A DNA stretch of 64,000 nucleotides. Source: Aquilaria yunnanensis. Lineage: Eukaryota > Streptophyta > Magnoliopsida > Malvales > Thymelaeaceae. Below the pieces are notes generated by a model. It saw only the letters and a list, made by a program, of their open reading frames with translations, had not been told where the DNA came from and did not search any database. A program made the translations under genes and the position numbers. Positions 1 to 64,000 of this stretch are shown here, piece after piece (position 1 is the first letter of the stretch; the number at the start of each line of letters is the position of its first letter). The DNA lies in the NCBI GenBank assembly GCA_039654915.1, contig CM077599.1, forward strand, positions 8,248,501 to 8,312,500, in the 5' to 3' direction.

Positions 1-1584
1 CATCATTCATCCCTTCTTTTTTTTTTTTCTTTTTTAATTTTTTCTCTTTTGGGTTGTGTTGCTCTAATTTTTTTCAATTTTTTTTTACTCCTCTTGGTTT
101 CGTGTTCATGTTCTTATTTTTTTGTTCATTCATGCTTTTTTTTTTCCTTCTTGTTCCTTCATTTTCCTTCGTTCTCTTTTCCTAAATTGCTAACAAGCAT
201 CAAGGAAAATACAAATAATGTAACAAACATAATGAGCAAAGAAATAATTGAGTTAATAAAAATAACATACAGCACTTGTAGTTGTTAATAGGAAACATCA
301 AAGCTATAGAAATAAAAACAATAAGAATATGTCGGGAAACAAAAACAAAACAGAAGAAAACTCGAAGGTACATTTAAAAGAATAACAAGATAATATAATA
401 AAAGTAGAAGAAAAAATGAGTTTTTTAGTAGATGATAATAATTTGTGTAAAATGGAACATGGGCAAATTACAAAAGAAACAGGTAAAATGTAAATTTGAC
501 AGTGAATAATAAAATAAGATAAATGAACAACTATATTCAATAAAAGCAGTGGTGTAACTACATATATAATATGAGAGTCCATGGACTCTATTTTTCTAGG
601 AAAATGTCAATAAGTGATAGATAATTTAGTAATTTGACCCCTTTTAATTTTGTAATGGACCCTTATAATTTTTATAATATATATATAATGAAACAAAAAA
701 AATGCCCATTTACCTTAATAAAAATAAAAAATAGTTCAATCTCTTCTCTTCATTGATAATTATAACAATACTAGTCTCCAAACTTTCATATATTTTCCTA
801 CCTAGGATTTAAAAAAAAAATTCTACAACTTTATCTTTTCAAACATATGAAACAAATTAAGAAGCTAGTTGGACATTTGATACAGTCAAATGAGTCAAGT
901 AAGAAGGAATGTCCAAGTTTACAGGGTAAAAGAAAATTTTTATTTTGTATATTCTGTATGACATGGGCATCTCATTCACATTCTCCATATTTCATTGAAA
1001 CAAGTCAACCACAAGAAAAAATAAATAAATGCTGAGTCAAAACATTTTGAGATCTTCCTCTATTTTTTTTGTTTTACAATCATTATGTAATGTATGTAAA
1101 TTTATAAATTTTATTTTATAATGTTATTGTTCAACATACACAAATTGACTCCCCTTAGTAAAATTTTTTTATCTACCACTGAATAAAATAACAAAAAGCA
1201 TTTAATAAGGAATAACTGTTACAGACATAACAAGCAAACATTAAGTAAAAAAGACATTTAAATACATTAGAGAACAATAAATTATGTGACAGATGAACAG
1301 CTAAATTCAATTAGAGAATGAATCATGTTTCAAACTGATAATTGTGTATCCTAAGTTTTTCACCTTTTGAGAAATATGTAAATTGGATTTATCTTTTACC
1401 TATGAATACTTCCAAATTTTAAGAAACAGATAAATTACCTCTTACTGTTTGAAAAACAATAATAATAATAGAATAAAATAAATAAGGCACATCGTTTTAC
1501 ATTACTTATATGATGCTGCGTTGGACAATTAAAACCAGTAGCCAAGAAACCGAAATAGACTTAATAAAGTAGTAAACTATATTA
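1..1584. other. AT-rich intergenic DNA, no gene recognised
   Basis: Poly-T and T/C-rich runs occupy the first 200 bases, followed by AT-rich sequence with short chance reading frames. The longest (847-1035, 62 codons) has no recognisable motif or gene context. I see no exon structure, RNA gene or clear transposon end here. Confidence 0.6.
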
Positions 1585-2198
1585 GTGTTTATTACACTTA
1601 CCTTACCCCTTCAAACATTAGGTAATATTATAGTTACCCTAACGTTTTGAAATATGAATTTATTTCCCCTTGTTTTTAACATGTCAGTTAATCATTAGTG
1701 AAAGTTACGGTTACTATTCATGAACTCAGGTTTATATTACGGTTCCATCAAGTGTTTTGAAAATATGCATTTTTTTATTACCTTTTTTATACTATCTGAC
1801 AATAGTTTCTAAAATTTTAATTTAAACTATTTGGTAATTTGTCTTGTATTTTATAACAATTGGTTAAGTATTGAAAATATTATTTTTGCATTTAGGCAGA
1901 GGATAAATAATAATTTAAAGTGTTCATTGACTGTAAAAAATATTACACAGATTGAAAAATAGTAAAATAAATGTTCATTTACTATAAAAAAATTACCTTA
2001 TAGTTTAAATCAAATTTTCAAAAATTACTATTGGACAATAAAAAGAAAATGCAAGGGCAAAAGTGTAAAATTTTTAAACCTTGAAGGTGTAACTGTAATA
2101 TCAATAATTCTGACTAACAACTAACTGATGGAGTTAAATAAAAAAAAGCCAAGGGTAATTGTGTATTTCCAAATGTCCAGGGTAAGTGTAATATCACC
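1585..2198. mobile_element. Putative MITE or Mutator-like element with diverged terminal inverted repeats
   Basis: The left end reads GTGTTTATTACACTTACC and the reverse complement of the right end reads GTGATATTACACTTACC. The similarity continues more weakly inward for about 50 bases (TTACCC blocks). The interior is AT-rich with no coding potential. I could not find a convincing target-site duplication, so both ends and class are tentative. Confidence 0.4.
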
Positions 2199-2812
2199 AA
2201 AATTTTACGAGCATAACTATGAAAACCCCAATAAATTATTCAAACATGTGAGCAGAGGTGTCACGGGGTTTAGGTTTGGAGCGTAAAATTTTTATGTATA
2301 TTTTTTTATAAAAAAAATTAAGTACATTTACAAATAATCAACAACTAAAAAATAATAGAATAAAGTAATATATGAAAATTTACCTTACCCTTATGGCCTC
2401 ATTTTGAGATAAAAGTGATTAAATGTTCAATAATGGCAGAACCATTAAAGGGGAAGTGGGGGGCCAGGGGCTGGCATGGCTCCTCGGGGATTTTAAAAAT
2501 GTGATAATATTAGGTACTAGTTTGGCTATTTTGTCAGAAGTTAGAGACCAAATGTAAATTTTGCCCCTAGGATAGTGGAAGAATATAAAGATGAGATGTA
2601 GTGAGAGATTTGTTTAAAATTATGGGACCAATATGCACTTACTATAAACGTTTTTTTTGTCATTTTTTTTCATATCTTAAAACTATGGCTTAAATGCAAT
2701 ATTAACTCTACAACTTTACTAAATTGGCATAGTTAGCCCTTAGAATCTTTGAACTTTGTCAAAAGTTTCAAATAAGTCATGTTAATCCCTAATAAAAGTG
2801 TTAATATTGTTA
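2199..2812. other. Intergenic flank of the tandem retrotransposon
   Basis: AT-rich DNA with no recognisable gene. It ends at the 5-bp target duplication of the retrotransposon complex; the same flank resumes at 33065. Confidence 0.6.
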
Positions 2813-2817
2813 AAAAT
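2813..2817. repeat. 5-bp target-site duplication (left), AAAAT
   Basis: AAAAT directly precedes the terminal TGTGG of the first LTR. The same five bases directly follow the end of the third LTR at 33065-33069. A 5-bp duplication is typical of Gypsy/Metaviridae integrases. It brackets the entire three-LTR complex, not each copy. Confidence 0.88.
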
Positions 2818-3089
2818 TGTGGCAACGTGCGGGCCGTTTTCGGGAGTCGCCACCAATCAGTTTTCTTAGGTCGATTGGTCACCTTAAAATTGGTCTGCGA
2901 GAGTTCGGGGATCGGGAGTACGGTTACGCTAAAACAACTTTGTTATAGCGCCCAAAATTGGCACCTTAGTTGATTTTAATTTTGTTTCACTTTGCTTTTA
3001 AATAAATTTCAGTTAATTTTCAATCTAGAATTTTTAACTGAATTAATCGAAATGTGGATTTTTAAGTTAATTTGTATAAAATTTTATAC

Positions 3090-3311
3090 TTCCGAACCAT
3101 GGACTCTGCCGAGTCATTTGGACACGGAAGATTTTGATTCCGAACCATGGACTCTGCCGAGTCATTTGGACACGGAATTTGGTGAAATTTTAAACAATTT
3201 TATCCATATTGTAAAAATATGGATTTTTTTATCTTTTTATTTAATTTATTTATTTTAAAAAGTTTGATATTTTCCAAACCGTAGATCCTGCCGAATCATC
3301 CGGATATGGAA
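3090..3311 (-). other. Hairpin repeat cluster in LTR 1
   Basis: Two exact ~40-bp units (3090-3129 and 3138-3177) and one diverged unit (3272-3311) each run from TTCC(G/A) to (C/T)GGAA with GACTC-TGCC-GAGTC inside, a self-complementary 5-bp stem with a 4-nt loop. The same unit is recognisable in the older solo LTR near 44470. It lies in transcribed R/U5, so an RNA structural role is possible but inferred. Confidence 0.6.
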
Positions 3312-3414
3312 ATTAAATTTAATTTATTGTTAGTTATATAATTATTACTTTTATGGAATTAATTATTAGTTTAATTACTAATTCGTAATTCTTTTTGTTA
3401 TAGAATTTTTAGAT

Positions 3415-3620
3415 AAAAAAATTTTATTTTTTATTTTCTTTCTTTTCTTTTCTCTCTTTTCTTTCTTATATTTTTCTTTTCTTTTTGATTTAATCTTTCT
3501 TTTCTTTTCTTTCTTTTCTTTCTTTTCTTTCTTTTCTTATCTTTCTTATCTTTTTCTTATCTTTCTTTTCTTTTCTTTTTCTTGTCTTTCTTATCTTTTT
3601 CTTATCTTGTTTTAATTTTC
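3415..3620. repeat. Polypyrimidine microsatellite tract in LTR 1
   Basis: About 200 bp made almost only of T and C, built on TTTC/TTTTC units with occasional TTATC. The same tract occurs at 17303-17508 and 31191-31396. In copy 3 it is seen as the purine strand at 53697-53945, where length and unit order differ. Confidence 0.8.
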
Positions 3621-4029
3621 TTTTTGTTTTCTTGTTTAATGAAAAATATTTATTATTTTAGTGGATTTAAAAGTTATATTTTAAATAAATCAGTAAAATA
3701 TAAAGTCTTAATTTTCATGTATTTTTTTTTAAACAGGTTTTATTTTTATTTTTTTATTATTTTTACTGGATAAAAATAACTATTAAAATTAATTTTAACT
3801 TTTTGTTATCTTTAAAGAATTAAAAACATGTATATAAAAATAAAAATAATTGGCTTTTTTAAAAATGATTTTTATTAGCCTTAATAATTAATTACAAAAT
3901 AATCTTCTTTTAATTTTCATTTATTTATTAATTAGTAAAGGGTAAAGGTGAATTAAATAAAAAAATTATATAAAGAAAAAAAATTAATAATAATAAAGTG
4001 GGGCTTTTTGGCCATCCACTTTAAAAATA

Positions 4030-4330
4030 ATAATAAATGTTAGCAAAGTTAATTAAATTAATTGTTAAACAACAATAATAAAAATTTAGTCAAGTTAATT
4101 AAATTAATTAATTAACAACAATAACAAAAAGTTAGCCAAGTTAATTAAATTAATTAATTAACAACAATAATAAAAAGTTAGCCAAGTTAATTAAATTAAT
4201 TAATTAACAACAATAATAAAAAGTTAGCCAAATTAATTAAATTAATTAACAACAATAAATAAAAAGTTAGCCAAATTAATTAAATTAATTAACAACAATA
4301 AATAAAAGTTAATTAATTGTTAACAACAAT
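4030..4330. repeat. ~50-bp AT-rich tandem repeat in LTR 1
   Basis: About six to seven units of the form GTTAGCCAAGTTAATTAAAT followed by TAATTAACAACAATAATAAA. The same array occurs at 17918-18218 and 31806-32106. The copy-3 LTR carries an expanded version at 52935-53450. Confidence 0.8.
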
Positions 4331-4777
4331 TATAAAAGTTAGTAATAATGCAAAAATTAAAAGGTTAGTAACAATAATAGTATTAAAAGTTAGTTGTTAG
4401 TAAGTTAATAACAACAATAAAAAAAAGGGGTTAGTAATAAACAAATAATAAACAAACAAGTAAAAATTAAAAGGGTTAGTAATTAATTCTGCAAGAATAA
4501 AATACAAAGTTAGTGACCAAAGTGAAAGAAATTGAAAAGATGAAGGATTAAATGAGAGTTGTACCCTTGATTTTAAATTCTGAATTCTGAGAAATGGAAA
4601 CAGAGGGCGCGCGACGGGGGGAAGAAGATGGCTTAATCGTCAAAATGAAAAGTTTTGAGATTTTCTGAGGAAAGGAAGGAGAGCTAGGGACTAAGGCTGT
4701 AATTTTTTCTATTTTAAAAACGGAGCTCTAAGCTTTTCTTTCTATTTTTCTCTGTGTTCAGCACAAAATTTGGGGGG

Positions 4778-4787
4778 CTATTTATAG
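4778..4787 (-). promoter_or_regulatory. LTR 1 TATA box
   Basis: The minus strand reads CTATAAATAG about 500 bp downstream of the LTR start, a canonical plant TATA box. Transcription would start about 30 bp further, giving a short U3 and a very long (~1.9 kb) R/U5. Equivalent boxes lie at 18666-18675, 32554-32563 and 52479-52488 (+). Confidence 0.7.
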
Positions 4788-5288
4788 AGGAAGTTTGGCT
4801 GAACTGTTGATGGATAAATTAATAAAAAATTTCAAACTTATCTTTTAAATTGGTAAAATGACAATTTTAGTCCTTTACGTCTCTCAGCCTCAGGATAAGT
4901 TCCTGAAGCTTCTGATTTTGACAATTTTGTCGTTTTCTGTCAATTTGAGCCAAAAACGTCGGCAGGCTCAAAATTTTATGTGACAAACTACCAAATGCTC
5001 CTGGAACTTTTAGAATTTGTCAATTTTTTCCGAAACTTCTCAATTTTGTCATTTTTACCTCAAACTTTTAATTTTTTGTCATTTTTTTCATGAAATTTTA
5101 TTTTATTTCAAACATACACATATTCACACATATATCATTTTAAATCAAATTTTCACAAAACAAAAATATATTTTAAACTAATTAAATTTTTTTTAATAAT
5201 AATAGTAATATATTTTTTTTTAAATTAATTTTTTTAATAAAATTTTTTTCAAAATTTTAAAACACCCGGACGAAATTGGGTGTCAACA

Positions 5289-5301
5289 GCTGCCCCCCTT
5301 T
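5289..5301 (-). other. Polypurine tract, copy 1
   Basis: The minus strand reads AAAGGGGGGCAGC immediately before the LTR start TGTTGACA. This is the expected place and composition for the plus-strand DNA primer. Confidence 0.85.
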
Positions 5302-5394
5302 GCATGCTTCATGGGACATGATGTATGCAAAGTCGTTACCAAATTTCGTCCGGCTTAGGTAGGCATTGAGAATGTTCTCGCCGCCCAAACAGTA

Positions 5395-7830
5395 AGGTTT
5401 AAGGAAAGGTCCTTAAAACCTCTAACGATAGGAAAGCTCCTATTGTTGTAAGATGGACTGATTGATTGATTATTTGTTTGAGGTTAAGGAAAGGTCCTTA
5501 GAACCTCTAACGATAGGAAAGCTCCTATCGTTGTAAGATGGACTGATGGATTGATTGTTTGTTTTAGGTTAAGGAAATGTCCTTAGAACCTCTAACGATA
5601 GGAAAGCTCCTATCGTTGTAAGATGGACTGATTGATTGATTATTTGTTTTCGAGGCAAAGGTTCCATCCTTAAAACCTCGGATTGATTGATTGATCTCGA
5701 GGCAAAGGTTCCATCCTTAAAACCCCGGATTGATTGATTGATATCGAGGCAAAGGTTCCATCCTTAAAACCTCGAATTGATTGATTGATGTCGAGGCAAA
5801 GGTTCCATCCTTAAAACCTCGGATTGATAATTGATCTCGAGGCAAAGGTTCCATCCTTAAAACCCCGGATTGATTGATTGATCTCGAGGCAAAGGTTCTA
5901 TCCTTAAAACCTCGGATTGATTGATTGATCTCGAGGCAAAGGTTCCATCCTTAAAACCCCGGATTGATTGATTGATCTCGAGGCAAAGGTTCTATCCTTA
6001 AAACCTCGGATTGATTGATTGATCTCGAGGCAAAGGTTCCATCCTTAAAACCCCGGATTGATTGATTGATGTCGAGGCAAAGGTTCCATCCTTAAAACCT
6101 CGAATTGATTGATTGATGTCGAGGTAAAGGTTCCATCCTTAAAGCCTCGAATTGATTGATTGTTTTCGAGGCAAAGGTTCCATCCTTAAAACCTTGATGA
6201 TGAAAATTGATTATTTTCGAGGCAAAGGTTCCATCCTTAAAACCCCGATGATGAAAATTGATTGTTTTCGAGGCAAAGGTTCCATCCTTAAAACCCCGAA
6301 TTGATGAAAATTGATTGTTTTCGAGGCAAAGGTTCCATCCTTAAAACCCCGATGATGAAAATTGATTCTTTTCAAGGCAAAGGTTCCATCCTTAAAACCC
6401 CGATGATGAAAATTGATTATTTTCGAGGCAAAGGTTCCATCCTTACAACCCCGATGAAAATTGATTGTTTTCGAGTCAAAGGTTCCATCCTTAAAACCCC
6501 GATGATGAAAATTGATTATTTTCGAGGCAAAGGTTCCATCCTTAAAACCCCGATGATGAAAATTGATTGTTTTCGAGGCAAAGGTTCCATCCTTAAAACC
6601 CCGATGATGAAAATTGATTGTTTTCGAGGCAAAGGTTCCATCCTTAAAACCCCGATGATGAAAATTGATTCTTTTCGAGGCAAAGGTTCCATCCTTAAAA
6701 CCCTGATGATGAAAATTGATTATTTTCGAGGCAAAGGTTCCATCCTTACAACCCCGATGATGAAAATTGATTATTTTCGAGGCAAAGGTTCCATCCTTAA
6801 AACCCCGAATTGATGAAAATTGATTGTTTTCGAAGCAAAGGTTCCATCCTTAAAACCCCGATGATGAAAATTGATTCTTTTCAAGGCAAAGGTTCCATCC
6901 TTAAAACCCTGATGATGAAAATTGATTATTTTCGAGGCAAAGGTTCCATCCTTACAACCCTGATGAAAATTGATTGTTTTCGAGGCAAAGGTTCCATCCT
7001 TAAAACCCCGATGATGAAAATTGATTGTTTTCGAGGCAAAGGTTCCATCCTTAAAACCCCGATGATGAAAATTGATTGTTTTCGAGGCAAAGGTTCCATC
7101 CTTAAAACCCCGATGATGAAAATTGATTATTTTCGAGGCAAAGGTTCCATCCTTAAAACCCCGATGATGAAAATTGATTGTTTTCGAGGCAAAGGTTCCA
7201 TCCTTAAAACCCCGATGATGAAAATTGATTATTTTCGAGGCAAAGGTTCCATCCTTAAAACCCTGATGATGAAAATTGATTCTTTTCAAGGCAAAGGTTC
7301 CATCCTTAAAACCCTGATGATGAAAATTGATTATTTTCGAGGCAAAGGTTCCATCCTTACAACCCCGATGATGAAAATTGATTATTTTCGAGGCAAAGGT
7401 TCCATCCTTAAAACCCCGAATTGATGAAAATTGATTGTTTTCGAAGCAAAGGTTCCATCCTTAAAACCCCGATGATGAAAATTGATTCTTTTCAAGGCAA
7501 AGGTTCCATCCTTAAAACCCTGATGATGAAAATTGATTATTTTCGAGGCAAAGGTTCCATCCTTACAACCCTGATGAAAATTGATTGTTTTCGAGGCAAA
7601 GGTTCCATCCTTAAAACCCCGATGATGAAAATTGATTATTTTCGAGGCAAAGGTTCCATCCTTAAAACCCCGATGATGAAAATTGATTGTTTTCGAGGCA
7701 AAGGTTCCATCCTTAAAACCCCGATGATGAAAATTGATTATTTTCGAGGCAAAGGTTCCATCCTTAAAACCCCGATGATGAAAATTGATTTTGAGGCTAA
7801 GGAGCTTTCCTTAGGACCTCGAGCGAAATT
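5395..7830. repeat. Hairpin-unit tandem array between LOG and the 3' LTR, copy 1
   Basis: Three unit types lie side by side. At 5395-5650 are three ~80-bp units, each with two strong palindromes (GGTTAAGGA...TCCTTAGAACC, and AACGATAGGA paired with TCCTATCGTT around a 4-nt loop). At 5650-6180 are ~45-bp units with CGAGG...CCTCG around AAGG...CCTT. From 6180 to 7790 are ~51-bp units. About 44 of the 45-51-bp units are present, with higher-order repetition of about 508 and 611 bp (marker CCGAATTGATG at 6297, 6806 and 7417). Because 51 is a multiple of three, units stay open on both strands, but I do not read them as protein genes. 3' untranslated tandem arrays are a known trait of Tat/Ogre elements. 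Confidence 0.92.
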
Positions 7831-8334
7831 TATATAAAAGCAATTGAAATTGGAATAATTTTCTTCGAAAGTGTGAATTTTCATAATTAGCGAGCGCAAA
7901 GAATTAGGCTTCGATAAAACGAGTGAATCTTGATGATGACAATAACACTGACAAATTATGTAAATGGAGTGGATGTTTGGAATCAATATTCAAGGTTCAT
8001 CTAATATTTTCTTCAGTAAATATAGATTCCCTTGTGAGATATGTCATCCGAATAAGGTTAAAGCTTAACTACCCCAAAATGTTATGCCTAGTAGACCTAA
8101 TAGGATGCGTCTCAAGAGTAATAAAAATTACTCTTTACTCAGCCATTCCAACCTAAAGGCATTGTCGCATGGTTTTAATATCAGCATGGACGAAACTATC
8201 TTATAAAAAGAAATTTCCTGAAAAGAAAAACTGAAACGCGAAAGAAAATGCTGATAATAAAACTAAAGGACAAGAAAAACGGATCAGATCGCTTCTTTCT
8301 TCCACAATACTTCAACAGGGTGAGTAGAGGACCA
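7831..8334. other. LOG 3' flank, copy 1
   Basis: Non-coding sequence between LOG and the hairpin array. It carries the probable 3' end of the LOG transcript but no confident polyadenylation signal. Copy 1 and copy 2 differ here by one base (7889 A, 21777 G). Confidence 0.5.
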
Positions 8335-8964
8335 TTATGGGAGTGAACTGGTCGGGAAAGACTGTCGTGTCCAGTCTATCTGAATCATTGCTGGATCTGG
8401 TTCAGGAACAAAAGCTTGTATTTTATCTAGCAATTCTTCAGCAGTTGTTGCGGATATTATGATTCGCCGTGCCACTCTTGATATGAAATTCTTCTGCATA
8501 GCATAATCCATAAAAGCTATCAGACCTGTAAAGAAATTGTTAACATTCAAAAGCCCAATGGGTTTCTTATGCAAATTAAGTTGGGCCATGGAAGCAATTT
8601 GAAAGACTTCTCCCAATGTGCCAAAACCACCTGGTAGAGCGATAAAAGCATCAGCATTTAAAAGCATTTGTAACACACGCTCTTGCAAATTTTTAACCAC
8701 TAATTCTTCTCCAATCGTGCCCCCAGAAATAAATTTCAGAGGTCCATGGATAATACCCAGAACTTGACTTCCTCCTAGAGATGCTGCTGATGCTACACCT
8801 CCCATTAATCCGACACTACCTCCTCCATAAACTAAATGTATTTTTCGCTCAGCTAATACTCTTCCCAAATGGTTGGCTGCTTTTAAATACTCTTCATCTT
8901 TTCCAGGAAAAGCCCCAGAAAATACACAAATACTTCGGGATTTACGAGTTGGGGTTTTCTCCAT
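8335..8964 (-). CDS. LOG-like: LOG-type cytokinin riboside 5'-monophosphate phosphoribohydrolase, copy 1
   Basis: Predicted 209-aa enzyme that releases active free-base cytokinin from its riboside monophosphate in one step, in the cytosol. Visible motifs: the nucleotide-binding GGGSVGLMG (residues 47-55), a conserved Arg96 in the loop before the active site, and PGGFGTLGE (111-119), the family signature PGGxGTxxE. Length matches plant LOGs (about 210-220 aa). I chose the ATG at 8964; an in-frame upstream ATG at 9051 would add 29 hydrophobic residues but lies before the TATA-like box at 8995-9004. The gene is intronless, unlike usual plant LOG genes, suggesting capture through RNA. Last gene of the cargo, 593 bp downstream of CRP-C. 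An HxRK-type segment of plant LOGs is changed (ERV here), so substrate preference could differ. Confidence 0.85.
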   Translation of the reverse strand: MEKTPTRKSRSICVFSGAFPGKDEEYLKAANHLGRVLAERKIHLVYGGGSVGLMGGVASAASLGGSQVLGIIHGPLKFISGGTIGEELVVKNLQERVLQMLLNADAFIALPGGFGTLGEVFQIASMAQLNLHKKPIGLLNVNNFFTGLIAFMDYAMQKNFISRVARRIIISATTAEELLDKIQAFVPEPDPAMIQIDWTRQSFPTSSLP

Positions 8965-8994
8965 TCCTATCCTTACCTTTGTGAGAAAAGAGGA

Positions 8995-9004
8995 TATATT
9001 TATA
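8995..9004 (-). promoter_or_regulatory. LOG TATA-like box, copy 1
   Basis: The minus strand reads TATAAATATA preceded by CTTCATCTC. The preceding block (TTATCYCTTCATC) matches the boxes upstream of CRP-B and CRP-C. It is only about 40 bp from the chosen ATG, so the leader would be very short. Confidence 0.5.
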
Positions 9005-9059
9005 GAGATGAAGAGATAAGGCAATAATTTTATTTTCAAGAATGGAGACATTATTGCCA

Positions 9060-9505
9060 GCTATTCACAGTAGTCACGAGTATGACTCTGGTCAGGTATG
9101 GGTACACTATCGTTAAAAGAGGAGGAAAATTTTCAAAATAGCTGCTAGCATGTACAGTAGTCACTACTGTAGCTTACGTCAGGAGTAGGTACGTGATTGT
9201 TGGAAGAGAAGGAAAATTTTAAAAAGTGGCAGCTATATACAGTAATCATAACTGTATCTCATGTCAGAAGTGGGTACATTATTGGGAGGATAATTTCAAA
9301 AGCGACAGCTAGCATGTACAGTAATCGTGACTTTGGTTCACGTCAGGAGTGAATACATTATTACCAAAAGGGGAGGAAAATTTCAAAAGCGACAGCTAGC
9401 GTGTACAGTAATCGTGACTTTGGTTCACGTCAGGAGTGGATACATTATTACCAAAAGGGGAGGAAAATTTCAAAAGCGACAGCTAGCATGTACAGTAATC
9501 GTGAC
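9060..9505. repeat. ~86-bp tandem repeat upstream of LOG, copy 1
   Basis: Five units, each carrying a GTACAGTAATC-like start, a TGACG-type core (sense strand CTGACGTGAACC or CTGACGTAAGC), a TAATGTATCC block and a CTAGCTGTCGC end. The last two units are nearly identical, indicating recent duplication. Copy 3 has four units. TGACG cores are the binding sites of TGA-type bZIP factors, so promoter function is plausible but inferred. Confidence 0.75.
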
Positions 9506-9557
9506 TTTGATCCTCGTCTTCCACTGGCTTTGCGTCCAGTAATGGCTTCAATGCTTT

Positions 9558-10106
9558 CTATGAATCGGTGATTTGCATCTCATCTAGCTTTCTCACAAAC
9601 TGGCAAACAGGGTCGTTTAAGGTCAGATTCCCAAGACTGTAACGTTCTCGTTCTTTTTGGAAAATTATCCATAATCCAACAACCTCAAATTGCACTATTC
9701 CGCAAGAATGCGCTTCAAGAACCTCTCGAATATCTTCTAGAGATTCCTTACGCAAGCCATTCTTAATGAATCTTATTCTATCATTACGATTTCTGGTGAT
9801 CACTCCTGGAGCACGACATTTATTGCCGCAAATCCACCATCCACAATTATGACAAACGCCTAGCCTCTTTGCTCTTCTTTTTTTGGCATAAGCGCTTTTA
9901 CCAAAGCCGGGCATACGGGGAAAGAACGCTTCGGGAACTTCACCAGCTGAACGAACCTTAGCTTCAATTAGCCACCGCACATTATCAGGAATGCCTTTGT
10001 GCATAAATACTCTGAATCGTTCACATCTAGCTTGATAAATCTTTTTAAGAACATTTATTGGGAAGGAAGGAAAATACTTTCGTAGGGCGGAAAGAGAAGA
10101 CTCCAT
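9558..10106 (-). CDS. CRP-C, cysteine-rich nucleic-acid-binding-like protein, copy 1
   Basis: 182 aa. Start set at the ATG at 10106, matching the N-terminus of its two paralogues; the frame continues upstream without an earlier ATG. Basic patch AKKRRAKR (about residues 74-81) is followed by a four-cysteine cluster C-x2-C-x4-C-x3-C (about 85-97), likely a zinc finger. This block resembles the basic region plus zinc finger of carlavirus nucleic-acid-binding proteins, some of which act in the nucleus or suppress silencing; finger spacing differs from the usual viral form. The C-terminal third (RYSLGNLTLNDPVCQ core) is unknown to me. Nearest of the three CRPs to LOG, with its own TATA-like box. 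Intact, no introns. Function is inferred. Confidence 0.75.
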   Translation of the reverse strand: MESSLSALRKYFPSFPINVLKKIYQARCERFRVFMHKGIPDNVRWLIEAKVRSAGEVPEAFFPRMPGFGKSAYAKKRRAKRLGVCHNCGWWICGNKCRAPGVITRNRNDRIRFIKNGLRKESLEDIREVLEAHSCGIVQFEVVGLWIIFQKERERYSLGNLTLNDPVCQFVRKLDEMQITDS

Positions 10107-10164
10107 TGATGAAGGAGGCAAAGAAAGAAATTAGTGATTGTAGGAAACGAAAATAACTAACACA

Positions 10165-10172
10165 TATTTATA
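10165..10172 (-). promoter_or_regulatory. CRP-C TATA box, copy 1
   Basis: The minus strand reads CATCACTATAAATATGTG about 60 bp upstream of the CRP-C ATG, in a block shared with CRP-B and LOG. Suggests separate transcription of each cargo gene. Confidence 0.6.
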
Positions 10173-10322
10173 GTGATGAAAGGGATAATGCGTTAATTAC
10201 ACTTACAGAAGCAAGTACATTATTGTCAAAAGAAAAGACAAATGACAGCTTATATGTACAGCAATCATGACTGTGGCTCTCATCTTCCACTGATTTATAT
10301 CTAGTAATGGCTTCAATGCCTT

Positions 10323-10871
10323 CTATGAGTCGAGGACTTGCTTCCTATCCAGTTTTCTTACAAGCTGGCAGACAGGGTCATTTACAGTCACATTCCCAAG
10401 ACTGTAACGGTCTCGTTCTTTATGGTAAGTCCTCCACAATTTGACAATTTGACCTTGCACTTTTCCACAAGAATGCGTTTTAAGAGTCTCTCGGATATCT
10501 TCCAGAGATTCCTTACGCAGGCCATTCTTAATGAATTTTCTTTTATCTTCACGATTTGTGGAGATGTATCCTAAAGAGCGACATTTAGTATTACAATTCC
10601 ATCGCCCACATTTATAACACACGCCTAGTCTCTTTGCTCTTCGCCTTTTGGCATAACGGCTTTTACCTAAACCGGGCATGCGGGGCATAAATGCATCTGG
10701 AACTTCACCCGCCAGACGGACCTTAGCTTCAATTATCCACTGCACATTATCGGGAATGCCTTTGCGTGTAAAAACTCTGATTCTTTCACATCTAGCAAGG
10801 TAGATCTTTTTAAGGACTTTTATTGGAAGGGAAGGAAAGTATTTTCGCAGTGCTGAAAGAGTAGAATCCAT
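10323..10871 (-). CDS. CRP-B, cysteine-rich nucleic-acid-binding-like protein, copy 1
   Basis: 182 aa, starting at the ATG at 10871. Paralogue of CRP-A and CRP-C. Basic AKRRRAKR patch, then the finger with cysteines in CYKCGRWNCNTKC (C-x2-C-x4-C-x3-C). The N-terminal half (SALRKYFPSLP onward) is strongly conserved among all three, the C-terminal half less so. It differs from copy 2 by one residue (Lys in copy 1, Glu in copy 2; base 10481) and from copy 3 by about 14 residues, the most variable of the cargo proteins. TATA-like box at 10951-10958. Probably binds nucleic acid; no function demonstrated. Confidence 0.75.
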   Translation of the reverse strand: MDSTLSALRKYFPSLPIKVLKKIYLARCERIRVFTRKGIPDNVQWIIEAKVRLAGEVPDAFMPRMPGLGKSRYAKRRRAKRLGVCYKCGRWNCNTKCRSLGYISTNREDKRKFIKNGLRKESLEDIRETLKTHSCGKVQGQIVKLWRTYHKERDRYSLGNVTVNDPVCQLVRKLDRKQVLDS

Positions 10872-10950
10872 TGATGAGAGAAGAATTTGAGAGATGATGG
10901 AAAGGAATTAGTTATTGAAGGAAACTTAGATAACCGACTGGAAGAACATG

Positions 10951-10958
10951 CATTTATA
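10951..10958 (-). promoter_or_regulatory. CRP-B TATA box, copy 1
   Basis: The minus strand reads TCGCTATAAATGCATG about 80 bp upstream of the CRP-B ATG. It is homologous to the CRP-C box and is preceded by the same AAGTGTAAT...TTATCC block. Confidence 0.55.
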
Positions 10959-11117
10959 GCGATGAAATGGATAACGTGTCGATTACACTTACGGGAGCAA
11001 ATACATTATTAAAAGAAAAATGGAAAATTTTAAATATGATAAATTGTATGTACAGTGATTGTGACTGTGGCTCACATCTTCCACTGGTTTTACGTCCAGT
11101 AACGGGATTAATGGCTT

Positions 11118-11666
11118 CTATGAGTCGAGGATTTGCTTCCCATCCAGTTTTCTTACAAGCTGACAAATAGGGTCGTTTAACGTCAGATTCCCGGGACTGT
11201 ATCGTTCTCGTTCTTCATGAAAAATGCTCCACAAACCAAGTAGTTCACGTTGCACAGATCCACAAGAATGCGTCTCAAGAGTCAATTGGATATCATCCAA
11301 CGAGTCTTTACTCAAGCCATTCTTAATGAATCGTATTTTATCTTCTCGATTATCAGAGATCATCCCTAAAGAACGACATTTAGTATTACAAGTCCACCGT
11401 CCACATTTATGGCAGACTTGTAACCTTTTCGCTCTTCGCTTTTTGGCATAAGAGCTTTTGCCTATACCAGGCATGTGAGACACAAATGCCTCTGGGATTT
11501 CACCTGCTAGACGAACCTTGGCTTCGATTAACCACCGTACATCTTCAGGGATTCCTTTGTGCATCAGAACTCTTAATCGTTCACAGCGAACTTGGTAGAT
11601 CTTTTTGAGGATGTTCATTGGGAGAGAAGGGAAATACTTTCGCAAGGCGGAAAAAGTAGAATCCAT
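11118..11666 (-). CDS. CRP-A, cysteine-rich nucleic-acid-binding-like protein, copy 1
   Basis: 182 aa, starting at the ATG at 11666. First of three tandem CRP genes after the gag spacer. Basic patch AKKRRAKR (74-81) and cysteines at 85, 88, 93 and 97 (CHKCGRWTCNTKC). The acidic/hydrophobic C-terminal part contains THSCG and the LGxLTLNDP-type core. Spacing to CRP-B is 246 bp. CRP-A lacks the TATA block found before CRP-B and CRP-C, but shares their proximal leader (GACTCTCAAGTCGGTT and ATAACTGATTCC). Intact and identical to copy 2; five residues differ from copy 3. Likely nucleic-acid-binding; resemblance to carlavirus proteins is partial. Confidence 0.75.
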   Translation of the reverse strand: MDSTFSALRKYFPSLPMNILKKIYQVRCERLRVLMHKGIPEDVRWLIEAKVRLAGEIPEAFVSHMPGIGKSSYAKKRRAKRLQVCHKCGRWTCNTKCRSLGMISDNREDKIRFIKNGLSKDSLDDIQLTLETHSCGSVQRELLGLWSIFHEERERYSPGNLTLNDPICQLVRKLDGKQILDS

Positions 11667-11825
11667 TTTCTAGGAGGAAGTAAAAGAAAGAAGGGGTGAA
11701 GGAATCAGTTATTATGGGCAACTGAGAGAACCGACTTGAGAGTCACGGAGTACCGTATCCGCCGTTTAACCGGAAAAGTAGATCCTACTTCATTTTGATA
11801 GATATTTTTTTTTTTATCCGTTGAT

Positions 11826-12170
11826 CCAGTCCTCGATTATTGAATCCATTGTCCGCTTTTGACAAAGTTTCAACGACAATATTTCTTGATGTCTGCCTTA
11901 TCTTTGACCACAGCTATCTCTTATCTTGGATGCTGCTAAGCTGGCATCAATCCTGTCCTTTCAGGTGTAGCCTCGATTATTGAATCAATTGCCAAGCTTT
12001 TGACAATATTGTCTACTTTATCCTTTTTGATATCTGCCTTATCCTTGGCTATAGCTATCTCTTATTTTGGATACTACTAGCTGATGTCAATCCTGTCCTT
12101 CCAGGTGTAGTCTCGATTATTGAATCAATTGCCAGGCTTTTGACATATTGTCTACCTTATCCTTGAATTC
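11826..12170. repeat. ~143-bp tandem repeat, three units, copy 1
   Basis: Units share TCGATTATTGAATCAATTGC, TTTTGACA, and CAGCTATCTCTTATCTTGGA blocks. Period is about 140 bp. Repeated at 25714-26058 and in copy 3 at 59930-60265. Non-coding. Confidence 0.7.
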
Positions 12171-13663
12171 CTGATGCGGGTTGGTCCTGCATATTAGCTG
12201 TGTATCCAGTGATAGATTGGTAAGAGCTGATATTATTGAGATCTCAGCTTATACTGCTGTAACGGTGCGGTGGATGTGTTTCCCATTTGATTCCTATCGT
12301 GTAAAAATCATGCATGCATGATGTGAAATGCATGAATGCAAAGCATGTGTAATTGATGGTTTTTTTTTTTTATTTTTATTTATATTTATTTTTTTATTTT
12401 TTATTTTTTTTGGATTGATCTAGTTCTTCATATCTTTGCTTTACTGGATCCTCTTTATAATTGCCTTCTTGGACTATCATTGAATCTCTTTATGCTTTCC
12501 AGCTTTTGTTCACTGCCTCAAAAGCCCAACTCTTTTCAAAATCCCCTTTCTTTGACTTGTTCTTGAATTTTGGCCTCAATTTCTTTAAAGTTGGCCCGCC
12601 TCATAATTTATATCTCTTTCGGGTACTCATCCATTGTCATGGATTTGATACCATCAAAGGCTTTACTTTCAATGTCTGCTTTGCCCATTTTCTTCTGGCC
12701 GTGCGGACACTTGTTTACCCCCATGTTACAGTCCGAATGATTGCTCTTCCTTAGACTCAGGTTCTGATCCATAAGACTTGCCCCCTTGTCTATTGAGCTT
12801 CTTTCTTGGCAGTACTTTTCTTGCGCTTAGTAGAGACTACTTTGCCCCCTTGATTATGGTGTTTATGTGAAAAGAGATATCATCTCGCCTTTGATTTAAC
12901 AGAAGGTTGAGGATTTCTAGACCTTTGTGATGGCACTTGATCGTAAATTTCTCTTACAAGAACCACATCTTATTAAAGAAAGACTCAAGCTATCTCCTTA
13001 CTTTTAAGTCTACATACATTAATGAATAATGGTTTGGCCTTAAAGAAAAACTTTCATCAATTTTCAAAGCTTGACAAAGTAATTTACGGTCTTTGTTTTC
13101 AATTAAAATGTCCTGTCATTCTTCCCTTTCCAACTCGAAGACATAAACTGTGCAAGGCAATAAGGTAGAAACATGATTCACAATAATAGCCTTTTAACTG
13201 AATGAGGATGATATCGAGAGGTAAATGTTAGGTGTGAGGAAAGTTAAGTTTGAATGTTTTTTTTTTTTGTGGCAGTCTTTTAGCTGAATGAGAATGATAT
13301 TAAGAGGTAAATATTAGGTCTGAATAAAGTTAAGTTTGAGTGGTGTGAAAGAAGGGTCTTTTAATACTACTCGTGAGCAAATTTGATTATGGTGAAAAAC
13401 TCAATAGTGATGACCTCAAACTTGCCACTCTTTCCAGAAAGTTAGACCTCATCTGTTGCCCCCCAACTATTGTGATCTTTATGCATGCTTGGTTTGAGGG
13501 TTGCTTTTGTGTTCTAAACCGCCTTTGCAGGTTTTCAGTCTAGAATCCATAGCTCACTTTTTTTCTTTTTTTTTTTTTTTTTTTCTAGTTTGAGCCCTTT
13601 TTCCTCTTTTTTTTTTTTTGTTTTTTTGTTTTTTTGTGTGAGCTATGGTGATAACATACTTGA

Positions 13664-14130
13664 TAACTCTCTTGAAGTGAGATGACTCAAGTGGCCTTGC
13701 TTGCTCGTGCTTGTTCTCAGTTCTTTTTGGTTTTGAATTTTCCCTTGTTGGCTTTTTGGTGGAAGGGATGAACTTTTTCCTTTTCGGAGTTTTTGTTACA
13801 GAGAACCGAGATCATAGCCTTCTTGAAATGAGATGATTCAAGTGGCCTTACTTGCTTGTGTTTGCTCTCAGTCTCGCTTTTTTTGGTTTTGAATTTTCCC
13901 TTGTTGGCTTTTTGATGGAAGGGATGAACTTTTTCCCTTTTTTTTTTTTGGAGTTTGTGTTATGGAGAACCGAGATCATAGCCTTCTTGAAGTAAGATGA
14001 CTCAAGTGGCTTTATTTGCTTCTCAGTCTCTTTTTTTTTTTGGATTTTTTTTTCTTGTTTGGATTTTCTCTTTAATGGCTTTTGATGGAAGGGAGGAACT
14101 TCTTTCCTTTGTTGGAATTTGTGTTGTGGA
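13664..14130. repeat. ~150-165-bp tandem repeat, three units, copy 1
   Basis: Each unit runs from CTTGAAGTGAGATGACTCAA through TTGAATTTTCCCTTGTTGGC to GAGAACCGAGATCATAGCC, with variable T-runs. Also at 27552-28018 and, more diverged, 58115-58440 in copy 3. Confidence 0.7.
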
Positions 14131-14791
14131 AAACTGAGAATTTTTTTTTTGTATTGAGCATTTGTGAGAATTGGGAGGCCACTGAAGTCATTTAATATGA
14201 GAGCTAACTTCTTTGGAAGTTAATCCCGGACTCCTTGCAAGGATGTTGATAACCACTGTGAATTCTTTTTTAGGGTTGAGGTGCAACATTTGGAATCCTT
14301 CTTACTAGATTTGGTAGCACTTTGAAGATCATTACTATCAAATCTCCCTTAACTTTTATTTTCACCCACGAGTAGTATTGTTTACAAAGTAAAGTGTGAT
14401 GGTAATAATGGATAGTATAATGGCAAAGAGTGAGAGATAGATGTAAGAAAAATGAAATTTTTGGTAGAAAGTGGTAGAATATGTGGATGTAAAAATGAAA
14501 TTTTAGTAAAAAGTGGTAGAATGCACACATTACATCTTTTTGTTGTACCAAGAAAAAGAATACCAGGTGCCCATTTAACAAAGACTACACCCTAGATTCT
14601 GGACTAAATCTAGGAGATTTTTACTATTAGATTACTTTGGCAAGCTATCAAAGATACAAGTTTATTCAAAGGATTCCTTGTCATTCAAAAATGTGTGCGA
14701 ACTGTTAGGTCAGATCTGACTTGGAGGCCTTCCAAAGTCAATGTAATTCTAGCTCGAAATCTTCACTTTTCAATTATCAATCACATCGGGC

Positions 14792-15616
14792 CTAGCAACT
14801 TGGACTTGGTTTTGCTTGATGAGGCGGCAATGGATTGTGGGTGACATTTGGCTCATCGGAAAAGTCCAACCACTTTGACTCGATTAATTGTTGAACTATA
14901 CGCTTCAATGCCATGCAGTTTTCCAAGCCATGGCCTGGAACGCCATCATGATATGGGCAGGTAATGTTAGGGTCATACCACCTTGGATATGGGGGTTTGA
15001 ATGGCTTTGTAGGAATTGGACGGATAAATTGTCTTTCGATGAGTTTTGGGTATAACTCGGTATAAGTTATGGAAATTGGTGTGAAAACTTCTCTTGGTTT
15101 TGGTGCAGGTACTGGAGGAGTAGGAGCAGGTGGCCATGACTGATTAGGTCTGTTAAAAGGATAATTGTTGGGCCTATTGGAAGGATAATCATTGGGCCCA
15201 TTGGCAAAATAGGATAGGCGAGGTCCGATAGCCACAGTATCCACGAGGGGAATCCTTCTTCTGCGTCCTATTTGTTGTACTTCGTCATCTTTTCTTCTAG
15301 ATGGTCCTCCTCTTTTCATAGGATTATTAAAGGATTCAGTAATATTCCCAGTCCTAATCTCATGCTCGATTTTTTCTCCAGACATGACAATGTTAGAAAA
15401 ATTAGTTGCCGAATTGCCAAGGTGTTCGTCATAATATAGGTACTTCAGTGTCTGGACAAACAAAGTGACCATTTCTCTTTCTGTCATGGGTGGCTGAACT
15501 TGTGCTTCTTGAATTGCTTTCGCCTTGATTAACTCGATCAATTGTCTCATTTGTTCGGCCATACTTTCTATCTTGGACTCTATCTTTATGAGACGTCTTT
15601 CGATTTGTTCTGCCAT
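14792..15616 (-). pseudogene. gag: Internally deleted Tat/Ogre-like gag, copy 1
   Basis: 274 codons against 634 for the copy-3 gag. Same start (MAEQ) and N-terminal coiled region, then a jump from KEAQ-equivalent sequence to VQPPMTE. A 597-bp in-frame deletion, flanked in copy 3 by the 7-bp repeat GCACAAG (55666 and 56263), removes 199 residues including most of the capsid core. A second 377-bp deletion, at ATCAA repeats (57020 and 57397 in copy 3), shifts the frame and replaces the C-terminus with a short tail. The CPYHDGVPGHGLENC knuckle survives. It probably cannot build particles alone. Confidence 0.85.
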
Positions 15617-16683
15617 TAATCTTATTTGGAGCCGAGTTGAATATCAGTGTCGAGGTCCAATTTTATCCTTTTAAAAGTAAGATATATTTTATTAGATCCT
15701 ATGTGTATGTGATTGATGCAATGGATGCATGTAGGAAAAATGAGATTATGTTTTTATCAGACTTTGTATGCACATGATTGATGTAATGGATGTATGCAAC
15801 GAGATTATGTTTTTATCAGACTTTATATGCACGTGATTAATGTAATGGATGTATGCAATGAGATTATGTTTTTATCAGACTTTATATGCACGTGATTAAT
15901 GTAATGGATGTATGCAATGAGATTATGTTTTTATCAGACTTTGTATGCACGTGATTAATGTAATGGATGTATGCGATGAGTGAATTTGATTATCCACTAT
16001 CGTGGAACTTCAAAACTTTTAGTTGTCATTATAAAGACCAAAAAGTTAGTATAATTTGATGCGTGGTTTTAATGCATGAAGAATAATTGCACAAGAAAGA
16101 TAAGGTTATTAATAAGTTAAATAGCAATTAACAACTCATAAAGTATTATGGATAAACAAGTTAAAACCATACGAAGGAAAGTGTATAGTAACAACACAGC
16201 ATAACAAGGATATGCTTATGGTGTTGGTAAAAATGGTAGAAATTCTATGGTCAGTTCTATGGTTAAGTGGGGAGTTCTATATGCATAAGGTGGCTTATCA
16301 AAAAGGCAAGGGATAGTTCCCGAATCCCATCACTAAATCATAGTGACGGCCCGATTCCTTACCCTCTAGGGTTAATGTAAGGAATGGATTAATTCGAGTC
16401 GTAGCTTTTCGTGGGCCCATGCAGAGACTAACCGTCTCAGAAGGCAATACACTACTTTGCTACTTTGAAACCGGTGAAGGCTTGGAGACCGTGGCCTCAC
16501 AAGGACAGCAACACCAATTCCGTTTAGAAAGAATCGTGTTTGATTTAAGGAAGCTCGGGTATAGAGCTTCATATTGTGAATGCATTATGCATGTTTAGAA
16601 TAAGTAAATATAACATATAAATCCACATAATAAGCAAAGTAAATCAAAACAAATCAACTTTAGGCTCGACTCACTAACGTGGA
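15617..16683. other. 5' leader of copy 1 with ~59-bp tandem repeat
   Basis: Between primer site and gag. At about 15690-15975 lie four to five ~59-63-bp units with GAGATTATGTTTTTATCAGA, TGCACGTGATTAATGTAATG and GATGTATGCAA. A 66-codon minus-strand frame (16372-16572) near the primer site is conserved with copy 3 (54697-54897) apart from one residue. It may be a leader uORF or simply part of a structured leader. Confidence 0.65.
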
Positions 16684-16702
16684 GTCCCCAGTGGAGTCGC
16701 CA
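16684..16702 (-). other. Primer binding site, copy 1
   Basis: The minus strand reads TGGCGACTCCACTGGGGAC three bases (GCT) after the LTR terminal CA. TGGCGAC... at this place fits a tRNA-Arg type primer as reported for Tat/Ogre elements; the exact tRNA was not searched. Confidence 0.8.
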
Positions 16703-16705
16703 AGC

Positions 16706-19176
16706 TGTGGCAACGTGCGGGCTGTTTTCGGGAGTCGCCACCAATCAGTTTTCTTAGGTCGATTGGTCACCTTAAAATTGGTCTGCGAGAGTTCGGGGAT
16801 CGGGAGTACGGTTACGCTAAAACAACTTTGTTATAGCGCCCAAAATTGGCACCTTAGTTGATTTTAATTTTGTTTCACTTTGCTTTTAAATAAATTTCAG
16901 TTAATTTTCAATCTAGAATTTTTAACTGAATTAATCGAAATGTGGATTTTTAAGTTAATTTGTATAAAATTTTATACTTCCGAACCATGGACTCTGCCGA
17001 GTCATTTGGACACGGAAGATTTTGATTCCGAACCATGGACTCTGCCGAGTCATTTGGACACGGAATTTGGTGAAATTTTAAACAATTTTATCCATATTGT
17101 AAAAATATGGATTTTTTTATCTTTTTATTTAATTTATTTATTTTAAAAAGTTTGATATTTTCCAAACCGTAGATCCTGCCGAATCATCCGGATATGGAAA
17201 TTAAATTTAATTTATTGTTAGTTATATAATTATTACTTTTATGGAATTAATTATTAGTTTAATTACTAATTCGTAATTCTTTTTGTTATAGAATTTTTAG
17301 ATAAAAAAATTTTATTTTTTATTTTCTTTCTTTTCTTTTCTCTCTTTTCTTTCTTATATTTTTCTTTTCTTTTTGATTTAATCTTTCTTTTCTTTTCTTT
17401 CTTTTCTTTCTTTTCTTTCTTTTCTTATCTTTCTTATCTTTTTCTTATCTTTCTTTTCTTTTCTTTTTCTTGTCTTTCTTATCTTTTTCTTATCTTGTTT
17501 TAATTTTCTTTTTGTTTTCTTGTTTAATGAAAAATATTTATTATTTTAGTGGATTTAAAAGTTATATTTTAAATAAATCAGTAAAATATAAAGTCTTAAT
17601 TTTCATGTATTTTTTTTTAAACAGGTTTTATTTTTATTTTTTTATTATTTTTACTGGATAAAAATAACTATTAAAATTAATTTTAACTTTTTGTTATCTT
17701 TAAAGAATTAAAAACATGTATATAAAAATAAAAATAATTGGCTTTTTTAAAAATGATTTTTATTAGCCTTAATAATTAATTACAAAATAATCTTCTTTTA
17801 ATTTTCATTTATTTATTAATTAGTAAAGGGTAAAGGTGAATTAAATAAAAAAATTATATAAAGAAAAAAAATTAATAATAATAAAGTGGGGCTTTTTGGC
17901 CATCCACTTTAAAAATAATAATAAATGTTAGCAAAGTTAATTAAATTAATTGTTAAACAACAATAATAAAAATTTAGTCAAGTTAATTAAATTAATTAAT
18001 TAACAACAATAACAAAAAGTTAGCCAAGTTAATTAAATTAATTAATTAACAACAATAATAAAAAGTTAGCCAAGTTAATTAAATTAATTAATTAACAACA
18101 ATAATAAAAAGTTAGCCAAATTAATTAAATTAATTAACAACAATAAATAAAAAGTTAGCCAAATTAATTAAATTAATTAACAACAATAAATAAAAGTTAA
18201 TTAATTGTTAACAACAATTATAAAAGTTAGTAATAATGCAAAAATTAAAAGGTTAGTAACAATAATAGTATTAAAAGTTAGTTGTTAGTAAGTTAATAAC
18301 AACAATAAAAAAAAGGGGTTAGTAATAAACAAATAATAAACAAACAAGTAAAAATTAAAAGGGTTAGTAATTAATTCTGCAAGAATAAAATACAAAGTTA
18401 GTGACCAAAGTGAAAGAAATTGAAAAGATGAAGGATTAAATGAGAGTTGTACCCTTGATTTTAAATTCTGAATTCTGAGAAATGGAAACAGAGGGCGCGC
18501 GACGGGGGGAAGAAGATGGCTTAATCGTCAAAATGAAAAGTTTTGAGATTTTCTGAGGAAAGGAAGGAGAGCTAGGGACTAAGGCTGTAATTTTTTCTAT
18601 TTTAAAAACGGAGCTCTAAGCTTTTCTTTCTATTTTTCTCTGTGTTCAGCACAAAATTTGGGGGGCTATTTATAGAGGAAGTTTGGCTGAACTGTTGATG
18701 GATAAATTAATAAAAAATTTCAAACTTATCTTTTAAATTGGTAAAATGACAATTTTAGTCCTTTACGTCTCTCAGCCTCAGGATAAGTTCCTGAAGCTTC
18801 TGATTTTGACAATTTTGTCGTTTTCTGTCAATTTGAGCCAAAAACGTCGGCAGGCTCAAAATTTTATGTGACAAACTACCAAATGCTCCTGGAACTTTTA
18901 GAATTTGTCAATTTTTTCCGAAACTTCTCAATTTTGTCATTTTTACCTCAAACTTTTAATTTTTTGTCATTTTTTTCATGAAATTTTATTTTATTTCAAA
19001 CATACACATATTCACACATATATCATTTTAAATCAAATTTTCACAAAACAAAAATATATTTTAAACTAATTAAATTTTTTTTAATAATAATAGTAATATA
19101 TTTTTTTTTAAATTAATTTTTTTAATAAAATTTTTTTCAAAATTTTAAAACACCCGGACGAAATTGGGTGTCAACA
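16706..19176 (-). repeat. LTR 2 (shared middle LTR)
   Basis: 2471 bp, the same length as LTR 1 and LTR 3. One base differs by eye (16723 T against C at 2835 and 30611). It serves as 5' LTR of copy 1 and 3' LTR of copy 2. Its internal features repeat those of LTR 1: hairpins at 16978-17199, pyrimidine tract 17303-17508, AT-rich array 17918-18218, TATA box 18666-18675. Confidence 0.92.
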
Positions 19177-19189
19177 GCTGCCCCCCTTT
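19177..19189 (-). other. Polypurine tract, copy 2
   Basis: Minus strand AAAGGGGGGCAGC abutting the start of LTR 2, identical to copy 1. Confidence 0.85.
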
Positions 19190-19282
19190 GCATGCTTCAT
19201 GGGACATGATGTATGCAAAGTCGTTACCAAATTTCGTCCGGCTTAGGTAGGCATTGAGAATGTTCTCGCCGCCCAAACAGTA

Positions 19283-21718
19283 AGGTTTAAGGAAAGGTCC
19301 TTAAAACCTCTAACGATAGGAAAGCTCCTATTGTTGTAAGATGGACTGATTGATTGATTATTTGTTTGAGGTTAAGGAAAGGTCCTTAGAACCTCTAACG
19401 ATAGGAAAGCTCCTATCGTTGTAAGATGGACTGATGGATTGATTGTTTGTTTTAGGTTAAGGAAATGTCCTTAGAACCTCTAACGATAGGAAAGCTCCTA
19501 TCGTTGTAAGATGGACTGATTGATTGATTATTTGTTTTCGAGGCAAAGGTTCCATCCTTAAAACCTCGGATTGATTGATTGATCTCGAGGCAAAGGTTCC
19601 ATCCTTAAAACCCCGGATTGATTGATTGATATCGAGGCAAAGGTTCCATCCTTAAAACCTCGAATTGATTGATTGATGTCGAGGCAAAGGTTCCATCCTT
19701 AAAACCTCGGATTGATAATTGATCTCGAGGCAAAGGTTCCATCCTTAAAACCCCGGATTGATTGATTGATCTCGAGGCAAAGGTTCTATCCTTAAAACCT
19801 CGGATTGATTGATTGATCTCGAGGCAAAGGTTCCATCCTTAAAACCCCGGATTGATTGATTGATCTCGAGGCAAAGGTTCTATCCTTAAAACCTCGGATT
19901 GATTGATTGATCTCGAGGCAAAGGTTCCATCCTTAAAACCCCGGATTGATTGATTGATGTCGAGGCAAAGGTTCCATCCTTAAAACCTCGAATTGATTGA
20001 TTGATGTCGAGGTAAAGGTTCCATCCTTAAAGCCTCGAATTGATTGATTGTTTTCGAGGCAAAGGTTCCATCCTTAAAACCTTGATGATGAAAATTGATT
20101 ATTTTCGAGGCAAAGGTTCCATCCTTAAAACCCCGATGATGAAAATTGATTGTTTTCGAGGCAAAGGTTCCATCCTTAAAACCCCGAATTGATGAAAATT
20201 GATTGTTTTCGAGGCAAAGGTTCCATCCTTAAAACCCCGATGATGAAAATTGATTCTTTTCAAGGCAAAGGTTCCATCCTTAAAACCCCGATGATGAAAA
20301 TTGATTATTTTCGAGGCAAAGGTTCCATCCTTACAACCCCGATGAAAATTGATTGTTTTCGAGTCAAAGGTTCCATCCTTAAAACCCCGATGATGAAAAT
20401 TGATTATTTTCGAGGCAAAGGTTCCATCCTTAAAACCCCGATGATGAAAATTGATTGTTTTCGAGGCAAAGGTTCCATCCTTAAAACCCCGATGATGAAA
20501 ATTGATTGTTTTCGAGGCAAAGGTTCCATCCTTAAAACCCCGATGATGAAAATTGATTCTTTTCGAGGCAAAGGTTCCATCCTTAAAACCCTGATGATGA
20601 AAATTGATTATTTTCGAGGCAAAGGTTCCATCCTTACAACCCCGATGATGAAAATTGATTATTTTCGAGGCAAAGGTTCCATCCTTAAAACCCCGAATTG
20701 ATGAAAATTGATTGTTTTCGAAGCAAAGGTTCCATCCTTAAAACCCCGATGATGAAAATTGATTCTTTTCAAGGCAAAGGTTCCATCCTTAAAACCCTGA
20801 TGATGAAAATTGATTATTTTCGAGGCAAAGGTTCCATCCTTACAACCCTGATGAAAATTGATTGTTTTCGAGGCAAAGGTTCCATCCTTAAAACCCCGAT
20901 GATGAAAATTGATTGTTTTCGAGGCAAAGGTTCCATCCTTAAAACCCCGATGATGAAAATTGATTGTTTTCGAGGCAAAGGTTCCATCCTTAAAACCCCG
21001 ATGATGAAAATTGATTATTTTCGAGGCAAAGGTTCCATCCTTAAAACCCCGATGATGAAAATTGATTGTTTTCGAGGCAAAGGTTCCATCCTTAAAACCC
21101 CGATGATGAAAATTGATTATTTTCGAGGCAAAGGTTCCATCCTTAAAACCCTGATGATGAAAATTGATTCTTTTCAAGGCAAAGGTTCCATCCTTAAAAC
21201 CCTGATGATGAAAATTGATTATTTTCGAGGCAAAGGTTCCATCCTTACAACCCCGATGATGAAAATTGATTATTTTCGAGGCAAAGGTTCCATCCTTAAA
21301 ACCCCGAATTGATGAAAATTGATTGTTTTCGAAGCAAAGGTTCCATCCTTAAAACCCCGATGATGAAAATTGATTCTTTTCAAGGCAAAGGTTCCATCCT
21401 TAAAACCCTGATGATGAAAATTGATTATTTTCGAGGCAAAGGTTCCATCCTTACAACCCTGATGAAAATTGATTGTTTTCGAGGCAAAGGTTCCATCCTT
21501 AAAACCCCGATGATGAAAATTGATTATTTTCGAGGCAAAGGTTCCATCCTTAAAACCCCGATGATGAAAATTGATTGTTTTCGAGGCAAAGGTTCCATCC
21601 TTAAAACCCCGATGATGAAAATTGATTATTTTCGAGGCAAAGGTTCCATCCTTAAAACCCCGATGATGAAAATTGATTTTGAGGCTAAGGAGCTTTCCTT
21701 AGGACCTCGAGCGAAATT
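19283..21718. repeat. Hairpin-unit tandem array, copy 2
   Basis: Same length and unit order as the copy-1 array, with no unit gained or lost despite about 44 near-identical units. Arrays like this normally change length quickly, so the equality argues that the tandem duplication is very recent or an assembly artefact. Confidence 0.92.
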
Positions 21719-22222
21719 TATATAAAAGCAATTGAAATTGGAATAATTTTCTTCGAAAGTGTGAATTTTCATAATTGGCGAGCGCAAAGAATTAGGCTTC
21801 GATAAAACGAGTGAATCTTGATGATGACAATAACACTGACAAATTATGTAAATGGAGTGGATGTTTGGAATCAATATTCAAGGTTCATCTAATATTTTCT
21901 TCAGTAAATATAGATTCCCTTGTGAGATATGTCATCCGAATAAGGTTAAAGCTTAACTACCCCAAAATGTTATGCCTAGTAGACCTAATAGGATGCGTCT
22001 CAAGAGTAATAAAAATTACTCTTTACTCAGCCATTCCAACCTAAAGGCATTGTCGCATGGTTTTAATATCAGCATGGACGAAACTATCTTATAAAAAGAA
22101 ATTTCCTGAAAAGAAAAACTGAAACGCGAAAGAAAATGCTGATAATAAAACTAAAGGACAAGAAAAACGGATCAGATCGCTTCTTTCTTCCACAATACTT
22201 CAACAGGGTGAGTAGAGGACCA

Positions 22223-22852
22223 TTATGGGAGTGAACTGGTCGGGAAAGACTGTCGTGTCCAGTCTATCTGAATCATTGCTGGATCTGGTTCAGGAACAAA
22301 AGCTTGTATTTTATCTAGCAATTCTTCAGCAGTTGTTGCGGATATTATGATTCGCCGTGCCACTCTTGATATGAAATTCTTCTGCATAGCATAATCCATA
22401 AAAGCTATCAGACCTGTAAAGAAATTGTTAACATTCAAAAGCCCAATGGGTTTCTTATGCAAATTAAGTTGGGCCATGGAAGCAATTTGAAAGACTTCTC
22501 CCAATGTGCCAAAACCACCTGGTAGAGCGATAAAAGCATCAGCATTTAAAAGCATTTGTAACACACGCTCTTGCAAATTTTTAACCACTAATTCTTCTCC
22601 AATCGTGCCCCCAGAAATAAATTTCAGAGGTCCATGGATAATACCCAGAACTTGACTTCCTCCTAGAGATGCTGCTAATGCTACACCTCCCATTAATCCG
22701 ACACTACCTCCTCCATAAACTAAATGTATTTTTCGCTCAGCTAATACTCTTCCCAAATGGTTGGCTGCTTTTAAATACTCTTCATCTTTTCCAGGAAAAG
22801 CCCCAGAAAATACACAAATACTTCGGGATTTACGAGTTGGGGTTTTCTCCAT
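22223..22852 (-). CDS. LOG-like: LOG-type cytokinin riboside 5'-monophosphate phosphoribohydrolase, copy 2
   Basis: 209 aa, ATG at 22852. Differs from copy 1 by one residue (Ser to Leu just after GGGSVGLMGGVA, from base 22677). PGGFGTLGE and GGGSVGLMG are intact, as is Arg96. It shares the TATA-like box (22883-22892) and the upstream ~86-bp array with copy 1. Expected to be as active as copy 1 unless the Leu near the nucleotide loop matters. Same caveats on start choice. Confidence 0.85.
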   Translation of the reverse strand: MEKTPTRKSRSICVFSGAFPGKDEEYLKAANHLGRVLAERKIHLVYGGGSVGLMGGVALAASLGGSQVLGIIHGPLKFISGGTIGEELVVKNLQERVLQMLLNADAFIALPGGFGTLGEVFQIASMAQLNLHKKPIGLLNVNNFFTGLIAFMDYAMQKNFISRVARRIIISATTAEELLDKIQAFVPEPDPAMIQIDWTRQSFPTSSLP

Positions 22853-22947
22853 TCCTATCCTTACCTTTGTGAGAAAAGAGGATATATTTATAGAGATGAA
22901 GAGATAAGGCAATAATTTTATTTTCAAGAATGGAGACATTATTGCCA

Positions 22948-23393
22948 GCTATTCACAGTAGTCACGAGTATGACTCTGGTCAGGTATGGGTACACTATCG
23001 TTAAAAGAGGAGGAAAATTTTCAAAATAGCTGCTAGCATGTACAGTAGTCACTACTGTAGCTTACGTCAGGAGTAGGTACGTGATTGTTGGAAGAGAAGG
23101 AAAATTTTAAAAAGTGGCAGCTATATACAGTAATCATAACTGTATCTCATGTCAGAAGTGGGTACATTATTGGGAGGATAATTTCAAAAGCGACAGCTAG
23201 CATGTACAGTAATCGTGACTTTGGTTCACGTCAGGAGTGAATACATTATTACCAAAAGGGGAGGAAAATTTCAAAAGCGACAGCTAGCGTGTACAGTAAT
23301 CGTGACTTTGGTTCACGTCAGGAGTGGATACATTATTACCAAAAGGGGAGGAAAATTTCAAAAGCGACAGCTAGCATGTACAGTAATCGTGAC
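22948..23393. repeat. ~86-bp tandem repeat upstream of LOG, copy 2
   Basis: Five units as in copy 1, with the same TGACG-type cores on the sense (minus) strand. Candidate LOG promoter region. Confidence 0.75.
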
Positions 23394-23445
23394 TTTGATC
23401 CTCGTCTTCCACTGGCTTTGCGTCCAGTAATGGCTTCAATGCTTT

Positions 23446-23994
23446 CTATGAATCGGTGATTTGCATCTCATCTAGCTTTCTCACAAACTGGCAAACAGGG
23501 TCGTTTAAGGTCAGATTCCCAAGACTGTAACGTTCTCGTTCTTTTTGGAAAATTATCCATAATCCAACAACCTCAAATTGCACTATTCCGCAAGAATGCG
23601 CTTCAAGAACCTCTCGAATATCTTCTAGAGATTCCTTACGCAAGCCATTCTTAATGAATCTTATTCTATCATTACGATTTCTGGTGATCACTCCTGGAGC
23701 ACGACATTTATTGCCGCAAATCCACCATCCACAATTATGACAAACGCCTAGCCTCTTTGCTCTTCTTTTTTTGGCATAAGCGCTTTTACCAAAGCCGGGC
23801 ATACGGGGAAAGAACGCTTCGGGAACTTCACCAGCTGAACGAACCTTAGCTTCAATTAGCCACCGCACATTATCAGGAATGCCTTTGTGCATAAATACTC
23901 TGAATCGTTCACATCTAGCTTGATAAATCTTTTTAAGAACATTTATTGGGAAGGAAGGAAAATACTTTCGTAGGGCGGAAAGAGAAGACTCCAT
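23446..23994 (-). CDS. CRP-C, copy 2
   Basis: 182 aa, ATG at 23994, identical to copy 1 as far as I can see. Basic AKKRRAKR patch followed by CHNCGWWICGNKC, i.e. C-x2-C-x4-C-x3-C. CRP-C differs from CRP-A and -B in having Trp in place of Arg inside the finger. Own TATA box at 24053-24060. Nucleic-acid-binding role inferred from the basic-plus-finger layout. Confidence 0.75.
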   Translation of the reverse strand: MESSLSALRKYFPSFPINVLKKIYQARCERFRVFMHKGIPDNVRWLIEAKVRSAGEVPEAFFPRMPGFGKSAYAKKRRAKRLGVCHNCGWWICGNKCRAPGVITRNRNDRIRFIKNGLRKESLEDIREVLEAHSCGIVQFEVVGLWIIFQKERERYSLGNLTLNDPVCQFVRKLDEMQITDS

Positions 23995-24210
23995 TGATGA
24001 AGGAGGCAAAGAAAGAAATTAGTGATTGTAGGAAACGAAAATAACTAACACATATTTATAGTGATGAAAGGGATAATGCGTTAATTACACTTACAGAAGC
24101 AAGTACATTATTGTCAAAAGAAAAGACAAATGACAGCTTATATGTACAGCAATCATGACTGTGGCTCTCATCTTCCACTGATTTATATCTAGTAATGGCT
24201 TCAATGCCTT

Positions 24211-24759
24211 CTATGAGTCGAGGACTTGCTTCCTATCCAGTTTTCTTACAAGCTGGCAGACAGGGTCGTTTACAGTCACATTCCCAAGACTGTAACGGTC
24301 TCGTTCTTTATGGTAAGTCCTCCACAATTTGACAATTTGACCTTGCACTTTTCCACAAGAATGCGTTTCAAGAGTCTCTCGGATATCTTCCAGAGATTCC
24401 TTACGCAGGCCATTCTTAATGAATTTTCTTTTATCTTCACGATTTGTGGAGATGTATCCTAAAGAGCGACATTTAGTATTACAATTCCATCGCCCACATT
24501 TATAACACACGCCTAGTCTCTTTGCTCTTCGCCTTTTGGCATAACGGCTTTTACCTAAACCGGGCATGCGGGGCATAAATGCATCTGGAACTTCACCCGC
24601 CAGACGGACCTTAGCTTCAATTATCCACTGCACATTATCGGGAATGCCTTTGCGTGTAAAAACTCTGATTCTTTCACATCTAGCAAGGTAGATCTTTTTA
24701 AGGACTTTTATTGGAAGGGAAGGAAAGTATTTTCGCAGTGCTGAAAGAGTAGAATCCAT
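24211..24759 (-). CDS. CRP-B, copy 2
   Basis: 182 aa, ATG at 24759. It carries Glu in the LETHSCG segment where copy 1 has Lys; copy 3 and both paralogues also have Glu, so copy 1 is the derived form. A silent difference is at 24268. Finger and basic patch intact. TATA-like box at 24839-24846. Confidence 0.75.
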   Translation of the reverse strand: MDSTLSALRKYFPSLPIKVLKKIYLARCERIRVFTRKGIPDNVQWIIEAKVRLAGEVPDAFMPRMPGLGKSRYAKRRRAKRLGVCYKCGRWNCNTKCRSLGYISTNREDKRKFIKNGLRKESLEDIRETLETHSCGKVQGQIVKLWRTYHKERDRYSLGNVTVNDPVCQLVRKLDRKQVLDS

Positions 24760-25005
24760 TGATGAGAGAAGAATTTGAGAGATGATGGAAAGGAATTAGT
24801 TATTGAAGGAAACTTAGATAACCGACTGGAAGAACATGCATTTATAGCGATGAAATGGATAACGTGTCGATTACACTTACGGGAGCAAATACATTATTAA
24901 AAGAAAAATGGAAAATTTTAAATATGATAAATTGTATGTACAGTGATTGTGACTGTGGCTCACATCTTCCACTGGTTTTACGTCCAGTAACGGGATTAAT
25001 GGCTT

Positions 25006-25554
25006 CTATGAGTCGAGGATTTGCTTCCCATCCAGTTTTCTTACAAGCTGACAAATAGGGTCGTTTAACGTCAGATTCCCGGGACTGTATCGTTCTCGTT
25101 CTTCATGAAAAATGCTCCACAAACCAAGTAGTTCACGTTGCACAGATCCACAAGAATGCGTCTCAAGAGTCAATTGGATATCATCCAACGAGTCTTTACT
25201 CAAGCCATTCTTAATGAATCGTATTTTATCTTCTCGATTATCAGAGATCATCCCTAAAGAACGACATTTAGTATTACAAGTCCACCGTCCACATTTATGG
25301 CAGACTTGTAACCTTTTCGCTCTTCGCTTTTTGGCATAAGAGCTTTTGCCTATACCAGGCATGTGAGACACAAATGCCTCTGGGATTTCACCTGCTAGAC
25401 GAACCTTGGCTTCGATTAACCACCGTACATCTTCAGGGATTCCTTTGTGCATCAGAACTCTTAATCGTTCACAGCGAACTTGGTAGATCTTTTTGAGGAT
25501 GTTCATTGGGAGAGAAGGGAAATACTTTCGCAAGGCGGAAAAAGTAGAATCCAT
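25006..25554 (-). CDS. CRP-A, copy 2
   Basis: 182 aa, ATG at 25554, identical to copy 1. First cargo gene downstream of the gag spacer. Basic patch 74-81; cysteines 85, 88, 93 and 97. As in copy 1 there is no obvious TATA block upstream, only the shared proximal leader, so it might be read from the LTR transcript or an unseen promoter. Confidence 0.75.
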   Translation of the reverse strand: MDSTFSALRKYFPSLPMNILKKIYQVRCERLRVLMHKGIPEDVRWLIEAKVRLAGEIPEAFVSHMPGIGKSSYAKKRRAKRLQVCHKCGRWTCNTKCRSLGMISDNREDKIRFIKNGLSKDSLDDIQLTLETHSCGSVQRELLGLWSIFHEERERYSPGNLTLNDPICQLVRKLDGKQILDS

Positions 25555-28500
25555 TTTCTAGGAGGAAGTAAAAGAAAGAAGGGGTGAAGGAATCAGTTAT
25601 TATGGGCAACTGAGAGAACCGACTTGAGAGTCACGGAGTACCGTATCCGCCGTTTAACCGGAAAAGTAGATCCTACTTCATTTTGATAGATATATTTTTT
25701 TTTATCCGTTGATCCAGTCCTCGATTATTGAATCCATTGTCCGCTTTTGACAAAGTTTCAACGACAATATTTCTTGATGTCTGCCTTATCTTTGACCACA
25801 GCTATCTCTTATCTTGGATGCTGCTAAGCTGGCATCAATCCTGTCCTTTCAGGTGTAGCCTCGATTATTGAATCAATTGCCAAGCTTTTGACAATATTGT
25901 CTACTTTATCCTTTTTGATATCTGCCTTATCCTTGGCTATAGCTATCTCTTATTTTGGATACTACTAGCTGATGTCAATCCTGTCCTTCCAGGTGTAGTC
26001 TCGATTATTGAATCAATTGCCAGGCTTTTGACATATTGTCTACCTTATCCTTGAATTCCTGATGCGGGTTGGTCCTGCATATTAGCTGTGTATCCAGTGA
26101 TAGATTGGTAAGAGCTGATATTATTGAGATCTCAGCTTATACTGCTGTAACGGTGCGGTGGATGTGTTTCCCATTTGATTCCTATCGTGTAAAAATCATG
26201 CATGCATGATGTGAAATGCATGAATGCAAAGCATGTGTAATTGATGGTTTTTTTTTTTTATTTTTATTTATATTTATTTTTTTATTTTTTATTTTTTTTG
26301 GATTGATCTAGTTCTTCATATCTTTGCTTTACTGGATCCTCTTTATAATTGCCTTCTTGGACTATCATTGAATCTCTTTATGCTTTCCAGCTTTTGTTCA
26401 CTGCCTCAAAAGCCCAACTCTTTTCAAAATCCCCTTTCTTTGACTTGTTCTTGAATTTTGGCCTCAATTTCTTTAAAGTTGGCCCGCCTCATAATTTATA
26501 TCTCTTTCGGGTACTCATCCATTGTCATGGATTTGATACCATCAAAGGCTTTACTTTCAATGTCTGCTTTGCCCATTTTCTTCTGGCCGTGCGGACACTT
26601 GTTTACCCCCATGTTACAGTCCGAATGATTGCTCTTCCTTAGACTCAGGTTCTGATCCATAAGACTTGCCCCCTTGTCTATTGAGCTTCTTTCTTGGCAG
26701 TACTTTTCTTGCGCTTAGTAGAGACTACTTTGCCCCCTTGATTATGGTGTTTATGTGAAAAGAGATATCATCTCGCCTTTGATTTAACAGAAGGTTGAGG
26801 ATTTCTAGACCTTTGTGATGGCACTTGATCGTAAATTTCTCTTACAAGAACCACATCTTATTAAAGAAAGACTCAAGCTATCTCCTTACTTTTAAGTCTA
26901 CATACATTAATGAATAATGGTTTGGCCTTAAAGAAAAACTTTCATCAATTTTCAAAGCTTGACAAAGTAATTTACGGTCTTTGTTTTCAATTAAAATGTC
27001 CTGTCATTCTTCCCTTTCCAACTCGAAGACATAAACTGTGCAAGGCAATAAGGTAGAAACATGATTCACAATAATAGCCTTTTAACTGAATGAGGATGAT
27101 ATCGAGAGGTAAATGTTAGGTGTGAGGAAAGTTAAGTTTGAATGTTTTTTTTTTTTGTGGCAGTCTTTTAGCTGAATGAGAATGATATTAAGAGGTAAAT
27201 ATTAGGTCTGAATAAAGTTAAGTTTGAGTGGTGTGAAAGAAGGGTCTTTTAATACTACTCGTGAGCAAATTTGATTATGGTGAAAAACTCAATAGTGATG
27301 ACCTCAAACTTGCCACTCTTTCCAGAAAGTTAGACCTCATCTGTTGCCCCCCAACTATTGTGATCTTTATGCATGCTTGGTTTGAGGGTTGCTTTTGTGT
27401 TCTAAACCGCCTTTGCAGGTTTTCAGTCTAGAATCCATAGCTCACTTTTTTTCTTTTTTTTTTTTTTTTTTTCTAGTTTGAGCCCTTTTTCCTCTTTTTT
27501 TTTTTTTGTTTTTTTGTTTTTTTGTGTGAGCTATGGTGATAACATACTTGATAACTCTCTTGAAGTGAGATGACTCAAGTGGCCTTGCTTGCTCGTGCTT
27601 GTTCTCAGTTCTTTTTGGTTTTGAATTTTCCCTTGTTGGCTTTTTGGTGGAAGGGATGAACTTTTTCCTTTTCGGAGTTTTTGTTACAGAGAACCGAGAT
27701 CATAGCCTTCTTGAAATGAGATGATTCAAGTGGCCTTACTTGCTTGTGTTTGCTCTCAGTCTCGCTTTTTTTGGTTTTGAATTTTCCCTTGTTGGCTTTT
27801 TGATGGAAGGGATGAACTTTTTCCCTTTTTTTTTTTTGGAGTTTGTGTTATGGAGAACCGAGATCATAGCCTTCTTGAAGTAAGATGACTCAAGTGGCTT
27901 TATTTGCTTCTCAGTCTCTTTTTTTTTTTGGATTTTTTTTTCTTGTTTGGATTTTCTCTTTAATGGCTTTTGATGGAAGGGAGGAACTTCTTTCCTTTGT
28001 TGGAATTTGTGTTGTGGAAAACTGAGAATTTTTTTTTTGTATTGAGCATTTGTGAGAATTGGGAGGCCACTGAAGTCATTTAATATGAGAGCTAACTTCT
28101 TTGGAAGTTAATCCCGGACTCCTTGCAAGGATGTTGATAACCACTGTGAATTCTTTTTTAGGGTTGAGGTGCAACATTTGGAATCCTTCTTACTAGATTT
28201 GGTAGCACTTTGAAGATCATTACTATCAAATCTCCCTTAACTTTTATTTTCACCCACGAGTAGTATTGTTTACAAAGTAAAGTGTGATGGTAATAATGGA
28301 TAGTATAATGGCAAAGAGTGAGAGATAGATGTAAGAAAAATGAAATTTTTGGTAGAAAGTGGTAGAATATGTGGATGTAAAAATGAAATTTTAGTAAAAA
28401 GTGGTAGAATGCACACATTACATCTTTTTGTTGTACCAAGAAAAAGAATACCAGGTGCCCATTTAACAAAGACTACACCCTAGATTCTGGACTAAATCTA

Positions 28501-28679
28501 GGAGATTTTTACTATTAGATTACTTTGGCAAGCTATCAAAGATACAAGTTTATTCAAAGGATTCCTTGTCATTCAAAAATGTGTGCGAACTGTTAGGTCA
28601 GATCTGACTTGGAGGCCTTCCAAAGTCAATGTAATTCTAGCTCGAAATCTTCACTTTTCAATTATCAATCACATCGGGC
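25555..28679. other. Spacer between CRP-A and gag, copy 2
   Basis: Same layout as the copy-1 spacer: ~143-bp repeats at 25714-26058, ~150-165-bp repeats at 27552-28018, poly-T runs. One substitution from copy 1 (25694 A, 11806 T). No pol coding sequence. Confidence 0.7.
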
Positions 28680-29504
28680 CTAGCAACTTGGACTTGGTTT
28701 TGCTTGATGAGGCGGCAATGGATTGTGGGTGACATTTGGCTCATCGGAAAAGTCCAACCACTTTGACTCGATTAATTGTTGAACTATACGCTTCAATGCC
28801 ATGCAGTTTTCCAAGCCATGGCCTGGAACGCCATCATGATATGGGCAGGTAATGTTAGGGTCATACCACCTTGGATATGGGGGTTTGAATGGCTTTGTAG
28901 GAATTGGACGGATAAATTGTCTTTCGATGAGTTTTGGGTATAACTCGGTATAAGTTATGGAAATTGGTGTGAAAACTTCTCTTGGTTTTGGTGCAGGTAC
29001 TGGAGGAGTAGGAGCAGGTGGCCATGACTGATTAGGTCTGTTAAAAGGATAATTGTTGGGCCTATTGGAAGGATAATCATTGGGCCCATTGGCAAAATAG
29101 GATAGGCGAGGTCCGATAGCCACAGTATCCACGAGGGGAATCCTTCTTCTGCGTCCTATTTGTTGTACTTCGTCATCTTTTCTTCTAGATGGTCCTCCTC
29201 TTTTCATAGGATTATTAAAGGATTCAGTAATATTCCCAGTCCTAATCTCATGCTCGATTTTTTCTCCAGACATGACAATGTTAGAAAAATTAGTTGCCGA
29301 ATTGCCAAGGTGTTCGTCATAATATAGGTACTTCAGTGTCTGGACAAACAAAGTGACCATTTCTCTTTCTGTCATGGGTGGCTGAACTTGTGCTTCTTGA
29401 ATTGCTTTCGCCTTGATTAACTCGATCAATTGTCTCATTTGTTCGGCCATACTTTCTATCTTGGACTCTATCTTTATGAGACGTCTTTCGATTTGTTCTG
29501 CCAT
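28680..29504 (-). pseudogene. gag: Internally deleted Tat/Ogre-like gag, copy 2
   Basis: 274 codons with the same two deletions as copy 1, so the deletions predate the tandem duplication. It keeps an open frame of N-terminal coil, partial capsid tail, a short proline-rich RPNxYP region (two to three units against about six in copy 3) and one C/H knuckle. Confidence 0.85.
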
Positions 29505-30571
29505 TAATCTTATTTGGAGCCGAGTTGAATATCAGTGTCGAGGTCCAATTTTATCCTTTTAAAAGTAAGATATATTTTATTAGATCCTATGTGTATGTGA
29601 TTGATGCAATGGATGCATGTAGGAAAAATGAGATTATGTTTTTATCAGACTTTGTATGCACATGATTGATGTAATGGATGTATGCAACGAGATTATGTTT
29701 TTATCAGACTTTATATGCACGTGATTAATGTAATGGATGTATGCAATGAGATTATGTTTTTATCAGACTTTATATGCACGTGATTAATGTAATGGATGTA
29801 TGCAATGAGATTATGTTTTTATCAGACTTTGTATGCACGTGATTAATGTAATGGATGTATGCGATGAGTGAATTTGATTATCCACTATCGTGGAACTTCA
29901 AAACTTTTAGTTGTCATTATAAAGACCAAAAAGTTAGTATAATTTGATGCGTGGTTTTAATGCATGAAGAATAATTGCACAAGAAAGATAAGGTTATTAA
30001 TAAGTTAAATAGCAATTAACAACTCATAAAGTATTATGGATAAACAAGTTAAAACCATACGAAGGAAAGTGTATAGTAACAACACAGCATAACAAGGATA
30101 TGCTTATGGTGTTGGTAAAAATGGTAGAAATTCTATGGTCAGTTCTATGGTTAAGTGGGGAGTTCTATATGCATAAGGTGGCTTATCAAAAAGGCAAGGG
30201 ATAGTTCCCGAATCCCATCACTAAATCATAGTGACGGCCCGATTCCTTACCCTCTAGGGTTAATGTAAGGAATGGATTAATTCGAGTCGTAGCTTTTCGT
30301 GGGCCCATGCAGAGACTAACCGTCTCAGAAGGCAATACACTACTTTGCTACTTTGAAACCGGTGAAGGCTTGGAGACCGTGGCCTCACAAGGACAGCAAC
30401 ACCAATTCCGTTTAGAAAGAATCGTGTTTGATTTAAGGAAGCTCGGGTATAGAGCTTCATATTGTGAATGCATTATGCATGTTTAGAATAAGTAAATATA
30501 ACATATAAATCCACATAATAAGCAAAGTAAATCAAAACAAATCAACTTTAGGCTCGACTCACTAACGTGGA
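29505..30571. other. 5' leader of copy 2
   Basis: Same as copy 1: ~59-bp tandem repeats at about 29578-29863 and the conserved 66-codon minus-strand frame at 30260-30460. Confidence 0.6.
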
Positions 30572-30590
30572 GTCCCCAGTGGAGTCGCCA
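30572..30590 (-). other. Primer binding site, copy 2
   Basis: Minus strand TGGCGACTCCACTGGGGAC, three bases inside LTR 3. Same sequence in copies 1 and 3. Confidence 0.8.
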
Positions 30591-30593
30591 AGC

Positions 30594-33064
30594 TGTGGCA
30601 ACGTGCGGGCCGTTTTCGGGAGTCGCCACCAATCAGTTTTCTTAGGTCGATTGGTCACCTTAAAATTGGTCTGCGAGAGTTCGGGGATCGGGAGTACGGT
30701 TACGCTAAAACAACTTTGTTATAGCGCCCAAAATTGGCACCTTAGTTGATTTTAATTTTGTTTCACTTTGCTTTTAAATAAATTTCAGTTAATTTTCAAT
30801 CTAGAATTTTTAACTGAATTAATCGAAATGTGGATTTTTAAGTTAATTTGTATAAAATTTTATACTTCCGAACCATGGACTCTGCCGAGTCATTTGGACA
30901 CGGAAGATTTTGATTCCGAACCATGGACTCTGCCGAGTCATTTGGACACGGAATTTGGTGAAATTTTAAACAATTTTATCCATATTGTAAAAATATGGAT
31001 TTTTTTATCTTTTTATTTAATTTATTTATTTTAAAAAGTTTGATATTTTCCAAACCGTAGATCCTGCCGAATCATCCGGATATGGAAATTAAATTTAATT
31101 TATTGTTAGTTATATAATTATTACTTTTATGGAATTAATTATTAGTTTAATTACTAATTCGTAATTCTTTTTGTTATAGAATTTTTAGATAAAAAAATTT
31201 TATTTTTTATTTTCTTTCTTTTCTTTTCTCTCTTTTCTTTCTTATATTTTTCTTTTCTTTTTGATTTAATCTTTCTTTTCTTTTCTTTCTTTTCTTTCTT
31301 TTCTTTCTTTTCTTATCTTTCTTATCTTTTTCTTATCTTTCTTTTCTTTTCTTTTTCTTGTCTTTCTTATCTTTTTCTTATCTTGTTTTAATTTTCTTTT
31401 TGTTTTCTTGTTTAATGAAAAATATTTATTATTTTAGTGGATTTAAAAGTTATATTTTAAATAAATCAGTAAAATATAAAGTCTTAATTTTCATGTATTT
31501 TTTTTTAAACAGGTTTTATTTTTATTTTTTTATTATTTTTACTGGATAAAAATAACTATTAAAATTAATTTTAACTTTTTGTTATCTTTAAAGAATTAAA
31601 AACATGTATATAAAAATAAAAATAATTGGCTTTTTTAAAAATGATTTTTATTAGCCTTAATAATTAATTACAAAATAATCTTCTTTTAATTTTCATTTAT
31701 TTATTAATTAGTAAAGGGTAAAGGTGAATTAAATAAAAAAATTATATAAAGAAAAAAAATTAATAATAATAAAGTGGGGCTTTTTGGCCATCCACTTTAA
31801 AAATAATAATAAATGTTAGCAAAGTTAATTAAATTAATTGTTAAACAACAATAATAAAAATTTAGTCAAGTTAATTAAATTAATTAATTAACAACAATAA
31901 CAAAAAGTTAGCCAAGTTAATTAAATTAATTAATTAACAACAATAATAAAAAGTTAGCCAAGTTAATTAAATTAATTAATTAACAACAATAATAAAAAGT
32001 TAGCCAAATTAATTAAATTAATTAACAACAATAAATAAAAAGTTAGCCAAATTAATTAAATTAATTAACAACAATAAATAAAAGTTAATTAATTGTTAAC
32101 AACAATTATAAAAGTTAGTAATAATGCAAAAATTAAAAGGTTAGTAACAATAATAGTATTAAAAGTTAGTTGTTAGTAAGTTAATAACAACAATAAAAAA
32201 AAGGGGTTAGTAATAAACAAATAATAAACAAACAAGTAAAAATTAAAAGGGTTAGTAATTAATTCTGCAAGAATAAAATACAAAGTTAGTGACCAAAGTG
32301 AAAGAAATTGAAAAGATGAAGGATTAAATGAGAGTTGTACCCTTGATTTTAAATTCTGAATTCTGAGAAATGGAAACAGAGGGCGCGCGACGGGGGGAAG
32401 AAGATGGCTTAATCGTCAAAATGAAAAGTTTTGAGATTTTCTGAGGAAAGGAAGGAGAGCTAGGGACTAAGGCTGTAATTTTTTCTATTTTAAAAACGGA
32501 GCTCTAAGCTTTTCTTTCTATTTTTCTCTGTGTTCAGCACAAAATTTGGGGGGCTATTTATAGAGGAAGTTTGGCTGAACTGTTGATGGATAAATTAATA
32601 AAAAATTTCAAACTTATCTTTTAAATTGGTAAAATGACAATTTTAGTCCTTTACGTCTCTCAGCCTCAGGATAAGTTCCTGAAGCTTCTGATTTTGACAA
32701 TTTTGTCGTTTTCTGTCAATTTGAGCCAAAAACGTCGGCAGGCTCAAAATTTTATGTGACAAACTACCAAATGCTCCTGGAACTTTTAGAATTTGTCAAT
32801 TTTTTCCGAAACTTCTCAATTTTGTCATTTTTACCTCAAACTTTTAATTTTTTGTCATTTTTTTCATGAAATTTTATTTTATTTCAAACATACACATATT
32901 CACACATATATCATTTTAAATCAAATTTTCACAAAACAAAAATATATTTTAAACTAATTAAATTTTTTTTAATAATAATAGTAATATATTTTTTTTTAAA
33001 TTAATTTTTTTAATAAAATTTTTTTCAAAATTTTAAAACACCCGGACGAAATTGGGTGTCAACA
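30594..33064 (-). repeat. LTR 3 (outer 5' LTR in element sense)
   Basis: 2471 bp, matching LTR 1 at all positions compared by eye. It drives the element in sense (minus) from the TATA box at 32554-32563. Hairpin cluster 30866-31087, pyrimidine tract 31191-31396, AT-rich array 31806-32106. Confidence 0.92.
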
Positions 33065-33069
33065 AAAAT
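33065..33069. repeat. 5-bp target-site duplication (right), AAAAT
   Basis: Directly follows the LTR 3 terminus and matches 2813-2817. Confidence 0.88.
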
Positions 33070-34257
33070 ATATGTTTTTTCTATTTATTTTTAGTGTGAA
33101 ATTATAAGCTCTTATATCTTTTGATTATTTTATTCTAAAAAAACTAGAATTAGTATATTTTTAGGCAATCCACCTTGAAAAGTGAGAGATAACCTTTTAA
33201 TTTTTTTTTAAAAAAATTAACTAAATATCTTTATATTTTACTATTCAAAATTTATTTTTGAAGTTTCTAAGTAATTTTAAAGACTTATTCAATCTAAAGT
33301 TAAATACAAAGTATATATGTTTAGTGACTACAGAAATACTTTATTTTGAAAATCAATAAAGTTCGATAACTTGCTTGAAATTAAAACTAAAGATTGCTCA
33401 AAGTAATATTTATTTGTACGTATACTATTAGGAATTAACTCAAATAATTTTTATTTAGATCTGTCACTAAAACTTAACCTCGCCACTATCTCAACGTACC
33501 ACTATCATCTTACTGCATTCTCTTCCATACCGCTCGTGCTCACCCTCGAGAAAAAAAAACTGGCCTTGACACTGGTTTTTTAAATAAATAAAATGATTTA
33601 GGAAAGGTATGGGTAGGATATTTTGTAAAATTAGTTAAACTCGTACTCTACCTATGTCTTTCTAACAGGTCCAAATTTGAGGAGGGTAGCTCAATTTTTG
33701 AGATAGCTATATGTTAGCTAAAATGATAGTGACACTGATTAAAGTGATGGCTTCCATGTCACTATTTAAATTCTAAAGCCCAAAATGAGAGAAATGAAAG
33801 ATTCAAAGAGCCTATCTGAAAAATTATGGCACTTGAAATTAGGGTTCTTAATGAACAGAGCTTTTATTGAGCTATTCAAACTCCAACTTAAATTTATAGT
33901 TAACGAACCGAGCCTATAAAGATTTGAGCTCGTGCTGACTTTGACCTTCAAATCCCTTATCAAAGTGAGCCCAAATATGCTAATGTTCGATTTGATAGAT
34001 TTTCGAGTCTATCAAACCTTATATAATATTAATTAATATTAATATGATGTTTGAAGTGAGCTCGAGCTCAAGCAGGCCTTGTCGAGCTCGAGATATCTTT
34101 TCAAACTCAAACTCAAGTCCACCTCTTCACTTTTTGAGCTGACCTCGAACCTGATGCATTCAGGTTCAATTCGAGTCGATACCTCCCATCCTCGGAGGTG
34201 CATTAGTGGGCAGAGAAAAACAAGCTCCTTGACAATCTCAGGATGTAAAGTACAACA
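33070..34257. other. Intergenic DNA, nothing recognised
   Basis: AT-rich sequence with short chance frames on both strands. No exon, RNA gene or transposon end that I can support. Confidence 0.5.
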
Positions 34258-34265
34258 GTATAAGT
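34258..34265. repeat. 8-bp target-site duplication (left), GTATAAGT
   Basis: Identical to 36762-36769 and flanks the hAT-like element. 8 bp is the hAT hallmark. Confidence 0.85.
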
Positions 34266-36761
34266 TAGGGCTGAGCATGGTTCGGTTTGGTGCGGGTTAG
34301 TAACGGAACCGCACCAAACCGAAAATCCTTCGGTTCTGCAAAAAAGCGAACCAACCCGAGAACCGAGAACCGACCAGAACCTGAACCATGGTTCTGGGTC
34401 CTCAGGTCTGACGGTTCCACACCAGATCTCTTCCAACTCAACATATACAGCAAGAATGAGTAAGACTCTGATACAACAAATCAACATATACAGCAAGAAC
34501 TTTACAATCTTTCTCATTGCCTCATCCGTTTAAGAAAAGGTGACAGCAATAACTCCACCAAAAGACCATTAAAAAACAAACTCTACCAACAACTCAGAGC
34601 ACTGGCACTATCAACAAACTGACAAAATCACTCAATTTTCATAAATGGTATGAGTTCATTAGTGAGACAAAAGATGCAGTTATGTACATGAATTATTGAA
34701 AAGAAAAGGTAAAAAAGCTCAATAAAAGCTATGACAGAGAGAATTAGTACTTTGGCTTTGGTCATAGCCTCGACATCCTCCCTCAACTGAAGCTTGACCC
34801 CTTGGATCTATTCTCCATAACTTTCACTACAAATGAAGAAAAAAGAAAGCCTAATGATGAGAATTATGAAAACACAATCCAAAATAAAATTCAAAGGCAT
34901 AGTAGAATCAATAATTCTCATTATAGACTATCACCTTTACAAAAAAGAAGAAAAGGCTAACCTGCTAAAGACAATAATTATTTAATATTGTACACTACAT
35001 TAATCAAATCTATAAGGCGTGTACTATAAAAATTGAACAATCATATATCAGGATTTGCTAGGGTTAAAATACAATATCAATCTATCATTGAGGCAGCATA
35101 TCACATTTTATTGTTCATGTTTCTAATTAAAAAAATTTGCCATATAAAAATTGAACCAAAAGAAACGAACACCACCAAAAACTCATAATCAAACATATAC
35201 CTGCATACTAACCTCAAACCCAGCACCAACAGAACATGCTTGAACCAAATGCAATGCAACAGAAGCACACTTACAAATAGCAGGCAAAATAGTAAGCACT
35301 TGTGAACCATGGAAAATATAACCAGAGAATTGAAAGAACACATGGAAAAGATGCAATCCCACTCAAACTTGTAGACAAACCAGAACAAAATACGAAACTC
35401 ACCAAAACCACAACAAATAGATATAAACCAAGAAAGAAAAACAAATATATAAAAAAGTAGTTGTTGACAAAAGATTCTCCTTATACTCAACCTCGACCAG
35501 TAAGACAAAAAAAAAAGTTATAACAACGCATGAAGACAACATCTACATCCCAAAACTAAAAATTTCAACGTGAGAACAAATGCTTCACCCTCAATAGTAC
35601 TTACAGTGACACCTACTTCCTTCAAGCTAGATGGTTATCTATCGATGCACGAGTCAGACTCATAAACAATGCCAAGGACCAATGTAAAAATTATCTAACA
35701 AACACAATATTATGTAATTCTTTTTCTTAAATCATTAATTATTAGAATGTTGCTTTTAAATTAGAAAAGTAAGACGGTGGCTTGGCTACAAGTTTAGGGA
35801 ATAAGAGGGACTTCTTATTTGTGCACGAAAGAGAAGACTCAAATGTTTTTCTTTAGTGAAAGCGCAGAAGCCCCATAGAGAATAAGCTTCCTGAAGTAGA
35901 ACACTTACATTGACAGAGATAGAACACTTATACGGAGGGGATACCTGGGCAGCTGGGCATCGGGAAGAAAATTTGCTCCTTCTACTGTCAAACGGAAAGG
36001 AGCTACGAATCGGAACACCGCCGCGAATCGGAAGACCAAAATGAAAAGCTGCTAATCGGAAGACCAAAATGAATCGAAAGCAAGCTGCGAATCGGAAAAA
36101 AGCGACAAAACAAAAAGGAACGAATCGAAATCAAAAACATTGAAACAAGAACAACGAATCAATTCGAAATGAACTAGGAAATCAAAAACTGGATCGGAAT
36201 CTAATTTACCGGCAACGCAGAAGCGGCAGAACACGACATTCCTCGCTCAGTCGATCACCATTCCGGGCATTTCTACGCCGAGAGCCTCATCTTTTTCATC
36301 TTTCTCTTGAAGAATTTGGCGCTCTACTTGAAACCCTAACCCTTTTTCTGTTTCGAGCTTTGAAGAACAGCTGAAGAGAGACGAATCGCGGAATCGGTAG
36401 CTTCGAAATGGAAATGGAGTGACAGATCAGACGATATTGAATTAAAAAATGGTAATACCCAATGTGGACCATTCATTTTTGTTTAAAAGGACATTCAAAC
36501 CCCTATATTTTCTAAACTTTCATATTTACCCTTACATTCTACATAATATATAATATACATGTAAACTAACGTATAATTAAGCTCGGTTCGGTTCCCCTTC
36601 GGTTTGGTTCCACATGAAACCGAAATCAACCCAAAAACCGATGGGTTTTTGACAGATGAAACCAACCCACGAACCATGAACAATTTTTACCCAACCCAAC
36701 CCTACCCACCCCTATTGGGTTGGGTAAACCCATGGTTCTACCCGACCCATGCTCACCCCTA
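34266..36761. mobile_element. Non-autonomous hAT-like transposon, 2.5 kb
   Basis: Ends read TAGGGCTGAGCATGGTTCGG and, reverse-complemented, TAGGGGTGAGCATGGGTCGG: imperfect inverted repeats of the common plant hAT type, with 8-bp duplications outside. Subterminal zones are crowded with GGTTCGGTT/AACCGAACC motifs (34280-34430 and 36575-36750). No transposase frame is visible. The interior may hold a captured gene 5' end on the minus strand: a GAAACCCTAACCC-type leader region at 36300-36400 and GC-richer blocks at 35930-36060 and 36200-36300 followed by possible GT donors. I cannot identify the donor gene. Confidence 0.8.
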
Positions 36762-36769
36762 GTATAAGT
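36762..36769. repeat. 8-bp target-site duplication (right), GTATAAGT
   Basis: Right partner of 34258-34265. Confidence 0.85.
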
Positions 36770-36929
36770 ATATAATTTGGTTCCTCATGCAACCCTTTAA
36801 TTTTTTCAGCAGCTTCAATTTGACCCTTTTTATCTGTGCACTGTTCTTTTCTTTAGAAAGAGCTTTTTCTAAAGGAGCCCCTCGATCATACAGTGTTCAG
36901 TGGTTCTTTTTATCATCAAATGAATTTTT

Positions 36930-37756
36930 TTAAATCCTAGAAAGAAGTTGGACCAAACAGGTAGGTACAAATGAAAACACTAGAAAAAAAGCAAAAGAGA
37001 AACCAAGCCCTCCGGTGCTAGCGATACAAGCTAGACTCCTAGAAATCCTTCTCCCTACTGCAACGTTTTTTAAAAGAAAAATAAGTGAAGGGTTTAGGAG
37101 CCAATTTGTGAAAGATGAACAAACATGCCTTGAACTTTTAGCTATCCAGAAGAAAGAGAGTGCCTGAATTGACAAGAAAACTTCTGAACAAGTCGAGCCT
37201 TTACGGTTAAAAATTAGGTTGTTCCGAGTTCTCCAAATTATCCGTAGCGTTGCCTTTACCATAGTGTCCCATGCCTTGAAAATGTTTCCAAACTCTCTTG
37301 AATTAGGAAAATGATGGAGAAAGGCGGAGATGTTGGTCAACTGAGGAAAGCCGCAACCCCACCAAGAGAAAATAGATTTCCACACTTGAGCTGAGAAACT
37401 GCATTTTAGAAACAAGTGTTCTAAGTCCTCATCTGTAGCACAATAGAAAGGGCAGCAAATTTCAGCTTGGGAAACTCCACGTCGCACCAGATTCTTTCCT
37501 GTTGCAATTTGATTTTGTGTTACCTTGTAAGTAAAAAAAATTGACTTTCAAAGGGCACCAACAATTCCAAACAAGACCTTGGTTCCGAACACCTTGCTGG
37601 ACCATGAGAGATTGGAGTGTTGAATATAGTGATTTTGTAGAAAAAGTGCCGCTTCCAGTTAGCCTCCAAACTAGCCTGTTCATCTTGTTCTGGGATAATG
37701 AAATTGTAGACAAAGAGATTGTAAGCTTTGCCACTCCCCCTCCACTCTTCCACTAA
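36930..37756 (-). pseudogene. LINE (L1-type) 3' relic with reverse-transcriptase zinc-binding domain
   Basis: Two overlapping minus-strand frames (37462-37734, then 36930-37487) together read as the C-terminal zf-RVT region of plant LINE polyproteins. The first has W-LTGSGTFSTKSLY and WNCWCPLKVNFF; after a frameshift near 37480 come RRGVS, then CPFYCATDEDLEHLFLKC and FSAQVW, ending with the WRTRNN segment. The upstream reverse transcriptase and endonuclease are absent, so this is a 5'-truncated, frameshifted copy, as LINEs usually leave. Confidence 0.75.
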
Positions 37757-38030
37757 CTTTTCTTCTCAAATTCCAGCCCTATGTATGTCCAAAATTTTCT
37801 TGACCAAGAACCCATCTCTTCAACCTTATAGGCTCCATTACCTGTAACTCACGATAACAAGGACATATCTGGTGTGAGGGGTAGTGAGGATGACTGGAAA
37901 ATTATTTGTCAGTGGAAAATTTAAACGGAAAAAGAAAATTGATGTGGTCAAATTATAACCATTTTTATGGAATATTCATGAGCTAACTAGTTGATTTCGT
38001 TAGACCTCAGTTTTTTCCTTATTTAAAATA

Positions 38031-38268
38031 CTTCATCCGTACTACAATTTTTATACCATTCACCATTTACATTAATAAATATATAATTTTGTATTTTTGA
38101 CATTTTAGTATGTAAGTGTAAGTTTTTTTATATATAAATGATAAATGAAGACTTATGGTTTCTAAATATAATTTGTTCTATTTTTAAAAAAATATATAAT
38201 ATAAACAAATTCAAGTCAAAATTAAGTAAAAAAAGTGAAATAAAGCAAAACATATGATACATAATGAG
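38031..38268. mobile_element. Decayed Stowaway-like MITE
   Basis: About 238 bp between TA dinucleotides, with weak inverted ends (CTTCATCCGTAC and CTCATTATGTATC). The interior resembles the copies at 40433 and 49131 in its ATGATAAATG and GTGAAATAAAGC blocks. Confidence 0.4.
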
Positions 38269-39551
38269 TAGATAATAAATGGTGGCCCAACAGAGTTTTG
38301 TTAATGTTCATGATACGTTAAAAACTTAGTATGGTGATCAACAAAGCCTAATCGGATTGCTAGTGACTATTTGTGTTGGGTGTAGAGTCCAATCTTCTAC
38401 TATTTTTTAAGGGAAAATTACCTAGATCCGTGATGTATATCCTAACTTATACTTATATCTTCAATTTTTCAAATACCTATAATTACCCCTTCTAAAGTTA
38501 ATTCTATTGATGACTGTTAAAGTGGGGGAAAAAAAAGGAAAAAATGCCCAAATTTGTCATCCTAACCTTTATCATTAAAGATTTTGCCCCCAAACTTTGT
38601 AATTTTATTTTCTGAGCCAAACTAAAAGCTTCTTTCTCTGTTCTTTTTCTCTCTACTTTCTCTATAGCCTCTGGTGCTCTCAGATCCCTTGCAATCTGAT
38701 GTGAAGCAACTGATTTTGCCATCTTTCCCGCGTGACTGGCGCCTCCTTTGCCTTCCTTTCTCCTTCACGTGCTAGTTCGGCGACGTGGGGAAAGAATCCA
38801 ATCAAAACCTAGGTGGGCAAATGAATCAGGGCTATGGGGAGGAAATCATGGCCTTCTCACGCTTTTGATTCCATTTCTCAGATGGATTTAGATGAATCGC
38901 GCTTGATTCTGTTTGATGTTTCAGATGAATCACGCCTGATTTTGTCCGGATCCAGATGAATCGTGCCTGGGAATCACAAAATTCAGATGAATCGTGCTGG
39001 GGAATTGCAAACAATGAAAGTGTGGGTTGCTGTGAGTGTGGATCGACGAGAGTATGGGTCCTCGATCTGCTCGAACACCAATTTCGTTGCCCGAAATCTA
39101 GAGGAGTGTTCCTCCTCGATCTCTTCGAACGCCAACAGAGATTCAGTGGGAGCGGTAGGGTCGCGAACGTCATCGAGAGAAGGTCTAGTTATGCCGGAAG
39201 TCAAAGCGTGGCAGGTTGCGAATGTCTAGCTTTGCTGAAAGTCAAAGTGGTGGCCCGCGGAGTTGAACGTCATGATTGTCACCCACTCCTGCCACGACCA
39301 GGTAGGAACAGAGAAGGTGTTGTGGTTGATTAAGGCAACTCAGCCTCTGTCATGGTGATCGGAGAAGATAGCTCAAAATGAGTACTGATTGCGTAAACCT
39401 GGCTTATGTCATAAGCCTTCTTTCTATTATATAATTACTGTTACTTCAACCCCTACTTATTAAAAATTATCATTCGACAGACGCGCTATGATTTTTATGA
39501 AATTGTTTCCTCATTACTACGTCAGTCATCAATATCGATTACCGAAATCCC
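38269..39551. other. Intergenic DNA with GC-richer block, no gene identified
   Basis: A GC-richer stretch (about 38640-39340) has overlapping frames on both strands, the longest 125 codons (38956-39333, +), and repeated GATGAATCGTGCCTGG-like motifs at 38880-39000. These look like internal repetition rather than a gene. I recognise no domain. Confidence 0.4.
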
Positions 39552-39570
39552 TACACACACACACACACAC
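39552..39570. repeat. (AC)n microsatellite
   Basis: About nine AC units in an otherwise non-repetitive stretch. Confidence 0.85.
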
Positions 39571-39757
39571 CCGATCGACGAAACTAATCTAGGTTTTCAA
39601 TTTGGTCAAACTAGGGGAATTAATTAATTTGTTGGATCCTAGAATTGTTGAAAAATATTGGTTAGAGCAATATCGAGAAACCCCAGCTAAAACAAGGAGC
39701 TGGCTTGTTGGGATAAAATTAACATGAGAAGGAAGAAAAGAGAGCTAGCTAGCTTAC

Positions 39758-39916
39758 CGGTTGGCCGGAGTGAAACAGATTGACATTGTTGTCTATCATA
39801 ACATTCCAATCAAGATAAATCTCATTAGAAAAAGATCCTCTGACCAAGCCCAAAAACACGATGCATAAGTACCAAATCAATGATGAAGATGATCTACGAC
39901 TCCTGGAAATCGCCAT
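39758..39916 (-). pseudogene. Orphan first exon encoding a signal peptide
   Basis: The minus strand from the ATG at 39916 gives 53 codons: basic/serine N-terminus, a hydrophobic core (LIWYLCIVFLGLV), a likely cleavage near GSFS, then NEIYLDWNVMIDNNV and HSGQP, ending exactly at a consensus donor CCG|GTAAGC. Upstream is a TATA-like stretch (TATATATACATATATAC around 39955-39970). The sequence faintly recalls first exons of plant multicopper-oxidase-like secreted proteins, but I cannot confirm it. No following exon is recognisable in the next 1 kb, so it is probably a fragment. Confidence 0.4.
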
Positions 39917-40109
39917 GGCATTAGACTACTATACGCTACTGCTACTTTGCTTTTGTATATATGTATATATAACACCATGGCATTGTTTGTTCTTTATTTT
40001 TTGTGTTTATTTTTTGTTACTTAAGTTTTTGTTTTTATAAAATGCAATATTTGTTTTTATACATAACCCTATTTCTATAAACTTCTTGTTTTTTTGTATT
40101 CTGGTGTTT

Positions 40110-41160
40110 GTTCTTTATGGATGGTATGTTGGCTCTTTTAGAAGAGCATGTTTGCTCTTTTAGAAAGGCATGTTTGTTCTTTTAGAATGCATTGTTTGTT
40201 CTTTCTTTTACATGTTTATTTTTTGTTACTTAAGTGTTTGTTCTTATAGAAGACACTGTTTATTCTTATAGAAGGTACTGTTTGTTCTTATACATGACTC
40301 TGTTTCTGTAAACTTCTTGTTCTTTTGTCTTCTGATGTTTGTTCTTTCAGAAGGGTACGTTTGTTCTTTTATAAGGGAATGTTTGTTCTTTCAGAATTTT
40401 ATGTTTGTTCTTTTAGAAGGACATATTTGTTACTCCCTCCGTCTCATAAATTTTGATACATTTGACTTTTTGTTGTATTTTGACTCAATTTTATTCATAT
40501 TATTATTTGTTAAAAAAAATCAAAAAAAAAATATATTTAGAAACTACATATCTTGAATTATCATTCATATACAAAGATTTTGTATTTATATATTAAAATG
40601 TTGAAAATAAAAAATCATAGATTAATTGTCAAAAACAAATGGAGCAAAACTTTTGGTACGGAGGGAGTATTTTAGAATGCATTATTTGTTCTTTCTTCTA
40701 CATGTTTATTTTTTGTTACTTAAGTGTTTGTTCTTATAGAAGTCACTGTTTGTTCTTATACATGACTCTGTTTCTGTAAACTTCTTATTCTTTTATCTTC
40801 TGGTATTTATTTTTTCAGAAGGGCATGTTTGTTCTTTTAAAATGCATTATTTCATCTTTCTTTTATATGTTTATTTTTTGTTACTTAAGTGTTTGTTCTT
40901 ACATATGACCTTGTTTCTATAAGCTTTTTGTTCTTTTATCTTCTGGTATTTGTTCTTTCAGAAGAGTATGTTTGTTCTTTCAGAATGGTATGTTTGTTCT
41001 TTTAGAATTGCATGTTTGTTCTGTTAGAATACATTGTTTGTTCTTTCTTTTATATGCTTAGTTTTTGTTACTTAAGTGTTTGTTTTTATAGAAAGCGCTG
41101 TTTATTCTTATACATGACCCTATTTCGGTAAACTTCTTGTTCTTTTGTATTCTTATAATG
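40110..41160. repeat. Degenerate TGTTTGTTCTT minisatellite
   Basis: Roughly forty imperfect units built on TGTTTGTTCTTTTAGAA(G/T)G, with a higher-order order (units ending ACATGTTTATT, TTGTTACTTAAG, CTTATAGAAG, CATGACTCTGTTTCTGTAAA) repeated about four times. Interrupted at 40433 by a MITE. Confidence 0.75.
40433..40667. mobile_element. Stowaway-like MITE
   Basis: 235 bp with ends CTCCCTCCGTCTCATAA and, inverted, CTCCCTCCGTACCAAAA, flanked by TA on both sides (40431-40432, 40668-40669). It is inserted inside a unit of the minisatellite, whose halves match across the gap. CTCCCTCCGT is the standard Stowaway terminus. Confidence 0.85.
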
Positions 41161-41889
41161 ATATAAGTCATTCTGAAATCAAAAGTTCCCTTTTGATAAA
41201 CATCTCATTTATCCATTTTAGGAATATTCTGATTTTCTAATTTCTTTTCTACATCTTTGATTAATATGGCTTGTGAATTCTTTATTTTTTTATTCCTCAT
41301 AATTATTTCTTATTCCTCTTGTCTTTTTTATGCAAACTTAGTCAAATTTCTAAATATTTTATCCATTAGTAATTATCAATTAGTGTTAATATCTTTACAA
41401 GTTATCTGTCAACGTTTTACATAATCTTACTGTCATTTCACTTCAACTACGAGTCTTACTGTTTCTATGCGATTTGGGTGATATTCTGTAAAAATTTTAA
41501 CAATAATCTTTAATTACTGGCAAGAAAAAAGTTTTTAAAAATTTGGCTATTTCTTGCATCAAGGAAATAAAATAAAAATTAAATCTTAGGGATTATATTG
41601 TACAAAATAAATTACTTTAGGGGCATGGTTTACGCGTGCGCCGGGCGTACGGAAGAATCGGCCGTTCAAAATTGGGGTTGGGTCTTGTATAAGAAGTGGT
41701 CTAGATTGTTAGATGTACAAGTCAGTGGTGCAAAAGTTTTAGTCAACAAAGTTAGAAGGGCAAAAGTAGGGTAAAATCCAAATTTAGTCCCTTAACTATT
41801 TAGTTTGTCCTAAAATGGTCCCTTAACTCTAAAAGTGACTATTAAGGTCCTCTAACTTAACCAACGCATTCAATTTAAGTCTCATCCGT
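41161..41889. other. Intergenic DNA, possible outer part of a Mutator-like terminal repeat
   Basis: No gene. Bases 41770-41880 have the AAATTTAGTCCCTTAACT/GGTCCCTTAACTCT style of plant Mutator-like terminal repeats and lead directly into the inverted-repeat arm at 41890. Confidence 0.4.
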
Positions 41890-42943
41890 TATGTTGGTGT
41901 TATTTTTTATAGAAAATGCATATGTGGCACTTAATACCCCTTACTTAGCCCCACAATGTCACGTGGCATATTCTTTTATGACAGTAAATGATAAAATTGA
42001 GAGAATAATAAATCCTAGACTAAAATTGATAAAAAAAACCCTAATTTTAGGGACTTAATTTGTTAATTAACCAAATCTTCCCAAATCTACTCTTGTTGTT
42101 GTCTCCCTTCGCCGGCCAAATCTTTTCTCTCTTCATCAATGGAGAATCGAAGGGGTGGGGGTGACAAAGAATCGGAGGGGTGGGAGGAGATAGACGACGT
42201 AGAATCAAAGAGGCGAGGTATGGGGACAAGGAATCTGAGGAGTAGAGGAGCACGATGGCAAATTCGGGCTGCCCAGGCGACCTCGGACTGCCAGTAATCA
42301 CCAACACATGCTCACCGCCACGCGAATCCGATACTCGTCTGATCCTTCACTGCTAGCAATTGCCGTAGATGTTCATGATTCCCAGCAATCCTTCACTACC
42401 AGCGACCTCGGACCTCTGTTGACCCACGCTCTCATCTTTTGTGATTTGAAACATCAGACGAAATCAGGCTGTGTCGTTCACGGTGAAATTGCCTCCGTTC
42501 ACCATCGCTTCCATTTAAGGCGGTTCGCATTCGTTTAGAGCTCTCGGTCGAATCGAGATGAAGGAGAGAGCGGCACCATAGGGGAGGGTGGAGGGAGATT
42601 GAGGCAAAGAAGAGGCGAGGAAGGAGGGAGATGGATAAGAGAGGAGAGGAGGGCGAGAAGGGAAGGAGAGGAGAAGAGACGAACCAAAAGATTGTGGCGA
42701 AGGGAGGGACAGAGTAGATGAGCGGAGATGGTGACGGTGGCGATGGTAGATTTGGGAAGATTTGGTTAATTAACAATTTAAGTCCCTAAAATTAGGTTTT
42801 TTATCAATTCTAATCTAGGATTTATTATTCTCTCAATTTTGTCATTCACTGTCATAAAAGAAGATGCCACGTGGCATTGTGGGGCCAAGCAAGGGGTATT
42901 AAGTGCCACATATGTATTTTCTGTCAAAAATAACGCCAACATA
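41890..42943. mobile_element. Long inverted-repeat (Mutator-like or foldback) element
   Basis: Arms 41890-42090 and 42746-42943 are inverted copies of about 200 bp, both containing GTGGCACTTAATACCCC, CACGTGGCAT and AAATCTTCCCAAATCTAC. The 655-bp interior is GC-richer and purine-strand biased, with open but unrecognised frames on both strands (42308-42538 +, 42432-42776 -), as in elements that carry host DNA. The left side continues outward in terminal-repeat-like sequence while the right side stops at 42943, so the right end seems truncated. Confidence 0.65.
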
Positions 42944-44011
42944 CCGGGCTGATCCTGGATTAGAGAGGTTACTAGTCTTGGGGACTATGTAACCCCGAGA
43001 TACCCTAACGAAGACGTTGGGTATATAAGGGAGGAGTTTGTAACACTCTATGCCCCACATGGGAGAAATGTAAGAAACTTTATATAGATATATAAACTTA
43101 AGTTTCAAAACACAAATACCTAGCGCTTATTCTTTTCATAAAAGATAGCTCATGTGGTGTGGGCAAGTGTTTCGTTGGCCGGTTCTAAACTTATGTCGAT
43201 ACAAAAGGCTTAAATGCATATTTGGTCCCTTAAATTTATAAACTCGCATGAGTTTATCCTTTAATTTTAACTCATGATGACTTAATCCTCTATGACACGG
43301 ACGATGCTTATGAGGGGCTAATATGGATTAAAAGTGGAGTCAACTAGTCAAGCATCTAGCTAGGGTTTGAAATTCCCTAAAATCGCAAACCAATTGCTTT
43401 TGAAAATTGAAGTGCAACACTCGAGCAATCAACTAGAGGCATGAAGAAGTCATATAGATTCAGGCCTAGGATTGAGCTAATAAGGAAGCTACCATTCTAA
43501 ATGCTAGTAAAGAAAATAGCCTAAGACTTCAAGACCAATCTATGCTTTCAGAGCAATATGGTGGCTACCTTCTAGGAGGCAGTAAAGGTTCATTTCATCT
43601 TTTTGAAGATAGCAACTTATCCTCCATTCATGCCAATAGGTCACTATCATAGTAAAGAAGGATTAAGGCAACATGGCTTAGAATTTAGGGTTGTTTATTT
43701 TGTTGATGTTGCATTTGTGGCAGCTAAAGACTTAATTAGTGGATTTTGTGTTTTAAGCAATATATGTTAATGCTGAAATCTTGTTATATTTTTGTATTAT
43801 GCTAATGAATTATCTATTTTCTAGGTAGTTCACCATATGTTTGCGAAAAGTCCCTATTGAAAGTTATGTTCCTTTCAATGAAGAAAGATCGAGCCTAAGT
43901 AAATTTGTAGTTAATTGGTTGTCAATTGCCATTTGTGTGCATCTTTTCAGCCAATTTTCGTGTTTTTGTGTGATTGATGTATGCAAAAATGTTGCATGGA
44001 ATGGTGAGTTG

Positions 44012-44056
44012 GAAGTTTTAGACAAGCTCAAGTTCGAATGAAAGCACGCCAACTTG
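44012..44056 (+). pseudogene. clpC-like: ClpC-type chaperone exon fragment (end of upstream exon)
   Basis: Reads VLDKLKFE, then after a one-base frameshift ARQL, followed by G|GT at 44056/44057. ClpC proteins have the same VLELSLEEARQLG at the end of the first N-domain repeat. The donor phase (CTT G|) fits exactly with the acceptor of the next fragment at 46176 to give Leu-Gly-His. Frameshifted and short, so not functional. Confidence 0.6.
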
Positions 44057-44229
44057 GTAATATTATGTTTTTTTTTCCAATGGTTTCATTTAGTTGGAAC
44101 CTTATGCATTATATTTGATAAGTCTCTTAAAACTACTTGATTATGTATTTTTCTGTCAAACCATCTATAGATTGGTTTGCTAAAGTTATTTGTTGAATCT
44201 TTTTAATTAAAAAAAAACCTTTCAAACCT

Positions 44230-44234
44230 ATTGT
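44230..44234. repeat. 5-bp target-site duplication of solo LTR, ATTGT (left)
   Basis: Matches 46141-46145. Confidence 0.75.
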
Positions 44235-46140
44235 TATAGCAACGTGATTTTTGGAGTCGCCACCAATCAATTTTCCTAGGTTGATTGGACACTTGAAATA
44301 TGGTCTGCGAGAGATTCTAAGATCGTGAGTCGATTACGCTAAAATAACCCTATTAAAGTGCCCGGAAATTGATACCATGGGGTTTAGTTTCATCTTTTCC
44401 CAACTATTTATTTCTTGACCTAATATTTGATCTAAAGTGACTTTTTGTGAATTTTATTTAATTTTTAATTCCAAACCGGGGATCTTATCAGACCAACCGA
44501 ATATGGAATACATAATCCGCGCGAGATTTTATCAAACCACCGAGAACGGATATCTTGAAAAATAAATGTCAAGTACTAAAAATATAAAAAGGGTTATCTT
44601 CATTTGATTTCTTGCTAATTTCTAGATAATGAGAAAAATAAATAAAATTTAAGCAATTAAAGAACTAATTATTATTTATTCTAAGACACATTATGAGATC
44701 CTAAAGCCAAATTTCCATAATCCTAAAATTAGTTAATAAAAATAAAAGATGACTGAGGTAATTTAAGAAAATAAAATAGAATATACAAAAAACATACATA
44801 CTAGGTGAAATTAATGACTAAATTTAATAGGTGCCCAAAACAGACAAACAAACAAAAAGAAACAAAGAAAAAAACAAAAAAAAAATAAATAAATAAAAGC
44901 TTGCTATCAGTGATTGATCTGCAAAACCGAAGAACGTTAGTGACTTTTATGAATGAAATAAAAAAATGAAGGGTTAAGGAGGGGTTTTACCAAAAGTGAA
45001 TGGTGTTGGGTCGGTTCTGGGTTTGAAAACGGGTCGCGACGGGAGCGCCGGGTAGCAACGGGCTCGTCCTTCGCTTCGGTGGTCGGACGAGAAGCAGCTG
45101 GCGGAGGGAGGACTACCGGTACTGAGGCGACTGCGTCTGGAGCGGCTGGGCAGGCGACGCTGGCAGCGGTGGGCGACGGCGGGACGCGACGCGTCGAGCG
45201 AGAGATATCGCCGCGACGAGGGAGGACGCGCCTGGGGCCGGCGACGGCAACGGACGGCGGCTAGCGGCGACGAAAAGGGGGCGACGCTAACGGCAGTGGA
45301 GGCTGGAGGCAAGAACGTGGACGGGGAAGGGAAAAGAGGAGACCGGAGGTTGACGGCGGCAGAGGGAAAAGGTTTAGGTTTTCTGGGAAGAATGGAGGAG
45401 AGGCAGGGGTGCAAGGCTGCTGTTTTTCCTTTTTTCAAGACCAGAGCTTAGGGCCTCCAATTTCATCCTCTTTCTCTCGAAATCTGAACCATATTTATAC
45501 TAGTGTGGGTTTGAAACGTGATTAACACTGTTTTTTTTTTGGTTTAAAATCCATCCAAATCATATTTGAAGAAGTTTAGTCCAATTAGGATATAATCTGG
45601 TGAAATTACTAGTCTCAGTCCAATAAAACTCTCAATCTGCCTATTCTGCCCTAAATTCCGTACAAATTTCAGTTTGACCCAAAACTTTCAGGAATTATCA
45701 GATTAGCCCAAAACTTTGCAAAAATCCCCAGATTTTCCTAGAATTCCATAAAATCGCCAGATTTGGCTCAAACTCTTTAAAATTGACAGATTTGCCCCAA
45801 ACTTTTGAATTTTGCTCAAAACTTTCTAAAAATCCCCAGTTTCCTCCCAAACTTTCATTTTTTGCCCAAATTGACCCTACAAGACTTTTAAGACTCCAAA
45901 TTAGTACCTAAACTAAATTAACTCCTATTTCTACCCTAGATGACTACTTAAAAAAAATATCAATATATCCTAAATGTGACTAGATTAACTAATTGTGCAA
46001 AAAACCTTAAAAATGATAAAAATGACCCAAATTTCTAACAAATGACCAAATAGTCCCAAAAAATGAAAATGCCCTCAACTAATTTTCCTAACCTAAAAAT
46101 TAACAAAAAATTAGTACCCGGACAAAATTGGGTGTCAACA
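44235..46140 (-). mobile_element. Solo LTR of a related Tat/Ogre-like family
   Basis: 1906 bp, bounded by ATTGT duplications. Its 46140 end (ACCCGGACAAAATTGGGTGT then CAACA) nearly matches the main family (CACCCGGACGAAATTGGGTG then TCAACA). The other end reads TATAGCAACG against TGTGGCAACG in the main LTRs, two G-to-A changes. GGAGTCGCCACCAATCA and the conserved TTCC...GGAA hairpin zone near 44470 are shared. The middle is GC-rich (about 44990-45440) and holds a chance 154-codon minus-strand frame. No internal region remains, so LTR-LTR recombination has removed it. Confidence 0.85.
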
Positions 46141-46145
46141 ATTGT
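46141..46145. repeat. 5-bp target-site duplication of solo LTR, ATTGT (right)
   Basis: Right partner of 44230-44234. Confidence 0.75.
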
Positions 46146-46175
46146 AATTGAAATGTTTTGACCTATACAATTTAG

Positions 46176-46291
46176 GGCATAATTATATTGGAATAGAGCA
46201 TCTTCTTTTTGAGCTGCTTCGATAAGGTAAAGGTGTAGTAGCTCAGGTTCTTAAGAATCTAGCTGCTGATCCTAGTAATATATGTAAACAG
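46176..46291 (+). pseudogene. clpC-like: ClpC-type chaperone exon, captured and broken
   Basis: Starts after a TTTAG acceptor and reads GHNYIGIEHLLFELLR, stop, GKGVVAQVLKNLAADPSNICKQ, then a CAG|GT donor. Chloroplast ClpC Clp-N domains have [20 protein letters not shown] and then VLENLGADPSNIRTQ, so the match is clear. A TAA replaces a conserved Glu codon. Both splice borders are kept, showing the fragment was taken as genomic DNA, not cDNA. Confidence 0.8.
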
Positions 46292-46523
46292 GTTGGCGAT
46301 TATCTATGTGTTATTACCAACTTTATTTTATGTGGCATAATAGTTGCACACAAATCCCACTCTACATCAGCAAAACATTTATCACCATTTACTCTTCCAT
46401 CCAATATTGGACTAACTTGCTACATTTTGTAAAGTTAAAAGACTAAGTTGCACTAAGTTAAAGATAAAAGACTAACTCATTAGATTTGACAAAGTTAAAG
46501 GACCAAATGTGCATTTTGATCTT

Positions 46524-49128
46524 ATTTAAATTTTGAAATGTGATATTTTTTTCATAAAAAAAAAAAAACAAATTGCATGTGATGTTTTTTACTTATACTT
46601 TCACTCTTCTCTTGCTATATTATGTCATTTAAAGTTAGAAGTTCTAAAGCTATCTTCAATGTTATAAAACCAAACTGGACTAGATGGTTCAACTGGTTAG
46701 ACCACGAATCACTCATCCTACTAGTCCGATTATTGGCCCATTTAGACTTTGGTTAAGAACCGATCAAAACAAGGAAAACCACTAGGGCCGTCAAATTGGT
46801 AAACCGTTATATTGGGACAAAGTGAATACCCTCAATTCACTTTTGCCTTTCGTCCTCACTTCGCTGCCCAGTTCACTCTCTACTGCTCATGACTCGATCA
46901 AGCGGTTTGTGACTTCATGCTCATTGTTATGCTTATCACCACCCTGCTCATTGTTGCCTGCCTACCATTGCGCTACTTTCTGTTTTTGATTAGTTTACAA
47001 TTATCATGAAGAAAAAATATAAAGATGTGGATCTAACGGTGAGCAATTTCTAACAATTTTCAGGGGCCTTTGCATATTGTACAAAGAAATATAAGAAATT
47101 TTCTGAGAAAATGGAAAAAGTAGAGGAAAGAAGATAGTTGATTGTAGAGGAGAGAATTGGGAAGTGTGCTGGCGGCTTAAGAATTTAAGTTTGTAGATGT
47201 GAGAGTTTATACTAGGTTAAACATCAATTTGGTCATTGTACTGTTTGCATATTTTCCTTTAAAGGTTCTATCTTTTTGTTGTTGATGATAAACGCACTCC
47301 TAGTCTTTAGAATACAAATACAAAAGTGTATTTGACCTGCTAGTTCAACCAGTTAAACTGTAGCCCAAAGCCTTTGGCAGTTTAAGTAACGGTTCGGGGT
47401 TTAAAATATTGGGTGTTTTGGGACAATAAAACTAACAGTCCATCACAGTTTCACTCACTACGTTTGTATTAATTGCACTTTCAGCACCCAACTTTGAGAT
47501 TTACTCCCCCATTTTTTGGTGAATTACAATGTCTCCCCTATGTTTGAAACTATTACAGTTTAACCCTCTAGGTGTGGAACCTACAATGACTCCATACCTT
47601 TTTAACACTCTCTAGCATTAAGTTTTTAAATTCTAACTTGTCTTGTAACTATAACCCCTTAAATTTAAACCGTTTAAATTTTTTTTAATTGTTAATAGAT
47701 ACTTTCAATCATCATTTTATTTTTGTTTCTGTAAATGCAAGACATTATTTTTGTCTTCTTAAGTTGAAAAAAGGTAGAAGGTAGAAGTAGGTTGGGTGAA
47801 AACGCAACCGATTCCAAACCTAAAAGGAAAATTGTGATAAATAAAAATCGAAAAAAATTGAATTTAAATATAAAATGGTAATTTTGTAATTTTAATTTTC
47901 ATTTAAAATTGTTGCTAAAAATTGTTTTAATTATGAATTTCCAATCGAGTGTGTTTATAGACCTAAGAGGCCAAAGGCGAAACTGTAGTTGAACATAAAC
48001 TCAGAAAGTTTCGAAAGAATAATGGACAAATTGTCTAAAAGAAATAATGATGTTTCATTAAAAAAGGGGAGTTTGCGTTGGACAGATATGGAACTAGCTC
48101 CTCACGAGCTTGCCAAAAACCGGCCGGAGATGAGCAAATCCACATGCATCATATTAGTTTGATTACGATGTTTTTCGATCAAATTATTGAAAAGCTGTGT
48201 TTTTTTTTCCCTAACATGTATTATACTAAAAAAATGGCTTGATGATTGTTTGTATCCACTTTAATGCAGCCATGTTCGCAAAATGAATAAGAATTGTGAA
48301 ATGGATCATTATACTATTTGTTTTTGACGGGTGTACGAGTGGATTTTATGTGAAGTATTTTCTCGTTGGATTTGAAGCAAGGGCGGGCTTAGGTTTTTTT
48401 ATAAAGGATGGGTTAAAACAAATATTTTCATAAACTATAGTCTTTATAAAAAATTTTGACTAATTTTAATGAGCGAATGAAATACATTTATCTTTAAATT
48501 TTAATAAAAATTATAATATTTTACAATTTTAGAGACATCTGAGCTCCTACTAAGGCCCATTAGTTTCGCCCTGATTTGAGGTTAATTTAATTCGGAGAAA
48601 AGATTGGCCTAATCACTACAAGGGTCCCTTAACTTTGCTGATTTCAATAAGTTAGTTCTTTAACTCAAACTTAGTTTATGTTAGTTCTTTGACTCTAACT
48701 TACAACTTAACCTTTGTTGGTTCTCTAACTTTACAACTTGTTACAAGTTAGTTTAGTCGGCTAATATAGTCATAATGCTATCACCCTTTTCTGGAATGTT
48801 TAGGAATATTGTGGACTAAAATATGGAATATTGAAAATAACATAGATTAACATAACATTTAGAAAAAAAAATCTAATAGGCCTAATTGATTTTTTTTATG
48901 CAAGCTAAAGAAAGAAAAATTCAACAATCTCAGAATTTAGACCATTTATACTTAATTATACAATTTCTTTCACTGTTTTTAATCCAAAGCTAAAGATATA
49001 TTTTTTTTTTCATAATTCAGTTCAATTCAAACAACTCTCTTTCTACTTGATAAATTAGCTAGTTAACAAAAATATTTTATAAGAGTTTTAATTCAGCTAA
49101 CATTCTTCCATTTACATGATAACAGTGA
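46524..49128. other. Intergenic DNA with transposon-like debris, no gene
   Basis: Several stretches have the style of Mutator-like terminal repeats (for example 47225-47330, 47460-47600, 48605-48760: runs such as TTAGTTCTTTAACTC and GGTCATTGTACTG), but I could not pair them into elements. No coding sequence is recognised. Confidence 0.4.
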
Positions 49129-49130
49129 TA

Positions 49131-49364
49131 CTCGTCCATTTCAAAATTTTCAGTTTCACTATTTATAATAATGAATTTATGATTTTTAATCTTTAATGTT
49201 TAATATATAAAAATAATTTCTACGTAAAAATGATAAATGGAATTTTAAATTTTCTAAATTAATTTTTTTTAAAAATTTTTATATAAAATAATGACATAAA
49301 TAAATTTAAATCAAACTTGAATTAAAAAATGTGAAATGTAGCTAAGAAAATAAGACAAACATAG
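49131..49364. mobile_element. Decayed Stowaway-like MITE
   Basis: 234 bp between TA dinucleotides; left end CTCGTCCATTTC, inverted right end CTATGTTTGTC. Interior blocks (AAAATGATAAATGG, GTGAAATGTAGC) match the copy at 38031. Confidence 0.5.
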
Positions 49365-49391
49365 TATTATTTAAGCTTAAAATAGGAATTA

Positions 49392-49636
49392 CTCCCCATA
49401 TCCCACATTCTTTGTACCATTTATTATTTCGAGTCATCCTAGATCTTTGAAATATTTTCATATTAGCAAATTACTTTATCATATTACCACTAAATTATCA
49501 TTTTAATATTATTTTTTCATTTTTCTTGATCTTTTCCCAAAAGAACAATAACAAAAGTGAAAATAACACAATTTTTTCATCTTTCTTAATTTACGAACTA
49601 TTTACAAATGATACAAACAACCTGGGATGGGAGGAG
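49392..49636. mobile_element. Stowaway-like MITE
   Basis: 245 bp, ends CTCCCCATATCCCA and, inverted, CTCCTCCCATCCCA, flanked by TA (49390-49391 and 49637-49638). Confidence 0.65.
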
Positions 49637-49638
49637 TA

Positions 49639-50189
49639 GTATTTATTTTATATAATTATATACACCTATTATATCATTAGTTAATAATTATATTTTTTCA
49701 GGCCGAAAATAAATGATTTATTGGTTTCAAGATATGTAATTATATATGTGATAATTACATTTAATAAATTTGAATATCATTAAGTGTAATTTTATTTTGT
49801 ATTGAATACATATTTCTAATTATTATTATAATTAGCATTATTATTATCATTACTATAAAAAATAAGAAGAAGAAGAACAATTTCCTTAAAGTATATATTC
49901 TAATTTTTTTCTGGCAAAGAATTAACCAGTTGTTGAGTACCCATGAAAAATTATGTATTTGACTGTTCGGGGAAAAAAAAAACAAGTACATTTTTTAAGC
50001 GAAAAACCTTTTCAGCCAAAAAATTCCTCGCATGGAAAAAAAAAAAAGAAAAAGAAAAGTTTCTCGGGCAAACGCGAATCACTTGCCACTCTTTTTGCTA
50101 AATGCTATAGGAGTTCATGTTGTTCCTTTTACCGTGCATTCCAGTCCTAACACTACTTATTATTTAGGAAACCTAATATAATATGGCAA
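49639..50189. other. Intergenic DNA, nothing recognised
   Basis: AT-rich, with a TTATTATTA-type run near 49815-49860 and A-runs near 50030-50060. No gene. Confidence 0.5.
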
Positions 50190-51975
50190 CACTACTAAAA
50201 TTTTGGCATTTATCAACGTGCATTTCCAATGGCTGCGCGTTGGTAATTTTGAATTTCCAACGTGTAGCTGTTGGTAAATACGCGTTAATAAACTATTCGT
50301 TAGAAAAAAAATTACCAATGTGCACAAAAACCCGCGTTGGTAATTTCCAACACATGCACGTTGGTAATTACCAACGGTCATATAACAGCAATGTTTTCCA
50401 ACGTGCAAATAAAGTACCAACGTGCTTACACATTAGTAAATATCAACGTGCAAGCGCGTTGGTAAATTTACCAACGGCTAGGCCGTTGGTAATCATGTTA
50501 AAATGTTTTTTAAAAAAAGTAAATCAGTTTCTAATAAGGAGCCGTTGGAAACATTTTTTTTTTTAAAAATACAAAATATTTAAATTATACTTTATATTCA
50601 CTAAAAATTATATTTAGCAAAATTATATAACTAAGATTTTATTATTATATAAATTAAAATTAAGAAAACCAAAAAATAATCAATAAAAATTCACAAAGAA
50701 TTTATTAGTACCAGAAAATTGACAAAAATTCATAAACTGAAAAATTGTAAATTGCACAAAATTATAATAATATTTCCACAACTGACAAAATCCAAAAAAA
50801 TTCACAAAAATCGGGAAAAGTTCACCGAAATCAATAAAAAAATTTAAAATTCACAGAAGTTCAAAAAGTTGAAAATTTATTCAAAAATTAACAGGGTCAA
50901 CATGTTTTTCTGATGTCGATGCCGACCAGCGAAACCACCGCCGCTGAAGGAGGTCGTCATGTCACCTTCACTCCGTGAACAACATTGTTCAAAAGACCAT
51001 ACCAGAAAATCAATCTAGGACAAAAACACATTAAAAAAAGGTTAAGATGGTAGAACTTTAACTCAAGATATATAAAATTCTAATATAAATTTGAAGATAG
51101 TGCTTTGGAAAAAATTATAGAGGAGGAAAATTAGAGGCAAACCATATGATCACATGCTCGAGAGCCGTCACCGACAGATTTGGTTCACCGAGGGAGGGTA
51201 TCAACTCATCTCGACCTCGTGAACAACTTTCTGTAAAGAATCATACCCAAAAAATAAATCTATAACCCAAAAACACAAAAGAAACGGTAAGGATATTAAA
51301 CTTTAATTCAAAATGTAATAAAATCTAAAAAGAATTTGAAGATAGTTTTTTGGGAAAAGTTAAAGAGAATGAAGATCGGAATCAAACCATGTAAGCGGCT
51401 AATCAAGAGCAGCCGCTAACTATGGCCGGCAATTGCTCTGAAGCGGCGGCGAGCGAAGAGATGCGAGAGAGAAGACATATCGGCAGCGGGGACGGAAAAT
51501 AAAGAAAATGGTCTTTTATATGGCTTAAACAACTACATATACTTTTAGTCCCCTAATTTAAGTCCGTGTTACAAGTTTACCCAAATCTCTATAGTTCCTG
51601 TCGTATTAGTCCTCATACTTCTAAAATGTTCATTTAAACTTAAAAAATTTATAATTAAGTCACTGTCCTTTTTTTTTTTGCTCGGGCGATCGTCTGGCAA
51701 CCAAAACGTGGGATCCTAAAAAATGATATAATTGACAATATAATTATTTTATGTATGTATGTATCATATATTTAATGTATATATATGATATATTTTAAGT
51801 ACATATTCTTATATATTATACATTATTATTATTATATATTTAACAGTTACTAACGCATCAGCGCAACGTGCAAGCGCGTTGGTAATTACTACGTGCCGAT
51901 GCATTGGTAATGCGCATTGGTAATTACCAACGCGCAAACGTGTTCCAACGTACACGCACATTGGTAATTACCAAT
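50190..51975. mobile_element. Non-autonomous CACTA-like transposon, left part (interrupted by copy 3)
   Basis: Begins CACTACTAAAATTTTGGC. Bases 50205-50500 hold about a dozen subterminal repeats of CCAACGTGC/GCGTTGGTAA in both orientations, the usual CACTA layout; a second block of the same repeats lies at 51855-51975. The interior (50510-51850) has no transposase, but two ~230-bp tandem-duplicated segments (50940-51150 and 51200-51390, sharing GTGAACAAC...ACCATACC and GAATTTGAAGATAGT) and a GC-rich patch at 51410-51500. The right end should lie beyond the window, after copy 3. Confidence 0.7.
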
Positions 51976-54563
51976 TGTTGACACCCAATTTCGTCCGGGT
52001 GTTTTAAAATTTTGAAAAAAATTTTATTAAAAAAAATTAATTTAAAAAAAAAAATATATTACTATTATTATTAAAAAAAATTTAATTAGTTTAAAATATA
52101 TTTTTGTTTTGTGAAAATTTGATTTAAAATGATATATGTGTGAATATGTGTATGTTTGAAATAAAATAAAATTTCATGAAAAAATGACAAAAAATTAAAA
52201 GTTTGAGGTAAAAATGACAAAATTGAGAAGTTTCGGAAAAAATTGACAAATTCTAAAAGTTCCAGGAGCATTTGGTAGTTTGTCACATAAAATTTTGAGC
52301 CTGCCGACGTTTTTGGCTCAAATTGACAGAAAACGACAAAATTGTCAAAATCAGAAGCTTCAGGAACTTATCCTGAGGCTGAGAGACGTAAAGGACTAAA
52401 ATTGTCATTTTACCAATTTAAGAGATAAGTTTGAAATTTTTTATTAATTTATCCATCAACAGTTCAGCTAAACTTCCTCTATAAATAGCCCCCCAAATTT
52501 TGTGCTGAACATAGAAAAAAAATAGAAATGAAGCTTAGAGCTCCGTTTTGAAAAAAGAAAAAATTATAGCCTAGGTCCCTGGCCCTCTTCTCTTCCTCTC
52601 CAGAAAACCTAAACCTTCTCTGACCCTTTTTTTTTTCTTTTTTTTCTCTCCCCCCGCGCGCGTGCGTTCTGTTCTTCACGTTTCCAGAATTTCAAATTCA
52701 GTTTTTAAGGGTACAACTCTCATTTAATCCTTCATCTTTTCAATTTTCTTTCACTTTGGTCACTAACCTTTTATTTTGTTCTTGCAGAATTAATTACTAA
52801 CCCTTTTAATTTTTACTTGTTTGTTTATTATTTGTTTATTACTAACCCCTTTTTTTATTGTTGTTATTAACTTACTAACAACTAACTTTTAATACTATTA
52901 TTGTTACTAACCTTTTAATTTTTGCATTATTACTAACTTTTATAATTGTTGTTAACAATTAATTAACTTTTTATTATTGTTGTTAATTAATTAATTTAAT
53001 TAACTTGGCTAACTTTTTATTATTGTTGTTAATTAATTTAATTAACTTGTCTAACTTTTTATTATTTTTGTTAATTAATTAATTAACTTGGCTAACTTTT
53101 ATTGTTGTTAATTAATTAATTAATTAACTTGGCTAACTTTTATTGTTGTTAATTAATTAATTTAATTAACTTGGCTAACTTTTATTGTTGTTAATTAATT
53201 AATTTAATTAACTTGACCAACTTTTTATTATTGTTGTTAATTAATTAATTTAATTAACTTGACTAACTTTTTATTATTGTTGTTAATTAATTAATTTAAT
53301 TAACTTGACTAACTTTTTATTATTGTTGTTAATTAATTAATTTAATTAACTTGACTAACTTTTTATTATTGTTGTTAATCAATTAATTTAATTAAACTTG
53401 GCTAATTTTTATTATTGTTGTTAATTAATTTAATTAACTTTGCTAACCTTTATTATTATTTATTTTTAAAGTGGATGGCCAAAAAGCCCCACTTTATTAT
53501 TATTAATTTTCCTTTATATAATTTTTTTATTTAATTCACCTTTACCCTTACTAATAAATAAATAAATGAAAATTAAAAGAAGATTATTTTTTTAATTAAT
53601 TATTAAGCCTAATAAAAATCATTTTTCAAAAATCCAATTATTTTTATTTTTCTTTTATAAATTGAATAATTATTTAAATAATAAATAACTTTCACTAAAA
53701 AAAACACTAAAAGAAAGATAAGAAAAAGATAAGAAAGATAAGAAAGATAAGAAAAAGATAAAAAAAAAGAAAAGAAAGAAAGAAAAGAAAGAAAAGAAAA
53801 AGAAAAGATAAAAAAAGAAAAGAAAGAAAAGAAAAAGAAAAGAAAAGAAAAGAAAGAAAAGAAAGGAAAAATAAAACTAAAAGAAAGATAAAATCAATAA
53901 GAAAGAAAAGAAAGAAAGAAAAGAAAGAAAAGAAAAGAAAATATAAAGAATAAAAAATAAAATTTTTTAGATTATTAATAAATCTAAAATTTTCATAAAC
54001 AAAATACTTACAAATTAGTAATAATAAATTCCATAAAAATAATAATTATATAACTAACAATTAATTAAAGTAATTTCCATATCCGGATGATCTGGCAGGA
54101 TCTACGGTTTGGAAAATATTAACTTTTTTTTTTAACTAAATAAATTAAATAAATATAAAGATAAAAATCCATATTTACAATATGGATAAAATTGTTTAAA
54201 ATTTCACCAAATTCCGTGTCCAAATGACTCGGCAGAGTCCATGGTTCGGAATCAAAATCTTCCGTGTCCAAATGACTCGGCAGAGTCCATGGTTCGGAAG
54301 TATAAAATTTTATACAAATTAACTTAAAAATCCACATTTCGACTAATTCAGTTAAAATCTCTAAATTAACTAAAAATTATTTAAAAGCAAAGCGAAACAA
54401 AATTAAAATCAACTAAGGTGCCAATTTTTGGGCGTTTTAACAAAGTTGTTTTAACGTAACCGTACTCCCGAACCCCCGAACTCTCGCAGACCAATATTTA
54501 AGGTGACCAATCGACCTAGGTAAACAGATTGGTGGCGACTCCCGAAAACCCGACGTTGCCACC
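51976..54563 (+). repeat. 5' LTR of copy 3
   Basis: 2588 bp, starts TGTTGACACCC; the terminal CA is changed to CC at 54562-54563. U3 is almost the same as in LTRs 1-3, but R/U5 differs by many substitutions and indels: the AT-rich array is expanded (52935-53450) and the purine tract (53697-53945) rearranged. TATA box CTATAAATAG at 52479-52488. Five bases before it are CCAAT, the expected target duplication to look for at the far end. Confidence 0.9.
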
Positions 54564-54566
54564 GCT

Positions 54567-54585
54567 TGGCGACTCCACTGGGGAC
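54567..54585 (+). other. Primer binding site, copy 3
   Basis: TGGCGACTCCACTGGGGAC, identical to copies 1 and 2; tRNA-Arg type as in Tat/Ogre elements. Confidence 0.8.
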
Positions 54586-55542
54586 TCCACGTTAGTGAGT
54601 CGAGCCTAAAGTTGATTTGTTTTGATTTACTTTGCTTATTATGTGGATTTATATGTTATATTTACTTATTCTAAACATGCATAATGCATTCACAATATGA
54701 AGCTCTATACCCGAGCTTCCTTAAATCAAACACGATTCTTTCTAAGCGGAATTGGTGTTGCTGTCCTTGTGAGGCCACGGTCTCCAAGCCTTCACCGGTT
54801 TCAAAGTAGCAAAGTAGTGTATTGCCTTCTGAGACGGTTAGTCTCTGCATGGGCCCACGAAAAGCTACGACTCGAATTAATCCATTCCTTACATTAACCC
54901 TAGAGGGTAAGGAATCGGGCCGTCACTATGATTTAGTGATGGGATTCGGGAACTATCCCTTGCCTTTTTGATAAGCCACCTTATGCATATAGAACTCCCC
55001 ACTTAACCATAGAACTGACCATAGAATTTCTACCATTTTTACCAACACCATAAGCATATCCTTGTTATGCTGTGTTGTTACTATACACTTTCCTTCGTAT
55101 GGTTTTAACTTGTTTATCCATAATACTTTATGAGTTGTTAATTGCTATTTAACTTATTAATAACCTTATCTTTCTTGTGCAATTATTCTTCATGCATCAA
55201 AACCACGCATCAAATTATGCTAACTTTTTGGTCTTTATAATGACAACTAAAAGTTTTGAAGTTCCACAATAGTGGATAAGCAAACTCACTCATCGCATGC
55301 ATGCATTACATTAATCACGTTCATATAAAGTCTGATAAAAACATAATCTCACTTTATATTGCATGCATCCATTACATCAATCACGTGCATACAAAGTCTG
55401 ATAAAAACATAATCTCACATTGCATGCATGCATTCATTGCATCAATCACATACATGTAGAGTCTAATAAAATAAATCTTACTTTAAAAAGGGGTAAAATT
55501 GGACCTCAACACCGATATCCAACTCGGCTCCAAACAAGATTA
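54586..55542 (+). other. 5' leader of copy 3
   Basis: Contains the 66-codon frame 54697-54897, one residue different from copies 1/2, and two to three degenerate ~60-bp repeats at 55290-55470 (GTCTGATAAAAACATAATCT, CATTACATCAATCACGTGCA). The larger open frame reaching back to 55420 is probably non-coding leader, because the truncated copies start at MAEQ. Confidence 0.6.
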
Positions 55543-57447
55543 ATGGCAGAACAAGCTGAAGGACGTCTCATGGAGATGGAGTCCAAGATTGAAAGTATGG
55601 CAGAACAAATGAGACAATTGATGGAAATAATCAAAGGGAAAGCAACTCAAGTTCCCATCAAAGAAGCACAAGATCCCACTTATCCTCCGGGAATCACCCC
55701 ACAACGAGTCTCAGTCCAAGAAAACCTGTTTCAGGAACCAGGACAGTCTGCTAGTGTTCACCTAAAACAAGACACTGTGTATGAAGAGAAGAAGACACCA
55801 CCAAAGGAAGAAGGAGAATCTCAAAAACTCGAAACAATAGAGAAGAGACTGCGAGCCATTGAAGGAGGTAATATATTCGGATCTCTCTCAGTGGATGACC
55901 TCTGCTTAGTGCCAGACGTCATAATCCCTTCGGACTTTAAAGTACCGGATTTCGTAAAATACGACGGAACGAGTGATCCCATCACTCACATCACACTGTT
56001 CCTAAGGAGACTACAACCACTCACAAAAGATGAAAATGTGTGGATTGCACTTTTTCAGGAAAGTCTCACAAAATCAGCATTGCAGTGGTATCTAAGTCAA
56101 GGACCAAGAAACATCAAAACTTGGAATGACCTTGCTCAGGCCTTCATCGGCAACTATAAACATATTATGGACTTGGCTCCGGATCGCCAAACTCTCCAAA
56201 ACATGGAGAAGAAAAAGCCAGAAACTTTCAAGGAATATGCCCAACGGTGGAGGGACTTAGCTGCACAAGTTCAGCCACCCATGACAGAAAAAGAAATGGT
56301 CACTTTGTTTGTCCAGACACTGAAATACCCATATTATGACAAACTCATTGGCAATTCGGCAACTAATTTCTTCGATGTTGTCATGTCTGGAGAAAGGATC
56401 GAGCATGGGATTAGGACTGGGAAGATTGCTGAGTCCTTTAGTGATCCTATGAAAAGAGGAGGACCATCCAGAACAAAAGATGAAGAAGTACAACAAATAG
56501 GACGCGAAAGAGGGATTCCCCTCATAGGTACTGTGGCTACCGGTCCTCGCCTATCCTATTCTGCCAAAAGGCCCAATTATTATCCTACCAATAGGCCCAA
56601 TGACTATCCTCCCAATATGCCCAATGATTATCCTTCCAATAGGCCTAATGATTATCCTCCCAATAGGCCCAACAATTATCCTCTCAATAGGCCTAATCAG
56701 TTACGGCCACTTGTTCCGACTCCTTCAGTACCCACACGAAGACCAAAAGAAGTTTTTGCACCAATTCCCATGACTTACACTGAGTTGTATCCAAAACTCA
56801 TTGAAAGTCAACTTATCCGTCCAATTCCTACAAATCCATTTGGACCCCCATATCCAACGTGGTATGACCCCAACATAACTTGCCCATATCATGATGGCGT
56901 TCCAGGCCATGGCTTGGAAAATTGCACAGCATTGAAACGTATAGTCCAACAATTAATCGAATCAAAGTGGTTGGACTTTTCCGATGAACCGAACGTCACT
57001 CACAATCCATTGCCGCCTCATCAAGAAAAACCAGTCAATATGATAGAAGAACACCGGCTGATGAAAAAGTCAGTCAATGATATCATAACCCCTCTTAAGC
57101 ATGTATATTCATGCCTTGTGAAAGAAGGGATTATCATGGGAAAGCCTTCTTTTGGACATGAAGAAGTTGAAGATGAGGAATGGTGCAACTTTCATGACAG
57201 TAAGAGTCATTCTATCCAAGAATGCTCAGAATTCCGTAAGAATCTGCAAAGACTCATAGACTCATCCCAACTTATCATTTTTATGTCAGATAAAGATGAT
57301 GATGTGAATGTGATCATTAAAGAACAAGAAGTCAATGCTATACCAATCTCAAAACCTACTCTTAAGCCGTCAAGTCCCGAGGCCATTGCTCTACAAATCA
57401 AACAAAACCGAGGTCAAGCTGCTAGGCCCGATGTGATTGGTAATTGA
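55543..57447 (+). CDS. gag: Gag polyprotein, Tat/Ogre-like, intact
   Basis: 634 aa, start at ATG 55543 (MAEQAEGRL). N-terminal coiled-coil-like region (1-35), linker, capsid domain (about 138-290; KYDGTSDPITHI, WYLSQGP, ETFKEYAQRWRDLA are typical of plant Gypsy gag), then a proline-rich stretch with about six RPNxYPxN units. The C-terminal half has two C/H knuckles (CPYHDGVPGHGLENC and CNFHDSKSHSIQEC) and the YTELYPKLIE...WYDPN segment seen in Tat/Ogre gags. It forms the particle shell and packages RNA. It ends with a stop, without protease or pol following. Being the only full gag here, it could serve copies 1 and 2 in trans. Confidence 0.9.
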   Translation: MAEQAEGRLMEMESKIESMAEQMRQLMEIIKGKATQVPIKEAQDPTYPPGITPQRVSVQENLFQEPGQSASVHLKQDTVYEEKKTPPKEEGESQKLETIEKRLRAIEGGNIFGSLSVDDLCLVPDVIIPSDFKVPDFVKYDGTSDPITHITLFLRRLQPLTKDENVWIALFQESLTKSALQWYLSQGPRNIKTWNDLAQAFIGNYKHIMDLAPDRQTLQNMEKKKPETFKEYAQRWRDLAAQVQPPMTEKEMVTLFVQTLKYPYYDKLIGNSATNFFDVVMSGERIEHGIRTGKIAESFSDPMKRGGPSRTKDEEVQQIGRERGIPLIGTVATGPRLSYSAKRPNYYPTNRPNDYPPNMPNDYPSNRPNDYPPNRPNNYPLNRPNQLRPLVPTPSVPTRRPKEVFAPIPMTYTELYPKLIESQLIRPIPTNPFGPPYPTWYDPNITCPYHDGVPGHGLENCTALKRIVQQLIESKWLDFSDEPNVTHNPLPPHQEKPVNMIEEHRLMKKSVNDIITPLKHVYSCLVKEGIIMGKPSFGHEEVEDEEWCNFHDSKSHSIQECSEFRKNLQRLIDSSQLIIFMSDKDDDVNVIIKEQEVNAIPISKPTLKPSSPEAIALQIKQNRGQAARPDVIGN

Positions 57448-60429
57448 AAGTGAAGATTTTGAGCTGGAATTACATTGATTTTAGAAGGGCTCCAAGTCAG
57501 ATCTGACCTAACAGTCCGCATACATTTTCGAATGACAGGGAATCCTTTGAATAAACTTGTATCTTTGAAAGCTTGCAAAAGTAATTTAATAGTAAAAATC
57601 TCCTAGATTTAGTCCAGAATCTAGGGTGTAGTCTTTGTTAAATGGACACCTGCTATTCTTTTTCTGGTACAACAAAAAGATGTTGCGTGTGCATTCTACC
57701 ACTTTTTAATCCCATTATTAATTCTACACATTCTACCAATTTTTACCAAAAATTCAATTATTACACCTACACATTCTACCACTTCTTACCAAAAATTCCG
57801 TTTTTATATCCATCTCTCACTCCTTTCCATTATACTATCCATTATTGCTATCACACTTTACTTTGAAAACGATACTACTCGTGGGTGAAAATAAAAAGTT
57901 AAGTGAGATTTAATAGTGGCAATCTTGAAAGTGCTGTCAAATCTAGTAAGAAGGATTTCATATGTTGCACCCCAACTCTAAAAAAAAAGAATTCATAGTG
58001 GTTATCAACATCCTTGCAAGAAGTTTGGGGTTAGTTTCCAAACAAGGTAGCTCTCATATTAAATGACTTCAGTGGCCTCCCAATTCTCACAAATGCTCAA
58101 TACAAAAAAAAAAAAAAGATTCTCAGTTTTCCGCAACACAAATTCCAACAAAGGAAAGAAGTTCATCCCTTCCATCAAAAGCCATTAAAGGGAAAATTCA
58201 AAAACAAAAAAAAGAGACAGAGAGCAAACACAAGCAACTAAAGCCACTTTAATCATTTCACTTCAAGAGGGCTATGATCTCAGTTCTTTGCAACACAAAC
58301 TCCGAAAAGAGAAATTCATCCTTTCCATCAAAAGACAACAAGGGAAAATTCAAAACCAAAAAGGACTGAGAACAAGCATGAGCAAGCAAGGCCACTTGAG
58401 TCATCTCACTTCAAGAGAGTTATCAAGTATGTCATCACCATAGCTCACAAAAAAAAAAAAGGGAAACAAAAAAAAAAAACAAAAAAAAAAAAGAGGAAAA
58501 AGGGCTCAAACTAGAAAAAAAAAAAAAGAAAAAAAGTGAGCTATGGATTCTAGACTGAAAACCTGCAAAGGCGGTTTAGAATACAAAAGCAACCCTCAAA
58601 CCAAGCATGCATAAAGATCACAATAGTTGGGGGGCAACAGATGAGGTCTAACTTTCTGGAAAGAGTGGCAAGTTTGAGGTCATCACTATTGAGTTTTTCA
58701 CCATAATCAAATTTGCTCACGAGTAGTATTAAAAGACCCTTCTTTCACACCACTCAAACTTAACTTTATTCAGACCTAATATTTACCTCTTAATATCATT
58801 CTCATTCAGCTAAAAGACTGCCACAAAAAAAAAAAAACATTCAAACTTAACTTTCCTCACACCTAACATTTACCTCTCGATATCATCCTCATTCAGTTAA
58901 AAGGCTATTATTGTGAATCATGTTTCTACCTTATTGCCTTGCACAGTTTATGTCTTCGAGTTGGAAAGGGAAGAATGGCAGGACATTTTAATTGAAAACA
59001 AAGACCGTAAATTACTTTGTCAAGCTTTGAAAATTGATGAAAGTTTTTCTTTAAGGCCAAACCATTATTCATTAATGTATGTAGACTTAAAAGTAAGGAG
59101 ATAGCTTGAGTCTTTCTTTAATAAGATGTGGTTCTTGTAAGAGAAATTTACGATCAAGTGCCATCACAAAGGTCTAGAAATCCTCAACCTTCTGTTAAAT
59201 CAAAGGCGAGATGATATCTCTTTCCACATAAACACCATAATCAAGGGGGCAAAGTAGTCTCTACTAAGCGCAAGAAAAGTACTGCCAAGAAAGAAGCTCA
59301 ATAGACAAGGGGGCAAGTCTTATGGATCAGAACCTGAGTCTAAGGAAGAGCAATCATTCGGACTGTAACATGGGGGTAAACAAGTGTCCGCACGGCCAGA
59401 AGAAAATGGGCAAAGCAGACATTGAAAGTAAAGCCTTTGATGGTATCAAATCCATGACAATGGATGAGTACCCGAAAGAGATATAAATTATGAGGCGGGC
59501 CAACTTTAAAGAAATTGAGGCCAAAATTCAAGAACAAGTCAAAGAAAGGGGATTTTGAAAAGAGTTGGGCTTTTGAGGCAGTGAACAAAAGCTGGAAAGC
59601 ATAAAGAGATTCAATGATAGTCCAAGAAGACAATTATAAAGAGGATCCAGTAAAGCAAAGATATGAAGAACTAGATCAATCCAAAAAAATAAAAAATAAA
59701 AAAATAAATATAAAAATAAATAAAAAAAAAAAAGAACCATCAATTACACATGCTTTGCATTCATGCATTTCACATCATGCATGCATGATTTTTACACGAT
59801 AGGAATCAAATGGGAAACACATCCACCGCACCGTTACAGCAGTATAAGCTGAGATCTCAATAATATCAGCTCTTACCAATCTATCACTGGATACACAGCT
59901 AATATGCGGGACCAACCCGCATCAGGAATTCAAGGATAAGGTAGACAATATGTCAAAAGCCTGGCAATTGATTCAATAATCGAGACTACACCTGGAAGGA
60001 CAGGATTGACATCAGCTAGTAGTATCCAAAATAAGAGATAGCTATAGCCAAGGATAAGGCAGATATCAAAAAGGATAAAGTAGACAATATTGTCAAAAGC
60101 TTGGCAATTGATTCAATAATCGAGGCTACACCTGGAAGGACAGGATTGATGCCAGCTTAGCAGCATCCAAGATAAGAGATAGCTGTGGTCAAAGATAAGG
60201 CAGACATCAAGAAATATTGTCGTTGAAACTTTGTCAAAAGCGGACAATGGATTCAATAATCGAGGACTGGATCAACGGATAAAAAAAAAAATATCTATCA
60301 AAATGAAGTAGGATCTACTTTTCCGGTTAAACGGCGGATACGGTACTCCGTGACTCTCAAGTCGGTTCTCTCAGTTGCCCATAATAACTGATTCCTTCAC
60401 CCCTTCTTTCTTTTACTTCCTCCTAGAAA
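57448..60429 (+). other. Spacer between gag and CRP-A, copy 3
   Basis: About 3 kb without a credible gene; ~150-165-bp repeats at 58115-58440, A-rich runs at 58450-58540, ~143-bp repeats at 59930-60265. From about 58550 onward the sequence is almost identical to copies 1/2, while gag and the part before it differ strongly. No protease, reverse transcriptase, RNase H or integrase motif was seen. Confidence 0.7.
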
Positions 60430-60978
60430 ATGGATCCTACTTTTTCCGCCTTGCGAAAGTATTTCCCTTCTCTCCCAATGAACATCCTCAAAAAGATCTA
60501 CCAAGTTCGCTGTGAACGATTAAGAGTTCTGATGCACAAAGGAATCCCTGAAGATGTGCGGTGGTTAATCGAAGCCAAGGTTCGTCTGGCAGGTGAAATC
60601 CCAGAGGCATTTGTGTCTCACATGCCTGGTATAGGCAAAAGCTCTTATGCCAAAAAGCGAAGAGCGAAAAGGTTACAAGTCTGCCATAAATGTGGACGGT
60701 GGACTTGTAATACTAAATGTCGTTCTTTAGGGATGATCTCTGATAATCGAGAAGATAAAATACGATTCATTAAGAATGGCCTGAGTAAGGACTCGTTGGA
60801 TGATATCCAATTGACTCTTGAGACGCATTCTTGTGGATCTGTGCAACGTGAACTTCTTGGTTTATGGAGCATTTTTCATGAAGAACGAAACCGTTACAGT
60901 CTCGGGAATCTGACTGTAAATGACCCTGTTTGCCAGCTTGTAAGAAAACTGGATGGGAAGCAAATCCTCGACTCATAG
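60430..60978 (+). CDS. CRP-A, cysteine-rich nucleic-acid-binding-like protein, copy 3
   Basis: 182 aa. Basic patch 74-81 and cysteines 85, 88, 93 and 97 intact. Five residues differ from copies 1/2 (Ser3 to Pro and four near the C-terminus). The changed C-terminal bases make it resemble CRP-B of copies 1/2 (RYSLGN, TVNDPVCQLVRK), suggesting gene conversion between paralogues. No TATA block directly upstream; leader GTGACTCTCAAGTCGGTT is shared with CRP-B. Confidence 0.75.
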   Translation: MDPTFSALRKYFPSLPMNILKKIYQVRCERLRVLMHKGIPEDVRWLIEAKVRLAGEIPEAFVSHMPGIGKSSYAKKRRAKRLQVCHKCGRWTCNTKCRSLGMISDNREDKIRFIKNGLSKDSLDDIQLTLETHSCGSVQRELLGLWSIFHEERNRYSLGNLTVNDPVCQLVRKLDGKQILDS

Positions 60979-61140
60979 AAGGCGTTAATGTCGTTACTAG
61001 ATGTAAAGCCAGTGGAAGATGTGAGTCACAGTCACAATTACTGTACATACAGTTTGTTATATTTGGAAAAGTTTGCATTTTCTTTTGACAGATGTACATG
61101 CTCCCCTAAGTGTAATCGACACGTTATCCCTTTTCATCAC

Positions 61141-61148
61141 TATAAATG
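61141..61148 (+). promoter_or_regulatory. CRP-B TATA box, copy 3
   Basis: TATAAATG within TTATCCCTTTTCATCACTAT..., about 127 bp before the CRP-B ATG. Copies 1/2 lack about 40 bp of the leader that follows. Confidence 0.6.
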
Positions 61149-61267
61149 CGTGTTCTTCCTTCTGATTAAGCAGCGGATAAGATACCTCGTGACTTCTAAA
61201 GTCGGTTATTCCAGTCTCCTACAATAACTGATTCATTTCCCTCTTCTCTCAAATTCTTCTCTCATCA

Positions 61268-61816
61268 ATGGATTCTACTCTTTCTACACTGCGAAAATAC
61301 TTTCCTTCCCTTCCAATAAAAGTCCTTAAAAAGATCTACCTTGCTAGATGTGAAAGAATCAGAGTTTTTACACGCAAAGGCATTCCCGATAATGTGCAGT
61401 GGATAATTGAAGCTAAGGTCCGTTTGGCAGGTGAAGTTCCAGATGCATTTATGCCCCGCATGCCCGGTTTAGGTAAAAGCCGTTATGCCAAAAGGCGAAG
61501 AGCAAAGAGACTAGGCGTGTGTTATAAATGTGGGCGATGGAATTGTATTACTAAATGTCGCTCTTTAGGATACATCTCCATAAATCGTGAAGATAAAAGA
61601 AAATTCATTAAGAATGGCCTGCGTAAGGAATCTCTGGAAGATATCCGAGAGACTCTTGAAACGCATTCTTGTGGAAAAGTGCAAGGTGAAATTATCAGTT
61701 TATGGAGGACTTACCATAAAGAACGAAACCGTTACAGTCTTGGGAATGTGACTTTAAACGATCCTGTTTGTCAGTTTGTAAGAAAACTGGATGGGAAGCA
61801 AATCCCCGACTTATAG
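61268..61816 (+). CDS. CRP-B, cysteine-rich nucleic-acid-binding-like protein, copy 3
   Basis: 182 aa. About 14 residues differ from copy 1, mostly in the C-terminal third; the basic patch is identical, and in the finger CYKCGRWNCITKC all cysteines are kept. The pattern (changes outside the finger, frame preserved) suggests constraint on the nucleic-acid-binding part. Own TATA box. Function unknown beyond likely nucleic-acid binding. Confidence 0.75.
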   Translation: MDSTLSTLRKYFPSLPIKVLKKIYLARCERIRVFTRKGIPDNVQWIIEAKVRLAGEVPDAFMPRMPGLGKSRYAKRRRAKRLGVCYKCGRWNCITKCRSLGYISINREDKRKFIKNGLRKESLEDIRETLETHSCGKVQGEIISLWRTYHKERNRYSLGNVTLNDPVCQFVRKLDGKQIPDL

Positions 61817-61966
61817 AAGGCATTGAAGCCATTACTGGACATAAATCAGGGGAAGATGAGAGCCACGGTCATGATTCCTGTACATATAAGTTGTCATTTG
61901 TCTTTTCTTTTGACAATAATGTACTTGCTTCTGTAAGTGTAATTAACGCATTATCCCTTTCATCAC

Positions 61967-61974
61967 TATAAATA
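61967..61974 (+). promoter_or_regulatory. CRP-C TATA box, copy 3
   Basis: TATAAATA after TTATCCCTTTCATCAC, 66 bp before the CRP-C ATG. Confidence 0.6.
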
Positions 61975-62032
61975 TGTGTTAGTTATTTTCGTTTCCTACA
62001 ATCACTAATTTCTTTCTTTGCCTCCTTCATCA

Positions 62033-62581
62033 ATGGAGTCTTCTCTTTCCGCCTTACGAAAGTATTTTCCTTCCTTCCCAATAAATGTTCTTAAAAAGAT
62101 TTATCAAGCTAGATGTGAACGATTCAGAGTATTTATGCACAAAGGCATCCCTGATAATGTGCGGTGGCTAATTGAAGCTAAGGTTCGTTCAGCTGGTGAA
62201 GTTCCCGAAGCGTTCTTTCCCCGTATGCCCGGCTTTGGTAAAAGCGCTTATGCCAAAAAAAGAAGAGCAAAGAGGCTAGGCGTTTGTCATAATTGTGGAT
62301 GGTGGATTTGCGGCAATAAATGTCGTTCTCCAGGAGTGATCACCAGAAATCGTAATGATAGAATAAAATTCATCAAGAATGGCTTGCGTAAGGAATCTCT
62401 GGAAGATATTCGAGAGGTTCTTGAAGCGCATTCTTGCGGAATAGTGCAATTTGAGGTTGTTGGATTATGGATAATTTTCCAAAAAGAACGAGATCGTTAT
62501 AGTCTTGGGAATCTGACTTTAAACGACCCAGTTTGCCAGTTTGTGAGAAAACTGGATGGGATGCAAATCACCGATTCATAG
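62033..62581 (+). CDS. CRP-C, cysteine-rich nucleic-acid-binding-like protein, copy 3
   Basis: 182 aa from the ATG at 62033; the frame extends 15 bp further upstream but without an ATG. Four residues differ from copies 1/2. Finger CHNCGWWICGNKC with preceding AKKRRAKR. Followed at 62636 by the ~86-bp array and then LOG. Confidence 0.75.
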   Translation: MESSLSALRKYFPSFPINVLKKIYQARCERFRVFMHKGIPDNVRWLIEAKVRSAGEVPEAFFPRMPGFGKSAYAKKRRAKRLGVCHNCGWWICGNKCRSPGVITRNRNDRIKFIKNGLRKESLEDIREVLEAHSCGIVQFEVVGLWIIFQKERDRYSLGNLTLNDPVCQFVRKLDGMQITDS

Positions 62582-62635
62582 AAAGCATTGAAGCCATTAC
62601 TGGACGCAAAGCCAGTGAAAGACGAGGATCAAAGT

Positions 62636-63000
62636 CACGATTACTGTACGTGCTAGCTGTCGCTTTTGGAAATTTTCCTCCCCTTTTGGTAATAATGTAT
62701 CCACTCCTGACGTGAACCAAAGTCACGATTACTGTACGTGCTAGCTGTCGCTTTTGAAATCTTCCTCCCCTTTCGGCGATAATGTATCCACTCCTGACAT
62801 GAGCCATAGTCACGATACTGTACATGCTAGCTGCCACTTTTTAAAATTTTCCTTCTCTTCCAACAATCACGTACCTACTCCTGACGTAAGCTACAGTAGT
62901 GACTACTGTACATGCTAGCAGCTATTTTGAAAATTTTCCTCCTCTTTTAACGATAGTGTACCCATACCTGACCAGAGTCATACTCGTGACTACTGTGAAT
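62636..63000 (+). repeat. ~86-bp tandem repeat upstream of LOG, copy 3
   Basis: Four units (five in copies 1/2). TGACGTG at 62708-62714 and TGACGTAAG at 62882-62890; in the other units the core is TGACATG or TGACCAG. TGACGTAAG is the as-1-type site for TGA bZIP factors. The same ATTACTGTACATRC block is present downstream of each CRP, so the array grew from an intergenic unit of the CRP cluster. Confidence 0.75.
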
Positions 63001-63058
63001 AGCTAGCAATAATGTATCCATTCTTGAAAATAAAATTATTGCCTTATCTCTTCATCTC

Positions 63059-63068
63059 TATAAATATA
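63059..63068 (+). promoter_or_regulatory. LOG TATA-like box, copy 3
   Basis: TATAAATATA preceded by CCTTATCTCTTCATCTC, homologous to the CRP-B and CRP-C promoter blocks. 40 bp from the chosen LOG ATG. Confidence 0.5.
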
Positions 63069-63098
63069 TCCTCTTTTCTCACAAGGGTAAGGATAGGA

Positions 63099-63728
63099 AT
63101 GGAGAAAACCCCAACTCGTAAATCCCGAAGTATTTGTGTATTTTCTGGGGCTTTTCCTGGAAAAGATGAAGAGTATTTAAAAGCAGCCAACCATTTGGGA
63201 AGAGTATTAGCTGAGCGAAAAATACATTTAGTTTATGGAGGAGGTAGTGTCGGATTAATGGGAGGTGTAGCATCAGCAGCATCTCTAGGAGGAAGTCAAG
63301 TTTTGGGCATTATCCCTGGACCTCTGAAATTTATTTCTGGGGGCACGATTGGAGAAGAATTAGTGGTTAAAAATTTGCAAGAGCGTGTGTTACAAATGCT
63401 TTTAAATGCTGATGCTTTTATCGCTCTACCAGGTGGTTTTGGCACATTGGGAGAAGTCTTTCAAATTGCTTCCATGGCCCAACTTAATTCGCATAAGAAA
63501 CCCATTGGGCTTTTAAATGTTAACAATTTCTTTACAGGTCTGATAGCTTTTATGGATTATGCTATGCAGAAGAATTTCATATCAAGAGTGGCACGGCGAA
63601 TCATAATATCCGCAACAACTGCTGAAGAATTGCTAGATAAAATACAAGCTTTTGTTCCTGAACCAGATCCAGCAATGATTCAGATAGACTGGACACGACA
63701 GTCTTTCCCGACCAGTTCACTCCCATAA
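63099..63728 (+). CDS. LOG-like: LOG-type cytokinin riboside 5'-monophosphate phosphoribohydrolase, copy 3
   Basis: 209 aa. GGGSVGLMG at 47-55, Arg96, PGGFGTLGE at 111-119, then the GLLNVNNFF and ARRIIISATTAEELL segments typical of plant LOGs. Differs from copy 1 by two residues: Pro for His in GIIPGPL (Pro is the usual plant LOG residue, so copies 1/2 carry the derived form) and Ser for Leu in QLNSHKKP. Only about five nucleotide changes in 630. Single open frame with no introns. Product would raise local free cytokinin. The upstream in-frame ATG at 63012 precedes the TATA-like box and is less likely. Confidence 0.87.
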   Translation: MEKTPTRKSRSICVFSGAFPGKDEEYLKAANHLGRVLAERKIHLVYGGGSVGLMGGVASAASLGGSQVLGIIPGPLKFISGGTIGEELVVKNLQERVLQMLLNADAFIALPGGFGTLGEVFQIASMAQLNSHKKPIGLLNVNNFFTGLIAFMDYAMQKNFISRVARRIIISATTAEELLDKIQAFVPEPDPAMIQIDWTRQSFPTSSLP

Positions 63729-64000
63729 TGGTCATCTACTCACCCTGTTGAAGTATTGTGGAAGAAAGAAGCGATCTGATCCGTTTTTCTTGTCCTTTAG
63801 TTTTATTATCAGCATTTTCTTTCGCGTTTCAGTTTTTCTTTTCAGGGAATTTCTTTTTTTATAATATAGCTTCGTCCATGCTGATATTAAAACCATAGGA
63901 CAATGCCTTTAGGTTGGAATGGCTGAGTAAAGAGTAATTTTTATTACTCTTGAGACGCATCCTATTAGGTCTACTAGGCATAACATTTTGGGGTAGTTAA
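63729..64000 (+). other. LOG 3' flank, copy 3, to window end
   Basis: Matches the region downstream of LOG in copy 2 (about 21950-22222 reversed). The window ends before the hairpin array and 3' LTR. Confidence 0.7.

What the first reader, a model, noticed from the sequence alone, without database searches (positions are those of the whole stretch)
55543..63728. A gag-only LTR retrotransposon carrying a cytokinin-activating LOG gene plus three virus-like zinc-finger genes
Seen: within one set of LTRs, in sense, lie gag, three 182-aa basic cysteine-rich paralogues and an intact LOG with PGGFGTLGE. All four cargo frames are open in all three copies. Known: LOG enzymes release active cytokinin; carlavirus cysteine-rich proteins bind nucleic acid, and some suppress silencing or alter cell proliferation (Chrysanthemum virus B p12 is the reported case). 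Inference: the element may alter host cell division or silencing to favour its own spread. I know of no described retrotransposon with this cargo.
Basis: partly seen in the sequence, partly recalled or inferred. Interest (0 to 1): 0.93.

Follow-up and report, generated by a model that had tools for sequence, protein, structure and literature searches.

The report
Retrotransposon carrying virus-like CRPs and LOG
A plant jumping gene in which no copying enzyme was found carries three genes resembling nucleic-acid-binding and silencing-suppressor proteins of certain plant RNA viruses, plus an altered relative of a plant-hormone enzyme, and the virus-like genes look old and kept by selection.

Summary
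Element B (51976 to beyond 64000, +) has a 5' LTR, PBS, gag, three 182-aa CRPs and a LOG-type ORF. A tandem LTR-body-LTR-body-LTR array, A (2818-33064, -), carries the same cargo, but its gag is broken. No pol was found in the ORFs scanned. The CRPs pass Pfam's cut-offs for carlavirus-type nucleic-acid-binding proteins; structure search ranks the same kind of virus proteins first, weakly. A profile search gave 465 CRP homologues (120 listed; named hosts in five eudicot genera). One fetched contig, plant by inference, has integrase followed by a CRP in sense. CRP selection is purifying (dN/dS about 0.2), and noncoding flanks of CRP1 and CRP2 are conserved. LOG is not simply 'intact': catalytic Arg and Glu remain, but three adenine-binding residues are changed, and its whole sampled clade lacks a lysine seen in canonical LOGs. 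LOG domains in Ty3/gypsy elements are in print; my searches found no report of such CRPs. Best reading: a non-autonomous gypsy-type element keeping an old accessory module whose CRPs probably bind nucleic acid and help the element, perhaps against silencing. The cytokinin idea is weakened.

The parts
51976..54563 (+). 5' LTR of element B (TGTTGACACCC start)
   Evidence: alignment to the three LTRs of A; ends read
54567..54585 (+). primer binding site TGGCGACTCCACTGGGGAC, 3 nt after the LTR; tRNA-Arg-like (tRNA sequence recalled, one mismatch)
55543..57447 (+). gag, 634 aa from ATG (ORF open from TTG 55420)
   Evidence: PF03732 8.7e-12; 634 aa
60322..60395 (+). conserved noncoding block upstream of CRP1, also in L001
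   Evidence: 60 of 72 sites identical to L001
60430..60978 (+). CRP1, 182 aa
   Evidence: PF05515 2.6e-07, PF01623 5.2e-06
60979..61039 (+). conserved noncoding block downstream of the CRP1 stop, also in L001
   Evidence: 50 of 61 sites identical to L001
61141..61147 (+). TATA-box-like site before CRP2 (ATCACTATAAAT)
61162..61236 (+). copy of the upstream block before CRP2
   Evidence: 53 of 73 sites identical to L001
61268..61816 (+). CRP2, 182 aa
   Evidence: PF05515 2.2e-07, PF01623 3.1e-05
61967..61973 (+). TATA-box-like site before CRP3
62033..62581 (+). CRP3, 182 aa
   Evidence: PF05515 3.8e-06, PF01623 2.2e-04
62630..62972 (+). tandem array, about 3.9 copies of 87 bp, upstream of LOG
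63059..63065 (+). TATA-box-like site 40 bp before the likely LOG start
63099..63728 (+). LOG-type ORF, 209 aa from the likely start (238 aa from 63012)
   Evidence: PF03641 1.3e-30; start by alignment to relatives
2818..33064 (-). element A: LTR-body-LTR-body-LTR tandem array, period 13888
2813..2817 (.). target-site duplication AAAAT, left copy
33065..33069 (.). target-site duplication AAAAT, right copy
2818..5288 (-). A: outer 3' LTR; 2471 of 2471 bp identical to the LTR at 30594-33064
16706..19176 (-). A: shared middle LTR
30594..33064 (-). A: outer 5' LTR
8335..8964 (-). A1 LOG ORF (209 aa)
9558..10106 (-). A1 CRP3
10323..10871 (-). A1 CRP2
11118..11666 (-). A1 CRP1
14687..15616 (-). A1 gag relic (matches gag residues 1-36 and 241-522)
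22223..25554 (-). A2: LOG, CRP3, CRP2, CRP1, all open

Best explanation
SHOWN: B and A are LTR retrotransposons of gypsy type by gag (gag in B, gag broken in A; no pol detected in the ORFs scanned). They carry three tandemly duplicated genes for a basic zinc-finger protein of the Viral_NABP/Carla_C4 family, followed by a LOG-type gene. The CRPs belong to a conserved, selected family; the same module, with its noncoding flanks, follows the integrase in a pol-bearing element from another source (L001). INFERRED: the element is mobilised in trans by a pol-bearing relative. The cargo genes are probably expressed as separate units (TATA-like sites before CRP2, CRP3 and LOG). The CRPs bind nucleic acid and help the element itself, most likely by counteracting host silencing of its RNA or DNA, as some of their viral relatives do. 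LOG descends from a host cytokinin enzyme, but in this lineage its substrate pocket has changed, so it is more likely repurposed or decaying than a working cytokinin-releasing enzyme.
For: LTR, TSD, PBS and PPT. Pfam matches. CRP homologues: 141 by single sequence and 465 by profile, 120 listed each time; named hosts Xanthoceras, Acer, Rhamnella, Orobanche, Populus. L001: rve integrase, then CRP in sense. Rhamnella model P0080 joins a CRP to 111 aa that are 70% identical to L001's integrase C-terminus. CRP with LOG elsewhere: Rhamnella P0089 (label PF01623 + PF03641); contig lengths coincide in 4 cases between 68 CRP and 33 LOG contigs (0.72 expected, P 0.005). Selection: L001 against CRP1-3 w 0.20-0.28 at dS 0.94-1.08; paralogues w 0.17-0.32, p <= 3e-7. 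Flanks of CRP1 83% and 82% identical to L001 against 29 of 49 fourfold sites, Fisher p 0.006 and 0.011. BFVD: of the first 26 ranks, 23 are named and all 23 are flexivirus proteins. LOG residues, tree. A's outer LTRs are identical although its gag is broken, so A moved or was copied recently, with help.
Against: No function was assayed. No BFVD match reached E 0.001; over the first 26 ranks TMq is 0.17-0.39 and ranks 25-26 have E above 1. The finger spacing differs from the carlavirus one (0 of 108 rows). Our own Pfam scan of P0089 found only the LOG part. Contig identity behind equal lengths was not checked. Downstream flank of CRP3 is not more conserved than fourfold sites (p 0.39). CRP2 and LOG show no significant constraint between A and B (w 0.53 and 0.41). 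A/B copies are mosaics. L001 has no LOG within its 3330 bp. No whole-genome count could be made (14 genome-search requests unanswered).
Confidence: 0.55

Rival explanations
1. CRPs are RNA chaperones or nucleocapsid-like helpers: they bind element RNA for packaging, stability or translation, without suppressing silencing.
For: Basic run just before CxxC in 83 of 108 rows and CX2CX4CX3C in 88 of 108; conserved noncoding blocks beside the CRP ORF could be binding sites; gag is lost in A while the CRPs stay open.
Against: Several viral proteins in the hit list are annotated as RNA silencing suppressors; nothing here separates binding from suppression.
Confidence: 0.27
2. One reading: LOG is an active cytokinin-releasing enzyme, and the element raises cell division to spread.
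For: Open frame, PGGXGTXXE motif, catalytic Arg and Glu kept; LOG-type genes of the same clade elsewhere; YgdH in Citrus and Populus elements (PMC9289625).
Against: Met96, Lys100 and Glu121 equivalents are Leu, Val and Gly; alanine changes at the AMP site nearly abolished CgLOG activity, S19A excepted (PMC4979012, passages; the passage does not list each mutant and notes Asp at the Glu121 place in MmLOG); Lys absent in 32 of 32 sampled rows of the clade; long stem branch 0.58.
Confidence: 0.1
3. Passenger cargo: host or viral gene pieces picked up by chance and carried neutrally.
For: Gene transduction by plant LTR elements is known (PMC7264820, part read); A and B frames could be open because the copies are young (at 0.03 substitutions per site about half of such frames survive).
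Against: CRPs conserved across eudicot genera, dN/dS 0.2-0.28 at dS about 1 against L001, CRP together with LOG elsewhere.
Confidence: 0.08

Closest known systems
Plant Ty3/gypsy elements with extra ORFs, including a YgdH/LOG domain (Steinbauerova 2011: not held, abstract recalled; PMC9289625: one section and passages read)
   Same: LOG-type domain inside Ty3/gypsy elements (Citrus, Populus trichocarpa reported)
   Different: In what I read of them, no CRP and no gag-only carrier is mentioned
TR-GAG non-autonomous LTR retrotransposons (definition from PMC5818461, passages read)
   Same: gag present, no pol found (element B)
   Different: Carries four accessory genes; A has also lost gag; B's 3' LTR not in the window
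Flexivirus nucleic-acid-binding / cysteine-rich proteins (Pfam PF05515, PF01623)
   Same: Sequence family above Pfam cut-off, basic run before a CxxC finger, best-ranked predicted viral structures
   Different: 182 aa with a C-terminal part beyond the Pfam match, finger spacing CX2CX4CX3C instead of CX2CX12CX4C, encoded by a retroelement
Plant LOG cytokinin riboside monophosphate phosphoribohydrolases
   Same: Protein family, PGGXGTXXE, catalytic Arg and Glu
   Different: Split from 7 cellular LOGs with 99/97 support, pocket residues changed, Lys absent in all sampled rows of its clade

Membership tests
LTR retrotransposon | LTRs with TG..CA ends, 5-bp TSD, PBS, PPT | tested here: met
   Element A:
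LTR retrotransposon, Ty3/gypsy type | Retrotrans_gag domain above Pfam cut-off | tested here: met
   B: PF03732 8.7e-12; Ty3_capsid 1.7e-05 is below its curated cut-off. That PF03732 marks gypsy rather than copia is recalled
LTR retrotransposon, Ty3/gypsy (autonomous) | pol (protease, RT, RNase H, integrase) | tested here: not met
   No pol domain in the 6 element ORFs nor in 10 further ORFs out of the more than 100 listed; L001 integrase finds nothing in the window (best E 4.9). Not every ORF was scanned, and the end of B is missing
TR-GAG | two LTRs, gag present, pol absent | tested here: inconclusive
   B: one LTR in the window, gag intact, no pol found; A: LTRs present but gag broken
Tat/Ogre or Athila lineage | RT-RH-INT phylogeny, aRH domain | not testable with these tools
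   No pol found in A or B; a Tat/Ogre-like gag and tRNA-Arg PBS are recalled impressions only. L001 looks Athila-like by recalled integrase motifs
Viral_NABP / Carla_C4 protein family | profile score above Pfam's gathering score | tested here: met
   3 of 3 window CRPs, both families; L001's CRP passes Viral_NABP but not Carla_C4
Carlavirus cysteine-rich protein | finger C-X2-C-X12-C-X4-C (spacing given for one carlavirus in PMC8839810, passages) | tested here: not met
   0 of 108 rows; 88 of 108 have CX2CX4CX3C
Carlavirus cysteine-rich protein | predicted fold | tested here: inconclusive
   Top 26 BFVD ranks: 23 named, all flexivirus; none with E <= 0.001
Carlavirus cysteine-rich protein | silencing suppression | not testable with these tools
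   needs an assay
LOG phosphoribohydrolase | PGGXGTXXE with catalytic Arg99 and Glu122 (CgLOG numbers) | tested here: met
   Arg 35 of 35, Glu 35 of 35 rows of A2, window included
LOG phosphoribohydrolase | adenine-binding Met96, Lys100, Glu121 (CgLOG numbers) | tested here: not met
   window: Leu, Val, Gly
LOG phosphoribohydrolase | cytokinin-releasing activity | not testable with these tools
   needs an assay

The most novel reading that the evidence does not exclude
Plant LTR retrotransposons encode their own silencing suppressors, of the same protein family that flexiviruses use, kept across eudicots in pol-bearing and pol-less elements. The gene has passed between retroelements and RNA viruses, in a direction not yet known. 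A LOG enzyme was captured beside it and turned into a non-canonical protein: loss of a pocket Lys, and a basic [LM]xLxL tail in 27 of 30 sampled non-window members of its clade.
Probability: 0.3. Interest if true: 0.92.

Novelty: new variant of a known kind. Interest (0 to 1): 0.7.

Why it matters
If the CRPs work like their viral relatives, plant LTR retrotransposons carry a dedicated counter to the silencing that normally holds them down, and a gene exchange between retroelements and RNA viruses becomes traceable. It also warns annotators: a Populus gene named LOGL10 (P0205) falls in the same clade as the element's LOG, so part of the plant 'LOG family' may be transposon cargo.

Tried and rejected

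Counting notes: A1 used 23 CRP hits and A3 105, out of 160 listed together; the tree used the first 60 of A3's 108 rows. A2 used 33 of the 120 LOG hits listed, plus 2 window rows; the tree used 24 of A2's 30 non-window rows of the window's clade, 2 window rows and 7 cellular rows (P0122-P0126 cut to one LOG domain, and two PDB chains). Short, fused or odd-length hits were left out by eye. Membership of the window's LOG clade is by similarity, and by tree for those 24; a retroelement context outside the window was not seen for most of these rows. Contig lengths of at least 1500 and under 100,000 were copied by hand; one search left out three LOG contigs (one Thalictrum, two Paulownia), and repeats it with them, with the same 4 matches.

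Full report
WHAT IS THERE. The window holds two members of one LTR-retrotransposon family. Element A lies on the minus strand, 2818-33064, as LTR-body-LTR-body-LTR with a 13,888-bp period. It is flanked by the 5-bp repeat AAAAT. Its outer LTRs are identical over 2471 bp and the two units differ at 7 of 16,359 positions, so the array is young. Element B lies on the plus strand from 51976 and runs off the window. LTRs begin TGTTGACACCC; a PBS (TGGCGACTCCACTGGGGAC) follows the 5' LTR, and a purine-rich tract (AAAGGGGGGCAGC) precedes the 3' LTR of A. That the PBS fits a tRNA-Arg is recalled.

THE GENES. B has an intact gag (55543-57447; PF03732 8.7e-12), three 182-aa CRPs and a LOG-type ORF. In A the same CRPs and LOG are open in both units, but gag survives only as pieces. 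No pol was found: one search scanned gag, the gag relic and the cargo, one search scanned 10 further ORFs out of the more than 100 listed, and the integrase of L001 finds nothing in the window. A thus moved or was copied recently without an intact gag or pol of its own, which implies help in trans (inference).

HOW GOOD A WITNESS ARE THREE OPEN COPIES? Weak. A1 and A2 are duplicates. A and B are mosaics: a noncoding spacer differs at 11 of 1955 sites, gag at 101 of 847, the CRP1-CRP2 spacer at 35 of 246, CRP ORFs at 13-23 of 549, LOG at 5 of 630. At 0.03 substitutions per site about half of such frames stay open by chance. The case for function rests on other data.

CRPs ARE AN OLD, SELECTED FAMILY. 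Single-sequence search gave 141 homologues and a profile search 465, of which 120 were listed each time; named hosts are Xanthoceras, Acer, Rhamnella, Orobanche and Populus. The three window CRPs form one clade with P0001 and P0002 (100/98, 60 rows), so the triplication is local. Paralogues have dN/dS 0.17-0.32 (p <= 3e-7). Between A and B, CRP1 is 0.16 and CRP3 0.12 (p < 0.001), while CRP2 (0.53) and LOG (0.41, 7 differences) are not significant.

A POL-BEARING RELATIVE. The genome-contig scan found one locus, L001, 3330 bp, filed under a Nomurabacteria MAG but carrying a plant-type retroelement (plant origin inferred). A 496-codon frame with an integrase core (rve 2.4e-16) ends at 1594 and a CRP follows in sense at 1799. 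Its integrase motifs look Athila-like (recalled). Against window CRP1-3, dN/dS is 0.20, 0.22 and 0.28 at dS about 1. Homology to the window starts about 110 bp before the window CRP1 start and ends about 85 bp past its stop. For CRP1, 60 of 72 upstream and 50 of 61 downstream sites are identical, against 29 of 49 fourfold sites (Fisher p 0.006 and 0.011). For CRP2 it is 53 of 73 and 45 of 60 against 22 of 42 (p 0.04 and 0.02). For CRP3 downstream it is 41 of 61 against 22 of 38 (p 0.39, no difference). So the flanks of CRP1 and CRP2 look constrained; these p-values are not corrected for the five tests. A Rhamnella gene model (P0080) joins a CRP to 111 aa that are 70% identical to this integrase; an Orobanche model (P0107) joins a CRP to what reads like a retropepsin (recalled motif; Pfam found only the CRP).

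CRP WITH LOG ELSEWHERE. Rhamnella P0089 is listed with PF01623 and PF03641 and is 57% identical to CRP2 over 98% of it; our own Pfam scan found only the LOG part. Four contig lengths occur in both hit lists (1558, 2128, 4511, 8723; the two proteins of each pair share a source). The expectation is 0.72, P 0.005; for two or more over 4 kb P is 0.0004. This is circumstantial: contig identity was not checked.

WHAT CRPs RESEMBLE. All three pass Pfam's cut-offs for Viral_NABP and Carla_C4. They have a basic run before CxxC, as described for carlavirus CRPs (PMC8839810, passages), but the finger is CX2CX4CX3C in 88 of 108 rows and CX2CX12CX4C in none. With a 108-row alignment the model reached pLDDT 76.8, pTM 0.55. 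Foldseek against BFVD gave 56 matches at E <= 10 and none at E <= 0.001. Among its first 26 ranks 23 are named, and all 23 are plant flexivirus proteins (families recalled from the virus names; the first, Cherry mottle leaf virus 15-kDa protein, E 2.2e-3, checked as Betaflexiviridae), several labelled RNA silencing suppressor. Most named later ranks are unrelated phage or giant-virus proteins. Family homology is solid by profile; fold support is suggestive.

LOG. It is homologous to Arabidopsis LOGs. In a tree 26 LOGs, window included, separate from 7 cellular ones with 99/97 support. I call the 26 the window's clade. That its other members sit in retroelements is inferred from copy number, the CRP links above, and the published YgdH finding in Citrus and Populus elements (PMC9289625). 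By locus tag, 40 of the 120 best hits come from Reevesia pubescens, on 15 numbered chromosomes (hand count), as expected of a repeat family. In CgLOG, Arg99 and Glu122 are the proposed catalytic residues, Met96, Lys100 and Glu121 form the adenine site, and alanine changes nearly abolished activity, S19A excepted (PMC4979012, passages; the passage does not list each mutant). The window protein keeps the Arg and Glu but has Leu, Val and Gly at the other three. Lys is absent from 32 of 32 A2 rows of the clade and present in 3 of 3 cellular rows; the solved LOGs aligned (2a33, 1ydh, 5zbj/5zbk, 1t35) also have it. The Glu121 place keeps Glu in 28 of the 32. Of 30 non-window rows, 27 end in an [LM]xLxL tail after a basic stretch (23 by pattern, 4 with Met by eye); the window copies lack it. 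The stem to the window LOGs and P0121 is long, 0.58. I read this as repurposing of the clade and further change or decay here.

EXPRESSION. TATA-like sites sit before CRP2, CRP3 and LOG at matching places in A and B, none clear before CRP1, and an 87-bp array lies before LOG. This suggests separate transcripts; no expression data were available.

COMPARISON. Extra ORFs in plant gypsy elements are well known (PMC6317226, passages; PMC7264820, part 1 of 3 read). LOG/YgdH in Citrus and Populus elements is reported (PMC9289625, one section and passages). TR-GAG elements lack pol (PMC5818461, passages). I found no report of a flexivirus-type CRP in a retrotransposon (listings only).

LIMITS. 

Noticed in passing
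63939-63964 (and 8101-8126, 21989-22014): A stretch of about 27 nt downstream of LOG matches CRP coding sequence (TLETHP region) of L001 at 92.6%, E 0.001: possibly the relic of a fourth CRP.
   Followed up: partly
LOG homologues in alignment A2: 27 of 30 sampled non-window LOGs of the window's clade end in a basic stretch plus [LM]xLxL, which resembles an EAR motif (recalled); absent from window copies.
   Followed up: partly
L001:1-3330: Plant-type retroelement DNA filed in a Candidatus Nomurabacteria MAG: likely contamination (inference).
   Followed up: yes
L001:1645-1661: Pyrimidine-rich stretch ending GCAG before the CRP: possible 3' splice site, so CRP may be made from a spliced mRNA there.
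   Followed up: no
5399-7790 and 19287-21678: Large minisatellite arrays (85-bp and 51-bp units) between LOG and the 3' LTR of element A.
   Followed up: no
36930-37487 (-): ORF with a sub-threshold zf-RVT match (E 1.3e-4): probably a LINE remnant.
   Followed up: no
P0205, P0227 (Populus LOGL10): Database genes named LOGL10 resemble the window's LOG type (P0205 falls in that clade; P0227 only aligned in A2): annotation may count transposon cargo as host genes.
   Followed up: partly
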